Of a stretch of 64,000 nt of DNA, positions 1-64,000 are shown piece by piece. Positions within the stretch are counted from its first letter, which is position 1, and each line of letters begins with the position of its first letter. A program made the translations under genes and the position numbers. The stretch lies in the IMG/VR virus record IMGVR_UViG_3300024255_000006, positions 62,001 to 126,000 of that record; one strand, 5' to 3'. The DNA is from a virus. The notes below the pieces were generated by a model, which saw only the letters and a list, made by a program, of their open reading frames with translations, searched no databases and was not told the DNA's origin.

Positions 1-2
1 CT

Positions 3-608
3 GATCATCAAAGTGGGCATGGAGAATTTGTTGAGGGCGTCTGGGTATCGGCAAAATCGATACCAGGGCGTGCTTTTTATTTTGAGACTTATCTCCCACA
101 ATACGGGGCAATGTATGATAAGTTACCAATTAGTGCGTTTCTCCGAACGCCGAAAACTCCGACAATTGATATGGGACTGGAGAATCTGCAATTTTGGAAT
201 TGCATGGACTATGGCGTCGTATGCATGAATAAGGGATTTGTGTCGAGCATGACTGCCGAAGTTAGAACTCGTAACTTTGGATACATGAAAGGTCAATATC
301 TGTTAACATTGGATAACTACCATGCAAACATCGATGTTATAGATAACAACGTAAGTGAAACTCCTGCAGAGCACAAGTCTCACAACTGTATAGAATTAGA
401 GAATGGTCAGTTTGGATTATATCCTAATAACAGGATGCGTCTATATGACCTCTCTATCACGCCTGAAGTACCTTTAACTCCAGATTTCAAGGTATCTACC
501 ATAAAATACCAAGTTGAGAATACTGAGGGTTGGGGACGTTTAGGAGACACTGATGAATATTTCTGGGAAACACAACAGGAGAAAGAAAATGGGCAACAGC
601 AGAGTTGA
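3..608 (+). CDS. Conserved cyanophage-type protein, 5' end cut by window
   Basis: The reading frame is open from base 3, so the true start lies upstream. The visible part is 201 residues. I do not recognise a named family. It is soluble, rich in Tyr, Asn and Phe, with no membrane segment, and reads like a compact globular C-terminal domain (for example GRAFYFETYLPQYG near the start and STIKYQVENTEGWGRLGD near the end). It sits just upstream of the gp25-gp6 wedge genes, where T4-like cyanophages carry baseplate hub and accessory genes, so a virion or assembly role is likely by position only. The end overlaps the next gene by 20 bases. Confidence 0.75.
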   Translation, partial: DHQSGHGEFVEGVWVSAKSIPGRAFYFETYLPQYGAMYDKLPISAFLRTPKTPTIDMGLENLQFWNCMDYGVVCMNKGFVSSMTAEVRTRNFGYMKGQYLLTLDNYHANIDVIDNNVSETPAEHKSHNCIELENGQFGLYPNNRMRLYDLSITPEVPLTPDFKVSTIKYQVENTEGWGRLGDTDEYFWETQQEKENGQQQS

Positions 609-792
609 TAAAGGTCAAAACTTCATCGATGAGGGAAAGACTTTAATTACTGAGACTGACTCTGATCGGTATCTAGATCAAGCAGCACGTCAACGTAGAT
701 CAAAGAAAAAAGAAGAACTCTATCCAATGCCTGAAGAACGTCGCAGCAGTGCTGGTGGATATGACGATTTTATAGAGCGTTGGACTGAGTGA
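589..792 (+). CDS. Small charged protein upstream of gp25
   Basis: It encodes 67 residues. I chose the ATG at 589 because an AGGAG ribosome-binding site lies at 578-582, six bases upstream. A longer version from the ATG at 553 lacks such a site and would overlap the upstream gene more. The protein is hydrophilic and strongly charged (QAARQRRSKKKEE in the middle), has no membrane segment and looks partly disordered. No function can be assigned. It is probably co-transcribed with the gene before it. An ACTAAATA late-promoter-like box covers its stop codon and would serve gp25. Confidence 0.75.
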   Translation: MGNSRVDKGQNFIDEGKTLITETDSDRYLDQAARQRRSKKKEELYPMPEERRSSAGGYDDFIERWTE

Positions 793-799
793 CTAAATA
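792..799 (+). promoter_or_regulatory. Late-promoter box ACTAAATA before gp25
   Basis: ACTAAATA resembles the T4 late-promoter element TATAAATA. It lies 24 bases before the GTG start of gp25, matching the spacing of similar boxes before other unit heads in this window. No -35 element is expected for this promoter class. Confidence 0.5.
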
Positions 800-822
800 A
801 AAAGACGGTCATATAGTGTGTA

Positions 823-1218
823 GTGCCTACAGTAAACCCATTTAAGGATTTATCATTATCTTTTGGAAGAAATAAGGTTACAGATGACCTTCTTCTGAAG
901 AAAGATGATGCTGCTGTAAAACAGGCAGTGCAAAACATTATTTTGACGAATAAAGGAGAACGTCTATATGATGATCAGTATGGATCTAACGTTAGATCTT
1001 ACTTGTTTGAACCATTAGACTTAGCGACATCCAGTTCAATCTCTGATGAAATCAGGGGTGCATTAAGCAGGTATGAGCCAAGAATTATAATTACTCAGCT
1101 GTTAGTAGAACCAGATTTTGCTAACAATGGGTTTGAAGTTATTTTGGAATTTGTGATTCAAGGACGTTCCGATATCCCACCACGTTCCATTGAGTTCTTT
1201 CTCAACCGTACTCGATAA
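823..1218 (+). CDS. 25: gp25 baseplate wedge subunit
   Basis: This 131-residue protein belongs to the gp25/TssE-like family, small components of the baseplate wedge in contractile tails. The family's Glu-Pro-Arg signature is present as SRYEPRI near residue 89. The length equals that of T4 gp25 (132). In T4, gp25 joins the gp6-gp7 core bundle of the wedge and helps trigger sheath polymerisation. The start is a GTG; no ATG lies nearby in frame. The stop codon overlaps the start of gp6 (TAATG), so the two are probably translationally coupled. The late-promoter box at 792-799 is the likely driver. Confidence 0.95.
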   Translation: MPTVNPFKDLSLSFGRNKVTDDLLLKKDDAAVKQAVQNIILTNKGERLYDDQYGSNVRSYLFEPLDLATSSSISDEIRGALSRYEPRIIITQLLVEPDFANNGFEVILEFVIQGRSDIPPRSIEFFLNRTR

Positions 1219-3023
1219 TGCCTTATACTCAAGTAGCAAATTTAGACTTTGCAGACATTAAAACGTCCCTGATTGATTACATGAGGGGGAACTCGGATTT
1301 CACTGACTATGATTTCCAAGGATCTGCAATATCTACATTATTAGATGTGTTAGCATATAACACGTACTATACAGCATTCAACACTAACATGGTGGTGAAT
1401 GAACTGTTCTTAGATTCTGCTACGTTAAGAGATAACGTTATCTCCCTAGCAAAGCAAATTGGATATCGTCCTAGATCCTCAACTGCACCAAAAGCAACAG
1501 TCAACTTTCAAGTTAACTACACTGGATCAGGAACAGCACCTGATGGTGTGAAATTAAAGAAAGGAACTGGATTTCTAACTAACTTTGACGATACCCTCTA
1601 TCAATTCGTCACTATCGATGACCAGGAGTCACCTCTAAACGGTGGTATTGCTGACTTTGGTGATATTGATGTCTATGAAGGAACATTAATCACACAGTCG
1701 TTTACGATCAACACAGGACTTAAGAACCAAAGATTCATTTTACAAAATAGTGGATTAGATACATCATCAATTCGTGTAAGAGTATACCCACAAGAGAACG
1801 ACACCACCTACGTCACATACAACGCAGCAGATAACATTCTAGATCTCAACGGTTCATCTCAAGTCTTCTTTGTTGAGGAGATTGAAGATGAGCAGTATGA
1901 GGTCTTTTTTGGTGATGGAGTATATGGTAAGAAACTTACTAATGGTAACTTCATTGAGGTTTCATATCTGGTAACGTCAGCAGCTGCTACAAATGGCGCT
2001 AAGACGTTTTCATTCTCAGGTATTATTACTCCAAAAACAGGTAGTGCGAACTTCTCGTACACAACGTCTATATCAACCGTAGATGCCGCTGCAGGCGGTG
2101 CTGACCCAGAGTCTGTAGCATCTATTAAAAAGTCTGCTCCTAGGGCATTTGCATCGCAAGACAGAGCGGTTACAGCAGCAGACTACGAGTCAATTGTAAG
2201 AAAGGTTTACCCAGCGATCTCAGACATCATTACTTTTGGTGGTGAAGAGGACGATCCCCCCGAGTTTGGTAAAGTCAAGGTCGCAGTGAAACCACAAGAT
2301 GCAATTGCTCTATCGTCTTATACTAAGAACGAGATCAAAACAAAACTTAAGGATTATGCTATCGCATCAGTGACTGTTGATATTATTGATCCGTCAATAA
2401 TATATGTTGAACTAAACTCAAAGGTTAGTTATAAAAAGTCGTTAACAACATTATCAAAGAAAGAAATTGCAGGTAGAGCAACAACTGCAGTTGAAGATTA
2501 TCTATCATCAGCAGAAACAGAGAAGTTTAATGGTAGATTCCGTCATAGTAAATTTGCATCTGTAATTGATGGTGCAGATCGTGCTATTACATCAAACGTA
2601 ACTGAAGTAACACTAAGAAAAGATTTCTATCCTACCCTTAATTCTACTTTCTATTACGAGTTGTGTTATCTAAACACATTTAAGGATTCTTGTGACGAAC
2701 CAGTCATGAAATCTACTGGGTTTGTAGTCAGTGAATATCCTTCCTACACAGTCTATTTGGAAGACGATACCCTGGGTAAAATTGACCTATATAGACTGAA
2801 TGCCCTGACTGGCGAGAAGATTTATGTGAAGAAAGCAATTGGAGATATTAACTACTCCAAAGGCGAAATTAAATTATATAATTTGACCATCATTCAAGGT
2901 AGTTTTTCGGATAATAAGATTGAAGTTCGCGTAGATCCTGCGTCGAGAGACGTAAATGCTGTTCGTGAAGTTTATCTAGACGTTGATATCTCAAAATCCA
3001 ATTTTAGTGCGGTTCCAGAATGA
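1218..3023 (+). CDS. 6: gp6 baseplate wedge subunit
   Basis: This 601-residue protein is the gp6/J-like wedge component. The N-terminal block is typical of cyanophage gp6 (YDFQGSAISTLLDVLAYNTY around residues 32-51, then LFLDSATLRDNVISLAKQIG), and the C-terminal half carries the dimerisation region. T4 gp6 is 660 residues. In T4, gp6 dimers link neighbouring wedges into the baseplate's inner ring and bind gp25, gp53 and gp7. The gene starts on the last base of the gp25 stop and ends in an ATGA overlap with the giant gene that follows, so the wedge genes form one coupled operon. Confidence 0.95.
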   Translation: MPYTQVANLDFADIKTSLIDYMRGNSDFTDYDFQGSAISTLLDVLAYNTYYTAFNTNMVVNELFLDSATLRDNVISLAKQIGYRPRSSTAPKATVNFQVNYTGSGTAPDGVKLKKGTGFLTNFDDTLYQFVTIDDQESPLNGGIADFGDIDVYEGTLITQSFTINTGLKNQRFILQNSGLDTSSIRVRVYPQENDTTYVTYNAADNILDLNGSSQVFFVEEIEDEQYEVFFGDGVYGKKLTNGNFIEVSYLVTSAAATNGAKTFSFSGIITPKTGSANFSYTTSISTVDAAAGGADPESVASIKKSAPRAFASQDRAVTAADYESIVRKVYPAISDIITFGGEEDDPPEFGKVKVAVKPQDAIALSSYTKNEIKTKLKDYAIASVTVDIIDPSIIYVELNSKVSYKKSLTTLSKKEIAGRATTAVEDYLSSAETEKFNGRFRHSKFASVIDGADRAITSNVTEVTLRKDFYPTLNSTFYYELCYLNTFKDSCDEPVMKSTGFVVSEYPSYTVYLEDDTLGKIDLYRLNALTGEKIYVKKAIGDINYSKGEIKLYNLTIIQGSFSDNKIEVRVDPASRDVNAVREVYLDVDISKSNFSAVPE

Positions 3024-6000
3024 ACTTAAAGACTAGAAATATTTCATCGCTGATTGAAAGTCAGCTACCTAGTTTTATTTTAGAAGACTATGAACTTTTT
3101 GGTAAGTTCTTGAAGTCTTATTATGCTCAGCAAGAACTGAGTGGTGGAGTTCTGGACATTATTTTAAACCTCACCAAATATCGTGATATCAATTTTTATG
3201 ATAAAGAAGTTCTAACAGAGTCTACAAAAACTGTTGGTATCACTGGGATCTCAGAGACTACTGTTACTGTAGACAGCACCGAAGGATTCCCAAAACAAGG
3301 TCTCATTAAATTGGGCGATGAGATTGTATTCTATGCATCAAAAACTGCAACATCATTCCAATCAGTCACCAGAGGTGTAAGTGGTAACACCACGTTAGGT
3401 GACCTGTATTCTAACAGTAAGTTTGTTTCAACTACTGCAGCATCCCATGCTGATGATACAGTTGTTGAGAACATTAGTAATTTATTTTTGTATGCTCTAA
3501 TTAAGAGTTTTGAGTCTGAGTATCTCGCTGGTATCCCAGAAAAGTATCTGAGAGGTGAGATCGATAAGAGAACTCTAATTAAGAACATCTCTTCATTCTA
3601 CAAATCAAAAGGAACCAAGCGTTCCATTCAGTTTATCTTTAATTGCCTCATCAGTAGTGATGATACTGATGTATTCTTTCCAAAAGAGACCACCTTAAAA
3701 GCATCAGAGTCTGACTGGTCTAGAGTTTACTCATTAAGAGTTATTGCTTTAAGTGGAAATCCAGAAACGTTAATTGGAAAAAGAGTTACCCAGTCTGGTA
3801 CTTCATACGCATCTGCTGTTGTTGATAATGCTTTGAAAGAGCAGATTGTAGATGATGTCCAAATGTGGGACATCATTCTTGCTGAAAATTCGGTCAATAA
3901 CGTATTTCAAATAGCAAACAAAACATTCCTAACAAAAGATCTCCAATCATCGGATACTGTAGGGGATAAGATCGAGGTTGATTCAACTTTTGGGTGGGAC
4001 AAAGAAGGACTCATTTATATTAATGGAGAAAGAATTGAATATTCTTCTAAGACTATAAGACATTTTGTTATTAAGTCTAGATCTTTATCAACTACACATG
4101 CATCTGGAGCAAAACTGTATAGTAATATCACAATTGATTCTGGTAATGTAAAGTTGCTCCCTCTAGGAGTTACTTACAACTTACAACCACAGGGAGCAAT
4201 CCCATATGGTGTCGAAGGTGAAATTATTACTGTTGAAAAGTCTGGATTTGATACGGTAGATCCTATCGTTAAAAAATCTAATAATACTATTAGATGGATG
4301 CTCCCAACATCATCGTCAACGATTCAAAGTGATGATCCTAGAACAATTGCTGCTAACGTAGACACTATTCCTGGTATTAGTGCATTCTTTGAAGATAAAG
4401 AAAACTATTACATTTGTTGCAGTGGATTCCCATTAGGAAGAAAGATCTTTTTCAATCAAACTATTAGTGCAGACAAAACTCCAATTGATCAAGCACTATT
4501 GAGAACTATTCGCAAGAAAGCAGAAACGACTACAGAAATATATGCTACTCCTAGAAAAGATGTAGGTATTTTTATAGATGGTTCTATTGCTTATAGTTAC
4601 AAGCATGAAGAAGGTGTTCTTTTTGGAAAACTAACTAGAATCGAAGTTACGAATCAAGGATCTGGATATGCTAGACCACCATTCGTATTAATCAATAATA
4701 CACCATACAAAGCATCTGCAAATCTTTCTGGTAACGTTGTTGAATCTGTTAATATCATAGACGAAGGAAATTACACTACAACTCCACAAGTAGAAATTAT
4801 TTCTGGTAGAAACGCAGTTTTAACTCCAGTTGTTACTTTAGGAAAAATCACGAGTATTGTGATTACTGATCCTGGTGAATATTATTCTGCACCACCAACG
4901 ATTAGAATTACTGATAGATTAGGAAGAGGTAGATTTGCGGATTACGTTGCTACTGTATCTGCGAGTGGTCAAATTACAGAAGTAACGCAAATTAACACTG
5001 GTAACTTCTATACTGCGGGTAAAGTATTAGTAGAAGTTATCCCATCAGGAAGCAATGCAGAGGCGGAAGCGTCTATCTATGAATGGATAAAGAATAGATA
5101 TACAGTAGTAGGAACAGATATTGATAGTGAATATGGATTCTCTTTCAATAACTCAGCAGGATTTAATACTTATGGTGTTCTCTCATATGCGCCATCGTTA
5201 AAAACATCTCTATCTGATAATGGAGTTTCACATTCCCCAATCATCGGATTCGCCTATGATGGTAATCCCATTTATGGTCCTTATGGATACACTGTTGCTA
5301 CCGATTCGTCAACCGCCATCAGACGAATGGAAAGTGGTTATCGACAAAGGGCGTCTAGAACAAATGGTCCTTCTGCAACCACATATCCAATCGGAACTTT
5401 TATACAAGACTATTATTATGCGGATAGACTTGGAGATCTAGACAGAAATAATGGTAGGTTTTGTGTTACACCAGAATATCCAAATGGTGTGTATGCATAC
5501 TTTGTTACTCTAAATGCATCTCTACAACCAGAATTTCCATATTTACTAGGGGAAAATTTCTATTCACTACCTCTTACAGCAAACTACCAAGAGTTCCAAA
5601 CACATGCTGATCTTCCATTAGATGCAGTTAGACTAAGAACTCAGAGCACTCCTCAAAATGGTATCGTTACTAGAGCAAAAGTAAAGGATGTTTCTACAGG
5701 TAGTATTGATAAAATCAAAACATATGATTCTTCTGATAATTTCTCTGTAGGATCTAGTATTGTTTTTGATAACTCCCAGACTGGTGGATCTGATGCTGCT
5801 GGTTTAGTATCTTCTGTTAATGGTAAAACAGTTTCTTCTCTGCAAGCAACTGATACACAAAGAGTTGCAACGATTCAGATTGCAGAAAGTTGCTTTATTT
5901 ATGATGGAGATGCAATTACTCAATCTAGCACTGGTGTAACAGGAACTGTTGTTGGTGATGTATTGGACGATAAGTTTATTGTTCTTGAGAATGTAACAGG

Positions 6001-9000
6001 AGTTTTTGATGCTACTGGTCTTGTAGATTCATCAACTCTTACTTTAAATGTTGTTTTGAATACGAATGCAACATTCACCGCTGGTGCTATTGTTACACTT
6101 ACTGATGGTGATAACGATGTTGCTACTGGGGAGATTGTACTCTCTACAGAAAGAAGAAACTCAGTAAAAATTAAGGTTATTAGTGGAACATTTGATCAAT
6201 TTGTAGGTAGTGGATATTATTTAAGAAGTAATAATCTTTTGAACACTATTGGTGCTGAGATCTTAAGCACTTCTAGTCTCAGTACAGATTTAGTTCCATT
6301 TATTGTCGATACTAATGTTACTCTAGTAACTACAAGCACAAATCATGGATTGGGTATTGGTAGTAAAATTAATGTAAAAATTAACCCAGATGATTCAGTT
6401 GCAACGAAAACATATCATGTACAATTAGGTGCAACTCAAGAAATTGAACTAACACAACCAATTTTTGTAACTGCTATTAACGATGCTGGGTTAGGAAGAG
6501 GAGATTTAGTAAATGGAGGATTTGATTACGCTACTAATACTTACACTGATGTAGAGTTGATTTTTGTAAATCAGACGGCAACTAGAGAAGATTTGGGTGC
6601 AGTTGGAGATGCTAATAATGCAGAAGCAACCATTGTTGTATCAGACATTAACAATACAGGTTTAGGATCTGTAACTAGTGTAACTATTACTACAAAAGGA
6701 TCTGGTTATGTTAAGGGTGATGTTCTAACTGTAGAAGATTCTGCATTGAATAGATCAACATCTTCTACCAACACGCAAAGATTACGCTTCGTAGTTGATC
6801 ATATTGGATTTGCTGCTGGAGAAACTATATTAAAACTTGAAGATGTATCTGAACTAGCAGTAAATGATCTTTTGCAAATTGGAGAAGAAATCGTAACGGT
6901 TACTGCCGTTTCTGAAGGTGATAAGACAGTAACGATTGATAGAGCACAAGAAAAAACCGAAGACATTGATCATTTTGATAATGAAGAAGTTTCTCTTTAT
7001 AACTCAAGATATAACTTCACTGTAGGATCTCAAATCGCAATTACTGGTAATGCGTCTCTTGATCCTGTTATTCTATCATACACGGGCAATAAACTGATTG
7101 TTGAGCACAATCAACTATTCTTTAGTTCGGGATCTTACAATGATTATAAGATCGGATCTGGATCTAGTTTCTTTGATAACAGTTCTCCAAAGAGACTGGT
7201 GAATATTGATGTAGCGTCGGATTTCTTGATTGTTACGAAGATTTCTTCGTCTGCTTCAGGACCATTTGAAGTATCTCCAAATATTCAGTTCCAAGAATAT
7301 TATCAATACAGATTTGATCTATCTCATTCAACAAATTCTCTGTCTGAGTTCTTAATTTCTCCAAGTAAGCAAGACAACATCATTGCACCTGAATTAGTAC
7401 GTGTCGGTACTCCTGGACAATCTGGCGCATATGTCTATGCTAAATTTGGATATGGTCCAAGAACGGGAACTGTTAATTTAGCAGGAACATTAACCGAAAG
7501 AAGAGAAAGACTATATCAAAGATATTATTATAAGTCAATTGTTACCACAGACTCATCTGGTAATCAGTCAATTCGTATTGGTCCTACCAGTGTTATTGAA
7601 GATCGTGATAACTACATTGAAATTATTAATGATCCCCTCCAAGGACAGCAAAGTGTTGTATATGTAACACCAACACGTTTTGTATACTCTATGGGAACTG
7701 GATCTACACCAGAGTGGTATGGAACTGGTAATATTAAATACAGCACAACCACTACAGGAGCAGTTGGTTCAATTAATAAGGTAACTGTTTCAAATCTTGG
7801 ATCTGGATACAAGAAAGTTCCTCTTGTTTTAGGTGCTACCTTAAAGAAAGCATTTGAAGCAACAGTTACTGCTAATTGGGACGCAGTAAATCAAAATATC
7901 GCAACTGTTACAATCAACACTTCTGGTCAAAATTACTCTAAACCAAAAATTGTTGTTATCGATGGTGATGGTACAGAAGCAGATTTTGAGGTATTGAAAT
8001 CTTTTGATAACAAGGTTTCTGGTGTACGTGTAATCAATAAAGGAAAGAACTATACATATCAACCAAAACTAAGAGTTATTGAAAGTGATGTTAGAGTTTT
8101 CGCTCTAGGATCAAACATCGGTACGGTCAAGAATGCTGAGATTGAATTTAGTGGATCTGGAGTATGGAATGATACTTCTATTCTAAGAAAACACTCTGCT
8201 AGTGTTGGTATGGTTGTTGATACTACAGACACTTTCTTGCAGGGTGAAAGAGTAGAGCAAGGTTCTTCTTATGGTCTTGTATCTCTAGATGGATGGAGAA
8301 CAGGATCAAATATTCTAAAAGTATCCGTACAGAATGGAGAATTTGTTGCTGGTAAAACAATTACTGGTATTATAAGTGGTGCTTCTGGAATTGTAAATGA
8401 AGTTCTCATTACTGATTTTGATTTAGATTTAAGATCATACTATGATAACTTAGGAAGATATCTGTCTGATAAAGGAAAAGTTGGCGTCAAAACACACCGT
8501 ATTGCCGATAACAAGTTTTATCAAGACTACTCATATGTAATTGAGTCTACTTCTGGTATCAATAATTGGAAGGAACTAGTAAAAGAGTCTGTTCACCCAG
8601 CAGGATTTAATCTCTTTGGCGAGTTGAATGTTAACTCACAAGGAACTGTAAGACTACAACCAGAACCAAGGATTTCACAAATTAGCACACTTAAGTTGTG
8701 GGATAAAGATATAAACAAAGTTACTGTTAGTTCTAAGATTGTGAAGAAAAAAATCACAATCAACAAAGTAGAAGATAGCAATATTAAAGAAGGATCTGGA
8801 TCTGTTGTTCAAAAAGCATTTGATTCTGCTGCTTTGACTGCTAGAGAAATCTATATTGGTCCAACATTTACTGGTACATTTGGTACTAGTGGAAATGTTA
8901 GTGGTAATAGAACGTTTACTATCTACGATAAAAAGACAAATGATCCCATCACGCCATACAATGAAATGGCGCTTACTATTACATTAGATGGTATTCTTCA

Positions 9001-12000
9001 AGAACCAGAAACTTCGTATACTGTTTCAGGAAATACGATTACTTTCGCTAAATCTCCATTAGGTTCAAGGACTGATAATGGTGCAGTGATTCCTGCTCAA
9101 AAATTTGTTGGTAGATTATTCCAGTTTAAGGATAACGTAAAGAACGCACAATACCTCAAAAAAATTAGACCTATCTTCCAACAAGGAGGAACTTGGATTG
9201 ATGCTGCTAATCAGATTAAATTTAATCGACAGTTTATTGTTGAGGAAGCAATCGGATATGCAAAGGCGACTTATCCCAATCTAGCATGGAACCAATTAGA
9301 GTCTAAGTGCTCTAGAGATATTGGTCTCATTGTAGACGCATATGAACACGATGTTAGATTTGGTGGAAACTGGAAGACAATCCAGGCAGCAGAGTCTTAT
9401 TTCAATAACGGTAACTTAGCGTATATCAATGCTCAGTTAACAGAAAGTATTGCAACATATAAGTATGCAACTTCACTGTGTGTTGCTGCAATGAGAAATT
9501 GGGATCTTTCTTTAGATGGATGTACAATTACTGCAGGATCTGATCTTATCACAGTTCCAACAACATTGGGTCTGGCGGTTGGAATGGATGTTAGTAGTGG
9601 AGCACAGTTCTACCCAGGAACAAAATTACTAGAGATTCTTAGCGACACAGAAGTTAGAGTATCGAATCCTGGTAATTTTAATTACAGTCCTAATATTATT
9701 TCGACCACAGTTGTTACATCAACAAATGTTACCTATGGTCCAACCACCGTTACAAATACAGGTCTTCTACATGTTGGTATTCCATCGACAGTTACTATTA
9801 CAAGTACTGTAAACAACATTGACCAAGTTACATTCTCTTTCAGCAGAATCAACAATGGAACATTTATGGATGCTGCTAATTTGATTGAGAAGAATAAAGA
9901 GTATATCAAGGAAGAAACTCTCGGATGGGTCAAGGCAACTTATCCTTCATTAGTTATTCCTAATGAAGCGAAATGTACCAGAGATACTGGATATCTAGTT
10001 GATGCATTTGTATACCATCTCAGATATGGAGGAAATGCAAACGTCGTAGATTTTGGTGAGAGATATTGGGTAGGAAACAAGTTGTCCTACATCAATACAG
10101 AATTTACCGAGAGTAAAGGTGCATATAGACATGCTACTGGTTTGATGGTTAAGGCAATGAGAAATAATCTCACTACTGGTACATATACATCTATTGTTCC
10201 TTTTACAGATACATCTATTTTTTCAGATCCTGCTAGTTCATATACATCTACTTGTGCTCAAGTTGAACAAACTCTCAACACTTACATCGACATTGTTGAC
10301 GAAGTTCTAAACAAAGGAACTAACATCGTTGAAGTTTCTGATGAGAATAGTCAACGTTCAGGTAACTATACTTCAACTCTAACTTACTCTAACAATAATA
10401 TTCTAGCAGATAGTCTTTTTGCAGAATGTGCTATTGTACAATCTGCTTTAGGATCACTCTTCGACAACATTAGCGATGTCTTAAATGCTCAGACAGTAGA
10501 CACTGCATTACCCGATTATTTTGACGGAGAAAATGTTGATTTTGAATTGTATTACACTGATAACACACCAGTTAAAACATCTAAAAATGAAGATTTATTC
10601 GTAGGTGTAAATGGGGTGTTCCAGAGTGCAAAATATGATGCTACATTCCCAAGAAATAACGCTTATCATATTGTAAGATCTTCTGTAGCATCTGAACCAG
10701 ATAGAATTGTTTTCGCAGAACCACCAAAATGGGAGCAATCTCTCAATACAATTTTGGTACAAGAACCACTTGCAGTAGAAAAATTCTTTGCACATAATTT
10801 AGGTAAGTATCTGCGTCTATCAATTCAGTCAGAAAACTTCAATGGAAAGACTCTAGGATCTTTCACTATGAGAAATGAGGAGACTGGTGATGTTGTTATT
10901 GTTGATGACGATAGATTCTTGCTCGTGTTCCTTGACGGTGTTCTACAAGAAAGAGAAAGAGCGTACACAATTAATGAATCGAGTATCACATTTAAGCAAG
11001 CTCCAAGATCAGGACAAAAAGTAAATATTGTTCTTCTCATTGGAGATTCTGTAGATCAACTTCTTAGTGCTTATAATTTTGAATCAAGCAAGTTTTATAA
11101 TGAAATTGCAGTATCTGTTACTGGTGGATCTGCTGAGTACGCTACATTCAAAGAAAATATTAGAGAACGTTCTATCATCTATCAATTAGATAGTGGCGTC
11201 TATAAAACTCTAGGAATGTTTAAAAATCATCAACCTACTACTGGTGGATGGAAATTCCGTATGCTAGCACACAATCCAGACATCGATTTATCTCAACCAA
11301 TCAGAATTGCATCAACTGTTGATATCGTCAATTCTTCATATACATCGATTGATCTTGCTGCTCTCTCAACTAGTATAGATTATGTTGTGGATTCTGATAG
11401 TAATAGAGTCCTCAGAAAAGATACTACATCTTGGTTGTATGATGTTGTAAAACCAACCATCACTGGACTTGAACCTGGAGATCAAATTAAGCTTGATGGT
11501 GAGACAGAATTCAGAACCGTCAAGAAAACTCCAAATACATTGACCGCTCTAGACTATGCTTCTAATTCGGATATTTCCGATACTCTTGGAACTGTTAGCG
11601 TATCAAATTATAATGGAGTTCAAAGAGGAGAAGGACTTGATGTAGTAGCTACTGTAACTAATGGTGTTGTTACTAGTTTAACTTGGAATAAGAGAGACTA
11701 TTCGAGAAACCCAGATGCTTATCAATACAATACTGCACCTACTCTCGTTTTTGAACCTGTTGATCAAAATGGTGGCGGTGCTAGGGCATATGTTATTGTT
11801 AGTGGTGGTGAAATTATCGATGTTATTCTTGACCATGGTGGTAGTGGTTACACTTCTTCTCCTATCGTCAATGTAACAAGAAGATACAAGATCAAGAAGA
11901 AAAAGAGAACCATTGATACCAAATATACTATTGGTGTCCAAGGCAAAACTTCTGGTGGATTTAACACATATGCAACTCTAGTCCGCACACCAACTAATAA

Positions 12001-12523
12001 TGGATTTGAAAGCACACAACTTGCTAGACTTGGATCTTCTGAACTAGCAGTTAGACTAACAGATCAAAATGTTCTGGATCCACAACCAATTTCACATAAA
12101 GAAACATATATTGAGAGAACTCGTACTATCAGACCAGTTGAATCTGCATTGATGGTCTCTACTCCAACTCAATCTATTGTGGATTACAAACTGCAGAAGA
12201 TTCTTACTACAAGTGTAAGTTCATCTACTGCTTTTACTACGAATCATCCTCCAACAACTCAGTCTGTACCTATGGGAACAGCGCAGCAGTCTTCTATTAA
12301 GATTGCAACTATGTTGGACGTTGATTATTCCGCAGGTGATCCATACGTATTTGCAAATACTGTTCAGTTCCCAGCAACAGGAATTATTCAGGTTGGTCTA
12401 TATCAACTTGAGTACAGCTCTAAAGTTTCTGATCGTTTCACCATCGATTATGGAAGCGCAAATACATTGCAACCATCCAACGGAGGAATAGTCACTGCAG
12501 GAAACCTCGCTAGAGAAGTATAA
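3020..12523 (+). CDS. Giant virion protein in the gp7 position, YHYH domain
   Basis: This protein has 3167 residues, about three times T4 gp7 (1032). The first 230 residues (SLIESQLPSFILEDYELFGK onward) are typical of the cyanophage protein between gp6 and gp8, sometimes named VrlC-like. A YHYH-domain signature, GFAYDGNPIYGPYGY, lies near residue 740. Several GxGYxxxP modules are scattered through it (around nt 4660, 4880, 7800, 7930, 8040 and 11840). A helical module of about 97 residues with conserved Cys, Asp and YGG/FGG positions occurs twice (nt 9200-9499 and 9869-10165). Two or three 'LDGVLQxxxxYT' fibre-type modules follow. By position it is the wedge protein equivalent to gp7, but with a very large adhesin-like extension. 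The overlap with gp6 is ATGA. Confidence 0.85.
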   Translation: MNLKTRNISSLIESQLPSFILEDYELFGKFLKSYYAQQELSGGVLDIILNLTKYRDINFYDKEVLTESTKTVGITGISETTVTVDSTEGFPKQGLIKLGDEIVFYASKTATSFQSVTRGVSGNTTLGDLYSNSKFVSTTAASHADDTVVENISNLFLYALIKSFESEYLAGIPEKYLRGEIDKRTLIKNISSFYKSKGTKRSIQFIFNCLISSDDTDVFFPKETTLKASESDWSRVYSLRVIALSGNPETLIGKRVTQSGTSYASAVVDNALKEQIVDDVQMWDIILAENSVNNVFQIANKTFLTKDLQSSDTVGDKIEVDSTFGWDKEGLIYINGERIEYSSKTIRHFVIKSRSLSTTHASGAKLYSNITIDSGNVKLLPLGVTYNLQPQGAIPYGVEGEIITVEKSGFDTVDPIVKKSNNTIRWMLPTSSSTIQSDDPRTIAANVDTIPGISAFFEDKENYYICCSGFPLGRKIFFNQTISADKTPIDQALLRTIRKKAETTTEIYATPRKDVGIFIDGSIAYSYKHEEGVLFGKLTRIEVTNQGSGYARPPFVLINNTPYKASANLSGNVVESVNIIDEGNYTTTPQVEIISGRNAVLTPVVTLGKITSIVITDPGEYYSAPPTIRITDRLGRGRFADYVATVSASGQITEVTQINTGNFYTAGKVLVEVIPSGSNAEAEASIYEWIKNRYTVVGTDIDSEYGFSFNNSAGFNTYGVLSYAPSLKTSLSDNGVSHSPIIGFAYDGNPIYGPYGYTVATDSSTAIRRMESGYRQRASRTNGPSATTYPIGTFIQDYYYADRLGDLDRNNGRFCVTPEYPNGVYAYFVTLNASLQPEFPYLLGENFYSLPLTANYQEFQTHADLPLDAVRLRTQSTPQNGIVTRAKVKDVSTGSIDKIKTYDSSDNFSVGSSIVFDNSQTGGSDAAGLVSSVNGKTVSSLQATDTQRVATIQIAESCFIYDGDAITQSSTGVTGTVVGDVLDDKFIVLENVTGVFDATGLVDSSTLTLNVVLNTNATFTAGAIVTLTDGDNDVATGEIVLSTERRNSVKIKVISGTFDQFVGSGYYLRSNNLLNTIGAEILSTSSLSTDLVPFIVDTNVTLVTTSTNHGLGIGSKINVKINPDDSVATKTYHVQLGATQEIELTQPIFVTAINDAGLGRGDLVNGGFDYATNTYTDVELIFVNQTATREDLGAVGDANNAEATIVVSDINNTGLGSVTSVTITTKGSGYVKGDVLTVEDSALNRSTSSTNTQRLRFVVDHIGFAAGETILKLEDVSELAVNDLLQIGEEIVTVTAVSEGDKTVTIDRAQEKTEDIDHFDNEEVSLYNSRYNFTVGSQIAITGNASLDPVILSYTGNKLIVEHNQLFFSSGSYNDYKIGSGSSFFDNSSPKRLVNIDVASDFLIVTKISSSASGPFEVSPNIQFQEYYQYRFDLSHSTNSLSEFLISPSKQDNIIAPELVRVGTPGQSGAYVYAKFGYGPRTGTVNLAGTLTERRERLYQRYYYKSIVTTDSSGNQSIRIGPTSVIEDRDNYIEIINDPLQGQQSVVYVTPTRFVYSMGTGSTPEWYGTGNIKYSTTTTGAVGSINKVTVSNLGSGYKKVPLVLGATLKKAFEATVTANWDAVNQNIATVTINTSGQNYSKPKIVVIDGDGTEADFEVLKSFDNKVSGVRVINKGKNYTYQPKLRVIESDVRVFALGSNIGTVKNAEIEFSGSGVWNDTSILRKHSASVGMVVDTTDTFLQGERVEQGSSYGLVSLDGWRTGSNILKVSVQNGEFVAGKTITGIISGASGIVNEVLITDFDLDLRSYYDNLGRYLSDKGKVGVKTHRIADNKFYQDYSYVIESTSGINNWKELVKESVHPAGFNLFGELNVNSQGTVRLQPEPRISQISTLKLWDKDINKVTVSSKIVKKKITINKVEDSNIKEGSGSVVQKAFDSAALTAREIYIGPTFTGTFGTSGNVSGNRTFTIYDKKTNDPITPYNEMALTITLDGILQEPETSYTVSGNTITFAKSPLGSRTDNGAVIPAQKFVGRLFQFKDNVKNAQYLKKIRPIFQQGGTWIDAANQIKFNRQFIVEEAIGYAKATYPNLAWNQLESKCSRDIGLIVDAYEHDVRFGGNWKTIQAAESYFNNGNLAYINAQLTESIATYKYATSLCVAAMRNWDLSLDGCTITAGSDLITVPTTLGLAVGMDVSSGAQFYPGTKLLEILSDTEVRVSNPGNFNYSPNIISTTVVTSTNVTYGPTTVTNTGLLHVGIPSTVTITSTVNNIDQVTFSFSRINNGTFMDAANLIEKNKEYIKEETLGWVKATYPSLVIPNEAKCTRDTGYLVDAFVYHLRYGGNANVVDFGERYWVGNKLSYINTEFTESKGAYRHATGLMVKAMRNNLTTGTYTSIVPFTDTSIFSDPASSYTSTCAQVEQTLNTYIDIVDEVLNKGTNIVEVSDENSQRSGNYTSTLTYSNNNILADSLFAECAIVQSALGSLFDNISDVLNAQTVDTALPDYFDGENVDFELYYTDNTPVKTSKNEDLFVGVNGVFQSAKYDATFPRNNAYHIVRSSVASEPDRIVFAEPPKWEQSLNTILVQEPLAVEKFFAHNLGKYLRLSIQSENFNGKTLGSFTMRNEETGDVVIVDDDRFLLVFLDGVLQERERAYTINESSITFKQAPRSGQKVNIVLLIGDSVDQLLSAYNFESSKFYNEIAVSVTGGSAEYATFKENIRERSIIYQLDSGVYKTLGMFKNHQPTTGGWKFRMLAHNPDIDLSQPIRIASTVDIVNSSYTSIDLAALSTSIDYVVDSDSNRVLRKDTTSWLYDVVKPTITGLEPGDQIKLDGETEFRTVKKTPNTLTALDYASNSDISDTLGTVSVSNYNGVQRGEGLDVVATVTNGVVTSLTWNKRDYSRNPDAYQYNTAPTLVFEPVDQNGGGARAYVIVSGGEIIDVILDHGGSGYTSSPIVNVTRRYKIKKKKRTIDTKYTIGVQGKTSGGFNTYATLVRTPTNNGFESTQLARLGSSELAVRLTDQNVLDPQPISHKETYIERTRTIRPVESALMVSTPTQSIVDYKLQKILTTSVSSSTAFTTNHPPTTQSVPMGTAQQSSIKIATMLDVDYSAGDPYVFANTVQFPATGIIQVGLYQLEYSSKVSDRFTIDYGSANTLQPSNGGIVTAGNLAREV

Positions 12524-12543
12524 ATAAATTATCAATATAAATA
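12519..12543 (+). promoter_or_regulatory. Tandem late-promoter boxes before gp8
   Basis: Two perfect TATAAATA boxes lie at 12519-12526 and 12536-12543. The first overlaps the stop codon of the preceding giant gene. The second is 38 bases before the gp8 ATG. Both match the T4 late-promoter consensus, so gp8 probably starts a new late transcript. Confidence 0.7.
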
Positions 12544-12580
12544 AGTTGGATCCAACTGTAGCAATCTACCTTAATCAATT

Positions 12581-14409
12581 ATGTCGGCACTCATTTCTGA
12601 AAATTTTCGTATTTTTAACGCACAGCAGTTTCTAGAGTCATTATCCGAAGGAGCTAATGACCAGGATCCTGCAAAGTCTCGTATGTACTTCTTTGTAGGT
12701 AGATCTGATCCCTGGAATTCTTACCTAGAAATCTATAACGTTGGAGGAACTGCCGCATTTGCAGTTGGAGATAGCATCTATGATGCTGGTGCTTCTGGAG
12801 CAACTGCATATGGATCTACCACATTTGCATCTACAGTTGTCGCAGTATATCCTAATTCACTTTTAGTTAACAACCAAGTTCCCGCTGCTGCAGTTCCTGG
12901 TATTGGTAACGTTATTAAGGGTTACTCTGGTGGATCCGATACTGGTGCTGAAGCAGAAGCAGGTGTTTATCGTTTGCCGACGAACAGAATGCACCCGCTC
13001 CTCTTGATAACCAAGAAGAGAAGTTTAATGTATACAGAGAGATTATCGGCGCTAAAAGAGTTGAGTCGTCGAATGTAATCTCAGTTATTCCTCGCCTTAA
13101 CTGGAATACAGCGTTGAACCCAACGTTCGATATGTACAAACCTGACTATAGTGCAGTTCCTTCGACTGGTGGTTCTTCTAAACAGACCACAACTGGTCAA
13201 ACTTCACTTGGTGCAGCAAAACTTTACGTAATGAATACTAACTACGAAGTATTCAAGTGCATCTATAACAAGGAAGATCTTGCACCTGGAACAAACACGG
13301 CATCTGATATGCCTGTAACATCAGCAAACTATGCTAATGGTGTTTACAGTGGTCCTAACGATGGATATCGTTGGAAGTATCTTTACACTATGACCACACA
13401 GCAAGTCATGGACTTCTTGTCCAGCGACTTCATGCCTATTGGAACATATGCTGGTCCTGCTGCTGTTGATGGCGCAATCGATACAATTTTTGTTTCTGCA
13501 ACTGGTAGTGGACTACCTGCAAACAAAACTGGTGCTAGCGCACTATATGCTCCAATCCTAGGAGATGGTACAGGTGGTATCGCTAAGTTTGAAACCGATG
13601 GTTCTGGTACAATTACTTCAGCAGAAGTACATGCTGCAGGAGCAGGATATACCTATGCTGCAATTGCACTAGAGACTGGTGCTGGAACTGGTGCTGGTGG
13701 AGATGCATATGGTGTATTTGCTGACTCTGCTCTAGCAACTGCAGAAACTATTGCTGCTGGTGCTCGCGGTGAACTAGAAGCAATCATTCCTCCTCAAGGT
13801 GGTCATGGTTCAAATCTAGCACAAGAGATGAACGCTAAGCGTGTGATGGTAAACGTTCGTCTAACTTATGATGAAGGTCAAGGTGACTTCCCTGTAGAGA
13901 ACGAATTCCGTAGAATCGGTATTATTCGCGATCCTCTTCAGTGGGGTTCTACTTCTTTCCTAGCAACTAACACTGCATCTGGTGTATATGCTGTACGAGT
14001 TACTGGTACAGGTCTTTCCAACTCATCTTTTGGTGGAGATAATATCATCCAACAAACAGTAACTGGTGGAACTGCTAAAGGAAGTGTTGTTTCTTGGGAA
14101 CTAGATGATAGCAGCACTACATCTGGCGTTCTTAAGTATTATCAGTCACCAGAACTTCACAAAGATTCTGGTATTGTTCGTGCTTTTGAATCAAACGCTG
14201 CTAACGCAGTTGTAGATCAAGGCACCAACGGTTCAGTAAACGTAGCAACAACATCTACCGAAACTGTTAGAGGAGTTACTTTTACTGCTGGTTTAGCAAA
14301 TCCAGAAATTAAAACAAACTCTGGCGAACTCGTATACATAGAGAACAGAAGACTTATTACTAGATCTTCCGATCAAATCGAAGATATTAAACTAGTAATC
14401 GAATTCTAA
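12581..14409 (+). CDS. 8: gp8 baseplate wedge subunit, frameshifted
   Basis: The N-terminal part (12581 to about 12973) begins SALISENFRIFNAQQFLES, typical of cyanophage gp8. The remainder continues in another frame up to 14409, where reading on from about 12973 gives FADEQNAPAPLDNQEEKFNV and then IPRLNWNTALNPTFDMYKPD, the conserved gp8 core. Rejoining the frames at the TTT run at 12973-12975, as if one T were missing, restores a protein of about 609 residues. As written, the first frame stops at 13078 after 165 residues. In T4, gp8 dimers (334 residues each) connect wedge components gp10 and gp7. The longer cyanophage form here has a GAGYTYAAIAL module near nt 13645. The break is either a sequencing error, a real mutation, or less likely a recoding site; no standard slippery heptamer is present. 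Confidence 0.85.
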
Positions 14410-14432
14410 TTCCATGTTAGACTTGGTTTACG

Positions 14433-17400
14433 ATGCCCCAGAAGACAAATTTAAACGTATCACCATATTACGATGATTATGATGCGAAAAGGAACTTTTA
14501 TAGGGTTCTTTTTCGCCCTGGTTATGCTATCCAAGCAAGAGAATTAACTCAACTTCAATCTATTTTACAAAATCAGATTGAGTCGATTGGTAGAAGGCAG
14601 TTTAAACAAGGGGATCTTGTAATCCCAGGTGAAGTTGGTCTTAACAATAAATTAGACTACGTAAAGTTGTCCTCAGTTAGCGAAGTTGCTATCTCTGAGG
14701 GCAATTCTGTTGTCTATAAAAAGTACGATATTTCTTTGCTAGTTGATCAGACGTTGAGGGGCATCACGTCTGGAGTTACTGGTACAGTAATTACAACTAG
14801 ATATGCAACAGAATCGTCATCAGATACGATTTATGTAAACTACACCAGCAGTGGAAACGCAAACAACGAATCTACATTCCGTCAAGGGGAAACACTAGAA
14901 GTCGTAGATGGCGTCAATACGCCTCTCCTAGTGGTCGGAACTGATGGAAGCGTTCTTCCCACCTCCGTTACTACTACGGACCCTGATACGGGCATAGAGA
15001 CCTCACAGAGCAGTTCTGCTGTGGGGTTTGCATCTGCTGTTAAAGTAGAAGAAGGCATTTACTTCGTCAATGGTCATTTTGTTAGAAATGATGAGGATCT
15101 CATCATTCTAGATGCATATACAAATTCACCATCAGCAAAAGTAGGATTTAAGATCTCCGAGTCGCTAGCGACTCCAGAAGAAGATAATACTCTTTACGAT
15201 CAAGCGAGAGGGTTTGCTAACTTTAGTGCTCCTGGAGCACATCGTCTACTGATCAAACTAAATCTAGAAAAGTATGATCTAGATGCAAGCACCGATAGCA
15301 ACTTCATTCAACTTGTATCTGTAAAAAAAGGTGCTGTACAAAGAAAAATTAAAGCAGCAGATTATAACATTATTGAAGAGACTCTAGCAAGAAGAACTTA
15401 CGACGAGTCTGGAGATTATGTTGTTGAGGATTTTCCATCAGAAATTCGTGAATATTATCAGAGAAATGGTAACAGAGGATTATACTCAAAGAATACTGAA
15501 ACTGATCTAGTTAATGGACTTGATGAATCGTCTGCAGCAGAAAAACTAATCCTTTCTTTGGGTGCTGGTAAGGCATACATTAAAGGATATGAAATCGTCA
15601 ATAAAGAAGCGAAATATTTAACTCTCAATAAATCCAGAGAGTCTCTTGAAAGAGACAACATTACACTCAAGCACACTGGTCTAAGTTCATATTATCTCAC
15701 AAACGTTTATAATACAGTTCCACTGAACTCATTTGATGCTGAACTAACAGCATTCCCATCACTATATCTCAACAAAGTTTTTTCTGACGGTTCTATTGGT
15801 CAGAATAATTCTGAGGCAAGTACATCTCAGAAGCAGACAAGATCCAGAAGAACATCAACCTTTGATAGTGATCAGGCAATCAAAACTGTTCTTATTGATA
15901 TTACTACAACTGCAACTGGAAAAACTTTTGCGGACTTAAACGACTCTACATTTGAGTCCACATTTGGTAGTTTCTTTGTTCGTTTGTCTTCACAAAGCAA
16001 TGATACTAAGGAAATTACATCACTTGCTTTCTCTAAGTTTAACGGCACAACTTTCTTAGGTGCTGGTCAATACGTAGAGTTTACATTTGTTGGACGTAGA
16101 GACATTATTGATACTATTCTAAAAGAATACAATGATAATGACGCTGTAGATAAGAGAACAAAACTATTCTTTACAGAAAATGGAGCAGAGAGTTCCGATT
16201 CAACAGATATCTTTGGTAAAATTGTTTCTTATTCCGAGACTATTGTTCCTACAATTGGACTAGCAAAACCAAAGAATATGGTTCTTCAAGAAAGAGGATC
16301 AGGATTCGATCCAAACTCAGACAGAATTCTTTCTAAAGGAAGAATTGGAAGCACTGGAGTTTACAATACGACTTTTAAAATGTCGTACTTCAATCCAGTA
16401 TTTCTAACAAAAATTTTGTTAGATAGTGAAATTCCATCTGGTCAGTTCCAAACTGGTAAGTACGTTTCTGGAACAAGAAGTGGTGCTTATGGAGTTATCG
16501 AAGGATCTCCAAATGGATATCTAACTTCAGGAAACAGAATTTATCTAAAAGTAATTTCAGGAGAATTCCAGCAGGGAGAGACCATCGTAGATGAAGCAGG
16601 TAATTCACTCAGAATTGCAACAGAAAATACGATCTCACACTTTATCGTTGATAACAGAGGAATCAACTACGGTGGTTTGAGTGCTGCTGTTATTGATGGC
16701 GTAACATATGATCCTTCTGTTGTAGGTGTAGATATTGATCCTTCAACTGGAGTCTATAAATTAAATGTTAGAAAGAGAGCACTACTCGCTAACAGATATG
16801 CACAACCACCAAGTGTAGTAATCTCAACCACGTCTACCCAATTCAATTCAGCTAATGCTGCAGTTGTACGTGCAATTCTATTCAAGAACGTCATTGAGAC
16901 TTACACACCACAAAATGTTAAGTCTATGTGGGCACGTTTTGGTGTTGCACCACAAGGAGCATCTGCACCAAATCTATTCACTTCTGATGTAGAGCTATCA
17001 AGAACCAGTTATATTGATTCAACTACTGTAACCGATTTTACTTTCAGTGGTAATCAAGGCGAACAATATCTTGAGTGTACTGGTTTTGGAGGGGATGCTT
17101 CTAAATTCCTAACTCAAGGAGATCTAGTTCAGTTCTCTGATGCTAATAATAATGTTGTACAGGCAATTGTACAATTAGCAACTAAACCAGAAGGAACTAA
17201 AAAATCCAGAATTTATCTAGACTCATTAGTACCAGAAGATGTTTCAGCATCTACTGTATTGAGAGTGAGACCACAGATTAATAACGCTTCCAAGTCCACG
17301 CTGATCTTTCCAACTGGATCCAAGCAAATCAGATCACTTGTTAAGAACTCAGACGATACTGCTATCAAGATGTATCAGAGAAGGGACTTCGTTCTTGACT

Positions 17401-20400
17401 CATCTGCTGCTGGTGGTAATATCACATTCAGAGCACAACTTGAATTTGGTACTCAGAAATTTGTAAACTTTACAGAAGACAATTTTGTTCTATCTGTTCT
17501 TGATAAAGGTAATGCAACTTCAGTAGAAACTGGAGATATTGTATATGTACCCGAGGATCAAGTAACAGTTGCTTCTTCTACTGATAGTACAACTGGATTG
17601 ACTGCTGGTAGTGTTACTGTTACTTTACCTGCGAACTACTTTGGAGCACTATCAGGAGGATCTATATATCCAAAACTAAAACTAAGTGCTACTCTAGAGG
17701 TTACAAAAGCACGTCCGAGACTTAAGACTGTTGTAAGGAACAAACAGATTCTAATTAAACCAACAGGAGACAGAATTCTTCCTTTCAGAGGTCAAGACAT
17801 CAACGCAGCAGAAATCAATACTATTTCTTATGCTGATGCATTTAAGGTCAACTATATTTACGAAGGATCGCCAACATCAGCACCCGAAGTAGATAGTTCA
17901 GGTAAGTTGATTAATGGTACTGATGTTACTAATAGATTCAACTTTGATAATGGTCAGAGAGACACTCTATATGATGTATCTCGTATTGTTCTAAAACCTG
18001 GATTTGAAAATCCAACTGGTCAGATTTTGATTTCATTTGACTACTTTGATCATTCTCAAGGTGACTTCTGTGTCGTAGATTCTTATCTACACGAAGCAGG
18101 TGTACCAGCAGATGAAATTCCACAATTTAACTCATCTGTATATGGAGTAACAAACCTTCGAGATGTTATTGATTTCAGACCAAAGGTAGACAGTGAAGCG
18201 ACTGTTACGGGATTCCAAGATCAGTCTATCTTTGCAAACTCTATTTTCAACAACTTTACTGGAGATAGTGGTGTCGTATCAAGTTGCCCTGCATCTGATA
18301 GTAATCTTCCATGGACAATCTCATTCTATCAGAATCAATATCTAGATAGAATTGATGGTTTGTTCTTGAATAAGAAAGGTGAGTTTATCATCAAGGAAGG
18401 AAATTCATCTCTCAATCCATCCAAACCAGAGATGGTTGATGATGCAATTGTTCTAGCATACATTTACATTCCTGCTTACACAAGCAAGAGCACAGATGTA
18501 AGAATTGTTCCTGTTGATAATCGTCGATTCACTATGCGTGATATCGGCAAACTAGAAAAGCGTGTTGAAAGACTTGAGTATTACACTCTCCTTAGTGTTT
18601 TAGAGCAGCAAGCTCTCAATATGCAAATCAAAGACCAATCTGGATTTGAAAGACTTAAGAGTGGTTTTGTAGTCGATAACTTTGAGACACATAAAGTAGG
18701 AAATCTAGCATCAGAAGATTATAAGTGTTCTATTGATACAAAGCAGTCTGTACTCAGACCTCAAGCGAGAGAAGACTCTTTAGAGTTGCAGGAAGTTAAT
18801 ACTACAAATGATCAACGTGTTGTATCTGGATATCAAAGAAGTGGTGATGTTATTACTTTACCATATACAAATCTAACTCTAATTGAGAATCCATTCGCAA
18901 CAAAGACTATCAAACCAAATCCATTTGTTGTGGTTCAGTATGTTGGAGATGCGTCTTTGGATGCACCTGTTGACTCATGGTATGAGAATACCGATGCTCC
19001 TTTGATCACTGATAACAATGCTCAAACATATACTATTTTCTTAGCGAAAGATAACGTAAGAGAAGCATATTCAAGTTTATATAACTCTTACAGAGTAAAC
19101 TGGGTTGGATCTGATGACTCATTCTTTAATATTGGATCTCTATCAGATATTAATAGTGATCAGGTATCTTCTACAGTAAAAATTGCTTCAGTAGGAAGTT
19201 CTTCAAATATCAGTCCACAAAACCACGAGACTGGTCAAGGTCTAAAGACCAAGCTTGTTGGAGATTCTGCTGTTGCAACATCTCTACAACAGTTCTGTAG
19301 ATCAAAAGTTCTCAAGTTCACCATCAGAAGAATGAAGGCGAACACTAAAATTTATCCCTTCATTGAGGGAAGAGACATTAGTCGATGGACATGCCCCGAT
19401 CTCAGATTTAGTGGTATGTCTGGTAATTCTCTAGGAACGTTTGGTGGAGAACTTGTTACCGATAGTGCTGGTAATGCAAGTGGTATCATTATATTCCCTA
19501 ATGGATTACCACCTGTAGAAGGAAGCACATGGAACAACTATCTCTTTAACGTTCAATATGATACCAACGGAGAAGAACTACAATTCACTGTTGGTGAAAA
19601 GACTATCAGATTCACGTCAAGTGCAACTGATGAATTAAAAGAGAATGTAACCACATTTACAGAAGTCAAGTATTATCCTACTGGTGTTACACCAAGGAAT
19701 CCTGCATCTATCATTTCAACTCTACCAGCAGAGTTCAAATCAAATGAAGGTAAGCAGATTGTAGATACAGATACGCAGACCAAGAAGAATCCAAGTCCCC
19801 TTACTCAAACATTCAAAGTTGAGAATATGGATGGTGGATGTTTTGTAACTGGAATCAATCTCTTCTTTAATAAGAAAGATTCTAAGGTTCCTGTTAGAAC
19901 TTATCTGACTTCTACTGAAAGTGGTAAACCAGGCAAGTTTATTGTTCCTGGAACTGTTAAAACAGTTGACTCGGAAACTAAACTTAAAGTATTCATCTCC
20001 CAAGACGGTAGTGTTGAGATTGGAGAAATTGTAACTGGAAATACTTCAGGTGCGTCTGGTCCTGTGTATAAGATCTTTGATAGAACTAATACTGAAGTTC
20101 TACCTGGAACTGGTAACAAGATTCCTCTATCAGCAGATCAAGTATATACATTGATTTTGTCTAATAACAATGGATCTTCATTCCAGAAAGCAGAGACACT
20201 AGAAGTTCCATCTTTGACCTTAGCAAATAACACTAACAATACCAGTATCACTCTTACTATTGCAAGAGATTCTGGTAAACTTACTGATCTAAAAGTTATT
20301 TCTAAAGGATCAAACTATGATACCGCATCGATGACTATTGAGAGTCCTCAGTTGCCTGGTGGAACTACTGCTACTGGATCTCTAGGAGTTTCTGGTGGTA

Positions 20401-22583
20401 ATCTATACAACTCAGAAGTTTCTATTGCAGGATCTGGATATACCAGCGCACCATCTATTGTTATCAATGGAACTGGTTCTGGAAATGCTGGCGGTGAAGT
20501 TCAATCTTTCATCACTATCGATACTCCAGCAGTAAGAATGGGTGTAGCAACAAATGACGAGGGTGAATCACCAATCTCTACTCAGTTCATGTTTGATTAT
20601 CCTGTATATCTACAGAATGATACCGAATATGCATTTGTTGTAGAAACAGATTCTCCAACATATGAAGTTTGGGCATCTGAAGTTGGTGCTGCATCTGGAT
20701 CTGGTACTGTTACACCTATTTCTGGTCTTGGATCTGTATTCAGATCTCAGAACGTTGATAGTTGGACAGAAGATCTCAGAGAAGATATCAAGTTCCAAAT
20801 GCTTCGTGCTGAATTTGATATTTCAAGAACAGCATCTCTACTCTTGTCTAACACTCCAATTGGTTATGAAACCATGGATACCGATCCAATTAGAACAAGT
20901 AGTGAATCTAATAGCAGTGCGACTCTAAAGAGATTTAGAGGTAACAATAACTACGTCCAAGTCACACATAGAGATCATGGACTTGAGGATGCATCAAAGT
21001 CATATGCATTCTTCAAAGCACTAACACAAAGTGGTGGAGTTTCTGCATCTACATTGAACACGACATTGTTCCAAGTAGAAAATGCTGGCGTTGATACTTT
21101 TAATATTGCATCTCCAACCAAAGCAAGTTCTAGTGATATCGCTGGTGGGTCTGCTGGTTTAATTTCTACTAACAGAAAATTTGAAAAACTATTCGCTCAA
21201 ATTGGATACCTCTCATTCCCAGAGACTACTTTAAACAGTTCAGTTAAGACTACTAATGTAGTTCCTGTAGATAATGGTGCTGTTAATTATGTTTCTTATT
21301 CTCAATCTGATTATGAGAAGACATTTATTGGTCAAGAGCATTTCTTCATTAATCAGAAGGTTGTTGCTTCGAGAGTAAATGAACTGTATAACGACATCTC
21401 AAATTCCCTTGTTTATAAAGTAGACCTTGGATCCACAACTTCTAATCTGTCTCCGCTGATTGACTTGAGAACCAGTTCTGTTAAGACTATTTCAAACAGA
21501 ATTGAAAATGCTACTGGTAAAGAATCTAGATTCGGTAGAAGAAATCAAATTCTTGAGTTCTACAAAATCTTTACGTTTACCGTTGCAGGCAACTCTGGTA
21601 ATGCTATTGATGTTGGACAGACAGTTGATTCAACAACCAACACTACAACATCTGAAGTAGCTGGTCTTCAGGGAGGAAGTGGAAAAGTCCTTGCGTTTGA
21701 TTCAAGCACAAACAGTGTTACAGTTCAATTGAGAAGTGCTGGTCAATTCAAAGCGACTGAATCTCTCACGTTCTCATCACAAACTGCTTTGACGGGAGTT
21801 ACTATTTCTAACTCAGGACCACAAGAGCTAGTCCCATCATTTACATTGAACACTGTTCTAAACGGTTATAACGTAAATGAAAATGCTTCTACTGCAGATG
21901 ACGAACTATACTTAGACAAGATCAGTGGTAAGATTATTGATTGGGATGTTAACAACCAACAATTGGTAGTCTTCAATGATAAGAATCCTATCAATGATAA
22001 CTATAATGCTGCTGTGACTGGAGGATCTGTATATACAAGAAATTCAGATCCATCTGCTCAGCAATCAGATATCTTACGTGTTGGAGATTATGTGCAGTAT
22101 ACAGGTCAAATTGCAAATACTGAAGATTGGTGGGAAGTTCGTAAAGTTACTTTCCAAGAGGGTATTTCTTTTGTACCTGAAGATAGATCTTCAAATACCT
22201 CTGGTATTGCTAAGTATCTAACTAAGGAAATTAGTTTGGATAACCCAGGAACTAGCATTGATGTTAAGTTGACTGCTAACGTCAGAGACATCAAGAATCT
22301 CAAGATTCTGTACAAGATTAGAGAATCTTCCAGTGAAGTTAACTTTGAAAATATTGAGTGGAAATACTTTAATGTGAATGGATCTCCAGATATCACTCTG
22401 GAGGCTTCAGCAGAAAATGAAATCTCAGGTCTCTTTGAAAAACAAGAATCTTATCAAGAGATTCCATTTAGTATTTCTGATCTACCAGAATTCAGTTCTT
22501 TCGCAGTCAAAGTTGTTATGCAGTCTGATAACCCAGCATATGTTCCAAAAGTTCAAGATCTAAGAGCAGTTGCTTCATTCTGA
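14433..22583 (+). CDS. Giant virion structural protein, DUF4815 type
   Basis: This 2716-residue protein begins with the marker block of the DUF4815 family of marine T4-like phages: NVSPYYDDYDAKRNFYRVLF, then GYAIQARELTQLQSILQNQI. It is a baseplate or tail-appendage protein by family and position, between gp8 and the fibre genes. A conserved segment around residues 1350-1420 (RRFTMRDIGKLEKRVERLEYYTLLSVLEQQ) looks like a trimeric coiled coil. GxGYxxxP modules occur near nt 20300 and 20430 (GSGYTSAPSIVI). The C-terminal 100 residues look like a compact beta domain. The start follows gp8 by 23 bases, with no clear ribosome-binding site. The stop overlaps the next start (TGATG). Confidence 0.88.
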   Translation: MPQKTNLNVSPYYDDYDAKRNFYRVLFRPGYAIQARELTQLQSILQNQIESIGRRQFKQGDLVIPGEVGLNNKLDYVKLSSVSEVAISEGNSVVYKKYDISLLVDQTLRGITSGVTGTVITTRYATESSSDTIYVNYTSSGNANNESTFRQGETLEVVDGVNTPLLVVGTDGSVLPTSVTTTDPDTGIETSQSSSAVGFASAVKVEEGIYFVNGHFVRNDEDLIILDAYTNSPSAKVGFKISESLATPEEDNTLYDQARGFANFSAPGAHRLLIKLNLEKYDLDASTDSNFIQLVSVKKGAVQRKIKAADYNIIEETLARRTYDESGDYVVEDFPSEIREYYQRNGNRGLYSKNTETDLVNGLDESSAAEKLILSLGAGKAYIKGYEIVNKEAKYLTLNKSRESLERDNITLKHTGLSSYYLTNVYNTVPLNSFDAELTAFPSLYLNKVFSDGSIGQNNSEASTSQKQTRSRRTSTFDSDQAIKTVLIDITTTATGKTFADLNDSTFESTFGSFFVRLSSQSNDTKEITSLAFSKFNGTTFLGAGQYVEFTFVGRRDIIDTILKEYNDNDAVDKRTKLFFTENGAESSDSTDIFGKIVSYSETIVPTIGLAKPKNMVLQERGSGFDPNSDRILSKGRIGSTGVYNTTFKMSYFNPVFLTKILLDSEIPSGQFQTGKYVSGTRSGAYGVIEGSPNGYLTSGNRIYLKVISGEFQQGETIVDEAGNSLRIATENTISHFIVDNRGINYGGLSAAVIDGVTYDPSVVGVDIDPSTGVYKLNVRKRALLANRYAQPPSVVISTTSTQFNSANAAVVRAILFKNVIETYTPQNVKSMWARFGVAPQGASAPNLFTSDVELSRTSYIDSTTVTDFTFSGNQGEQYLECTGFGGDASKFLTQGDLVQFSDANNNVVQAIVQLATKPEGTKKSRIYLDSLVPEDVSASTVLRVRPQINNASKSTLIFPTGSKQIRSLVKNSDDTAIKMYQRRDFVLDSSAAGGNITFRAQLEFGTQKFVNFTEDNFVLSVLDKGNATSVETGDIVYVPEDQVTVASSTDSTTGLTAGSVTVTLPANYFGALSGGSIYPKLKLSATLEVTKARPRLKTVVRNKQILIKPTGDRILPFRGQDINAAEINTISYADAFKVNYIYEGSPTSAPEVDSSGKLINGTDVTNRFNFDNGQRDTLYDVSRIVLKPGFENPTGQILISFDYFDHSQGDFCVVDSYLHEAGVPADEIPQFNSSVYGVTNLRDVIDFRPKVDSEATVTGFQDQSIFANSIFNNFTGDSGVVSSCPASDSNLPWTISFYQNQYLDRIDGLFLNKKGEFIIKEGNSSLNPSKPEMVDDAIVLAYIYIPAYTSKSTDVRIVPVDNRRFTMRDIGKLEKRVERLEYYTLLSVLEQQALNMQIKDQSGFERLKSGFVVDNFETHKVGNLASEDYKCSIDTKQSVLRPQAREDSLELQEVNTTNDQRVVSGYQRSGDVITLPYTNLTLIENPFATKTIKPNPFVVVQYVGDASLDAPVDSWYENTDAPLITDNNAQTYTIFLAKDNVREAYSSLYNSYRVNWVGSDDSFFNIGSLSDINSDQVSSTVKIASVGSSSNISPQNHETGQGLKTKLVGDSAVATSLQQFCRSKVLKFTIRRMKANTKIYPFIEGRDISRWTCPDLRFSGMSGNSLGTFGGELVTDSAGNASGIIIFPNGLPPVEGSTWNNYLFNVQYDTNGEELQFTVGEKTIRFTSSATDELKENVTTFTEVKYYPTGVTPRNPASIISTLPAEFKSNEGKQIVDTDTQTKKNPSPLTQTFKVENMDGGCFVTGINLFFNKKDSKVPVRTYLTSTESGKPGKFIVPGTVKTVDSETKLKVFISQDGSVEIGEIVTGNTSGASGPVYKIFDRTNTEVLPGTGNKIPLSADQVYTLILSNNNGSSFQKAETLEVPSLTLANNTNNTSITLTIARDSGKLTDLKVISKGSNYDTASMTIESPQLPGGTTATGSLGVSGGNLYNSEVSIAGSGYTSAPSIVINGTGSGNAGGEVQSFITIDTPAVRMGVATNDEGESPISTQFMFDYPVYLQNDTEYAFVVETDSPTYEVWASEVGAASGSGTVTPISGLGSVFRSQNVDSWTEDLREDIKFQMLRAEFDISRTASLLLSNTPIGYETMDTDPIRTSSESNSSATLKRFRGNNNYVQVTHRDHGLEDASKSYAFFKALTQSGGVSASTLNTTLFQVENAGVDTFNIASPTKASSSDIAGGSAGLISTNRKFEKLFAQIGYLSFPETTLNSSVKTTNVVPVDNGAVNYVSYSQSDYEKTFIGQEHFFINQKVVASRVNELYNDISNSLVYKVDLGSTTSNLSPLIDLRTSSVKTISNRIENATGKESRFGRRNQILEFYKIFTFTVAGNSGNAIDVGQTVDSTTNTTTSEVAGLQGGSGKVLAFDSSTNSVTVQLRSAGQFKATESLTFSSQTALTGVTISNSGPQELVPSFTLNTVLNGYNVNENASTADDELYLDKISGKIIDWDVNNQQLVVFNDKNPINDNYNAAVTGGSVYTRNSDPSAQQSDILRVGDYVQYTGQIANTEDWWEVRKVTFQEGISFVPEDRSSNTSGIAKYLTKEISLDNPGTSIDVKLTANVRDIKNLKILYKIRESSSEVNFENIEWKYFNVNGSPDITLEASAENEISGLFEKQESYQEIPFSISDLPEFSSFAVKVVMQSDNPAYVPKVQDLRAVASF

Positions 22584-22795
22584 TGAATTATATACAAGTA
22601 GATGGTGAGGACGGACTCTTTAGAGATCCGTCCACTGGTGCTATTATCAATCGCGATAAGAAAGCATTTGATCAGGTCCGTGCTTCTAGAATGAAATCTA
22701 TATTAGCGGATGCTGAAATTCAGGAACTTAGAGACGAGGTATCAGAACTAAAGCATCTTGTACATGCTATAATAAATAGGTCAGATCATGCATGA
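22583..22795 (+). CDS. Small protein with C-terminal coiled coil
   Basis: It encodes 70 residues. The start codon shares its first base with the stop of the giant gene upstream, so translation is probably coupled. The N-terminal half (VDGEDGLFRDPSTGAIINRD) resembles a short beta-hairpin peptide that recurs in marine myophages. The C-terminal half has heptad-like Leu, Val and Ile spacing (AEIQELRDEVSELKHLVHAI) and is probably a short coiled coil. No function is known. Its place in the fibre cluster suggests a virion assembly or chaperone role. Confidence 0.7.
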   Translation: MNYIQVDGEDGLFRDPSTGAIINRDKKAFDQVRASRMKSILADAEIQELRDEVSELKHLVHAIINRSDHA

Positions 22796-22798
22796 CTT

Positions 22799-23035
22799 AT
22801 GGAAACTACAAAATTAAAATCAGAATTTGAACAGCAAATCAAAGATGCTAATGAGCGTATTGCAAAATCCGAGGCTGAACTTGTACGCCTGAAAGAATAC
22901 CGTACTAAACTACAAGGTGGTCTTGAAACTATTGCTCTGTTAGAGGAAGGTGTGTCTGAAGAAGAAGCGCCGAGTCAACCAGAAGTTTCTTCCGTTTCTC
23001 CCGAAATTTCTCCAGAATCAGTAGCATTTCAATAA
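22799..23035 (+). CDS. Small acidic coiled-coil protein
   Basis: This 78-residue protein is mostly one predicted amphipathic helix (residues 1-50: EQQIKDANERIAKSEAELVR and onward), followed by a Glu-, Pro- and Ser-rich tail (residues 52-78). It has no membrane segment. It starts three bases after the previous stop and is the last gene before the terminator at 23044. I do not recognise a family. A tail-fibre assembly or scaffolding role is possible by position only. Confidence 0.65.
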   Translation: METTKLKSEFEQQIKDANERIAKSEAELVRLKEYRTKLQGGLETIALLEEGVSEEEAPSQPEVSSVSPEISPESVAFQ

Positions 23036-23043
23036 TAACTTCG

Positions 23044-23074
23044 CCCTTCACTAAATAGTGAGGGGTTTTATTTT
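23044..23074 (+). terminator. Intrinsic terminator overlapping a late-promoter box
   Basis: A nine-pair stem (left arm 23044-23052, right arm 23057-23065, one T-G pair) with an AAAT loop is followed by TTTTATTTT. It closes the unit that ends with the coiled-coil gene. The loop and flanking bases also spell a late-promoter box. Confidence 0.75.
23050..23057 (+). promoter_or_regulatory. Late-promoter box ACTAAATA inside terminator
   Basis: ACTAAATA lies in the loop of the terminator, 24 bases before the ATG at 23081. With T4 late spacing, transcription would start about six bases after the box, inside the right arm, so the new RNA could not form the hairpin. Confidence 0.5.
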
Positions 23075-23080
23075 AGTCTG

Positions 23081-23416
23081 ATGGCGGCAATTCCAATTAA
23101 TTTAATTTGTGAGAAAGGAACGGATTTCACAGCAACATTCAATATTCAGAATGAAGCTAACACAACTCCGCTAAATCTCACTGGATATACTGCTGTCGCT
23201 AAGTTGAAAAAGAGTTACTACTCTTCAACCTCTACCGATTTTGCTGTTGGTTTTCCAGATAGGTATAACGGTCAACTTTCAATTACGTTATCTAATACTG
23301 TTACTATAGGATTAGATCCTAGAAGATATGTTTATGATATTTTGTTGACTGCTCCATCTGGATCAAAATCTAGAGTTATTGAAGGTATTATCGAAATTAC
23401 ACCTGGAGTTTCCTGA
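23081..23416 (+). CDS. Small beta-sandwich virion protein, BppU-like
   Basis: This 111-residue protein has the pattern of short Ig-like phage fibre-support domains: a 'KGTDFTATFNI' strand, a 'LNLTGYTAVAKLKKS' segment, a 'GQLSITLSNT' strand, then RRYVYDILLTAPSG and a closing strand ending VEITPG-like. This layout resembles the N-terminal domain of baseplate upper proteins and many small cyanophage fibre genes; I infer it from pattern, not from a search. Its stop overlaps the start of the next gene by one base. Expression probably comes from the promoter box in the terminator just upstream. Confidence 0.75.
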   Translation: MAAIPINLICEKGTDFTATFNIQNEANTTPLNLTGYTAVAKLKKSYYSSTSTDFAVGFPDRYNGQLSITLSNTVTIGLDPRRYVYDILLTAPSGSKSRVIEGIIEITPGVS

Positions 23417-24120
23417 TGCCCACATATAACGTATCAGTACAAAACTCTAATTACAACGTTCTCTCTGAACCACAGAAGAACTATGCGATTGGAGTTACGT
23501 ATGATATTCCAGCAAAATACTTACAGAACAATAACATTGTTCTTGATGATGTTACTGGACAGTTTAATGGTGTTCAAACTGCGTTTAATCTAACTAATAA
23601 TAATGCGGCGTATACACCAACTGATTCCAGTCAACTGATTGTATCTGTTAATGGCGCTATTCAGCACCCTGGTGTTGACTACAGTGTGAGCGGTTCACAA
23701 ATTATCTTAACTCAAGCACCACAAATTGGTGATAAGATTTTCATTATTGCTCTAGCAACAACTGCAGATCTTACTAGAACAATTAATTTTGTTCATAGTA
23801 GTGGATCATTCGATATGAACTTGGGAGATAAGGGAGAAGTTACCTTAGACGTAACTGGTCTTCTAGAGTCTTGGGTTTTAACTGCAGACACTTCAGGTGT
23901 CCTAGCTATAAACGTAGAGAAATGTACTCTAAATGACTATCCCAATTTCCAGTCAATCTGTGGAACAGACAAACCAACTATACTAAATAGTGTGAAAGGG
24001 TCGAACGATAATCTAACTGCATGGACAAAAGAAATCATTGCTGGCGATATTATTAGAGTCAGTGTTGATCAAGTGTCCAACATCAGAAGATTTATGTTGG
24101 GCATGAAACTTCTCCTCTGA
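23416..24120 (+). CDS. Virion or fibre-associated protein
   Basis: It encodes 234 residues. Residues 37-115 form a module common in phage fibre and baseplate proteins: 'VLDDVTGQFNGVQTAFNLT', then 'LIVSVNGAIQHPGVDYSVSG' and 'IILTQAPQIGDKIFII'. Similar blocks occur in the gp7-position protein of this window. The C-terminal 110 residues look like a separate beta-rich domain. It is co-translated with the gene before it (TGATG overlap). A part in tail-fibre attachment or adhesion is likely, without a specific assignment. Confidence 0.75.
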   Translation: MPTYNVSVQNSNYNVLSEPQKNYAIGVTYDIPAKYLQNNNIVLDDVTGQFNGVQTAFNLTNNNAAYTPTDSSQLIVSVNGAIQHPGVDYSVSGSQIILTQAPQIGDKIFIIALATTADLTRTINFVHSSGSFDMNLGDKGEVTLDVTGLLESWVLTADTSGVLAINVEKCTLNDYPNFQSICGTDKPTILNSVKGSNDNLTAWTKEIIAGDIIRVSVDQVSNIRRFMLGMKLLL

Positions 24121-24143
24121 TAAATATAGAGGGTCGCATATTT

Positions 24144-24151
24144 TATAAATA
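24144..24151 (+). promoter_or_regulatory. Late-promoter box TATAAATA
   Basis: A perfect TATAAATA lies 37 bases before the ATG at 24188. A weaker GATAAATA sits at 24119-24126. The leader downstream carries a good ribosome-binding site (TTTGGAGAA). Confidence 0.7.
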
Positions 24152-24187
24152 AACTTAAGCAAGCAACACACTTTGGAGAACAACTAA

Positions 24188-25189
24188 ATGGCACTTCTAG
24201 TACCTGATATCGGAGAACTAGAATCACTTCGATACCTAATCAATGCAAATAATCATGTCCCTTCAAGGGAAGACAATGCTCCTAGGGATTTGATTCTAAA
24301 GCTTTACGTAAGTAACACCACTCCTGCTGAGGGTGATGTTCCTTCACAAACTGCTTACTTTGAGCCTTACAATGCAGCAGGTACTCTAGGTTATGGTACT
24401 AATCCAGTTACCAACTACCCTGCTTGTGTTAATAACAGAACCGAAACACGCTATGATTATACCGATCAGTACGGTATTCTTCTAAACGGTTCTCGTTGGA
24501 CTATCGCTACATCTGGCGGTACTACAACTGCTTCATACCCAGAGCAAACATTCACATTCTCTGGTCCTGCTGGTAACGTATATGGTTACTACATCGTAAG
24601 AGCAAACAACATGCCTATCGATGTCCAAGGTGTTGCTGACGCTGCTACTGCTGCAAGTGCTACTCAGATTATTAAGGGTACAACCGCTGATCCTTGTATC
24701 GGTGTTATTGGTAATAGTTTCATCACCCTTCCAAACGTTGCTAACGTAATGGATAACGTTACTAACGGAATGGTTGTTGGTGGTAACACTGGTGTTCCTG
24801 CAAATACCGTCATTCAGGGTGTTGATCGTGCAACTCGTGTGATTTATCTATCGAACAATCTCACTGCGAACATTGAAGCTCTGACTGATCCCGATATTAC
24901 TCTAGACTACTCACAGGTTGCGACTGGTGCTAATGCTCACGGTCTCCAGCCTGGTGATGTTATCTACGTAGAGCGTGGTACTGGTAATACAACCACAACT
25001 GCTGGAACATATGTAGTTCATACAGCTCCTTCTGGAACTACCTTCACCACGACACCTGCCCTCGATGGTTCTGGTTCATTGTCTCTCTACAGCAGCATCA
25101 TGTTTGCTGAGAGATTCACCAATGGTCCATACCCAATTCAGAACAATGGTGACCAAATTAAGGTAACCCTCAACATCAGCCTCGACTGA
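24188..25189 (+). CDS. Virion structural protein, cyanophage fibre type
   Basis: This 333-residue protein starts with MALLVPDIGELESLRYLINA, close to the start seen in a family of abundant cyanophage virion proteins that precede long fibre genes. The early part (LKLYVSNTTPAEGDVP, then 'FTE-type' beta strands) and the rest are beta-rich and low in charge, as expected for a tail-fibre or capsid-decorating protein. There is no signal peptide or membrane segment. It has its own late promoter, a GGAG ribosome-binding site at 24174-24177 and a strong terminator directly after it, so it is a single-gene unit. This suggests high, separate expression. Confidence 0.8.
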   Translation: MALLVPDIGELESLRYLINANNHVPSREDNAPRDLILKLYVSNTTPAEGDVPSQTAYFEPYNAAGTLGYGTNPVTNYPACVNNRTETRYDYTDQYGILLNGSRWTIATSGGTTTASYPEQTFTFSGPAGNVYGYYIVRANNMPIDVQGVADAATAASATQIIKGTTADPCIGVIGNSFITLPNVANVMDNVTNGMVVGGNTGVPANTVIQGVDRATRVIYLSNNLTANIEALTDPDITLDYSQVATGANAHGLQPGDVIYVERGTGNTTTTAGTYVVHTAPSGTTFTTTPALDGSGSLSLYSSIMFAERFTNGPYPIQNNGDQIKVTLNISLD

Positions 25190-25223
25190 TATTATTGAGA
25201 TCATTCTTAATACTTTATAATGG

Positions 25224-25246
25224 AAGGGGGGTTTAGACCCCCCTTT
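25224..25246 (+). terminator. Strong intrinsic terminator
   Basis: The stem AAGGGGGG / CCCCCCTT (25224-25231 and 25238-25245) encloses a TTTAGA loop. It lies 35 bases after the 333-residue virion gene and 27 bases before the giant fibre gene. No late-promoter box lies between it and the fibre gene, so that gene may depend on read-through. Confidence 0.85.
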
Positions 25247-25272
25247 GTGCTGTAGATGCATACATATGGAGT

Positions 25273-28200
25273 ATGAGCGTAATTTACATCTACAATTCGT
25301 CCACTGTTAACCTGTTCGTCACCGAAGATCTTGGATCGATTACATCGACTCCAACCACGGAAGACTACGGGTCCATTTCTGCTGCTCATACTCAAGAAGA
25401 AAATTATTACGAAGTTCAGTACGTTGGAGATGTAACGCCGTTTGGAACAGCGACCATTGGCGGATCTGCAAATGCTGTAAAACAAAACGTTTATCAATTC
25501 GCATCTATAGGAAGATTCAGATTCATCTTCCAAGAAGCGTCATCATTCCTCATTCATGCATGGATTGGTAGTGGATCTCTATTCGAGATCGGAGGAGGAC
25601 TAGAAAGAATTGTTGCTCCATACTTAGGAGCGGATCCGTTAGGGGGTATCACCCTATTCAACACATCTGGTAGTGCTGAGGAGTCCTTCAGCACTATCTA
25701 CAATATCGAGGACACTACGACCCTTTCGACGGAAGACTATGGATCAGTCTCCGTTGGAGGGTCTTCTGTCGATTATGGGCAGGTCAATACCTACACTACT
25801 GCTCAACTAGAGTATGGAACTGTTAGCGACGTATTTGCAGTTCCGTATGAAGGAACTATTAGCATTACTGGTTCTGGAGAGGAATCCTTTACTGAGTCTG
25901 GATATGTAGGAACTGGATCCTATGGAGGATTCTCTGGTTCTGCATTTAACAGTATTCCTAGAAGATATGAAGGATCTGGATCTCTATTCTCTGTTGGTGG
26001 TGGAGAAGAACAAAACGCATATCGCTGGGTATCACTTACACCTGTTATCAAACTTACAGGTGGAACATCATCAACAAATAGTTTTAGACCTCAAGGTCCC
26101 ATCTATATCGAAGGTGGTGCTGATTCATGTGCTGCTTTCAGAAATGTTTCTACAGGATCTCTATTTGGATTCTCTGGAGGAGATGAATCGGTAACTAGAG
26201 ATTATGATGAGGATAATGTACTCGTCTTTAGCACTCAGGATTATGGTTCTGTATCTGCTTCCGCTACAACAACTGCAGATTATGGATCAGTAACATCTAT
26301 CGCTACTGAGTATAGTGATTTTGGATCTGTTATTTACGGTCAAACAGCGTATTCAACTACAGGTGGATTTACTCTATCTGGTTCCGCAGATGTACAGTTC
26401 ATTACGAAACGAGAGTTTACTGGATCTGGATCTCTATTTGCAATTGGCGGCGAAGCAAACTCCTTCATTCCAAATTGGGTCGCTACTGGACTATTTGGAA
26501 TTACAGGATCATCAACATCCAGAGTATTCAGAGAGTATGAATCCTTAGGTGCTCTAATTACATCTGGTGGTGAAGCAAATAGTCTAACTGTAGTATATAA
26601 CGACAATATCAATATACAGTTTGTAACAGAAGACAGAGGACTTATTACTTCTGCTGTTACAACTTCAGAAGATTTAGGTGTAGTTACTCAAGACTCTACT
26701 TCTGTTGATAATGGTCAGGTAGTATTCTTAGGAGCACCATTTGGAGGAATGACTCTGAGTGGAACTGGCGATGGAGCGCCACTCAGAACGTTTGTATACG
26801 CAGGAACTGCATCTATTACTACGAGCGGAGCAGCTACCAAGTTTGCGTTTGTTCCTGGACCATGGAGAGGCGATGGTCTATTTGCGATCACAGGTGGGGA
26901 TCAATATTCTAATCCAAGAGCGTTCCAAGGATTTGGTTCCCTATTTTTGGGAGAACACTCGAACGAAAAAGCAACAAAGGATTACAGCGATTCAATTATC
27001 GATGTATTCTCTACAGAAGACAGAGGACTTGTTTCTGTATCCGCTACATCAACAGAAGATCAAGGTCTTGTTACTAACAATCCAGCACTATCAGACCTTG
27101 GATCTATTTCAAGATCTCAGACTGATGTTGCTGCTACTGCAAATATCGTTGTTAGTGGATCTGCAGTCACGGCAAATCCAAGGAAGATTTCTTACGTTGC
27201 AGTTGGAGGAGGAATTCTATTCAGTGTCTCTGGATCGAATCAAGTATTTGTACCAGAGTTTACTGGATCTGGTTCAATTTCTATATCTGCAAATTCTGTT
27301 CCCAACTTCAGTCTTGGATTTATTGGAAACTACACATTCAATGTTGTTGGTGGAAATATCTCCGAAGAGATTACAAAAGACTACAGCAACGATCAGATTT
27401 CTTGGGATTTCTACCAAGAAACCGAATTTGGTACACTTACAACAAATCCACAAGCACCAAGGGACAGCATTTATCCTGTTGGAGAATCTGCTGTATCACT
27501 ACCAAACAGCACTCAAGACTTTGGATTAGTATTAGACACCAATCTTGCAAGATATTATAACTTCGGTAGAGTTTCCATCACTGCTGATAGTCAGTCAGCA
27601 GCAGGAACATTTACATTCACTGGAACTGCAGTTCCAGAATACAAACCAGAATTTGCTCAAACTGGTACTGGTCTATTCAGAATTACTGGTGTTGCTCCAA
27701 ACTCATTCTTCCCAACTTGGAATGCATTCGGTACTCTGAATGTTACTGGTCAACCAATTTACAACTTCTCCCTATCAAACCCAGGAACAGGTTCTCTATT
27801 TGCAAATGGTATTAGTGGAGAAGCGATTACAAGTTCTTACAACTTGTCTTCTATCGATAGCTTTACCATTGGTGATTTTGGACAAATTACAACTACTGCA
27901 GTTAACTCGACTGTTAGTTCGATTGTCACACCAAATAACACTCTATTCTTTAATCAGAACTCCAAGACTAATGTAGTCTTTTCTAATGGTGGAACGGGAA
28001 TTGGTTCTTTCGGTGGATTCAACATTGGTGATCACCTAAGATTTGGTCAGTCTACTAATGAAACTGATGTTGGAACAAGCAGATTTATTCTAACAAACAC
28101 CTTCAATGATACCAGTAACTGGGAATCTCTCGATTTTAGAGTAATTCGTGGTAATAACGCCAATGGCGGAGAAAGACCAGATAGTGGAGAAGACCTAGTT

Positions 28201-31200
28201 CTCTATTTTAGGTCGCCTGATACTGCTGGAAATACATTCTTCAGAGTAGGGACTATTCTCGATAATAATTCTTCTAATGGTCAGAATTCTCCAATATGGA
28301 AAAGGTTAAATCTTCCTTCACTTGCAAGGGCACAAGGTGTTCAATTTGCAATCCGTTCTACAGGAACCTATTATGCTAGCCCTGAAGGATTCGACCATTA
28401 TGGTCTGCAGCAAGTCAATGTTAACATAGGAGTTTCTGGATTTACTGATTATGAGTATGTAAATGAACTTGCAACCGAAGCAGAAGATTGGGGATCAATC
28501 TACTACGGTAATGAATCAAATGTTCCATTTGGTTTGTTCCGAATTACTGGTGCTGCAGAAACCGCAGGTCTCAGTCGTCCAATTATTGTTGGATCTGGTG
28601 GTGTTACTCTCAGTGGAGATGCAGTCAAACAGTTTGCTCCGAACTGGAACACAACAGGTCTATTTGCAATCTCTGGGTCTGCTGAAACTCCATACTCCTT
28701 ACGCGAAATTTCTACAGGAACTCTATTCACGATTGGCGATACATCACATAGAGTTGTATTTGACTACAATATCGATTCAGATATTTCCTTTACTACTGAA
28801 GACAATGGATCTGTTGCAGTCAATGCGACATCTACAGAAGATAATGGATCTCTTACTGCTCCTATCACTGGAGGGGAAGTTGATAATGGATATGTTGTAT
28901 TCAACGCATCGAATAGTGATTCATTTGGTGGAATCACAATTAGTGGTTCAGTGGATGATGAATTCAAACCTGAGTTTGCTCAAACTAGTACTGGTCTCTT
29001 TGCGATCACAGGTATTGGTATTGACTCCTTCTTCCCCAACTGGAATGGATCTGGTGTTATCAATACTTCTGGTGGAGACGGATACAACTTCAGTCTTCTC
29101 CATCCTGGTTCTGGTACACTGTTCTCGAATGGTATCGCAGGAGAGGCGATTACCAATCACTATAATATTTCTTCTGCTGATATCTACAGCACGGTTGATT
29201 ACGGTAACCTCACCACAGTTGCAACATCAACTGATGATTATCAGAGCATAACTGGTCCTGGTACTTCCGTCAATCTTGACTTTGGTAATGTTATTACTCA
29301 AGGTCAAACAAACGAACCATTTGGTCTATTCAGAATCACTGGTTCTGCACAAACAGCGAAGATTCTACGTGGTGTCGAATCTGGATCTGGTTCTCTATTC
29401 GCGATTGGTGGTGCAGTAGAAACATTCCATCTGGAATACACAACTACAGGACTGTTCAGATTCTCTGGATCTGCTGTTCCAAAAGCAATTTTACGTAATA
29501 TCTCCACAGGAACTTTATTCACTATTGGTGGAGCTGCAGAAGCAGTTGTATTTGATTACAATCAATCTTCTATTAATTCCTTTATCTCTACAGATAATGG
29601 TCTGGTATCTGCAACTGCAACATCGACGGAAGACCATGGATCTCTTGTCGGACCTATTACTGGTGGCGAAGTTGATAATGGATACGTCGTATTCAACGCT
29701 CTTACTGGTATTCCCTTCGGTTCTATCAATATCGGAAGTGATGCTGAGTACGAATTTAAACCTGAGTTTGCACAGATTGGTACAGGTCTATTTGCGATTA
29801 CTGGTCAAAGTATCAATTCGTTCTTACCCAACTGGAATGGATCGGGTGTTATCAATACTTCTGGTGGAGACGATTACAACTTCAGTCTTCTACAGATTAC
29901 GACTGGTGGTTTGTTTACCAACGGTATTGTTGGCGAAGCAGTTACCAAACATTATAACATCTCTTCTACTGATGTTTATAGTGCAGAAGATTACGGTTCT
30001 ATTGCTACAACCGCAACAACAACTGAGGATTATGAATCAGTAACCGATATCGGTACTTCCGTTAATCTTGACTTTGGTAATGTTATTACTCAAGGTCAAA
30101 CAAACGAACCATTCGGATTATTCCAGATCAGCGGTGCTGCTGTTACAGCAGGTCTCAGAAAACCATCTTTCAACGGAAGTGGAGTTGCATTCGTATTCCG
30201 TAGTGCAACAGAGTCCTTCAGTCTTGAGTACACAACTACTGGTCTATTTGGATTCTCTGGATCTGCTGTTCCAAAAGCAATTTTACGCAATATCTCCACA
30301 GGAACTCTGTTCACTGTCGGTGGAGCTGCAGAAGCAATCGTTTACGACTACACCCAGTCATCGATTGCAGTATTTACTACCACAGATAACGGATCTGTTG
30401 TATCCAACGCTACATCAACTCAAGACCATGGATCTCTTGTCGGACCTATTACTGGCGGTGAAGTTGATAATGGATTCATTGTATTTAATGCAGCAACTGG
30501 AATTCCATTTGGTGGAATTACAATTGGATCTGCAGCAGATACTGTATATGCACCAGAGTTTGGTCAGGTTGGAGACGGTCTCTTTGCGATTACAGGATTT
30601 GCAGAGGATCAGTTTATTCCAAACTGGGTTGGTTCTGGTGTTCTACAAACTTCAGGTGGAGACGGATACAACTTCAGTCTTCTACAAATTACAACTGGAG
30701 GACTGTTTGCGTTCGGTGGATCTGCAGAGGCAGCAGTTAAGCATTACAACATCTCGTCTAGAGATATTTACAGCACTGTCGATCATGGAGCACTTACTAC
30801 AACTCCAACTTCGACAGACGACTATCAGTCGGTAACTGATTCTAACACATCTTCTAATCTTGACTTCGGTAATCTTATTACTCAAGGTCAGACTAATGAA
30901 CCATTTGGATTGTTCCAAATCAGTGGCGCTGCAGACACAGCAAAGATTCTCAATATTTCTTTTGTTGGATCTGGTTCTATATTCACTGCAAGTGGAGCTG
31001 CAGATTCTCTCACATCAAATCCTCCAGAGAATACAGTTCTATTCACTTTTACTGGATCGACTGTACCAAACTTCTCGTTCAGTCAACCAGCAAATGCTTT
31101 CATCACACTCGATGTCGAGTCGGAAGAAAGAAGAGTATACGATTACAACGAAGATACCGTTGTTACGTTTGGAACAGAAGATCTTGGTCTTATCAGCAAT

Positions 31201-34200
31201 ACTGCTACGACAACGGAAGACAACGGTCAACTTACAGATCCAGTTACAGGATATGATGATCGTGGATTCGTTATCTACGATTCTATCGTTAGATCTGCTA
31301 GTGGAACTATTACTATTAGTGGTGCGGTTACTCCAGACTTTATTGCAGAAAATGCTCACAATGGTTCTGGAACAATCACCCTGTCGAGCAATGCAGCAGT
31401 TCAGTTTATTCCAAACTGGGTTGGTACTGGTCTGTTCGGATTCAGTGGTGGAGATGGATACAACTTCAGTCTTCTACAGATTACGACTGGTGGTTTGTTT
31501 ACCAACGGTATTGTTGGCGAAGCAGTTACCAAACATTATAACATCTCTTCTACTGCTACGTTTACAACAGCAGATTATGGTGCTCTGTCTGGTACTCCAA
31601 CTACCACAACAGACTACGGAACTGTTACGACAGCATACTCAGATATTGAAGACTTCGGTCTCATCACCGTTACTCAATCTCTCGATCCATACGGTCTATT
31701 CCAGATCAGTGGTTCTGCAGGCACGTTCTTCCAGCCATTCCGAGGATCCGAGTCTACAGTTCTATTCCAGTTCAGTGGAACTCGTGCATTCGAGCAATTC
31801 ATTCCCAACTGGAATGGATCTGGTTTTATCACACTATCTGGTACTGCTGGTCAGGTTGCATACCGCAACTTCCCATATGCAGGAACAGGTGCTCTGTTCG
31901 GAAATGGTATTGTTGGCGAAGCAGTCGTCAAGGACTACTCTGCAACTTCTATCGTTCCATTCAACACAGAAGACTTTGGTCAGATTTCTTCTGTCCCAAC
32001 TACAACATCCGACTACGGTCAAATCACGGATGGATCTACTCAAGATGTAGATTACAGATATATTTGGGAGTATCCATCTTACGGTATTCCATTCGGAACA
32101 ATCACGATTAGTGGTAACAACAGTGCTACCACCAACTTTATTCGTGCTCCATATGCTGCATTTGGTAACTTCACCATTATCAGTAATAATCTTGTACCGA
32201 TGCAAGAAGCATTTGCTGCCGAAGCAGATGTGTCTGGAGTTATCTACCTTGGATTTGCTTCTGCAGGTGCAGATCGTACTCGTGCATACGATGGTTCTGG
32301 AACTCTGTTTGCTACAAGTGGAGCTGCAGAAAGCAAGACCACAAACAAACCAGAAAGCACTGTACTATTTGCATCTAGTGGATCTGCAGAGTCTCCAAGA
32401 ACAAGAGACTTTATTGGATCTGGATCAATATTCACTTTCGGTGGTTCTGCAGAAGCAGTAGCAGTTGCACAAGAAACAACAGGACTATTCACACTTTCTG
32501 GTACAGCAGATACAGACCGATCCAGAGACTATGTTGGATCTGGATCACTGTTCGCAATTGATGGAGCAGCAGAAGCAGTTGCAGTTGCACCAGAAACAAC
32601 AGGACTATTCACTATTGGTGGAAGTGGAGATCCACCAATCATCACCCTCAAGTTCTTCGGTGGTGGAACAATTACTCTCAGTGGAACAGCAGAGTCTCCA
32701 AGAGCAAGAGACTATGTTGGTTCTGGTTCCCTATTCGCAATCGGTGGTGCAGCAGAAAGCAAGACGAGCGACGAAGAATTTACTGGTCTCTATACCTTCT
32801 CTGGTACTGCAGAACCAATCATCAGAACTCAGGCATTCCAAGGTTCTGGTCAAACCACCATTTCTGGTACAGCAATCGAGAGACAACTCGATCACTACCA
32901 TGGATCTGGAGTATTCCAAGTTACTGGTATTGCATCTGCTCAAGAATCTTATGTACCAGCAGCAGAGATTGGATCTGGTTCACTATTCAGTGCAAGTGGA
33001 GCTGCAGAAAGCAAGACCAGCAACCCACCAGAGAATACAATTCTCTATACATTCGCTGGTACTGCAGAACCAATCATCAGAACTCAGGCATTCCAAGGTT
33101 CTGGAACTATCAGTATTTCTGGTCAACTTGGTCTCAAGGTTATTCTCAACTACTTTGGTTCTGGTGGAATTATCCTCAGTGGAACTGTCGGAGAATCCTT
33201 TACACCAGCTACGGAAGTTGGATCTGGTTCGATTACTCTATCTGGAACCGTTGGAGAATCCTTTACACCAGCTACAGAAGTTGGATCTGGTTCTATTACA
33301 CTCTCTGGTGCAGCGGTCGAGAGACAACTCGATCATTACACTGGGTCTGGTACGGCAACGATTTCTGGTACTGCTGGAATCAAACTCATTATCGACTTCA
33401 TTGGTTCTGGATCTCTATTCTCTGCAGGTGGAGCTGCAGAAAGCAAGACCACAAACAAACCAGAGTCTACAGTTCTATTCGCAGTTTCTGGCGCAGCAGA
33501 CGAGTCATTCGGTAAGGGTAACTACGACGCTTCTGGAATTACATCAGTTTCTGGCGCAGGAATTGAGAAGCAAACTGACGATTATGTTGGAAATGGTTCA
33601 GCAACTCTATCGGGTACGGCAGATACAGATAGAACAAGAGCATTTGCTGGATCAGGATCTCTATTCAGTACTGGTGGAGCGGCAGAAGTTGCTGTTGTCG
33701 ATTACGAAAGTGTTGGTCTCTTCTCGATCATTGGATCTGCAAACGAAGCGATTACTCCATTCATTCCGCCTGGTTCTGGATCTGCATTCTTCTCTGGTAC
33801 TGGAGTCGAAAGACAAGCAGACGATTACGTTGGAACTGGATCAGCAACTCTATCTGGTCAGGCTACAGACATCAAACTGTCTTATGGTCACCAGGGAACT
33901 GGTGGAATCACACTTTCTGGATCTGCAGTCGAAAGACAAGCAGACGATTACGTTGGTACAGGATCTCTATTCTCTACAGGTGGAGCTGCAGAAAGCAAGA
34001 CCACCAACAATCCAGAATCTACAGTTCTGTTCTCCTTCTCTGGAACAGCAGCAGAGTCTACAACGTTCGATGAAGTCAGTCCTGGTGGAACAATTGTTCT
34101 ATCTGGTCAAGCAACCAACATCAAATTCAACAGAGGATGGGAAGGCAGTGGTACTGCAACGTTATTTGGATCTGCAGTCGAAAGACAAGCAGACGATTAC

Positions 34201-35463
34201 GATGGTTCTGGAACTCTGTTTGCTACAAGTGGAGCTGCAGAAAGTAAAACTTCAAATCCACCAGAGAACATTGTTCTTTACACATTCTCTGGAACTGCTG
34301 GAGATCAGAAACTTACCTTCAGCGAAGTTGCTTCTGGTACTATCACTCTATCTGGTTCTGCTGTCGAAAGACAACTCGATCACTACCATGGATCTGGAGT
34401 CTTTACTCTCAGCGGCGCAGCCGAAACTCCAAGAGCAAGAGACTGGGTTGGAAGTGGTACGATTATCAAATTCTCTGCTCGTCAGGGAACTCTATATGCG
34501 AAGGTCGTCGATCTTCCAGAATTCAGTGGTCTATTCTCTATCTCGGGAACAGCAGATACAGACCGATCCAGAGACTATGTTGGATCTGGTTCTCTGTTCT
34601 CTACAGGTGGAGCTGCAGAAAACAAGACTACCAACAAACCAGAATCCACTGTTCTATTCAACTTCTCTGGAACAGCAACAGAATCCAGAACAAACGATTA
34701 TGTTGGATCTGGTTCTCTATTCGCGATTGGTGGTGCAGCAGAATCTGCAACTGTCGCAGAAGCTTCTACTGGTTTATTCAGTCTTTCTGGTACAGCAGAT
34801 ACAGATCGTTCACGCGCTTATGCTGGATCTGGAACTCTGTTTGGATTCTCTGGAGCAGCAGAATCTGCTACTGTCTCCGAAGATGCTACTGGTCTCTTCA
34901 CGATTTCTGGAACAGCAGAGTCTCCAAGAGCAAGAGACTATGTTGGTTCTGGTTCTCTGTTTGCAATCGGTGGTGCTTCCGAAAGCAAAGCAACCAATTA
35001 TCCATCGATTGGTCTATTCCAGATTTCTGGAACCGCTGGAATCAAACTTATTATTCATTACACTGGTTCTGGATCAGTTACTCTCAGCGGCAATGCTGCA
35101 GAAGCATTCGTCAGACCAACATATGTCGGATCTGGTTCTTTCGGTGGATTCTCTGGATCTGCGACAGAAAGCAAGACGAGCGACGAAGAATTTACTGGAA
35201 CTACAACGATATCTGGAGAAGCAACAGATATCAAACTTACGTTTGGATATCGTGGATCTGGTTCTCTATTCTCTACAAGTGGAACTGGAGAAAGTGCAAC
35301 AGTCGATTACGAAAATACTGTTCTCTTCACATTTACAGGCGGAGGAACGGAAGAGTTTGTTCCTGGAGGATTCAGTGGAACAGGTCAGGTCACAATTTCT
35401 GGAAATGCTGCTACAGAACTCAGAATATTCCAACCTGCATTTACGTTCGTTACGATCATATAA
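25273..35463 (+). CDS. Giant repetitive fibre-like virion protein
   Basis: This 3396-residue protein is built almost entirely of repeats. The first part (to about residue 2320) alternates 'GLFAITGSA'-type beta strands with 'TEDYGSV' motifs. Between nt 28525 and 31686 it repeats with a period of exactly 264 residues. A non-repeat, jelly-roll-looking domain (nt about 27915-28460) interrupts the previous unit. The last 1080 residues consist of short repeats of about 20-30 residues such as YVGSGSLFAIGGAAESK and VERQADDYVGTGSATLSG. There is no signal peptide, membrane helix or Cys-rich region. The ATG is preceded by GGAG at 25268-25271. Its composition (Gly, Ser, Thr, Ala) and position suggest a long thin tail or side fibre. 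I do not recognise a named family. Confidence 0.85.
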   Translation: MSVIYIYNSSTVNLFVTEDLGSITSTPTTEDYGSISAAHTQEENYYEVQYVGDVTPFGTATIGGSANAVKQNVYQFASIGRFRFIFQEASSFLIHAWIGSGSLFEIGGGLERIVAPYLGADPLGGITLFNTSGSAEESFSTIYNIEDTTTLSTEDYGSVSVGGSSVDYGQVNTYTTAQLEYGTVSDVFAVPYEGTISITGSGEESFTESGYVGTGSYGGFSGSAFNSIPRRYEGSGSLFSVGGGEEQNAYRWVSLTPVIKLTGGTSSTNSFRPQGPIYIEGGADSCAAFRNVSTGSLFGFSGGDESVTRDYDEDNVLVFSTQDYGSVSASATTTADYGSVTSIATEYSDFGSVIYGQTAYSTTGGFTLSGSADVQFITKREFTGSGSLFAIGGEANSFIPNWVATGLFGITGSSTSRVFREYESLGALITSGGEANSLTVVYNDNINIQFVTEDRGLITSAVTTSEDLGVVTQDSTSVDNGQVVFLGAPFGGMTLSGTGDGAPLRTFVYAGTASITTSGAATKFAFVPGPWRGDGLFAITGGDQYSNPRAFQGFGSLFLGEHSNEKATKDYSDSIIDVFSTEDRGLVSVSATSTEDQGLVTNNPALSDLGSISRSQTDVAATANIVVSGSAVTANPRKISYVAVGGGILFSVSGSNQVFVPEFTGSGSISISANSVPNFSLGFIGNYTFNVVGGNISEEITKDYSNDQISWDFYQETEFGTLTTNPQAPRDSIYPVGESAVSLPNSTQDFGLVLDTNLARYYNFGRVSITADSQSAAGTFTFTGTAVPEYKPEFAQTGTGLFRITGVAPNSFFPTWNAFGTLNVTGQPIYNFSLSNPGTGSLFANGISGEAITSSYNLSSIDSFTIGDFGQITTTAVNSTVSSIVTPNNTLFFNQNSKTNVVFSNGGTGIGSFGGFNIGDHLRFGQSTNETDVGTSRFILTNTFNDTSNWESLDFRVIRGNNANGGERPDSGEDLVLYFRSPDTAGNTFFRVGTILDNNSSNGQNSPIWKRLNLPSLARAQGVQFAIRSTGTYYASPEGFDHYGLQQVNVNIGVSGFTDYEYVNELATEAEDWGSIYYGNESNVPFGLFRITGAAETAGLSRPIIVGSGGVTLSGDAVKQFAPNWNTTGLFAISGSAETPYSLREISTGTLFTIGDTSHRVVFDYNIDSDISFTTEDNGSVAVNATSTEDNGSLTAPITGGEVDNGYVVFNASNSDSFGGITISGSVDDEFKPEFAQTSTGLFAITGIGIDSFFPNWNGSGVINTSGGDGYNFSLLHPGSGTLFSNGIAGEAITNHYNISSADIYSTVDYGNLTTVATSTDDYQSITGPGTSVNLDFGNVITQGQTNEPFGLFRITGSAQTAKILRGVESGSGSLFAIGGAVETFHLEYTTTGLFRFSGSAVPKAILRNISTGTLFTIGGAAEAVVFDYNQSSINSFISTDNGLVSATATSTEDHGSLVGPITGGEVDNGYVVFNALTGIPFGSINIGSDAEYEFKPEFAQIGTGLFAITGQSINSFLPNWNGSGVINTSGGDDYNFSLLQITTGGLFTNGIVGEAVTKHYNISSTDVYSAEDYGSIATTATTTEDYESVTDIGTSVNLDFGNVITQGQTNEPFGLFQISGAAVTAGLRKPSFNGSGVAFVFRSATESFSLEYTTTGLFGFSGSAVPKAILRNISTGTLFTVGGAAEAIVYDYTQSSIAVFTTTDNGSVVSNATSTQDHGSLVGPITGGEVDNGFIVFNAATGIPFGGITIGSAADTVYAPEFGQVGDGLFAITGFAEDQFIPNWVGSGVLQTSGGDGYNFSLLQITTGGLFAFGGSAEAAVKHYNISSRDIYSTVDHGALTTTPTSTDDYQSVTDSNTSSNLDFGNLITQGQTNEPFGLFQISGAADTAKILNISFVGSGSIFTASGAADSLTSNPPENTVLFTFTGSTVPNFSFSQPANAFITLDVESEERRVYDYNEDTVVTFGTEDLGLISNTATTTEDNGQLTDPVTGYDDRGFVIYDSIVRSASGTITISGAVTPDFIAENAHNGSGTITLSSNAAVQFIPNWVGTGLFGFSGGDGYNFSLLQITTGGLFTNGIVGEAVTKHYNISSTATFTTADYGALSGTPTTTTDYGTVTTAYSDIEDFGLITVTQSLDPYGLFQISGSAGTFFQPFRGSESTVLFQFSGTRAFEQFIPNWNGSGFITLSGTAGQVAYRNFPYAGTGALFGNGIVGEAVVKDYSATSIVPFNTEDFGQISSVPTTTSDYGQITDGSTQDVDYRYIWEYPSYGIPFGTITISGNNSATTNFIRAPYAAFGNFTIISNNLVPMQEAFAAEADVSGVIYLGFASAGADRTRAYDGSGTLFATSGAAESKTTNKPESTVLFASSGSAESPRTRDFIGSGSIFTFGGSAEAVAVAQETTGLFTLSGTADTDRSRDYVGSGSLFAIDGAAEAVAVAPETTGLFTIGGSGDPPIITLKFFGGGTITLSGTAESPRARDYVGSGSLFAIGGAAESKTSDEEFTGLYTFSGTAEPIIRTQAFQGSGQTTISGTAIERQLDHYHGSGVFQVTGIASAQESYVPAAEIGSGSLFSASGAAESKTSNPPENTILYTFAGTAEPIIRTQAFQGSGTISISGQLGLKVILNYFGSGGIILSGTVGESFTPATEVGSGSITLSGTVGESFTPATEVGSGSITLSGAAVERQLDHYTGSGTATISGTAGIKLIIDFIGSGSLFSAGGAAESKTTNKPESTVLFAVSGAADESFGKGNYDASGITSVSGAGIEKQTDDYVGNGSATLSGTADTDRTRAFAGSGSLFSTGGAAEVAVVDYESVGLFSIIGSANEAITPFIPPGSGSAFFSGTGVERQADDYVGTGSATLSGQATDIKLSYGHQGTGGITLSGSAVERQADDYVGTGSLFSTGGAAESKTTNNPESTVLFSFSGTAAESTTFDEVSPGGTIVLSGQATNIKFNRGWEGSGTATLFGSAVERQADDYDGSGTLFATSGAAESKTSNPPENIVLYTFSGTAGDQKLTFSEVASGTITLSGSAVERQLDHYHGSGVFTLSGAAETPRARDWVGSGTIIKFSARQGTLYAKVVDLPEFSGLFSISGTADTDRSRDYVGSGSLFSTGGAAENKTTNKPESTVLFNFSGTATESRTNDYVGSGSLFAIGGAAESATVAEASTGLFSLSGTADTDRSRAYAGSGTLFGFSGAAESATVSEDATGLFTISGTAESPRARDYVGSGSLFAIGGASESKATNYPSIGLFQISGTAGIKLIIHYTGSGSVTLSGNAAEAFVRPTYVGSGSFGGFSGSATESKTSDEEFTGTTTISGEATDIKLTFGYRGSGSLFSTSGTGESATVDYENTVLFTFTGGGTEEFVPGGFSGTGQVTISGNAATELRIFQPAFTFVTII
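29875..29971 (+). repeat. 97-base identical direct repeat, copy A
   Basis: This block is identical to 31459-31555, exactly two 792-base periods downstream. The intermediate copy starting at 30667 differs at many positions. It encodes FSLLQITTGGLFTNGIVGEA and flanking residues. Confidence 0.9.
31459..31555 (+). repeat. 97-base identical direct repeat, copy B
   Basis: This is the second copy of the block at 29875-29971. Divergence resumes immediately on both sides, so the identity looks like a recombination or gene-conversion tract. Confidence 0.9.
33187..33312 (+). repeat. 63-base tandem duplication in the fibre gene
   Basis: Two adjacent 63-base units (33187-33249 and 33250-33312) encode nearly identical 21-residue repeats, VGESFTPATEVGSGSITLSG plus one residue. 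They differ at only a few bases, which suggests a recent duplication. Confidence 0.9.
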
Positions 35464-35475
35464 AAACTTCCGCGT

Positions 35476-35483
35476 TATAAATA
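35476..35483 (+). promoter_or_regulatory. Late-promoter box TATAAATA
   Basis: A perfect TATAAATA lies 29 bases before the ATG at 35512 and directly after the giant fibre gene. Confidence 0.65.
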
Positions 35484-35511
35484 AATCTAGAAAAACTCTA
35501 GGCATCGAAAT

Positions 35512-35721
35512 ATGACTACCCAGGTACAGCTTCGTAGAGGCACCACTGCTGAGCACGCATCATTTACTGGTGCAGTTGCTGAACTCACGGTAGATACTAC
35601 ATTAAATGAGTTGGTGCTCCACGATGGGGCAACTGCGGGCGGCATTCCAGTCGCACGTAAGGATTACGTGAACACAGAGTTAACGAAAGCAATTGCAACA
35701 ATGATTGCAGTAGGCTTCTAA
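35512..35721 (+). CDS. Stand-alone Mtd_N-like fibre domain protein
   Basis: This 69-residue protein matches the pattern of the N-terminal domain found on many phage fibres, including the Bordetella phage tropism determinant: VQLRRGTTAEHASF, then AELTVDTTLNELVLHDG and a final helix (KDYVNTELTKAIATMIAVGF). In most phages this domain is fused to a longer receptor-binding protein. Here it ends after the domain. It could be a small adaptor, or what remains of a split fibre gene. It has its own late-promoter box. The next gene starts 50 bases downstream. Confidence 0.75.
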   Translation: MTTQVQLRRGTTAEHASFTGAVAELTVDTTLNELVLHDGATAGGIPVARKDYVNTELTKAIATMIAVGF

Positions 35722-35771
35722 TTTATATTTCGTTAAACAAACATCATTCAACAGAAAAGTAGAGTACCAAA

Positions 35772-38700
35772 ATGGCAAAGAAACTAGTATACGAGTATCA
35801 GTTTAATGCATCCACAAGGAAAATCAAAATTTATGATAACGTAAGTGTTAAGAAACTTCTTCTTATTACTAACGTAACTGATAATATCATCCTCTATAAC
35901 TTCGCTGATGAAGCGAAGGGTGCAGCAAGTGTAACATTTGATCCCATCACTGAGCACACAGAAATCACATTAAACTTCGATACAACATCGATGTCTGATA
36001 GTGATCAACTTCAAATCTTTATTGAAAAACCAGAAGTTGCATTTGAACCATCAGAAACTTTTGTTGACCCAGTATCAAAGATTCGTGTATCTAACCCAGA
36101 GAACTTGGTTGATACCGACTTTGAATATGGTCCTCAGGCATCGAAGTGGGAGACACTTCAGCTTGTAAATAACATTCCTTCTGCATATTCAAATACTTCA
36201 GATACTACAATTTCTGGTATTATATCAATTTCAGCAACCAATGGTAGTGACGTTATTGTCGTCACTACGAAATTCGAGCACAACCTAAATCCTGGTACTC
36301 CAATTGACGTTCGTGGTCTTACTAGTTTCACCGCAGAAGGTTCGTATCTGATCCAGTCAGTACCAACGCCATCTACATTTACTTATCGTTGCCGTGGTAC
36401 TCAATCACAAACTGGAAACCTATCTGGTGCATATTCATCTGTTATTCCTGGTCAGTTCTACTCCAACTCACAGCTAATTCTAGACTCTTATGATGGTCTT
36501 CTTGCTGACTCTAGAAACTATATTGTCGATATTCCTGGTGGATCGGGCGGTGGTTTCTATATTGATGGTGTAGCTAGCCCAGACCTTACTATTACCAAGA
36601 ATGGTATCTTCTACTTCACTCAGGAAGCAAACAGCAACACAACTCACAGAATTAGATTTGCTAGAGCGGATCAATTTGTCGATGAAGTCACGAAGCAAAT
36701 CCACCATTTAGATGATGGTACTGAAGGATCACCTGTTGTATTTGCTACTAACAACACTACTGCTAACGTATATGCTTCCGATAACGGATATATCTACACA
36801 GCAGACACCGACATTGAAATTGTAGGATCTCAATGGTTAGAAACAACCTACAACCTTACAGCTGGTTCAGCAGCACTTCCAGCTGGTCCTGTATTTAACA
36901 AGGGCGCATATGCTTCAACTCTAAAGTTACAAATTAGAGTTGGTGCAGCTGGTCTAATTGCAACATCAACAGATAACCTAAATTGGACAGTTCAAACTTC
37001 TGGTACTCCTAACGATCTTTATGATGTAGATTACGACGGAGCATTCTTCACTGTTGTTGGTGATAGTGGAACTGTTCTTCGCTCTGCTGACGGTACTTCC
37101 TGGACAGCAGTTGCGGGTACAACAGGTACAACAAACTATAGAGGTGTAAGATCAAACTCACAAGACCTCGTTATTGTTGGTGCTGGTGGTGAAATCAGAC
37201 AGTCTTCTGATGGCGGTGCTAACTTAACAGTTAGAACTACATCTGGATCAGAAAATCTAGAAGCAGCTGCATGGTCTGGTCAAAAGTGGACAGTTGTTGG
37301 TGCATCAGGTGCTGTATACACATCTCCCGATGCTGTTACTTGGACTAAAGAAACCGCAGTTGGATCTGCTAACAACCTTACTGATATTAAGTGGGATACG
37401 GACAATGATCAGTTCGTAATTATTGGTGCTTCTGGAACACTTCTAACAACTCCAGATGCTAGTACATTTACAACTAGAACTACTGGTCTCTCCAATACAC
37501 TAATTGGTCTTGCATGTGGAGATGGTGGAAATGGATATCGCATCGTAATCATCGATACTCAAGGTGATGGAGCGTATTCGAGTGATGGTGGTGTTAACTG
37601 GGTAGCATTCACAACTGGTACAGGTGTTACAACTACTGAGTGTTACTGGACAGGATATGCATTCAATATCTTCCAGCATACTGGAACTCCAGGAACCAAT
37701 GCTGCATCTACGTACTTCTCTGCTATCCAACAACCATATACTGCAATTCCTGCTGGTCAAATCCAATTCGGTGCAAGTGGTACTGTAAGACCAAGAGATA
37801 TTGTTTGGGTTACTGATGATAACCAGTTTGTTCTTTGTGCAGATAACAATGGTGCTGGTACTAATGGTGGTATCTTTGTTTCTTCTGCTGGTACATCTTG
37901 GACAGAAAAAAGTGATGCAAACATCCCTAATGAAAGCTTCCTCAAAGTCCAGTATGCTGGAAATGCATATTGGTTCCTAACTGAAGATAAACTACACTCA
38001 ACTGCAGACGGTACTACATTTGCTACTTGGACTGAAATTCTAGATAAATCTAACATCACAACAAACTCAGGTTTTTCTACAGATACTGTTGTTACTGGTG
38101 GTTCTGCATATAACGCAGGTACAAATATTTCTCTAACCACTCTTACTGGTGATGGTTCTGGTGCTGAAGCAACTGTTGTTGTTGTAGGTGGTGTTGTTTC
38201 TGATGTTACAATCACCAATGCTGGTAAAGATTACAAGCAAGGAGATAGAGTACAAATTTCTGGTGGTAACGGAGACGCTATTCTTGAAGTCGCGACTATC
38301 GGAACTGGAGTAAACTCAACAGCATCAACATTCAGAGATTTCTTTATCTCCAGTGACGCTGGTATTATCGCTGTTGTAGGTTCGGATGGAGCAATTGTTT
38401 GGTCAATTAATGGTGGTACTTCATTTGAAGTAGATAATGTTGGAACTAATATTAACTTGAACGGTATCATTAGAGACGACACATACGAAAATCAGTATGC
38501 TGTTGTTGGTGATGCTGCTACTGGGGCATTCGTTGCTACTGCAACTAACCTCGAAACTTGGACAAGAGTTCCTACTTCTAACATCCCAGTTACTACAAAT
38601 CTCACATCAATCTTCTTTGATGGCGAAAGATATGTTGCTGCTGGTGCTGCAGGTTCGATCATTTCATCTTATGACGGTACTCACTGGAGTAAAGTTATTG

Positions 38701-41700
38701 GATATGGTATTGATGCAGATATTAACTTTGCTGCATCATTTACAAATACCAATACGATTACAGGCGAAGGTACGTATCTAGCATTTGGTGTTGATAGAAA
38801 TGCATCCCATCAAAATGAATCTGGTCTTTGGGTAGCTGAAGAAGGTCGCAAGCAATATACAGATAGTGTATATGAAACAGCAATCTCTCCAGGTTCTACA
38901 GGATCGTATACTAGAATTTTCGTTGATGTAAACACTCCAAAGTATCTGACTTATTACTGTCAGACTCATGGAATGAACATGAAGGGAAATCTTTTCTTCG
39001 ATGAGCAATCAATCTCGAAGATTTACATGATGACTGAGCATGAGAATGGATTCTCGACTGGTACTGATTTCTATGTTGTTAATACAGTTTCTCCAAAGGT
39101 TGTAGAGATTGTTGATCCAGCTGGTACTGCACCTGATGGTCGTGGATATGTTGATATTGTTCAAACCTTGAGCATTAATGCACAAGATACTAGAGGACTT
39201 CCTCTAGCAACAGCAGCAGATCAAGGTTATGACGCTCCAGAACAAACTGGTAACCAACTAATTGGTTTTAAGGGTTCTTATGAACTGCAGATTCAGTCCA
39301 AGAACGTTGATTATTCAACGAACACAATTACTTTTGATGAAGATCACAAGTTATATGATGGTGCTGCATTGTACTACTATCCAATGCCTGGTGATAAACC
39401 AATTGGTGGTTTGATGAGATCGCAGGTTTATTATGTACAGGTTGTAAATACTAAAGCAATTAGACTACACAATGCAGGTGTAACTCCATCTTACTATAGC
39501 AGTGGAGTTAAGATTGATAAGTTCGATGACTGGGATTATCCAGTTACCCTAAGAGAATGGGCATTCACTGGAATGCGTCAACCACAAACAGCAGAATATA
39601 CCACTGAGTATACTCAAGATATTCGCTACGGCATGTCTCATGCTATCTCTAAAGATGGTAGAACATGTGCTATCGGTGGTAGATATTCTGATGATGGGCA
39701 AACGAACCGTGGACAAGTTTGGGTTTATCAGAAGAATCCATTCACTAATGAGTGGGATTGGAAGCAAAGATTCCAGCCATACACTTCGGCAGGATCATCA
39801 CAGTATTTTGGTCATGCAGTTGCTCTAAACAAAGACGGTACAAGACTTATCGTTGGTGCTCCAAGAACTGACCGTGCAGGTAGTGATACTGGTTCATGCT
39901 ACGTATATGATAGAGCGAAAGCTTACGCTAACATGACTGGTCCAGAAGATTATGCTAACTACTTCGATGGTAATTACCAGAGCTTCTCGGGTACACATGT
40001 ATTTGAAAGTAATGATATCTCTGGTATCGATAACGATACATCCTCTTACATGGGTACTACACTAGATATCAATGATCTAGGAGATTACTTCATTGTTGGT
40101 ATTCCAAGAAACGATGAAAACGGTGGACAATCTGGTGTTTGTGTCGTTGCACATCAAACAAACTTTAATACAACCCACCAAAGAAATGGTGGTAGTGGTA
40201 GTGGTGAAACTTATGACTATGAAGAGGTTAAACCTACCGATGGTACTTTTAGTAGTGAGGACTACTTTGGTGCAACAGTCAAGATGGCTGGAGATCAATC
40301 CAAGATTGTTATCTCTGCAGATCGTGATGACCAATCTCAGTCTAATTCTGGTTCGGTTTACATTTTCAACAGAGGATCGGGTAATACTTGGACTCAGGCA
40401 CAGAGAATTAATTCTCCTGCACCATCTGCGAGTGCATACTTTGGACAATCAATTGCATACTCCAAAGACACTATGTGGTTGGGTATTGCAGAACCAAGAC
40501 AAGAGACTAGTCGTGGTAACGACATGGGTCAAGTCCACATCTACAACTGGGATAGTGGTACTGGATCGTATGTCTGGAAGCAAACTCTAGAGTGTCCAGA
40601 AGGAACTACTAACTGGGCAGATGGTAAGTCTTCAATCCATTTTGGTGGTAATGAAGTCGATGGTGATAACCCCGACGGTAGCGGAAAAGGTCAAGGCGAT
40701 GGTCTCGTCATGAGTTATGATGGTTCTGTAATGTGTATTGGTGTTCCCCAGTACGACATTAGAGACATCAGACCTAATACTAGCTTCTCTGGTACTGACA
40801 TTACAAATTACAGTAATGTAGGTGCAGCATTCACATATCGTTTGAATGATACTAAAACTGGATACGATAATGATGGTAAGATCCTTTGTGATTACAGTCA
40901 TGATGGTAAGTTCGGTGTATCCATGGCTATGGATCAGCACGGTGAAGAAATGGTTATCGGTGCTCCAGGAACCAATATTCGTTACGATGACTCCACTGTT
41001 AATCTGGGTGTCTCGATGTTCTACAGTAGAGCACATACTGCTAATGATTCATCTGAATCTCCAAGTGCAATTTCTTCAGTTGGATCTGATACACTAACAA
41101 TTAGTGCTTCAGTATACAATACTCTAAGAGATGAAGACGTAGTTCTTTACTACCATGCTCCTGCTGCATCTGCTGATGGTTCTGGTGGTGATCAACTAGT
41201 CAGTGGTACTAAGTATTACATCACTAAGAGAGGAAGTAATCAGATTAGTCTCTCTAGTACATTTGATCTTCAGAAAGCAGGTACATATTTAAACCTTAAT
41301 TCTAGTGCTGGTAGTGGATTACGTAACATCAAGAAACTTCCTAGAGGTGCTACGTTTGAAAGAGGAAACCACAAATTCGCTCTCTGCTATAGAATTCAGA
41401 GAGAAGAGAAGGATGGTTCTTACCAGTGGTACTATAGAACCATGTACTGGAAGCTTCAAAACCAAGCAAGTGGTTCTTATCTAAACGGTGTTGGTGCTGC
41501 AGGAATTACATATGGTTCTGGTTATGATCTTTATCAATATGGTGCTAACTCCTATGGTCTAGCAGGTGCTGGTGGATATGTTGGAAACGCTAGTAACGTT
41601 GAAAACAGCATGATCTTCCATACCTACAGACCTGGAATTGGATATCCACGTCATAGAAAAGTAATTGAAAACACTGGAGTAAGATTCAGAGGTGTATATG

Positions 41701-44700
41701 CAGAACAACATAACCAAGGATGGGCGCAACATTTAACAAATGAAGGTTGTATCTATCCACAGACCAAAGCAATTACAGGTCATAGAGGTGATCCACTTCT
41801 ACAACCAAGAAACACCTCTGCAGAGAGAAACTTCTACGGTCCTTACGGTTCTTCAGGAGATTCATCAATTGCTCCTGGTAACTGTGCTGTCTATAATGAC
41901 AATGCAAACCCATATACAAACGGAACTACCCTAGACGGTCAGATCAAAATTTATGGTAACAACAGAGAGTGGAGAAGTTACAACAGAGAAACTGATGTTT
42001 CTAACTGGCAGAACGATTGGTCTGGTTCATTGTACTGGATGCCTTTGTCTAGGGTAAATGATCAAGACACAATCTATTCTGAGAATCACAACCTAATTAC
42101 CAATGAAGTGTTAACGTTCAACGTTATAACTGGTGAACCAATCGAGTATAACAAAAACACTGGTTGGAATACCAGCGACACGGACACGCTAGACAACGGT
42201 ACTAGCGTATATGTTGAGGTTGTTGATGATAACAGATTCAGACTCAAGACAACACTTGCTGGTCAACCCCTAAGACTTCTCCAACTACCTGGAACGTATT
42301 CACTAACAGGTGTAATTGATAACCCTAAGAGAAACTCAATGTATGTTGAGGATCACCAGTTGTCTGAAAACAACAAGGTTATCTACAGCAATGAGGGAAG
42401 TGCAATTATCAGTGGTCTAGTTGATGGTGATACTTACTACATTGATGTTATCAATGGTAACAGATTTGCACTAAGAGATTCTGCTTCGGTTGCATTTACT
42501 GGTAGAGCAAGATCTCTCAATACAAACAGTGCTCCTAGCAACCAAACCAGAATTACCAGACTATCAATTACTACTGGTCTACAACTGGGTATGAAGGTTG
42601 ATCTAATTGCAAATACTCAGGGTCTATCCCAAGAAGGTGAATACGAGATCACCAATGTTAACTTCACTACTGTAAACGCAGATACTAACTACATCGAAGT
42701 CGATAATCAGTGGGGTGGTACTGCTACTTCATTGGTAAGTAACGTTTCATTCGCTGCTGCGGTCTCTTCTGAAGTTCTATCTGGTGTTGGTGCTGGTCAA
42801 CAAGCATTTGAAGATCAGACTTCTGACTTCGGTGTTTCTGACGGTGGTTATAAGAACACTGTTATTATCGATGAGAAGACTCTTGAGATTAACGTTCCAT
42901 TTAAGGTACGTCCTACCAAGAAACTCTTTGATACCAGCAATGATGTAAGTCTAGTCAACAACTCATTCACAATCGCTGATCACTTCTTTGTAACTGGTCA
43001 GAAAGTTATCTACTCTAACAATGGTGGACTAAATATCGGCGGTCTATTAAACGATACCGATTACTACGTAATTCAGTTAGATGATAATGAATTCAAACTT
43101 GCAGCGACAAGAGCAGAAGCAGAAGCAGGTACTTCTATTGCATTAACCGAAGTTCCTGGAGTACCACAGAACCATCTGTTTACCCACGCTAACGTTGCTG
43201 GTCGTGTTCTTGGTGCTGGTAGACTTGATATTTCCAATGGTTCTAGAAGAATCCTTGGTACACAAGGTGATGCTACTTACACCGATACATCCTTCAAGCG
43301 TTACTTCAAGGTTGGTGATGTTATCCGTGTCCTAGACACAAACACTTCACCTTCAACCATCCACCAGCGTCTAATCACCGCAATTAAGGATGACTTTGAA
43401 ATGCTGGTTGACGAACCATTCACATTTACCGACGCAAACTCTCAATACTTTATTGATACTCTTGTTTATGTACGTCCTGATGGATACTATCTCCACAGAC
43501 CATTTGACGGTGGTATGGAAATCGGTTCATCCAAGTCTCCAGATGGTCTAATCTGTCGTCAAACACGTAAGTATTTCCGTTACCAGTCAGGTAAAGGTAT
43601 CCAGACCTCACTTGCTATCAACTTCAATCCAAAGATCGCTGCTAAGTCAATGTCTTACAGACAGGTTTCTGGTGATGTTTATGGTAACATCGAGAACTAT
43701 AGCGTTTCTAACGCTCCTGGTGATGTTTCATGGACATTCACAGGAGATGCTTCTGGAAGTAACCTTGGACTCACACTCAAGGCAGGTGATACATTGAACA
43801 TTGCGGTTGCAAATGGATCAGATAATCTCTGGATTACTTCTTCTACTGCAACTACTGGTCTTGGACCATCTTACGCTGATAACATCAACGTTGGTATCAC
43901 AAATAACGGTACTAACGATGGTACTATCAAGTGGGATACAGACAAAATTACTGCTGGTACATACTACTTCATCTCTCAGCAAAACCCAGTTGCAATGCGT
44001 GGTGAGATTGTTATCTCGGACGCAGCAGATGGTGCTAAGAACAGAATGGTTATTGTAACAAGATATCCACATAGTGTACAAGAGAACACCAACGTTATTA
44101 TTAATGACTCAGCTGATGCAGAATTCAATAGCGGAACTAACGGATGGAAAGTCATTAATCTTGTTGACGACTTCACATTTGAAGTTGACCTCAAGACTTT
44201 AATTCCAACATCTTCCAACGCAACTGGATTCCTAGGATATCATATCAAGGAATGGTTGAATTCTGCAGTACGCTGTGGTATGTTTGACTTCCAGAATGGA
44301 TTCTTCTTTGAATTCGATGGAACTGATGTCTACTGTGTAAGAAGATCTTCTACTCAGCAGATGACTGGTTCAGTTTCTGTTCGCAGGAACAGCAACGAAG
44401 TTTCAGGTATAGGTACTAAGTTTACCACTCAACTTGGTTTCGGTGATAAAGTCGTTATTCGTGGTCAAACCTACAAGGTTGTTAAGGTTACTTCCGATAC
44501 AACCCTTAAGATTCAACCTTCTTACAGAGGAACCACAACTGATAACGTCTTGATCTCCAAGACAGTTGATACTAGGATTCCACAATATAACTGGAATATG
44601 GATCACTGCGATGGAACTGGAGAGTCTGGTTACAACCTAGATCTCACTAAGATTCAGATGGCGTATATGGATTACTCCTGGTACGGTGCTGGTAAGATCC

Positions 44701-45854
44701 GCTTTGGATTTAAGGATCAGAACGGACACGTCAAGTACGTCCATGAGTTCAGACATAACAATCGTCTCACCGAATCTTACTTCCGTTCAGGTAACCTACC
44801 TGCACGTTATGAGATCGAATCTAGCGGTATCTCGTCTCACACACCAACCCTGTTCCACTGGGGTACTTCGGTCATGATGGATGGTATGTTCCAAGATGAC
44901 GATGCTTACCTATTCACTGCATCTGGTCAGGTTCTTAAGTATACCAACGAAGATTCAGTTGCGATTACTACCAGAACTGATACTTCATATGTACGTACAC
45001 AGAGAGTTTCTAACCTCTATAAGCACTACATTGTTCTTAGATTTGGTACAACTAACGCCCAAGCAATAACTGCTCAAGCAGCAGCACCTGTTGGTACTTA
45101 CCTCTATAATGATTCGATCACTGGTTACCTTTCGGGATTCTTCTCAGATGGTCGTCCAGTCTCCGCATACAATGAAACCAGACTACTCTCAAATGAGTAT
45201 CGCGCTTCTATTCTATACTATGATGGTACTGCATCTGAACTCAGCTACTCACCATACAGATCATACAGAGGTTCAACTGGTTACCTGGATGAAAGCGCAA
45301 ACAAAGTTCCTGGAGGAACAATCTTCTATGCAGGTGCTCCTCAGGGTGATCCAAACGTCGTTGAGTCTAATATTCCTATTATCTCGATTCGCTTGGCTCC
45401 ATCAGTTGACTCTTCAATCCAAGGTCTACTTGGTGAAAGAGAAATCATCAACAGAATGCAACTTAAGTTGAATGCGATTGATATCCAGACATCTTATGAA
45501 ACTGAGGTTGAACTCAGACTCAACGGTGCTCTAAGTTCTGACTCCTGGTATACTGTTGACTCTCCATCCCTATCGCAACTTATCTCACATGAGAAGGGCG
45601 ACACGATCTCGGGTGGTCTTAAGGTCTTCACCTTCCGCGCAGCGGGTGGTTCGACAGGATCAGCAGAAACCACGACTCTTGACCTATCGAAACTGATTGA
45701 CCTCGGTAACTCGATTCAGGGTGGAGATGGCGTATTCCCCAACGGTCCTGACGTTCTAACAATTGTTGCGAACATCATTGACTCTTCGGATGTTAGCTCT
45801 AGTCAACCTTACACAGTCTCTGGTAAGATCTCCTGGGCAGAATCTCAGGCATAA
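35772..45854 (+). CDS. Giant composite virion adhesin: BNR, cupredoxin and FG-GAP-like regions
   Basis: This is a 3360-residue protein. An N-terminal beta-rich head (residues 1-360) is followed by a run of Ycf48/BNR-type repeats (nt about 36930-38700; 'SADGTSWTAV', 'TSPDAVTWTKET'). A cupredoxin-like segment ends in YYCQTHGMNMKG (nt 38952-38987). A block of FG-GAP/integrin-type repeats follows (nt about 39560-41030; 'YFGHAVALNKDGTRLIVGAP'). The C-terminal third holds the marker segment ICRQTRKYFRYQSGKGIQ (near residue 2595) and a second, degenerate cupredoxin-like region. This marker recurs in cyanophage tail-fibre or virion proteins. The ATG at 35772 lacks a clear late box; the unit may begin at 35476. 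It is followed by the terminator before gp13. Confidence 0.85.
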   Translation: MAKKLVYEYQFNASTRKIKIYDNVSVKKLLLITNVTDNIILYNFADEAKGAASVTFDPITEHTEITLNFDTTSMSDSDQLQIFIEKPEVAFEPSETFVDPVSKIRVSNPENLVDTDFEYGPQASKWETLQLVNNIPSAYSNTSDTTISGIISISATNGSDVIVVTTKFEHNLNPGTPIDVRGLTSFTAEGSYLIQSVPTPSTFTYRCRGTQSQTGNLSGAYSSVIPGQFYSNSQLILDSYDGLLADSRNYIVDIPGGSGGGFYIDGVASPDLTITKNGIFYFTQEANSNTTHRIRFARADQFVDEVTKQIHHLDDGTEGSPVVFATNNTTANVYASDNGYIYTADTDIEIVGSQWLETTYNLTAGSAALPAGPVFNKGAYASTLKLQIRVGAAGLIATSTDNLNWTVQTSGTPNDLYDVDYDGAFFTVVGDSGTVLRSADGTSWTAVAGTTGTTNYRGVRSNSQDLVIVGAGGEIRQSSDGGANLTVRTTSGSENLEAAAWSGQKWTVVGASGAVYTSPDAVTWTKETAVGSANNLTDIKWDTDNDQFVIIGASGTLLTTPDASTFTTRTTGLSNTLIGLACGDGGNGYRIVIIDTQGDGAYSSDGGVNWVAFTTGTGVTTTECYWTGYAFNIFQHTGTPGTNAASTYFSAIQQPYTAIPAGQIQFGASGTVRPRDIVWVTDDNQFVLCADNNGAGTNGGIFVSSAGTSWTEKSDANIPNESFLKVQYAGNAYWFLTEDKLHSTADGTTFATWTEILDKSNITTNSGFSTDTVVTGGSAYNAGTNISLTTLTGDGSGAEATVVVVGGVVSDVTITNAGKDYKQGDRVQISGGNGDAILEVATIGTGVNSTASTFRDFFISSDAGIIAVVGSDGAIVWSINGGTSFEVDNVGTNINLNGIIRDDTYENQYAVVGDAATGAFVATATNLETWTRVPTSNIPVTTNLTSIFFDGERYVAAGAAGSIISSYDGTHWSKVIGYGIDADINFAASFTNTNTITGEGTYLAFGVDRNASHQNESGLWVAEEGRKQYTDSVYETAISPGSTGSYTRIFVDVNTPKYLTYYCQTHGMNMKGNLFFDEQSISKIYMMTEHENGFSTGTDFYVVNTVSPKVVEIVDPAGTAPDGRGYVDIVQTLSINAQDTRGLPLATAADQGYDAPEQTGNQLIGFKGSYELQIQSKNVDYSTNTITFDEDHKLYDGAALYYYPMPGDKPIGGLMRSQVYYVQVVNTKAIRLHNAGVTPSYYSSGVKIDKFDDWDYPVTLREWAFTGMRQPQTAEYTTEYTQDIRYGMSHAISKDGRTCAIGGRYSDDGQTNRGQVWVYQKNPFTNEWDWKQRFQPYTSAGSSQYFGHAVALNKDGTRLIVGAPRTDRAGSDTGSCYVYDRAKAYANMTGPEDYANYFDGNYQSFSGTHVFESNDISGIDNDTSSYMGTTLDINDLGDYFIVGIPRNDENGGQSGVCVVAHQTNFNTTHQRNGGSGSGETYDYEEVKPTDGTFSSEDYFGATVKMAGDQSKIVISADRDDQSQSNSGSVYIFNRGSGNTWTQAQRINSPAPSASAYFGQSIAYSKDTMWLGIAEPRQETSRGNDMGQVHIYNWDSGTGSYVWKQTLECPEGTTNWADGKSSIHFGGNEVDGDNPDGSGKGQGDGLVMSYDGSVMCIGVPQYDIRDIRPNTSFSGTDITNYSNVGAAFTYRLNDTKTGYDNDGKILCDYSHDGKFGVSMAMDQHGEEMVIGAPGTNIRYDDSTVNLGVSMFYSRAHTANDSSESPSAISSVGSDTLTISASVYNTLRDEDVVLYYHAPAASADGSGGDQLVSGTKYYITKRGSNQISLSSTFDLQKAGTYLNLNSSAGSGLRNIKKLPRGATFERGNHKFALCYRIQREEKDGSYQWYYRTMYWKLQNQASGSYLNGVGAAGITYGSGYDLYQYGANSYGLAGAGGYVGNASNVENSMIFHTYRPGIGYPRHRKVIENTGVRFRGVYAEQHNQGWAQHLTNEGCIYPQTKAITGHRGDPLLQPRNTSAERNFYGPYGSSGDSSIAPGNCAVYNDNANPYTNGTTLDGQIKIYGNNREWRSYNRETDVSNWQNDWSGSLYWMPLSRVNDQDTIYSENHNLITNEVLTFNVITGEPIEYNKNTGWNTSDTDTLDNGTSVYVEVVDDNRFRLKTTLAGQPLRLLQLPGTYSLTGVIDNPKRNSMYVEDHQLSENNKVIYSNEGSAIISGLVDGDTYYIDVINGNRFALRDSASVAFTGRARSLNTNSAPSNQTRITRLSITTGLQLGMKVDLIANTQGLSQEGEYEITNVNFTTVNADTNYIEVDNQWGGTATSLVSNVSFAAAVSSEVLSGVGAGQQAFEDQTSDFGVSDGGYKNTVIIDEKTLEINVPFKVRPTKKLFDTSNDVSLVNNSFTIADHFFVTGQKVIYSNNGGLNIGGLLNDTDYYVIQLDDNEFKLAATRAEAEAGTSIALTEVPGVPQNHLFTHANVAGRVLGAGRLDISNGSRRILGTQGDATYTDTSFKRYFKVGDVIRVLDTNTSPSTIHQRLITAIKDDFEMLVDEPFTFTDANSQYFIDTLVYVRPDGYYLHRPFDGGMEIGSSKSPDGLICRQTRKYFRYQSGKGIQTSLAINFNPKIAAKSMSYRQVSGDVYGNIENYSVSNAPGDVSWTFTGDASGSNLGLTLKAGDTLNIAVANGSDNLWITSSTATTGLGPSYADNINVGITNNGTNDGTIKWDTDKITAGTYYFISQQNPVAMRGEIVISDAADGAKNRMVIVTRYPHSVQENTNVIINDSADAEFNSGTNGWKVINLVDDFTFEVDLKTLIPTSSNATGFLGYHIKEWLNSAVRCGMFDFQNGFFFEFDGTDVYCVRRSSTQQMTGSVSVRRNSNEVSGIGTKFTTQLGFGDKVVIRGQTYKVVKVTSDTTLKIQPSYRGTTTDNVLISKTVDTRIPQYNWNMDHCDGTGESGYNLDLTKIQMAYMDYSWYGAGKIRFGFKDQNGHVKYVHEFRHNNRLTESYFRSGNLPARYEIESSGISSHTPTLFHWGTSVMMDGMFQDDDAYLFTASGQVLKYTNEDSVAITTRTDTSYVRTQRVSNLYKHYIVLRFGTTNAQAITAQAAAPVGTYLYNDSITGYLSGFFSDGRPVSAYNETRLLSNEYRASILYYDGTASELSYSPYRSYRGSTGYLDESANKVPGGTIFYAGAPQGDPNVVESNIPIISIRLAPSVDSSIQGLLGEREIINRMQLKLNAIDIQTSYETEVELRLNGALSSDSWYTVDSPSLSQLISHEKGDTISGGLKVFTFRAAGGSTGSAETTTLDLSKLIDLGNSIQGGDGVFPNGPDVLTIVANIIDSSDVSSSQPYTVSGKISWAESQA

Positions 45855-45875
45855 TCTTCCAAACACACTGTTAAT

Positions 45876-45883
45876 CATAAATA
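45876..45883 (+). promoter_or_regulatory. Late-promoter box CATAAATA before gp13
   Basis: CATAAATA lies 28 bases before the GTG start of gp13 and overlaps the first three bases of the terminator stem. Predicted transcription start is near 45889, after most of the left arm. Confidence 0.6.
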
Positions 45884-45910
45884 CCTCTAGGAGACTAGGG
45901 GTATTTTTTT
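45881..45910 (+). terminator. Intrinsic terminator abutting the gp13 start
   Basis: A ten-pair stem (45881-45890 with 45895-45904, one T-G pair) and GAGA loop is followed by seven T. The last T is adjacent to the gp13 GTG. It ends the giant adhesin unit. The right arm contains AGGGG (45897-45901), which is also the likely gp13 ribosome-binding site. Confidence 0.9.
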
Positions 45911-46747
45911 GTGGCTCAACCATCCAGTAGATCAGATTTAAGGGACTACTGCTTAAGGCAGTTAGGATTTCCTGTGCTTGAAATTAACTTAGATGATGAT
46001 CAAATTGATGATGCTATCGATGACGCTCTTCAATATTACAGAGAACGTCACTATGATGGTTCAGAAAGAATGTATCTAAAGCATCAGTTCACTGCTGATG
46101 ATGTTACACGATTCACTTCTTCTGACGAAACGGAAACTACAGCAGCTCCAGATGCTACTACCTGGGAAAATAGAGATAATTTTCTTGAGATTCCAGATCA
46201 TGTATTTGGTATTTCTAAAGTATTTGGTATCAGTTCTTCATTTGTTCGTAACAGTTTGTTCGGACTAAACAATCAATATTATCTGATGGATCTGTTCTCA
46301 TATACATCGGGAACTGGTCTAGCATTTGGTGGTGTTGATATGGTCAACTATTATATGGTTAAGTCTCATTTTGAGACTGTCGATATGATTATCAACACTG
46401 GTGCTCTGGTCAGTTTTAGATTCAATATTCGACAGGATCGTCTTTATATTGATATTGATCCAGATAGAGTTACAGAAGGTCAATATCTTCTAATCGAATG
46501 CCATAGAGCATTAGATCCCCAAGATTTTACCAAAGTTTATAACGATCCATTTATTAAAAAGTATGCTACTGCTCTATTGAAAAGACAGTGGGGACAAAAC
46601 CTAATTAAGTTCAATGGAGTTCAACTCCCTGGCGGCGTATCAATGAATGGTAGAGAGCTCTATCAAGATGCTCTCAATGAAATTCAAGCGTTGATGGATG
46701 CGTCTTCCAGTACATACGAATTACCACCTCTGGATATGATCGGATGA
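45911..46747 (+). CDS. 13: gp13 neck protein
   Basis: This 278-residue protein is the cyanophage form of T4 gp13 (309 residues), which with gp14 completes the head and forms the collar joining it to the tail. The N-terminus is diagnostic: SRSDLRDYCLRQLGFPVLEI followed by an acidic helix (DDDQIDDAIDDALQYYRERH). The start is GTG, immediately after the U-tract of the upstream terminator, with AGGGG nine bases upstream. The gene ends in an ATGA overlap with gp14. Confidence 0.95.
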   Translation: MAQPSSRSDLRDYCLRQLGFPVLEINLDDDQIDDAIDDALQYYRERHYDGSERMYLKHQFTADDVTRFTSSDETETTAAPDATTWENRDNFLEIPDHVFGISKVFGISSSFVRNSLFGLNNQYYLMDLFSYTSGTGLAFGGVDMVNYYMVKSHFETVDMIINTGALVSFRFNIRQDRLYIDIDPDRVTEGQYLLIECHRALDPQDFTKVYNDPFIKKYATALLKRQWGQNLIKFNGVQLPGGVSMNGRELYQDALNEIQALMDASSSTYELPPLDMIG

Positions 46748-48150
46748 AAAAGGTATACTTTCCTCAAAACGGTGGTATTTCCACTGAACAAAATCTAGTA
46801 CAAGACTTGGTTGATGAGCAAATCAAGTTGTTTGGAACCGATGTCTATTATATTCCTAGAACTCTACTGAGAGATAAGACATTGGGAGAAGTTGTTTACT
46901 CGGAGTTTAATCAAGCATACATGATTGAGATGCTTCTGATTAACGTAGAGGGATTTGGTTCGCCTTCAGAATTCATCAGTCAGTTTGGTGTTCGTATTAC
47001 TGACGAAATCAAGTTCGTCCTATCAAAAAGAAGGTGGGAGCAATCACTGGTTCCTGCTTTAAGTCTGAATATAACTACCAGACCAAACGAAGGAGATTTA
47101 ATTTATTATCCTTTAACAGGAAATGCTTACGAAATTAAATTTGTAGAAAGAGAATCCCCATTTTATCAGTTAGGTAAATTATATTACTATGAAATTACTG
47201 CTGAAATTTATGAGCAGGGTAGTGATGAGTTTGATACTGGTATTGAGGAAATTGATGAGATTGAACTTGATAATGCAGTTGTTACTACACTAACACTTAG
47301 TGTTCAAAGATCTGCAGCAACTGCTACCAGCACTCTAGCTTCTGGTGGAGTGATTGGATCAATTAATCTGACTAGTGGTGGGTCTGGATATAGAACAGCA
47401 CCAGCAGTCACATTGCCTGCTCCACCATCTGGAGGATCGCAAGCAACTGCTACATGTACAATAGACAATGGTGTAGTAAATGCTGTTCAAATTATAAATT
47501 TAGGATCTGGATATACAACACCACCAACAGTTACATTTGATGCTCCTGACCTTCCCGCTGATTTTCTTGCTAGAGAATATGTTGTTTCTGGTAACTTTAT
47601 TGATAGAGGTGGGGATAGAACATGGGCAGCAGATGGATCTGGTCTTGTTTTTATCGATCACTCTGCATCATTTGATCCTACTTACGCTACAACAACACAA
47701 TCAAAATATTTCTTCTGGAGTTTTGAAGACAATAGATTGAAATATAGATATACGTATAATGGAACCACTGCTACTGTAACCAAAGGTCATTTCTACTACG
47801 ACGCCGCAAATAACAGATATGTTTTAAACGCATATGAGGCAACCGACACTAGTGGAAATAGAGCGCAGATGTATGATTTGTCTTCGTCTGTAATTGGTGA
47901 AGTTGCTAGCTGGAATGGATCTAAGTTCCAACTAGGTATAATGAATAAGACTGGGGATTTCAGAGATGGGGATTTAATTAGAGGCACTACTTCTAATGCC
48001 CTATATACTTTAGGAGCTTTTACCTCAATTGATAATCTCAATTCTGAGTATGATCAGAATCTATCCATTGAAGATGGTGGTGACGACATTGTTGATTGGG
48101 TTGAAGGAAATCCTTTCGGTGAATATGGTAATTTTACAGGTAGTTTCTGA
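46744..48150 (+). CDS. 14: gp14 neck protein with insertion
   Basis: It encodes 468 residues; T4 gp14 has 256. The N-terminal 180 residues are typical of the family (TEQNLVQDLVDEQIKLFGTD, then SKRRWEQSLVP and YEIKFVERESPFYQLGKLYY). The extra length comes from a middle region (nt about 47290-47900) that begins with two GSGYxTxPxV modules and continues as a beta-rich domain. The family core resumes at the C-terminus (NSEYDQNLSIEDGGDDIVDW). With gp13 it forms the neck. The stop overlaps the start of gp15 by one base. Confidence 0.93.
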   Translation: MKKVYFPQNGGISTEQNLVQDLVDEQIKLFGTDVYYIPRTLLRDKTLGEVVYSEFNQAYMIEMLLINVEGFGSPSEFISQFGVRITDEIKFVLSKRRWEQSLVPALSLNITTRPNEGDLIYYPLTGNAYEIKFVERESPFYQLGKLYYYEITAEIYEQGSDEFDTGIEEIDEIELDNAVVTTLTLSVQRSAATATSTLASGGVIGSINLTSGGSGYRTAPAVTLPAPPSGGSQATATCTIDNGVVNAVQIINLGSGYTTPPTVTFDAPDLPADFLAREYVVSGNFIDRGGDRTWAADGSGLVFIDHSASFDPTYATTTQSKYFFWSFEDNRLKYRYTYNGTTATVTKGHFYYDAANNRYVLNAYEATDTSGNRAQMYDLSSSVIGEVASWNGSKFQLGIMNKTGDFRDGDLIRGTTSNALYTLGAFTSIDNLNSEYDQNLSIEDGGDDIVDWVEGNPFGEYGNFTGSF

Positions 48151-48950
48151 TGTTAGGATCACATTTTTATAACGAAACCATCCGAAGAACAGTAGTCGGT
48201 TTCGGAACCCTATTTAATAATATTGAGATCAAGAAAAAAGATCCCACAAGTGGGGAAGTAATTGAGACTGAAAAAGTTGCATTGGCATATGGTCCAAAGC
48301 AAAAGTTTTTATATCGTATTTTTGAAAGCCCATCAACTCAAAAAGTTGCAATTACCATGCCTCGCATGTACTTTGAGATGAATGGGATTTCTTATGATGC
48401 TGCTAGAAAAACAAGTCCCATCCAAAAATATAAAACTGTTATTGAAGATAATGGAAATGAACTGAGAGTTCAGTATGTACCTGTTCCATATACTTTGAGT
48501 TTTGAAGTTGGTATTCTATCTAAAGATCAGGATACTGGTCTTCAAATTCTAGAACAAATCCTCCCATACTTCCAACCATCTTTTAACATCACATTAAAGA
48601 TGATTCCTGATATGGATGAAAAACGAGATGTTTCCATCACTTTGAATAATGTTAATTTGGAAGATGAATGGGACGATACATTCTTAAGTAGAAGACTAGT
48701 AATTTATACATTACAATTTACTGCTAAGTCATATCTGTATGGTCCATACAATAAGGCAGACATCATCAGAAAGGCTACAGTTTTTGAAAGCATTGGAGGT
48801 AAGGATGTTAGTCGTAGGGCAGCAGAACTTACATACACGCCAAAGGCAACTACAGATCTCAACCAAGATGGTCAAGTCGATGCTAATGATGATTTAATCG
48901 TCACTTCAGATGATGACTTTGGATTTAATAGTGGGTTTAATATCTTATGA
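48150..48950 (+). CDS. 15: gp15 tail sheath terminator
   Basis: This 266-residue protein is the homologue of T4 gp15 (272 residues), the hexamer that caps the sheath and tube and connects the tail to the neck. The family pattern is clear: MLGSHFYNETIRRTVVGFGT, YRIFESPSTQKVAITMPRMY, and a C-terminal part with TLQFTAKSYLYGP. Starts and stops overlap with both neighbours (TGATG with gp14 and ATGA with gp16), so the whole gp13-gp16 block is translationally coupled. Confidence 0.95.
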   Translation: MLGSHFYNETIRRTVVGFGTLFNNIEIKKKDPTSGEVIETEKVALAYGPKQKFLYRIFESPSTQKVAITMPRMYFEMNGISYDAARKTSPIQKYKTVIEDNGNELRVQYVPVPYTLSFEVGILSKDQDTGLQILEQILPYFQPSFNITLKMIPDMDEKRDVSITLNNVNLEDEWDDTFLSRRLVIYTLQFTAKSYLYGPYNKADIIRKATVFESIGGKDVSRRAAELTYTPKATTDLNQDGQVDANDDLIVTSDDDFGFNSGFNIL

Positions 48951-49357
48951 GCAAGTTTGAAAATAACATGGAAGACGCTTTTGATATCGAAGTACAAGTA
49001 GAGGAAAGCAAACCAATCAAACCAAAACCAGAGAAGGTTGATAAAGATGACCGCACAAAAGATTATGAATATACAAGAGGAGAACTCTACTCCCTCATAG
49101 ATCAGGGTCAGGAGGCGGTCAGAGGCGCTTTAGAGGTCGCACAGGAGTCAGGGCACCCAAGAGCGTATGAAGTCGCTGTAGCGGCAATGAAGCACGTTGC
49201 AGACATGACAGAGAAACTCCAAGACCTGCATAAGAAGATGAAGGATTTGGACGAAGAAAAGAAAGGTCCATCTAAAGTTACCAACAACGCTATGTTTGTA
49301 GGTAGTACATCAGAGTTACAAAAGATGCTGAAGGATATGAGTGGTGGTAAACGCTAA
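48947..49357 (+). CDS. 16: gp16 small terminase subunit
   Basis: It encodes 136 residues; T4 gp16 has 164. The centre (TRGELYSLIDQGQEAVRGAL through HVADMTEKLQDLHKKMKDL) forms the helical hairpin expected for small terminases, and the C-terminus (NNAMFVGSTSELQKMLKDM) is the conserved tail that contacts the motor. It recognises DNA and regulates the gp17 ATPase during packaging. The N-terminus is acidic and probably disordered. In T4 gp17 follows directly; here an accessory island of about 3.9 kb separates them. Confidence 0.93.
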   Translation: MSKFENNMEDAFDIEVQVEESKPIKPKPEKVDKDDRTKDYEYTRGELYSLIDQGQEAVRGALEVAQESGHPRAYEVAVAAMKHVADMTEKLQDLHKKMKDLDEEKKGPSKVTNNAMFVGSTSELQKMLKDMSGGKR

Positions 49358-49360
49358 ATA
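49353..49360 (+). promoter_or_regulatory. Late-promoter box GCTAAATA
   Basis: GCTAAATA overlaps the gp16 stop codon and lies 25 bases before the ATG at 49385, the same spacing as other late boxes here. Confidence 0.45.
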
Positions 49361-49384
49361 GTCTGGTACACCCTTTTGTTTATC

Positions 49385-49816
49385 ATGAGAACATACGGAG
49401 AAATTAAGGATCTTGCCTCTCATGTTTTAGCAGAACAGCAAGAAGAACAAAAGTTTTGCAAACTGTGTCAGAAACCTGAAACTAGAGAAGAATGCTCCTA
49501 TGGTCCTAAGGCATGGGACAGATTTGCTGTGCCCGTTCGCTCAGTGAAGAAAGAGGAACTTGAATTAGATGAAGCAGCCTGGACCAAGAAGGAAGGAAAG
49601 AAAAAGTCAGGAGGACTCAACGAAAAAGGTAGGAAGTCGTATGAGCGCGAGAACCCAGGAAGCGATCTTAAGGCACCTTCAAAGAAAGTTGGGAACCCTC
49701 GTAGAGCAAGCTTTTGTGCGAGAATGAAAGGTATGAAAAAGAAACTGACCTCCAAGAAAACATCAAGAGATCCTGATTCCCGCATAAACAAATCATTGCG
49801 TGCTTGGAACTGCTAA
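49385..49816 (+). CDS. DUF6321-type basic protein
   Basis: It encodes 143 residues from the ATG at 49385. An in-frame TTG nine bases earlier is a less likely start. The C-terminal 70 residues match a strongly conserved pattern in marine phages that I recognise as DUF6321: KSGGLNEKGRKSYERENPGS, RRASFCARMKGMKKKLT, then SRINKSLRAWNC. It is very basic with invariant-looking Cys and Trp near the end. The N-terminal part has a Cys cluster (FCKLCQKPETREECSYG). Nucleic-acid binding is plausible but unproven. It is the first gene of the island between the terminase subunits. Confidence 0.8.
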   Translation: MRTYGEIKDLASHVLAEQQEEQKFCKLCQKPETREECSYGPKAWDRFAVPVRSVKKEELELDEAAWTKKEGKKKSGGLNEKGRKSYERENPGSDLKAPSKKVGNPRRASFCARMKGMKKKLTSKKTSRDPDSRINKSLRAWNC

Positions 49817-49840
49817 TTATAATATGTGAGCATTGTTACT

Positions 49841-50008
49841 ATGGGTATGAGATTCAAAGGTACAGACATCTACCGCCTTATCAAAGCATGTGAGGTATAC
49901 CAGTCTCAGACTGGTTCAGAATACATGTGGGATGAATACGATGACCTGAAGCAAAAACTTCAGTTCTATATGGAAGAGTATTGCCCAGACGAAGTTACCA
50001 ATTCCTAA
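49841..50008 (+). CDS. Small conserved hypothetical protein
   Basis: It encodes 55 residues from ATG 49841 (MGMRFKGTDIYRLIKACEVY). A GTG at 49826 would add five residues. Neither start has a good ribosome-binding site. The protein is rich in Tyr and acidic residues, with a central amphipathic helix (DEYDDLKQKLQFYMEEYCPD) and one Cys near the end. There is no membrane segment. The function is unknown. It lies between the DUF6321 gene and plastocyanin. Confidence 0.6.
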   Translation: MGMRFKGTDIYRLIKACEVYQSQTGSEYMWDEYDDLKQKLQFYMEEYCPDEVTNS

Positions 50009-50047
50009 CGAAAATCATAAAAAATTATAAAGAATAGGTACTTATAC

Positions 50048-50076
50048 AGTAACTGCTAATAGATAAAGAAGTTACT
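50048..50076. other. Inverted repeat in the plastocyanin leader
   Basis: AGTAACT (50048-50054) and AGTTACT (50070-50076) are inverted copies separated by 15 bases, ending eight bases before the petE ATG. The right arm would cover the ribosome-binding region, so it could modulate translation, but there is no direct proof. Upstream sequence is AT-rich with no late box. Confidence 0.4.
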
Positions 50077-50084
50077 ACGTACTT

Positions 50085-50408
50085 ATGAAGCTATTAGTTT
50101 CGTTATTCGCTTCATTATTCCTAGCACTTCCTGTATGGGCAGTAGATGTACAAATGGGTGCTGGTGGCAACTTAGCATTTGAACCGAATGAGATCACAAT
50201 CTCTGCGGGCGATACAATTCATTTCATCAATCAAGCACTACCTCCACATAATATTATTGTTGAGGCACGTCCAGATCTTTCTAGAGAAGCATTACTATTT
50301 GCTCCAGGAGAATCGCAGGACGTTGTATTTGCAGACAAAGGGGACTATAATTTCTTTTGTGGACCTCATCAAGGAGCAGGTATGACTGGCGTAGTCCATG
50401 TGGAGTAA
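50085..50408 (+). CDS. petE: Plastocyanin precursor (copper electron carrier)
   Basis: This 107-residue protein is a type-1 copper cupredoxin. A signal peptide is visible (residues 1-19: positive start, hydrophobic core, VWA cleavage site), targeting it to the lumen, where plastocyanin carries electrons from cytochrome b6f to photosystem I. All four copper ligands are present: His55 (LPPHN), Cys92, His95 and Met100 (CGPHQGAGM, the Cys-x2-His-x4-Met pattern of plastocyanin). The mature chain of about 88 residues is slightly shorter than host plastocyanin. It is a host-derived auxiliary metabolic gene known from cyanophages. Here it sits among packaging genes, between gp16 and gp17, and its stop overlaps the next gene. 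Confidence 0.92.
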   Translation: MKLLVSLFASLFLALPVWAVDVQMGAGGNLAFEPNEITISAGDTIHFINQALPPHNIIVEARPDLSREALLFAPGESQDVVFADKGDYNFFCGPHQGAGMTGVVHVE

Positions 50409-50598
50409 GAGTAACAATTACATAACCAAAGAACAAGCACAGGAGATGATTGACGATGCAATACGAAAGCACAATCGTAATGCTGGAATTATTAGTATGT
50501 GTGTTGGTTGGGTTGTTCTCGCACTTTTTGCTGAGGGTCTTCTTAGACTCATTGGAATAATTCCCCCACTATTACCTTGGTTAAAGATACCACTATGA
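50398..50598 (+). CDS. Small membrane protein after plastocyanin
   Basis: It encodes 66 residues. The start lies inside the petE 3' end (11-base overlap), so translation is probably coupled. The N-terminal half is an amphipathic helix (TKEQAQEMIDDAIRKHNRNA). The C-terminal half is one long hydrophobic segment (GIISMCVGWVVLALFAEGLL and onward), a likely inner-membrane or thylakoid anchor. No family is recognised. It is the first of a series of small membrane proteins in this island. Confidence 0.65.
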   Translation: MWSKSNNYITKEQAQEMIDDAIRKHNRNAGIISMCVGWVVLALFAEGLLRLIGIIPPLLPWLKIPL

Positions 50599-50690
50599 TG
50601 AGCGGACTATTTGTATTTGCATTTATTACACTAATGGTAATTACCATGGAGATAACATGGTCTGTAAAAAATAAAGGAAGATTAAAATGA
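50595..50690 (+). CDS. 31-residue membrane peptide
   Basis: Start codon ATGATG overlaps the stop of the previous gene (ATGA), and its own stop overlaps the start of the Gnd-like gene. The peptide is one hydrophobic helix (GLFVFAFITLMVITMEIT) with a basic tail (KNKGRLK). Tight coupling on both sides and a clean membrane-protein pattern support it as a real gene despite its size. Confidence 0.55.
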   Translation: MMSGLFVFAFITLMVITMEITWSVKNKGRLK

Positions 50691-51163
50691 AAGTTGGAAT
50701 GATTGGTTTAGGTCGTACTGGTGAAGGTATGTCTCGCCGTATGATTGAGAAAGGAATTGAAGTCTGGGGTTATAGTAGTACAAACTATGAGAATGCCTGT
50801 GGACAATATGAAGCAGGATATATTAGTGGATGTGTAACTTCACTGGAATTTCTTGTTCAAGCAGTTAAGTCCGATGGTAAGAAATTTACTAGTGCTGGTA
50901 AAGTTCCTGGTATTTTTCAAATCACATGTCCTGAGCAAAAGGCAGAAGACACTCTAGATGAGTTACTGCCGTTACTCGAAGAGGGTGATATTGTTATTGA
51001 TTACAGCACCAATGACATCTCAAAATGTAAGGAACTGGAACTGTATTGTTCCAAGTTAGGTATCTCATATATCTTCTCTGGAGTATATGGAGCAACCCAT
51101 GCTGTAAATGCATGTTCTAAAATTTTCCAATCGCTATCACCAGGTAATGCTATCCGAATTTGA
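50687..51163 (+). CDS. 6-phosphogluconate dehydrogenase-like NAD(P)-binding domain, truncated
   Basis: It encodes 158 residues. The N-terminal Rossmann motif is intact (GLGRTGEGM, GxGxxG at residues 7-12), and the rest follows the cyanophage Gnd pattern (QYEAGYISG, LLPLLEEGDIVID). Full phage Gnd is over 300 residues. The substrate-binding DxGNS motif reads DYSTND (105-110), the GxSGG motif reads GVYGA, about 15 residues after it look deleted, and the C-terminal helical domain with the catalytic Lys is absent. Gnd would make NADPH in the pentose phosphate pathway. This form probably cannot; it may be a remnant or a reused NAD(P)-binding domain. The start overlaps the previous stop (ATGA). Confidence 0.75.
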   Translation: MKVGMIGLGRTGEGMSRRMIEKGIEVWGYSSTNYENACGQYEAGYISGCVTSLEFLVQAVKSDGKKFTSAGKVPGIFQITCPEQKAEDTLDELLPLLEEGDIVIDYSTNDISKCKELELYCSKLGISYIFSGVYGATHAVNACSKIFQSLSPGNAIRI

Positions 51164-51329
51164 TTACGTTGAAGCACCCACCGAAGGTGAAGTTGATAAG
51201 TGGGGGTTTACTATCAAACCCACTATCAGTGATAATGAATTGATCCTTCGATGTTTAAGAAATGCTCCGTGTGGATCTGATAGGAAACAAGCAATGAAAC
51301 TAATTAAAATCTACGAGGACAAAATTTAA
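51147..51329 (+). CDS. Small acidic protein
   Basis: It encodes 60 residues. I chose ATG 51147 (MLSEFDYVEAPTEGEVDKWG) because an AGGT site lies just upstream and it gives a short 17-base overlap with the Gnd-like gene. An in-frame start at 51108 would overlap more. The protein is hydrophilic with a C-terminal helix (SDRKQAMKLIKIYEDKI). No family is recognised. Its stop overlaps the next start (TAATG). Confidence 0.6.
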   Translation: MLSEFDYVEAPTEGEVDKWGFTIKPTISDNELILRCLRNAPCGSDRKQAMKLIKIYEDKI

Positions 51330-51460
51330 TGACCCTAGCACATGTCCTACTTTTCGGATCACTACCATTTATATGTGCCACCGCATATTTCGGGTACAGA
51401 AAAGGTGAAAATAACTATTACGAAACTGACGCCTACTCAGGAAATGGAACAGCGCATTAG
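51329..51460 (+). CDS. 43-residue membrane protein
   Basis: The start shares a base with the previous stop (TAATG). The N-terminal 21 residues form one hydrophobic helix (MTLAHVLLFGSLPFICATAY) followed by a polar tail (GYRKGENNYYETDAYSG). A longer reading frame over the same bases (from 51342) looks like a shadow in its first 34 codons. Coupling to the gene before and the clear anchor pattern favour this gene. Confidence 0.55.
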   Translation: MTLAHVLLFGSLPFICATAYFGYRKGENNYYETDAYSGNGTAH

Positions 51461-51656
51461 AATGAGATTTGCATTCGCTATGTCTTCATTCGGACGAATG
51501 TTTAAACCTTCAGGTATATCACACGAAATGAGAATGCTCTGCAAAGACTGGTCTGAAAATTCTAATGAAGATCCACCCAAAAAAGACTTGTATCAAGTTG
51601 ATCGTTACTTCTTAGAACTCTGGAAAAAAAGAAATGAATCATCAGAAGAAAATTAA
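51444..51656 (+). CDS. Small basic protein
   Basis: It encodes 70 residues from ATG 51444 (MEQRIRMRFAFAMSSFGRMF). AGGA lies just upstream, and this start gives a 17-base overlap with the membrane protein before it. Starting at 51342 would nest 119 bases in that gene. The C-terminus is helical and charged (YQVDRYFLELWKKRNESSEEN in two parts). No function is assigned. Confidence 0.55.
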   Translation: MEQRIRMRFAFAMSSFGRMFKPSGISHEMRMLCKDWSENSNEDPPKKDLYQVDRYFLELWKKRNESSEEN

Positions 51657-51789
51657 AAAGTTAGAGAAAGAAAACATTATGTTGAAACTAGAAAATTTGA
51701 AGCTAAAATTGGAACTACATGAATTAAATAAAGAGTGGGTACATCCCAGATCATGCCTCCACAATTCAGATCCTTGGCCAGATTTATAA
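51634..51789 (+). CDS. 51-residue coiled-coil protein
   Basis: ATG 51634 overlaps the previous gene by 23 bases. The sequence is one Lys-, Leu- and Glu-rich helix with heptad-like Leu spacing (KKIKKLEKEN, LKLENLKLKLELHEL) followed by a short tail containing Cys, His and Trp. It is a plausible coiled-coil oligomer. No relative is recognised. Confidence 0.55.
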   Translation: MNHQKKIKKLEKENIMLKLENLKLKLELHELNKEWVHPRSCLHNSDPWPDL

Positions 51790-51791
51790 AA

Positions 51792-51884
51792 ATGAAACCA
51801 GAAACTAGTCTTTCAGCAACAATTATATTTGGTTTGATTATAGGTTTTGTGTCTTGGAGTTTAGTAAATGCTTATCCATTATGA
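51792..51884 (+). CDS. 30-residue membrane peptide
   Basis: It starts two bases after the previous stop and ends in overlap with the next start. It consists of a short polar N-terminus and one hydrophobic helix (ATIIFGLIIGFVSWSLV). The pattern and spacing fit the surrounding chain of tiny membrane genes. Confidence 0.5.
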   Translation: MKPETSLSATIIFGLIIGFVSWSLVNAYPL

Positions 51885-52042
51885 TGTTACAGTTTGCTAG
51901 ATTTTGTGGAACAGTATTAAACAACCCATGGGGATGTGGACTATTGGCATGGTGCCTAGTCTTCGTTCCCATTATTGGTATGTGGGCAGTCCATACTTAT
52001 GGTTGGCAACATTGGGAACCTTTTAACAAAGCACATAAATGA
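51881..52042 (+). CDS. 53-residue membrane protein
   Basis: I chose the ATGATG at 51881, which overlaps the preceding stop; the longer frame from 51854 is less likely. One hydrophobic segment (GLLAWCLVFVPIIGMWAV) is followed by an aromatic tail (HTYGWQHWEPFNKAHK). The stop overlaps the next start (ATGA). No function is assigned. Confidence 0.6.
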   Translation: MMLQFARFCGTVLNNPWGCGLLAWCLVFVPIIGMWAVHTYGWQHWEPFNKAHK

Positions 52043-52248
52043 ATTTACTATTAAGACCTCTTGATAATGCTAACGACCCTGTGTGGTCAGTAATTATCTG
52101 TGTGATACTTGGAGTTGCAGGTGCATTATTTGTAGTTGTATACATATTAAGACAAGCATTTGCAGAGTTAGAAAATGGGAGCATTGACACCCCCAAGCAG
52201 AAAGAGCTGCTACAACTTCCGAGTGACGGAGATCAACCGTGTCCTTGA
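52039..52248 (+). CDS. 69-residue membrane protein
   Basis: One membrane helix (VWSVIICVILGVAGALFVVV) follows a short polar N-terminus. The C-terminal 30 residues are soluble and acidic. It overlaps the previous gene by ATGA and the following nuclease gene by 74 bases, the deepest overlap in the island. No family is recognised. Confidence 0.65.
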   Translation: MNLLLRPLDNANDPVWSVIICVILGVAGALFVVVYILRQAFAELENGSIDTPKQKELLQLPSDGDQPCP

Positions 52249-52633
52249 TGGTGATACTATTGATGTTACTATCGACCTCGGGTTTGATTTATACAAGAAA
52301 GAAAGAGTTAGAGTTGCAGGAGTTGATACGCCAGAGAAAAGGACGAGAAACCTAGAGGAGAAAGCACTTGGAATCGAAGCAACCAACTGGCTCAAAGAAA
52401 AACTGGAAGGTACGTTGGCTGGTGATGATGAGTTGTCTGTTAGGACTGAACTTGTTGGTGGTACTGGGAAGTATGGGCGTCTTCTGGGTTGGCTTTACAT
52501 CGGGGATAGCAGCGTGTCCCTCAACGAGCAAATGATTGAGGAGGGTTATGCTCATGCCTACGACGGAGGAACAAAAAATATGGACCTTGAAGCACTCAGG
52601 GAAATCAGAAGGGCGCACGGTACATTAGTATAG
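52175..52633 (+). CDS. Staphylococcal nuclease-like (SNase) protein
   Basis: It encodes 152 residues. It has the SNase/thermonuclease fold signatures: NRVLDGDTIDV (Asp25, Asp27), ERVRVAGVDTPE (Arg46, Asp51, Glu54) and GKYGRLLG (Arg102). These correspond to Asp19/Asp21, Arg35, Asp40, Glu43 and Arg87 of the S. aureus enzyme, so it should be an active Ca2+-dependent nuclease. SNase-type genes are frequent in cyanophages, where degradation of host DNA for nucleotide recycling is a likely role. There is no signal peptide, so it acts in the cytoplasm. Translation starts inside the previous gene. Confidence 0.9.
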   Translation: MGALTPPSRKSCYNFRVTEINRVLDGDTIDVTIDLGFDLYKKERVRVAGVDTPEKRTRNLEEKALGIEATNWLKEKLEGTLAGDDELSVRTELVGGTGKYGRLLGWLYIGDSSVSLNEQMIEEGYAHAYDGGTKNMDLEALREIRRAHGTLV

Positions 52634-52697
52634 GATGTGTAAACCAACACTTATAAAAAAGTAGCCTATCGATACACAATTTTCACCTACATAGTCC

Positions 52698-52703
52698 TAT
52701 AAT
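52698..52703 (+). promoter_or_regulatory. Candidate sigma70-type -10 box
   Basis: TATAAT lies 24 bases before the start at 52727, in the 93-base gap after the nuclease gene. No convincing -35 hexamer is seen 16-18 bases upstream, and there is no late box. This is a weak call. Confidence 0.3.
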
Positions 52704-52726
52704 ACTTTGTATCAGAGTGTAAAGAA

Positions 52727-52948
52727 ATGCTTGGTCTTTATGTATTAATCACTTGTTTTATTCTGCTTGTAGCGTATGCAGGTATGGAAGAAACGGTGCG
52801 TCTATTCGCATACATTGATCTCGTAATTAGATATCAATGGATTAAGTTTAGAATGTTTATGATGAGACGTAAATTAGAACAACAACTTATAAAGGATCTA
52901 CCTGATTACAACAAACTTATAAAGGAATTAAAAAATGACCAACGATAA
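52727..52948 (+). CDS. Small membrane-anchored protein
   Basis: It encodes 73 residues. An N-terminal hydrophobic helix (LGLYVLITCFILLVAYAG) is followed by a second weakly hydrophobic stretch and a basic cytoplasmic helix (MRRKLEQQLIKDLPDYNKLI). It resembles small conserved proteins near gp17 in cyanophages, but I cannot name a family. The gene overlaps the next by 14 bases. Confidence 0.65.
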   Translation: MLGLYVLITCFILLVAYAGMEETVRLFAYIDLVIRYQWIKFRMFMMRRKLEQQLIKDLPDYNKLIKELKNDQR

Positions 52949-53234
52949 GGAACTGTCGGATCTCAAACTTGAGAGAAAAGAATGTCCTAAATGTGGTGCT
53001 ATTTGGATCAACGGCAAGCATGTTTTTAGTGGTACAGCCGCATCATACGACAAGAGTGAACTAGACCTTGCTGGTCTTGTTTGTAATAAACTAGGTGACG
53101 AGACATGCATCAATCCATCAAAAGGAATTGAGGGTGGTCAGACGTGGGAACGACGTGCTGGTTATATTGAAGGTGCTATTGCCGCAAAGAAAGGAATTAT
53201 GGAAGATATGCGCGATCAATTTGGAGACCTATAA
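52935..53234 (+). CDS. Small protein with a Cys-Pro-x-Cys zinc-ribbon-like motif
   Basis: It encodes 99 residues. An AAGGA site precedes ATG 52935. A CPKC knuckle (Cys17, Cys20) together with Cys50 and Cys58 could bind one zinc ion. The segment between is conserved-looking (NGKHVFSGTAASYDKSELDL). The C-terminus is a helix (RRAGYIEGAIAAKKGIMEDM). It sits directly before gp17 in the late unit head. The function is unknown; a nucleic-acid-binding role is possible. Confidence 0.7.
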   Translation: MTNDKELSDLKLERKECPKCGAIWINGKHVFSGTAASYDKSELDLAGLVCNKLGDETCINPSKGIEGGQTWERRAGYIEGAIAAKKGIMEDMRDQFGDL

Positions 53235-53237
53235 ATA
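53230..53237 (+). promoter_or_regulatory. Late-promoter box TATAAATA before gp17
   Basis: A perfect TATAAATA overlaps the end of the preceding gene, 25 bases before the gp17 TTG start. Confidence 0.7.
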
Positions 53238-53261
53238 GTAGTGGTGAACTAGGTTTTTGTT

Positions 53262-54914
53262 TTGGCAACTAGTAATGATGTGTACTTGGGTAATCCCAAC
53301 CTGAAAAAGGCGGGGACCCCAATACAATTTACAAAAAAGCAAATTGATGAGTGGATCAAGTGTAAGAACGATCCCATTTACTTTGCGATGAATTATATTA
53401 AGATCATCTCGCTTGATGAAGGTTTGGTTCCTTTCAACATGTATGATTTTCAGAAAGAAATTCTCAGAGACTTCCACAACAATAGATTTAACATTGCGAA
53501 ACTTCCTAGACAGACTGGTAAATCAACTACTGTTGTCGCCTACCTATTATATTATGCTATCTTTTACGATAGTGTTAATATTGGTATCCTTGCTAACAAG
53601 GCTAGTACCGCAAGGGAGCTTCTAGGAAGGTTACAACTTGCATACGAAAACTTACCAAAGTGGATGCAGCATGGTATTCTTGTATGGAACAAAGGTAATG
53701 TGGAGTTAGAAAATGGATCAAAGATTCTGGCTGCTTCTACATCTGCAAGTGCTGTCCGAGGCATGTCGTTTAACATCCTCTTCCTCGATGAGTTTGCGTT
53801 CGTTCCAAACCATGTTGCAGAGCAATTCTTTGCCTCTGTTTATCCTACTATTACGTCTGGTAAATCAACCAAAGTAATTATCATTTCTACGCCTAACGGC
53901 ATGAATCACTTCTATAAGATGTGGGAAGATGCTAGTAGAGGTAGAAATGATTATATTACTAATGAAGTCCACTGGTCTCAAGTTCCTGGAAGGGACTCTA
54001 AGTGGAAAGAAGAGACGATTAAGAACACATCTCCAAGACAGTTTGCACAAGAGTTTGAGTGCGACTTCCTTGGATCTGCTGATACTTTGATTAGTCCAGC
54101 AAAACTACAAAATATACCATTCCACGATCCCATACAAAGCAATGCAGGACTTGACGTATATACGAGGGCAGAAAAAGATCATGAATACATTGTTACTGTG
54201 GATGTTGCCCGAGGAATCGGTGGCGATTATTCTGCTTTCGTCGTGTTTGATATCACCACTGTCCCGTATAAAATTGTTGCCAAGTACAGAAATAATGAGA
54301 TTAAGCCTGTACTGTTTCCCTCGGTCATTTTTCAAGTAGCAAAAGAATATAATAATCCTTATATTTTAGTTGAAGTAAATGATATTGGAGATGGTATTGC
54401 TTCCACTCTCAATTATGACCTTGAATATCCTAACGTACTTATGTGTGCGATGCGTGGTAGAGCAGGTCAAGTTGTTGGTCAAGGTTTCTCAGGAAACAAA
54501 ACCCAACTAGGTGTAAAGATGAGCGTGACTGTGAAGAAGATTGGTTGCGCTAATCTCAAAGCTATTATTGAAGAAGACAAATTAATATTCAATGACTTCC
54601 AGATCTTCCAAGAACTTACTACGTTTGTGCAGAAGAAGCAAGCATGGGAAGCAGACGAAGGATATCATGATGACCTTGTTATGTGTATGGTATTGTTTGC
54701 ATGGTTAGTCATGCAGGAATACTTTAAGGAGATGACGGACCAGGATATCAGAAGAAGAATCTATGATGAACAGCGTAATCAAATAGAACAGGACATGGCT
54801 CCATTTGGTTTTATTGATGATGGTATGGGTGATGATACCTTCGTGGACGGAGACGGAACTCTTTGGGAGTATGGAACAACACAGGAAGAAGTCGGATACA
54901 TGTGGAACTACTAA
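53262..54914 (+). CDS. 17: gp17 large terminase subunit (packaging ATPase/nuclease)
   Basis: It encodes 550 residues; T4 gp17 has 610. The ATPase domain has Walker A PRQTGKST (82-89), Walker B ILFLDE (Asp176, Glu177) and the coupling motif ISTPNG (208-213). The RNase H-like nuclease domain has Asp314 (TVDVARG), Glu371/Asp374 (LVEVNDIGD) and Asp470/471 (YHDDLVM). It pumps DNA into the prohead and cuts headful ends, partnered by gp16 and portal gp20. The start is a TTG: the family N-terminus (NDVYLGNPNLKKAGTP) begins right after it, and the next in-frame Met is 44 residues in. The stop overlaps the next start (TAATG). Confidence 0.97.
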   Translation: MATSNDVYLGNPNLKKAGTPIQFTKKQIDEWIKCKNDPIYFAMNYIKIISLDEGLVPFNMYDFQKEILRDFHNNRFNIAKLPRQTGKSTTVVAYLLYYAIFYDSVNIGILANKASTARELLGRLQLAYENLPKWMQHGILVWNKGNVELENGSKILAASTSASAVRGMSFNILFLDEFAFVPNHVAEQFFASVYPTITSGKSTKVIIISTPNGMNHFYKMWEDASRGRNDYITNEVHWSQVPGRDSKWKEETIKNTSPRQFAQEFECDFLGSADTLISPAKLQNIPFHDPIQSNAGLDVYTRAEKDHEYIVTVDVARGIGGDYSAFVVFDITTVPYKIVAKYRNNEIKPVLFPSVIFQVAKEYNNPYILVEVNDIGDGIASTLNYDLEYPNVLMCAMRGRAGQVVGQGFSGNKTQLGVKMSVTVKKIGCANLKAIIEEDKLIFNDFQIFQELTTFVQKKQAWEADEGYHDDLVMCMVLFAWLVMQEYFKEMTDQDIRRRIYDEQRNQIEQDMAPFGFIDDGMGDDTFVDGDGTLWEYGTTQEEVGYMWNY

Positions 54915-55174
54915 TGGACTTAGGCGATCAGTTTGAGTTAGAACATCTATTATTCAAAACAAGACAATGCAGGTCTTGTGGTGGGGCAAAAGATTTACTC
55001 ACAGATTTTTATAGGATTAGAAAAGATAGAAAGTCACTGTCTGCATATTCTTATGAGTGTAAAGACTGTACCGTTAAAAGAGTAACTGAATCTAGAAAAA
55101 AGAAAAAAGAAAAACTAGACCTATCATATGATCCTGTCCCCAGATTTAGACCAGATATCTACCCTGACTGGTAG
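54914..55174 (+). CDS. Small zinc-finger protein
   Basis: It encodes 86 residues from ATG 54914, overlapping the gp17 stop by one base. Two CxxC knuckles (Cys19/Cys22 and Cys49/Cys52) separated by 26 residues, with an intervening FYRIRKDRKSLSAYSYE, resemble the zinc-binding part of recombination endonuclease VII-like proteins. The HNH catalytic half is absent. The rest is a basic helix (KRVTESRKKKKEKLD) and a Pro-rich tail. A DNA-binding role near the terminase is plausible but not shown. Confidence 0.7.
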   Translation: MDLGDQFELEHLLFKTRQCRSCGGAKDLLTDFYRIRKDRKSLSAYSYECKDCTVKRVTESRKKKKEKLDLSYDPVPRFRPDIYPDW

Positions 55175-55214
55175 GGTGTTCATGCATTGTTTCCCCACTG
55201 AAAAGAGACAAAAC

Positions 55215-55222
55215 TCTAAATA
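55215..55222 (+). promoter_or_regulatory. Late-promoter box TCTAAATA before gp18
   Basis: TCTAAATA lies 40 bases before the gp18 ATG in an 87-base gap. The leader has a strong AGGAG site at 55249-55253. Confidence 0.5.
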
Positions 55223-55261
55223 ATCATAGACAATTTTGGGTACTTTTCAGGAGACAAAAAC

Positions 55262-57709
55262 ATGGCAAGTCAAATCTCGCCTGGTGTCGTTATTAAAGAA
55301 CGTGACCTAACTACAGGAACCGTTGTAAACTCCGCTGCTACTACGGCTGCTTTAGTTTCAACATTCCAAAAAGGTCCCGTTGGTGAAATTACCACCATCG
55401 CATCTCAGAGAGAACTAGTAGACACATTTGGTGCTCCTGGTTCTGATAACGCAGACGACTACTTTGTAGCATCTGAGTTTCTAAACTACGGCGGTCGCCT
55501 ATCAGTTGTACGCGCAGAAACAGGCGCAGTCAACGCTGGTGCTGCTGCTATCATCAGAAGTCAAACCGACTACGAATCAAGAATCGAAACAACTACTCCC
55601 GCTTGGAAGTGGGCAGCAAAAACTCCTGGTATTTGGGGTAACGCACTGGATGTTGTTATCACTGACCGTGGTGCTGACCAGTATGTTACTTTCGCATCAG
55701 CACCTGCTGGAATGGCTGCAGGAACAAACCTAGACTTCGGCAGCAGCAAAACCGCCGAGGTTCTTTCTTGGGACACTGCATCTCTCAAGGCAGCAGTTAT
55801 CCTTGATAACCCAACCACAAGACTAACATCTTCAGATACTCTAGATACTCCTGATACTGGTATTGCAACGGCACTTAGCGTTAACGCTGCTGGTAGTGAT
55901 TACACTACAGGTGCTGCTACCGTAACTGGTGGTAGTGGTGCAAACTTAACTGTAAACGTTGTAGTTAATACTGGTGCTCCTTCTGCAATCACCCTATCAA
56001 CAGGTGGATCTACTTACAGCGCAACTGGAACTGCAGTTGCTGTAACTGGTGGTACTGGACAAAACATGACTGTCGATTTCACTTCAGTTGGTGGAGTTAT
56101 CGATAGCATCGCAATCGACACTCCTGGTACTGGATATACTAACGGTGAAGTTCTAGTTGTATCTGGTGGTGGTAACAACGCAACCTTCACAATCGACAAC
56201 GTTCTTGGCGTTATCTCTTCTGCTAGTGTTACCACTGGTGGTACTGGTTATCAGACTAGCGATATCGTACAAGTTGTTCAAGGTTCTGGCGCTGCTGGTA
56301 CTCTTGAGGTTACATTTGTTCAAGATACATCGATCGCAATCACTGTTGAAGACTGGTGGACAAATACCAACATTGATGCATCTTATGCAGTACCAGGTGA
56401 TAATAAGATTCGCCTATCAGCAATCGGACCTCGCCCTGGTACTTCTCAGTTTGCAGCAGACAGAGGACTTTCATATGATGAAGTTCATGTTGCAGTTATC
56501 GACAGAACTGGTGGTGTTGCAGGAACAGCAAACACAGTTCTAGAGAGACTACTTTATCTCTCCAAGTTGTCTGATGGTAAGGCATCTGAGGGTTCATCCT
56601 CATACTATCCAACCTCAGTTAAACTAGCATCTGAGTACGTTTACTTCGGATCACACCACATTCCAGCATATAACCCATCATCTGCTGGTGCTGGTTTCGC
56701 TCCTGGTGTTGCTGGTTCTGCACAGACTTCGGGTACAAAAGCACAACTCTTTGGTGTAGTCAAGACAACCCTAGCAGGTGGTACTGATGACTATTCTTAC
56801 ACTCCTGCAGAGTTTGGAACTGGAATGACTCTATTCCATGATACCGAAACTGTTGATGTTGACTTCATTCTAATGGGTGGTTCCCTAACAGATGAGTCTG
56901 ATACCAAAGTCAAAGCAGGTCACTGTATCACTGCATCAAACCTAAGAAAAGATTGTATCGCGTTCGTTTCTGCTCACAAAGGAAACCAAGTTTCTGGAAC
57001 AACAACTCTAACAAGAGCACAGCAGAAGGACAACACAATCAACTTCTTCTCCACTATTCAATCTACTTCATACGCAGTATTTGATAGCGGTTATAAGTAT
57101 TTCTATGATCGCTTCAATGATGAGTATCGTTACATCCCATGTAACGGAGATGTAGCGGGTCTATGTGTTGCAACTTCGGCAACACTCGATGACTGGTTCT
57201 CACCAGCAGGTCTATCAAGAGGTGGTGTACGTAATGCTATCAAATTAGCATATAACCCAACTCAAGCAGATAGAGACGAACTCTATCAGAACAGAATCAA
57301 TCCTATTGTTTCTTTCCCAGGTCAGGGTATCACTCTATTCGGTGATAAGACTGCACTCTCCTCACCTTCTGCATTCGACAGAATCAACGTCCGTCGTCTC
57401 TTTATCAACATCGAGCAAAGAGCAGAAGCACTTGCTAAAGGAGTCATTTTTGAACAGAATGACGAAACCACAAGACTCGGATTTACAAATGCACTTACTT
57501 CCTACCTCTCTGAGGTTCAGGCAAGAAGAGGTATTACTGACTACCTAGTTGTTTGTGATGAGTCAAACAACACTTCATCTGTAATTGACCGTAACGAATT
57601 TGTTGCTGAAATCTTTGTAAAACCAACACGTTCGATTAACTACATTACTCTCTCGTTCATCGCTACTAGATCTGGAGTTTCCTTCAGTGAAGTAGTCGGA
57701 CGCGCTTGA
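55262..57709 (+). CDS. 18: gp18 tail sheath protein
   Basis: This 815-residue protein is the contractile sheath subunit; T4 gp18 has 659. The N-terminus (QISPGVVIKERDLTTGTVVN, then EFLNYGGRLSVVRAE) and C-terminus (NRDEFVAEIF-type segment VIDRNEFVAEIFVKPTRSIN) follow the family. The extra length comes mainly from residues 200-355, an insertion of repeated 'GSDYTTG / GTGYTNGEVLV / GTGYQTSDIV' modules, absent from T4, probably displayed on the sheath exterior. The gene has a strong ribosome-binding site and its own late-promoter box, consistent with a highly expressed protein. Confidence 0.96.
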   Translation: MASQISPGVVIKERDLTTGTVVNSAATTAALVSTFQKGPVGEITTIASQRELVDTFGAPGSDNADDYFVASEFLNYGGRLSVVRAETGAVNAGAAAIIRSQTDYESRIETTTPAWKWAAKTPGIWGNALDVVITDRGADQYVTFASAPAGMAAGTNLDFGSSKTAEVLSWDTASLKAAVILDNPTTRLTSSDTLDTPDTGIATALSVNAAGSDYTTGAATVTGGSGANLTVNVVVNTGAPSAITLSTGGSTYSATGTAVAVTGGTGQNMTVDFTSVGGVIDSIAIDTPGTGYTNGEVLVVSGGGNNATFTIDNVLGVISSASVTTGGTGYQTSDIVQVVQGSGAAGTLEVTFVQDTSIAITVEDWWTNTNIDASYAVPGDNKIRLSAIGPRPGTSQFAADRGLSYDEVHVAVIDRTGGVAGTANTVLERLLYLSKLSDGKASEGSSSYYPTSVKLASEYVYFGSHHIPAYNPSSAGAGFAPGVAGSAQTSGTKAQLFGVVKTTLAGGTDDYSYTPAEFGTGMTLFHDTETVDVDFILMGGSLTDESDTKVKAGHCITASNLRKDCIAFVSAHKGNQVSGTTTLTRAQQKDNTINFFSTIQSTSYAVFDSGYKYFYDRFNDEYRYIPCNGDVAGLCVATSATLDDWFSPAGLSRGGVRNAIKLAYNPTQADRDELYQNRINPIVSFPGQGITLFGDKTALSSPSAFDRINVRRLFINIEQRAEALAKGVIFEQNDETTRLGFTNALTSYLSEVQARRGITDYLVVCDESNNTSSVIDRNEFVAEIFVKPTRSINYITLSFIATRSGVSFSEVVGRA

Positions 57710-57751
57710 TCTTACCAACTATTCAACTAACCAAGGGAAAAGGAAAAAACA

Positions 57752-58354
57752 ATGGCTATTAACTCAAACGTATCTGAGTTTCTGCAGAAGATCAGACAAG
57801 GCGTTAAGCCTAATATGTTCTTGGTGGACATCGAGTTCCCAGGAACCCTCGCAAAGGGTGGTACTGATAAAGACCTCACTAACATCCTCTGCAAATCTGC
57901 AGCACTCCCCGCATCCAACATGGGTGTAATCGATGTTCCTTTTAGAGGAAGAACTGTAAAGATCTCAGGAGATCGTACATTCGATACCTGGACTGCTACA
58001 TTCGTCAATGACGAAGACATGAGAATCCGTGCATTCATGGAGCAATGGGTTGCTCAAATGAATACACACGAGGGCAACAGAGCACCACTATTCACACCTG
58101 AAACTAGTGGAACTGGTTACATGGCGCACCTACTAGTCAAGCAACTTGAGAAAGATGCATCTGACGCAGGTAGCGTTATCAGATCCTATAAACTCTGGCA
58201 TGCTTTCCCAACTAACGTTTCACAAATTGATCTTGCATACGACAGCAACGATCAGGTTTCTGAGTTCACAGTTGAGTTCCAACTCTCCTACTGGACTGCT
58301 GAAACTGGATCTGCTGCTGGGTCTAACCCACCTGAAGTTGCTCCTGGAGAGTGA
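57752..58354 (+). CDS. 19: gp19 tail tube protein
   Basis: It encodes 200 residues; T4 gp19 has 163. The family pattern is clear (SEFLQKIRQGVKPNMFLVDI, then TVKISGDRTFDTWTATFVND and MRIRAFMEQWVAQMNTHEG). It stacks in hexameric rings inside the sheath to form the DNA channel. The leader has AAGGA before ATG 57752. It follows gp18 by 42 bases without a visible late box, so it is probably in the gp18 transcript. Confidence 0.95.
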   Translation: MAINSNVSEFLQKIRQGVKPNMFLVDIEFPGTLAKGGTDKDLTNILCKSAALPASNMGVIDVPFRGRTVKISGDRTFDTWTATFVNDEDMRIRAFMEQWVAQMNTHEGNRAPLFTPETSGTGYMAHLLVKQLEKDASDAGSVIRSYKLWHAFPTNVSQIDLAYDSNDQVSEFTVEFQLSYWTAETGSAAGSNPPEVAPGE

Positions 58355-58365
58355 TTTTTTAAGAT

Positions 58366-58373
58366 CATAAATA
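58366..58373 (+). promoter_or_regulatory. Late-promoter box CATAAATA before gp20
   Basis: CATAAATA lies 32 bases before the gp20 ATG, in the 50-base gap after gp19. Confidence 0.55.
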
Positions 58374-58404
58374 GAATAGTTGGTGAACAGCACGTTAATA
58401 CACA

Positions 58405-60096
58405 ATGAGTCAGTTATTTGGGTTTCAAATTAACCGTAAGGATAAGGACAGGGGGCAATCCCCTGTCCCTCCCAACGCAGATGACGGAGTTGCCGTAGCT
58501 GCGGGGGGATATTTTGGTACTTACGTCGAAACAGATTCTCAAGCAAGAAATGAGTATGATCTGATTAAGAGATATAGAGATATGTCTCTTCATCCAGAAG
58601 TTGATTCTGCTATTGATGATATTGTAAATGAATTTGTCGTTAGCGATTCCAATGATACTTGTGTAGAGATTGAGTTAACAAATCTGGAAGTTGGCGCTTC
58701 AGTAAAGAAAAGAATTAGAGAAGAGTTTGAGCACATCAAGCGTATGCTCAACTTCGATATGAAGGCACACGAATTAATTCGTAATTGGTATATTGATGGT
58801 AGATGTTACTACCACAAAGTAATCGATCTTGCCGATCCTAAGAGAGGTATTTTAGAACTTCGTTATATTGATCCACTCAAAATCCGTCGTGTAAGACAGA
58901 AGATCGGAAAAGTAGAGGATCCTGTAGTTGTAAGAGGCACCGCTCTAGAACATGAGTGGGGAGACTACATTGATTACTATCTTTATAATCCAAAAGGTTA
59001 TGCTAGGTCATCTTCCCTAATGGGATCAGGTGATTTTGGAGCAAACCAAGGAATTAAAATTGCATTTGATGCAATCACATTCTGCCACTCTGGTTTGCAG
59101 GATATGAACAAGAGAATGCACTTGAGCTTTATGCACAAGGCAATCAAATCACTCAACCAACTTAGAATGATTGAGGATGCTCTTGTTATCTACAGATTGT
59201 CTCGCGCACCTGAGCGTAGAATTTTCTACATTGATGTTGGTAACTTACCCAAGGTCAAAGCAGAACAATATCTTCGTGATGTAATGAATCGCTATCGCAA
59301 CAAGCTTGTGTATGACGCACAAACTGGTGAGATGCGTGATGATAAAAAGCACATGAGTATGCTTGAGGACTTCTGGTTACCTCGTAGAGAGGGTGGTCGC
59401 GGTACTGAGATTACAACTCTACCAGGAGCACAAAACCTTGGAGAACTTAAGGACGTTGAGTATTTTAAAAAGAAACTTTATAACTCTCTCAATCTTCCTC
59501 CTTCCCGTCTCACAGACGATAACAAAGGATTTAACCTTGGTAAATCAACTGAAGTCCTCCGTGACGAACTCAAGTTTAGTAAGTTTATCGGAAGACTACG
59601 TAAGAGATTTAGTGGAATCTTCCACGATATTCTTAAGACTCAACTCATCCTCAAGGGTGTCATCGCTCCTGAAGATTGGGATGATATGCAAGAGCATATT
59701 CAATACGACTTCATACATGATAATCATTTTAATGAACTCAAAGAAATTGAAATGCTGACCCAACGAATGGGTCTTGTAGCACAGATGGATCCTTTTGTCG
59801 GTAAGTATTATTCTGTTGATTATGTTCGTCGTCATGTTCTTCAACAAACTGATAAAGACTTCAAGGAGATGGATAAACAAATCCAATCCGAGATCAATTC
59901 TGGTCTGGTCATGGATCCAACTCAGGTCAATATGTTCGATACTATGGACCGACAAAATGCTGCATTCTCCCCAGAGTTGCAGGGCATTCAAGCAGATGAC
60001 TCATTCGATAGAGAGCAAGATTCTGCTGATGCGAACCTTGATAGAGAAGTACAAAAACAAAAATCTCTACCTCCAAGTCAATCTAAAGATAAATAA
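58405..60096 (+). CDS. 20: gp20 portal protein
   Basis: It encodes 563 residues; T4 gp20 has 524. Typical portal segments include EYDLIKRYRDMSLHPEVDSA, the LRYIDPLKIRRVRQ wing and FYIDVGNLPKVKAEQYLRDV. As a dodecamer it forms the head vertex through which DNA is packaged by gp17 and to which the neck (gp13/gp14) attaches. This gene is the usual marker used for cyanomyovirus diversity surveys. The C-terminus is acidic and disordered. The gene for the core protein starts 10 bases downstream. Confidence 0.97.
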   Translation: MSQLFGFQINRKDKDRGQSPVPPNADDGVAVAAGGYFGTYVETDSQARNEYDLIKRYRDMSLHPEVDSAIDDIVNEFVVSDSNDTCVEIELTNLEVGASVKKRIREEFEHIKRMLNFDMKAHELIRNWYIDGRCYYHKVIDLADPKRGILELRYIDPLKIRRVRQKIGKVEDPVVVRGTALEHEWGDYIDYYLYNPKGYARSSSLMGSGDFGANQGIKIAFDAITFCHSGLQDMNKRMHLSFMHKAIKSLNQLRMIEDALVIYRLSRAPERRIFYIDVGNLPKVKAEQYLRDVMNRYRNKLVYDAQTGEMRDDKKHMSMLEDFWLPRREGGRGTEITTLPGAQNLGELKDVEYFKKKLYNSLNLPPSRLTDDNKGFNLGKSTEVLRDELKFSKFIGRLRKRFSGIFHDILKTQLILKGVIAPEDWDDMQEHIQYDFIHDNHFNELKEIEMLTQRMGLVAQMDPFVGKYYSVDYVRRHVLQQTDKDFKEMDKQIQSEINSGLVMDPTQVNMFDTMDRQNAAFSPELQGIQADDSFDREQDSADANLDREVQKQKSLPPSQSKDK

Positions 60097-60105
60097 TTCT
60101 AAATT

Positions 60106-60315
60106 ATGGAACAATCCAACCCCAACGCCGAGGTTCTTAGCGTAGTTAAGTCCATCGAAGACGGACAAAGAGCAAATGCAATAGATGCAATTCAAGATCT
60201 TTTGTATTCTCGTGCTGCAGATGCAATGTCTCAGTACAAACAGATTGTAGCGAAATCATATTTTGACGAACCAGCAGAGGAACTACCAAATGAAACTGAT
60301 AACGGAAACGATTGA
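60106..60315 (+). CDS. Prohead core protein, gp67-like
   Basis: It encodes 69 residues. Its position between gp20 and gp21 is that of T4 gp67/gp68, the small prohead core proteins. The sequence fits: a helical central part (ANAIDAIQDLLYSRAADAMS) and an acidic C-terminal tail (EPAEELPNETDNGND), typical of scaffolding core proteins removed by the gp21 protease. I assign gp67-like from position and pattern, not from strong identity. It overlaps gp21 by 26 bases. Confidence 0.7.
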   Translation: MEQSNPNAEVLSVVKSIEDGQRANAIDAIQDLLYSRAADAMSQYKQIVAKSYFDEPAEELPNETDNGND

Positions 60316-60934
60316 AGATGTAAAACTCATCACCGAAGGAACTGGTGATGATAAAAAAATGTACATCGAAGGTGTATTTCTTCAGTCGGAATTAAAAAAC
60401 CGTAACGGTCGCATGTATCCTTTCTCGGTTCTCGAAAAAGAAGTTAATCGTTACAACGAAGAATACGTAAAAACCAAGCGTGCTCTAGGTGAACTAGGTC
60501 ACCCTGATGGTCCTACCGTAAACCTAGACAGAGTGTCTCATAGAATTACTGACTTACGTTCTGAAGGAAATAACTTCATGGGTAAGGCACAAATTCTAGA
60601 TACTCCAATGGGTAAGATTGCTAAAAATTTACTAGAAGAAGGAGTTCAACTAGGAGTTTCTTCTCGTGGTATGGGAAGCATCGATAAGCGCGAAGACTGT
60701 AATGTTGTTATGGATGACTTCATGCTAGCAACTGCTGCAGATATCGTAGCAGATCCTTCCGCACCAGATGCATTCGTCAACGGCATCATGGAAGGTAAAG
60801 AATGGGTATGGGACAACGGAATTCTAAAGGAATCAAAAGTTGCTAAATACCAAAGATATGTGAGCGAGGCTACTCGCTCAGAACTGGAAGGGAGGACTCT
60901 CAAAGTCTTTGAGAACTTCCTTTCAGGATTATAA
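60290..60934 (+). CDS. 21: gp21 prohead protease
   Basis: It encodes 214 residues from ATG 60290, preceded by AGAGG nine bases upstream; an in-frame start at 60263 lies deeper in the core gene. T4 gp21 has 212. The family landmarks are present: the catalytic His in ELGHPDGP (His71) and the Ser in GVSSRGMGS (Ser124/125). This serine-type protease lies in the prohead core, activates itself and cleaves scaffold gp22, core proteins and the N-terminus of gp23 during maturation. It may be coupled to the gene before. Confidence 0.95.
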   Translation: MKLITETIEDVKLITEGTGDDKKMYIEGVFLQSELKNRNGRMYPFSVLEKEVNRYNEEYVKTKRALGELGHPDGPTVNLDRVSHRITDLRSEGNNFMGKAQILDTPMGKIAKNLLEEGVQLGVSSRGMGSIDKREDCNVVMDDFMLATAADIVADPSAPDAFVNGIMEGKEWVWDNGILKESKVAKYQRYVSEATRSELEGRTLKVFENFLSGL

Positions 60935-60937
60935 TTT

Positions 60938-60945
60938 AATAAATA
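60938..60945 (+). promoter_or_regulatory. Late-promoter box AATAAATA before gp22
   Basis: AATAAATA lies 38 bases before the gp22 ATG in the 48-base gap after gp21; the leader has a GGGGAA ribosome-binding site. Confidence 0.45.
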
Positions 60946-60982
60946 AACTTAGACTAATCATACGAAACACGGGGAAACTCAA

Positions 60983-62146
60983 ATGTCAGATATGTTAAAC
61001 GAAAAGTTTGCGGAGTTCGTTAGTGAGCAAAACATTGTCCTAGCAGAGGGCGACCCAATGCCTACCGTAACCGCAGCTGTACTTCCAGCAAATCCTGCCG
61101 CTCCTAGCGGTGGTATTTCTGGTGAACCAAATCGCGCAAAGGGAGGTAAAGATCCTGCTCCTAGCGTGGGTACTGAAGTTGCCCCATCAGGTCAGTCTGT
61201 TACCGATAATGGCGGTCCCCGTCCAGATGGTAACGATGAGGGCGAAAACAACCCAGGAGCTAAAGCAGCAACACCAGTTGGTGCTAAAGCAGCACAAAGT
61301 GATGGTACCGCACAAACCGCAAATATTAACGATGCTGGTGATCAAGGAACCACACCTTCTATAGGTGCTGAGGTTGCTTACGGAACCAGCAAAGGTCCCG
61401 ACGTTTCGTATCCTATCAAACCTTCCTACGAGTCACTTGACGTTTCTGACGACGTTAATGCACTATTTGAAGGAACAGAACTTTCCGAAGAGTTTAAAGA
61501 GAAAGCAACCACAATCTTTGAGGCTGCAATCAAAGCAAAACTCTCCGAAGAGTACGACAAGCTTGTAGAACATTTCGCTACTGAAATGGAGAAGCACGTT
61601 GCTGAAGCAAAGAACGAGCTTTCTGAAGAAGTTAGTGGAACTGTTAACTACGCCATCGGTCAATGGGTGGAGCAAAACCAAGTTGCTGTTGACCGTGGAA
61701 TCAGAAATGAGATTACTGAAGACTTCATCGCAGGTCTCAAGAATCTCTTTGAAGAGCACTACATCTCTATCCCCGAAGACAAAGTTGACGCGGTAGAGGG
61801 TATGGCTGATACTATTCGTGAAATGGAAGAGCGCCTAGACGAACAGGTCAAGGCTAATGTGAAACTACAGAATCGTCTCAATGAGTCTGCTAAGCAAGTT
61901 GTTCTGAACATTGTTTCAGAAGGACTCGTAGATACTCAGAAAGACAAACTCGCTGCTCTCGCTGAAGGTGTTGAATTTACTTCTGAAGAGGAATACTCCA
62001 AGAAGATCAACACAATTAAAGAGAGTTATTTCCCTAACTCTCCAGTAGTGAGAGAAGAGTCTGAAGAGACTCCCGTAGAAGGCGAAGAGGCATCCCCAGC
62101 AATGACGGCATACCTCCACGCACTTAACCGTTGGGGTCAATCCTAA
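60983..62146 (+). CDS. 22: gp22 prohead scaffold protein
   Basis: It encodes 387 residues; T4 gp22 has 269. Residues 25-145 form an Ala-, Gly-, Pro- and Asn-rich linker with repeated 'PxxGAxxA'-type units, likely disordered. Residues 150-350 are strongly helical and acidic (LSEEFKEKATTIFEAAIKAK and onward), typical of internal scaffolds. The C-terminus (ASPAMTAYLHALNRWGQS) is a conserved terminal helix. It forms the inner core around which gp23 assembles and is degraded by gp21. A late-promoter box and GGGGAA leader suggest separate strong expression. Confidence 0.93.
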   Translation: MSDMLNEKFAEFVSEQNIVLAEGDPMPTVTAAVLPANPAAPSGGISGEPNRAKGGKDPAPSVGTEVAPSGQSVTDNGGPRPDGNDEGENNPGAKAATPVGAKAAQSDGTAQTANINDAGDQGTTPSIGAEVAYGTSKGPDVSYPIKPSYESLDVSDDVNALFEGTELSEEFKEKATTIFEAAIKAKLSEEYDKLVEHFATEMEKHVAEAKNELSEEVSGTVNYAIGQWVEQNQVAVDRGIRNEITEDFIAGLKNLFEEHYISIPEDKVDAVEGMADTIREMEERLDEQVKANVKLQNRLNESAKQVVLNIVSEGLVDTQKDKLAALAEGVEFTSEEEYSKKINTIKESYFPNSPVVREESEETPVEGEEASPAMTAYLHALNRWGQS

Positions 62147-62187
62147 TTATAACGTACTAATTTTTCCAAACACATAGGCACAAACAA

Positions 62188-63594
62188 ATGTTTAATGCAA
62201 AATCTTTGCAGGAAAAGTGGGCACCTGTTCTAGGTCATGAGAGCGCAGGCTCCATTAAAGACAACTATAGAAAGAGTGTTACCGCTGTCCTGTTAGAAAA
62301 TCAAGAGCGTTTCCTTCGCGAAGAGCGTGGAATGCTTTCCGAGGTCGCAGTTAACTCCCTCGGCGGTGCTGGAGTTAGCCCTGCTGGTTCAGCACTGGGC
62401 AACGCTAACACCGCAGGTCTTGCAGGATTCGATCCTGTACTGATCTCCCTAATCCGCCGTGCAATGCCTAACCTCGTTGCATATGATATCTGTGGCGTCC
62501 AGCCAATGTCTGGTCCTACAGGTCTAATCTTCGCAATGCGTTCACGTTACGAGAACCAAGGCGGCGAAGAGGCACTATTCAACGAACCCGATACTGGATT
62601 CTCTTCTAGTTACGACGCTACAACAGGTGCTTATACACCTAGAACTGGCGCTGGTGTCGGTGGCGATTCCGAAGGCAACAACCCATCACTACTTAACGAC
62701 TCACCTGCAGGCACCTATGAGGTAGCACAGGGAATGGCTCGTGAAGATCTTGAGCGCATGGGCGAATCTGGTCGTCTCTTCCGTGAGATGTCCTTCAGCA
62801 TTGAGAAGACTTCGGTAACAGCGAAGTCCAGAGCACTCAAAGCTGAGTACACTCTAGAACTAGCACAAGACCTCAAGGCGATCCATGGTCTAGATGCTGA
62901 GCAGGAGCTTGCTAACATTCTGTCTAGCGAAGTTCTTGCTGAGATCAACCGTGAAGTCGTCAGAACGGTCTATCGTGTTGCTAAGCCTGGTGCTCAGAAC
63001 AACACCGCTTCTCAAGGTATCTTTGACCTCGACGTTGACTCCAACGGTCGCTGGTCTGTTGAGAAGTTCAAGGGTCTTCTCTTCCAAATCGAGCGTGATG
63101 CTAACGCAATCGCACAAGAGACTCGTAGAGGAAAGGGCAACTTCCTAATGTGTTCCGCAGACGTTGCTAGCGCACTAGCAATGGCTGGTGTACTCGACTA
63201 TTCCTCGGGTCTAACTGGTGCTGGTGGTCCTTCCATCGGTGAAGTTGATGACACTGGTAACCTCCTAGTCGGTACAATCAACGGACGCATTAAGGTCTAT
63301 GTTGATCCTTATGCAGCAAACCTAAGCGACAAGCACTTCTATGTCGTAGGTTACAAGGGCACCTCGCCTTATGACGCAGGACTATTCTACTGCCCATACG
63401 TACCCCTCCAAATGGTTCGCTCGATCGATCCTAGCAGCTTCCAACCAAAAATTGGTTTCAAGACTCGCTACGGCATGGTCAGCAATCCTTTCGTCACCAC
63501 CAACGGTGCATACAACGGCACACCCGATGCTGAAGCACTTACCGCAAGTGCTAACATGTACTACAGAAGAGTCCAAGTCACGAACTTGATGTGA
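62188..63594 (+). CDS. 23: gp23 major capsid protein
   Basis: It encodes 468 residues; T4 gp23 has 521. The HK97-fold family pattern is clear: NAKSLQEKWAPVLGHESAGS at the N-terminus, then ISLIRRAMPNLVAYDICGVQ, EKTSVTAKSRALKAEYTLEL and the C-terminal VGYKGTSPYDAGLFYCPYVP. The N-terminal 50-65 residues should be removed by gp21 protease during head maturation, as in T4. It is the last gene of the head operon and is followed by a strong terminator 22 bases later. Confidence 0.98.
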   Translation: MFNAKSLQEKWAPVLGHESAGSIKDNYRKSVTAVLLENQERFLREERGMLSEVAVNSLGGAGVSPAGSALGNANTAGLAGFDPVLISLIRRAMPNLVAYDICGVQPMSGPTGLIFAMRSRYENQGGEEALFNEPDTGFSSSYDATTGAYTPRTGAGVGGDSEGNNPSLLNDSPAGTYEVAQGMAREDLERMGESGRLFREMSFSIEKTSVTAKSRALKAEYTLELAQDLKAIHGLDAEQELANILSSEVLAEINREVVRTVYRVAKPGAQNNTASQGIFDLDVDSNGRWSVEKFKGLLFQIERDANAIAQETRRGKGNFLMCSADVASALAMAGVLDYSSGLTGAGGPSIGEVDDTGNLLVGTINGRIKVYVDPYAANLSDKHFYVVGYKGTSPYDAGLFYCPYVPLQMVRSIDPSSFQPKIGFKTRYGMVSNPFVTTNGAYNGTPDAEALTASANMYYRRVQVTNLM

Positions 63595-63616
63595 TTCTCA
63601 TCTACATATCAACACA

Positions 63617-63641
63617 GAGGACCTTCGGGTCCTCTTTTTTT
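63617..63641 (+). terminator. Strong intrinsic terminator after gp23
   Basis: The stem GAGGACC / GGTCCTC with a stable TTCG loop is followed by seven T (63635-63641). It is the textbook form and ends the capsid unit. Confidence 0.95.
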
Positions 63642-63664
63642 ATGTCTATATAAAAACAAAAACT

Positions 63665-63802
63665 ATGAAAAGTGAGATGCAACACCTCATTTGGTCGTCT
63701 ATAGTGGGACAGTTGGAGAAAGCAGGCGATAGAAAGTCTGTTTACTATAATCAAGCATACGCTATAATGAAACAACATGAACCCAAACAGAACAATGCCT
63801 AG
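63665..63802 (+). CDS. 45-residue hypothetical protein
   Basis: The frame runs from ATG 63665 to TAG 63802 and reads MKSEMQHLIWSSIVGQLEKA onward, a mainly helical polar protein. There is no visible late box; the gap after the terminator is AT-rich. It overlaps the next gene by 26 bases. I cannot name a family. Its small size keeps confidence moderate. Confidence 0.5.
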   Translation: MKSEMQHLIWSSIVGQLEKAGDRKSVYYNQAYAIMKQHEPKQNNA

Positions 63803-63959
63803 AGGAAATTTAAGTAAGGTTGATATGCTGGCGAAAGTATACAAACTTAAGACAGAATTATACGATGGTACACTAGACAAGAAGTCTGAGGAGTACCACG
63901 AAGGTGCCCACACCGCTTACAATACTATCCTGGATATTATAAATGAGTATGGAAATTGA
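63777..63959 (+). CDS. Small hypothetical protein after gp23
   Basis: It encodes 60 residues from ATG 63777, or 54 from ATG 63795 (MPRGNLSKVDMLAKVYKLKT), which may be the true start. The sequence looks like a conserved helical protein (LYDGTLDKKSEEYHEGAHTA, then NTILDIINEYGN). It is of a type common near gp23 in cyanophages, without known function. It overlaps the partial gene that follows. Confidence 0.6.
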   Translation: MNPNRTMPRGNLSKVDMLAKVYKLKTELYDGTLDKKSEEYHEGAHTAYNTILDIINEYGN

Positions 63960-64000
63960 TTGGCGCTACAGTGATGAGCGCATGGATATCAGAACTCAAG
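63943..64000 (+). CDS. 5' end of the next gene, cut by window
   Basis: Only about 19 codons are visible, starting ATG 63943 or 63949 (MEIDWRYSDERMDIRTQ). The start overlaps the previous gene by 11-17 bases. In T4-like cyanophages gp3 (tail terminator) often follows gp23, so gp3 is one candidate, but the fragment is too short to tell. Confidence 0.4.
   Translation, partial: MSMEIDWRYSDERMDIRTQ

Follow-up and report, generated by a model that had tools for sequence, protein, structure and literature searches.

In-frame duplication of a composite 264-residue block in a giant, putatively fibrous virion protein of the PHROG 11522 family

Introduction

The shafts of the adenovirus fibre (the triple beta-spiral) and of the T4 long tail fibres are built from short strand-turn repeats, and the number of these repeats sets the length of the fibre. 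The giant viral protein described here likewise carries short, putative strand-turn repeats; it differs in the length of the repeat, which is 20-22 residues, and in having no sequence match to solved chains. T4-like cyanophages abound in the sea, and most of the fibres by which they bind their hosts have still to be identified. Giant fibres are known among cyanomyoviruses from S-CREM2, where mass spectrometry detected the product of ORF85 (14.9 kb), named 'long tail fiber', in virions (PMC10665884). Both are giant gene products of T4-like cyanomyoviruses, likened by size and group and not by sequence, but the S-CREM2 gene lies elsewhere in the genome (PMC10665884).

Closest by sequence are the homologous PHROG 11522 proteins S-CAM1 S170810_099, S-CAM3 C421010_094, S-SSM7_110, SfFS3_93 and S-SCSM2R_111. 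As in the present case, their genes follow those of a 333-aa and a 234-aa protein, and they possess strand repeats, N-terminal D-x-G motifs and a similar C-terminal end; unlike it, they are shorter (1,369-2,558 aa, with 1,369 in S-SCSM2R, 1,529 in S-SSM7, 2,130 in S-CAM1 and 2,558 in S-CAM3), lack the 264-residue period and have no described function, the records of S-SSM7, S-CAM1 and S-CAM3 annotating them as 'hypothetical protein'.

The analysed DNA comprises 64,000 nucleotides (hereafter the window), positions 62,001 to 126,000 of the IMG/VR virus record IMGVR_UViG_3300024255_000006. An initial annotation, made from the letters alone, had pointed to an exact 792-base period in a giant gene and proposed a 264-residue structural unit that tolerates substitutions but not indels.

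Results

Genome context and the three-gene cassette

Its sequence places the record among the T4-like cyanomyoviruses, which infect marine cyanobacteria. DNA matches over the neck/terminase region were obtained for 298 phage records, the majority of them of Synechococcus phages or cyanophages; the named relatives are Synechococcus phages, with those that carry a taxonomy line assigned to the Kyanoviridae. Upstream of the giant gene lie gp6- and gp8-type wedge genes, and downstream neck, sheath, tube, portal and scaffold genes, with gp13, gp14, gp15, gp17 and gp18 among those present. The coordinates of the gene, its parts and its two upstream partners are given in Table 1. Of the 35 records whose upstream DNA was long enough, 33 have relatives of both partners just ahead of the giant gene, and the carriers of this cassette include S-CAM1, S-CAM3, S-SSM7, Sf-FS3 and S-SCSM2R. 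The 234-aa protein matches tail-fibre PHROGs and, weakly, a solved capsule depolymerase; the relative of the 333-aa protein in S-SCSM2R bears the GenBank label 'tail fiber rope protein', itself unsupported.

Table 1. Features of the giant repeat gene and its cassette (positions in the window)
Feature	Position	Strand	Remarks
234-aa virion/tail-fibre-like protein	23416..24120	+	phrog_10330, phrog_18673; conserved partner
333-aa protein	24188..25189	+	phrog_10467; directly upstream of the giant gene; conserved partner
Giant repeat protein, 3,396 aa	25273..35463	+	PHROG 11522 member; intact ORF over 10.2 kb
N-terminal modules M1-M6, about 128-170 aa each, variable	25438..28524	+	strand repeats then D-x-G triads; M6 carries the inserted domain; module/triad profile matches
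Reelin-subrepeat-B-like jelly-roll domain, aa about 875-1065	27895..28467	+	splits the half-unit before unit 1; PF21471 rows, AlphaFold2, Foldseek
Unit 1, 264 aa	28525..29316	+	modules A1 (28525-28920) and B1 (28921-29316)
Unit 2, 264 aa	29317..30108	+	modules A2 and B2
Unit 3, 264 aa	30109..30900	+	modules A3 and B3
Unit 4, 262 aa	30901..31686	+	modules A4 and B4, diverged
Fifth-anchor module (PYGLF)	31687..32088	+	final module with D-x-G triad
C-terminal region	32089..35460	+	strand repeats of ~20-22 aa only; ends ...FVTII, a C-terminal motif common to relatives

The repeat array

About 46% of the residues of the giant protein are Gly, Ser, Thr or Ala, and a single Cys is present. The in-frame PFGLF anchors at 28525, 29317, 30109 and 30901, spaced by 792 bases, were confirmed, as was a second anchor, YNFSLL (TACAACTTCAGTCTT), at 29083, 29875, 30667 and 31459. 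One spacing is indeed two codons short (786 bases); it is the fourth, from 30901 to PYGLF at 31687, and not the fifth as had been stated. The array had been delimited to 28525-31686, all of which belongs to it, but it starts slightly earlier and runs past this end (about 28486-32115). Self-comparison yielded a gap-free diagonal at a lag of 264 over 946 residues (aa 1072-2017 against 1336-2281, 51% identity), a periodicity well above chance; the best gap-free self-diagonal had a BLOSUM score of 2248 versus a shuffled maximum of 47, and within 28525-31686 identities at this lag numbered 448 of 790 residues versus 63 +/- 7.5 in shuffles. Units 1-3 are 61-69% identical to one another at the amino acid level, and unit 4 is 42-46% identical to them. 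Conservation of length to the codon holds for units 1-3, while alignment of unit 4 shows its register to be kept partly through compensating 1-residue indels. The 792-base repeat is an in-frame block duplication of the window's own lineage within a widespread family.

Module grammar

The 264-residue segment, taken initially for the structural unit, is composed of two diverged 132-residue modules, A and B, that were duplicated as a pair. In the self-comparison the lag of 132 was also prominent, and strong shorter periods, of 132 and of 20-22 residues, run within the 264. Within units 1-3, identity amounts to 56-71% for A-A, 66-70% for B-B and 29-36% for A-B pairs, with invariant residues common to both halves. 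In the N-terminal two thirds of the protein, four strand repeats of ~20-22 residues and then a triad of D-x-G motifs, set 13-14 residues apart, make up one 132-residue module. A search with a profile of this triad found 15 copies in the giant protein, with a spacing of 132 +/- 1 residues across the array and an irregular one in the N-terminal third. A position matrix of the strand repeat (consensus roughly GSGxLFxxSGxAxExx) gave 86 matches, or about a hundred copies, versus 0.9 in shuffles, and 61 of the 85 successive distances were 20-22 residues; the window's three other giant ORFs had 0-1 matches each. The 264-residue unit is therefore a higher-order repeat and not the basic one, the order being 20-22, 132 and 264 residues.

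An overlapping open frame of 1,016 codons, in which L, Q, S and V are frequent, crosses the C-terminal repeats (32465-35515, + strand, frame +2) and is most likely a shadow of their repetitive codons.

Age, selection and indels

In L010, a relative whose contig was assembled separately, all five anchors recur at spacings of 264, 264, 264 and 262 residues. Each unit of the window is closest to its own L010 counterpart (orthologous identity 71-84% versus 61-69% between the paralogous units 1-3), synonymous divergence between the paralogous units 1-3 is high (dS about 0.9-1.7, near saturation), and dN/dS for units 1-3 compared across the window, L010 and L009 is 0.16-0.32. It follows that the duplication is old, that the units are under purifying selection, and that they predate the split of the window and L010.

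The claim that substitutions are tolerated and indels are not applies locally: in units 1-3, 186 of 792 residues differ between the window and L010 with 0 indels, against an expectation of 3.2-5.9 if the units had the indel rate of the N-terminal region (P 0.003-0.04, according to which indels are counted). It fails as a general rule. The orthologous unit of L009 has 266 residues, unit 4 contains small indels, module spacing in other lineages is 130-147 residues, and changes by whole quanta occur; the C-terminal regions of the window and L010 differ by exactly 80 residues, or about four short repeats (window aa 2365-2445), and these two close relatives are separated by this 80-residue deletion and by a 163-residue domain insertion. 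Indels within units are rare, not forbidden, and bigger changes come mostly as whole pieces.

Relatives and lineage-specific periods

As the initial annotation had surmised, the protein is repetitive and lies outside the named families: PHROG 11522, labelled function unknown, was the sole family match (E 1.6e-209, 17 stretches), and the giant protein itself had no match in Pfam, NCBIfam or the tail-fibre PHROGs, the last of which were matched only by the 234-aa partner. In sequence searches of the PDB, neither the module profile nor the complete protein found a credible counterpart among solved chains. Genome contigs were scanned with units 1-3, revealing no bacterial or archaeal relative; the half-modules taken all together gave an alignment too diverged to scan the collections with. 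By tblastn and IMG/VR scans, relatives were found in 47 records, a census that includes near-duplicate contigs and is skewed to carriers of the inserted domain because many records were recruited via that domain. In literature searches we found no paper describing the repeat family and no virion proteomics or microscopy covering it.

Within this family, undescribed in the literature searched, each lineage has its own exact period: 264 residues in the window and L010, 132 in L030 and L032, 220 in L073, 246 in S-CAM1, 259 in L042, L055, L059 and L089, 388 in L066, and 418 in L026. Self-alignment of S-CAM3, S-SSM7, Sf-FS3 and S-SCSM2R disclosed no long period of comparable strength. In a module tree, the A and B modules of the window form separate clades with one-to-one orthology to L010, and the six modules of L032 form a clade of their own (support 99); the deep forks are unresolved, as few columns were available. 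Taken together, the lineage-specific periods and the tree indicate that arrays have more than one origin, in different blocks, and that other lineages have other exact periods because they repeated other blocks.

The inserted jelly-roll domain

The domain inserted ahead of unit 1 belongs to an aligned set of 67 rows, 39 of which match Reelin subrepeat B (PF21471; best E 7.3e-17); the window's own row has no match to PF21471 at E <= 1. It was modelled by AlphaFold2 with a pLDDT mostly >90, and Foldseek returned reelin (2ddu, E 2.8e-6) as the top match, followed among solved folds by Eph-receptor ligand-binding domains, MAM domains and carbohydrate-binding modules. The insert thus has the same predicted fold as solved reelin repeats; the likeness is confined to it, and the 264-residue units are unrelated. 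Scans of viral contigs found 214 relatives of the domain. L010 and L018 carry an extra copy at another site, from which it is absent in the window; the jelly-roll is inserted at polymorphic sites. With its reelin- and carbohydrate-binding-like fold, it would suit an adhesion role, and we regard it as a putative portable adhesion-type domain.

This reelin-subrepeat-like domain recurs in gp53-type and gp7-type baseplate proteins and in fibre-like proteins of many marine phage contigs (L024-L103).

Discussion

The giant ORF probably encodes a fibrous virion protein, with the shaft of a tail fibre (side fibre or adhesin) as its most likely identity, within a three-gene cassette conserved among cyanomyoviruses. 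As it matches no curated tail-fibre family, we class it as a protein that works like a tail fibre and not as a member of a named family. In an AlphaFold2 monomer model of modules B1-A2-B2 the pLDDT was 32 and strands came back roughly every 20 residues; in a second model the modules reached 41-55. Because both models of the repeats are of low confidence, we infer the repeat fold, the oligomeric state and any rod; the low monomer pLDDT would fit an intertwined oligomer without showing one.

Two rival readings concern the constant unit length. Were the 264-mer the indivisible element of a stacked rod, its register kept since no indel fits, one could account for the 946-residue self-alignment without gaps and for 186 substitutions without an indel between the window and L010. 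That explanation is very doubtful, given that the A and B halves are ~30% identical with invariant residues in common, that the triad recurs each 132 residues, that relatives have periods of 132, 220, 246, 259, 388 and 418 residues, and that the L009 unit has 266. Alternatively, length conservation might reflect inheritance alone, with exact tandem copies, too little time for indels and no structural constraint. The lineage-specific periods do show that duplication history sets the period, but paralogous units close to synonymous saturation are still gap-free, the expected indels in units 1-3 are missing, and the 20-22-residue spacing holds family-wide; we consider inheritance alone decidedly unlikely.

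As to function, the protein could be a virion structural protein other than a tail fibre, e.g. a baseplate-wedge extension, a whisker or a head fibre. The gene sits between wedge and neck genes, the inserted domain also occurs in gp53-type and gp7-type wedge proteins, and, since several giant genes adjoin baseplate genes in cyanophages, another lateral virion appendage is possible. Against this, no other giant ORF of the window has the repeat architecture and the 234-aa cassette partner matches tail-fibre families, which leaves such an identity unlikely. There is virtually no chance that the array is an artefact of assembly or of the metagenome: the window is an IMG/VR record known from assembly only, yet the ORF is intact across 10.2 kb, its units are ~30% apart in DNA, unlike a misassembled duplicate, and the separate contig L010, with the same five anchors and unit-by-unit orthology, rules an assembly artefact out.

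If the protein is a tail-fibre shaft, its strand repeats would form a long beta structure, probably an oligomer, in which the gain or loss of whole repeats would change length alone; unequal recombination between repeats could then shift fibre length in whole quanta. The jelly-rolls, and possibly the triads, may serve as periodic, outward-facing adhesion nodes for the cyanobacterial surface, and the 234-aa and 333-aa proteins may attach or cap the fibre. More speculatively, and only as a tentative proposal, strand repeats and D-x-G triads could together constitute an unsolved fibre architecture, with block duplication acting as a lineage-specific ruler for fibre length and the spacing of adhesion nodes.

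The locus provides a fibre-like cassette that is syntenic, easy to recognise and present in dozens of records, together with a repeat grammar of 20-22, 132 and 264 residues. The family-wide set of exact periods is its most interesting part: these lineage-specific periods form a natural series for testing repeat-driven change of fibre length and the shuffling of adhesion domains.

A 69-aa ORF (35512-35721, + strand) separates the repeat gene from the giant gene that follows. It is similar to the N-terminal end of SSCSM2R_112, a large protein of S-SCSM2R (MTKQVQLRRGS...); a gene at the corresponding place in Sf-FS3 carries the annotation of a major-tropism-determinant N-terminal domain. The adjoining giant gene (35772-45854, + strand) encodes a 3,360-aa virion protein that bears FG-GAP repeats (PF14312).
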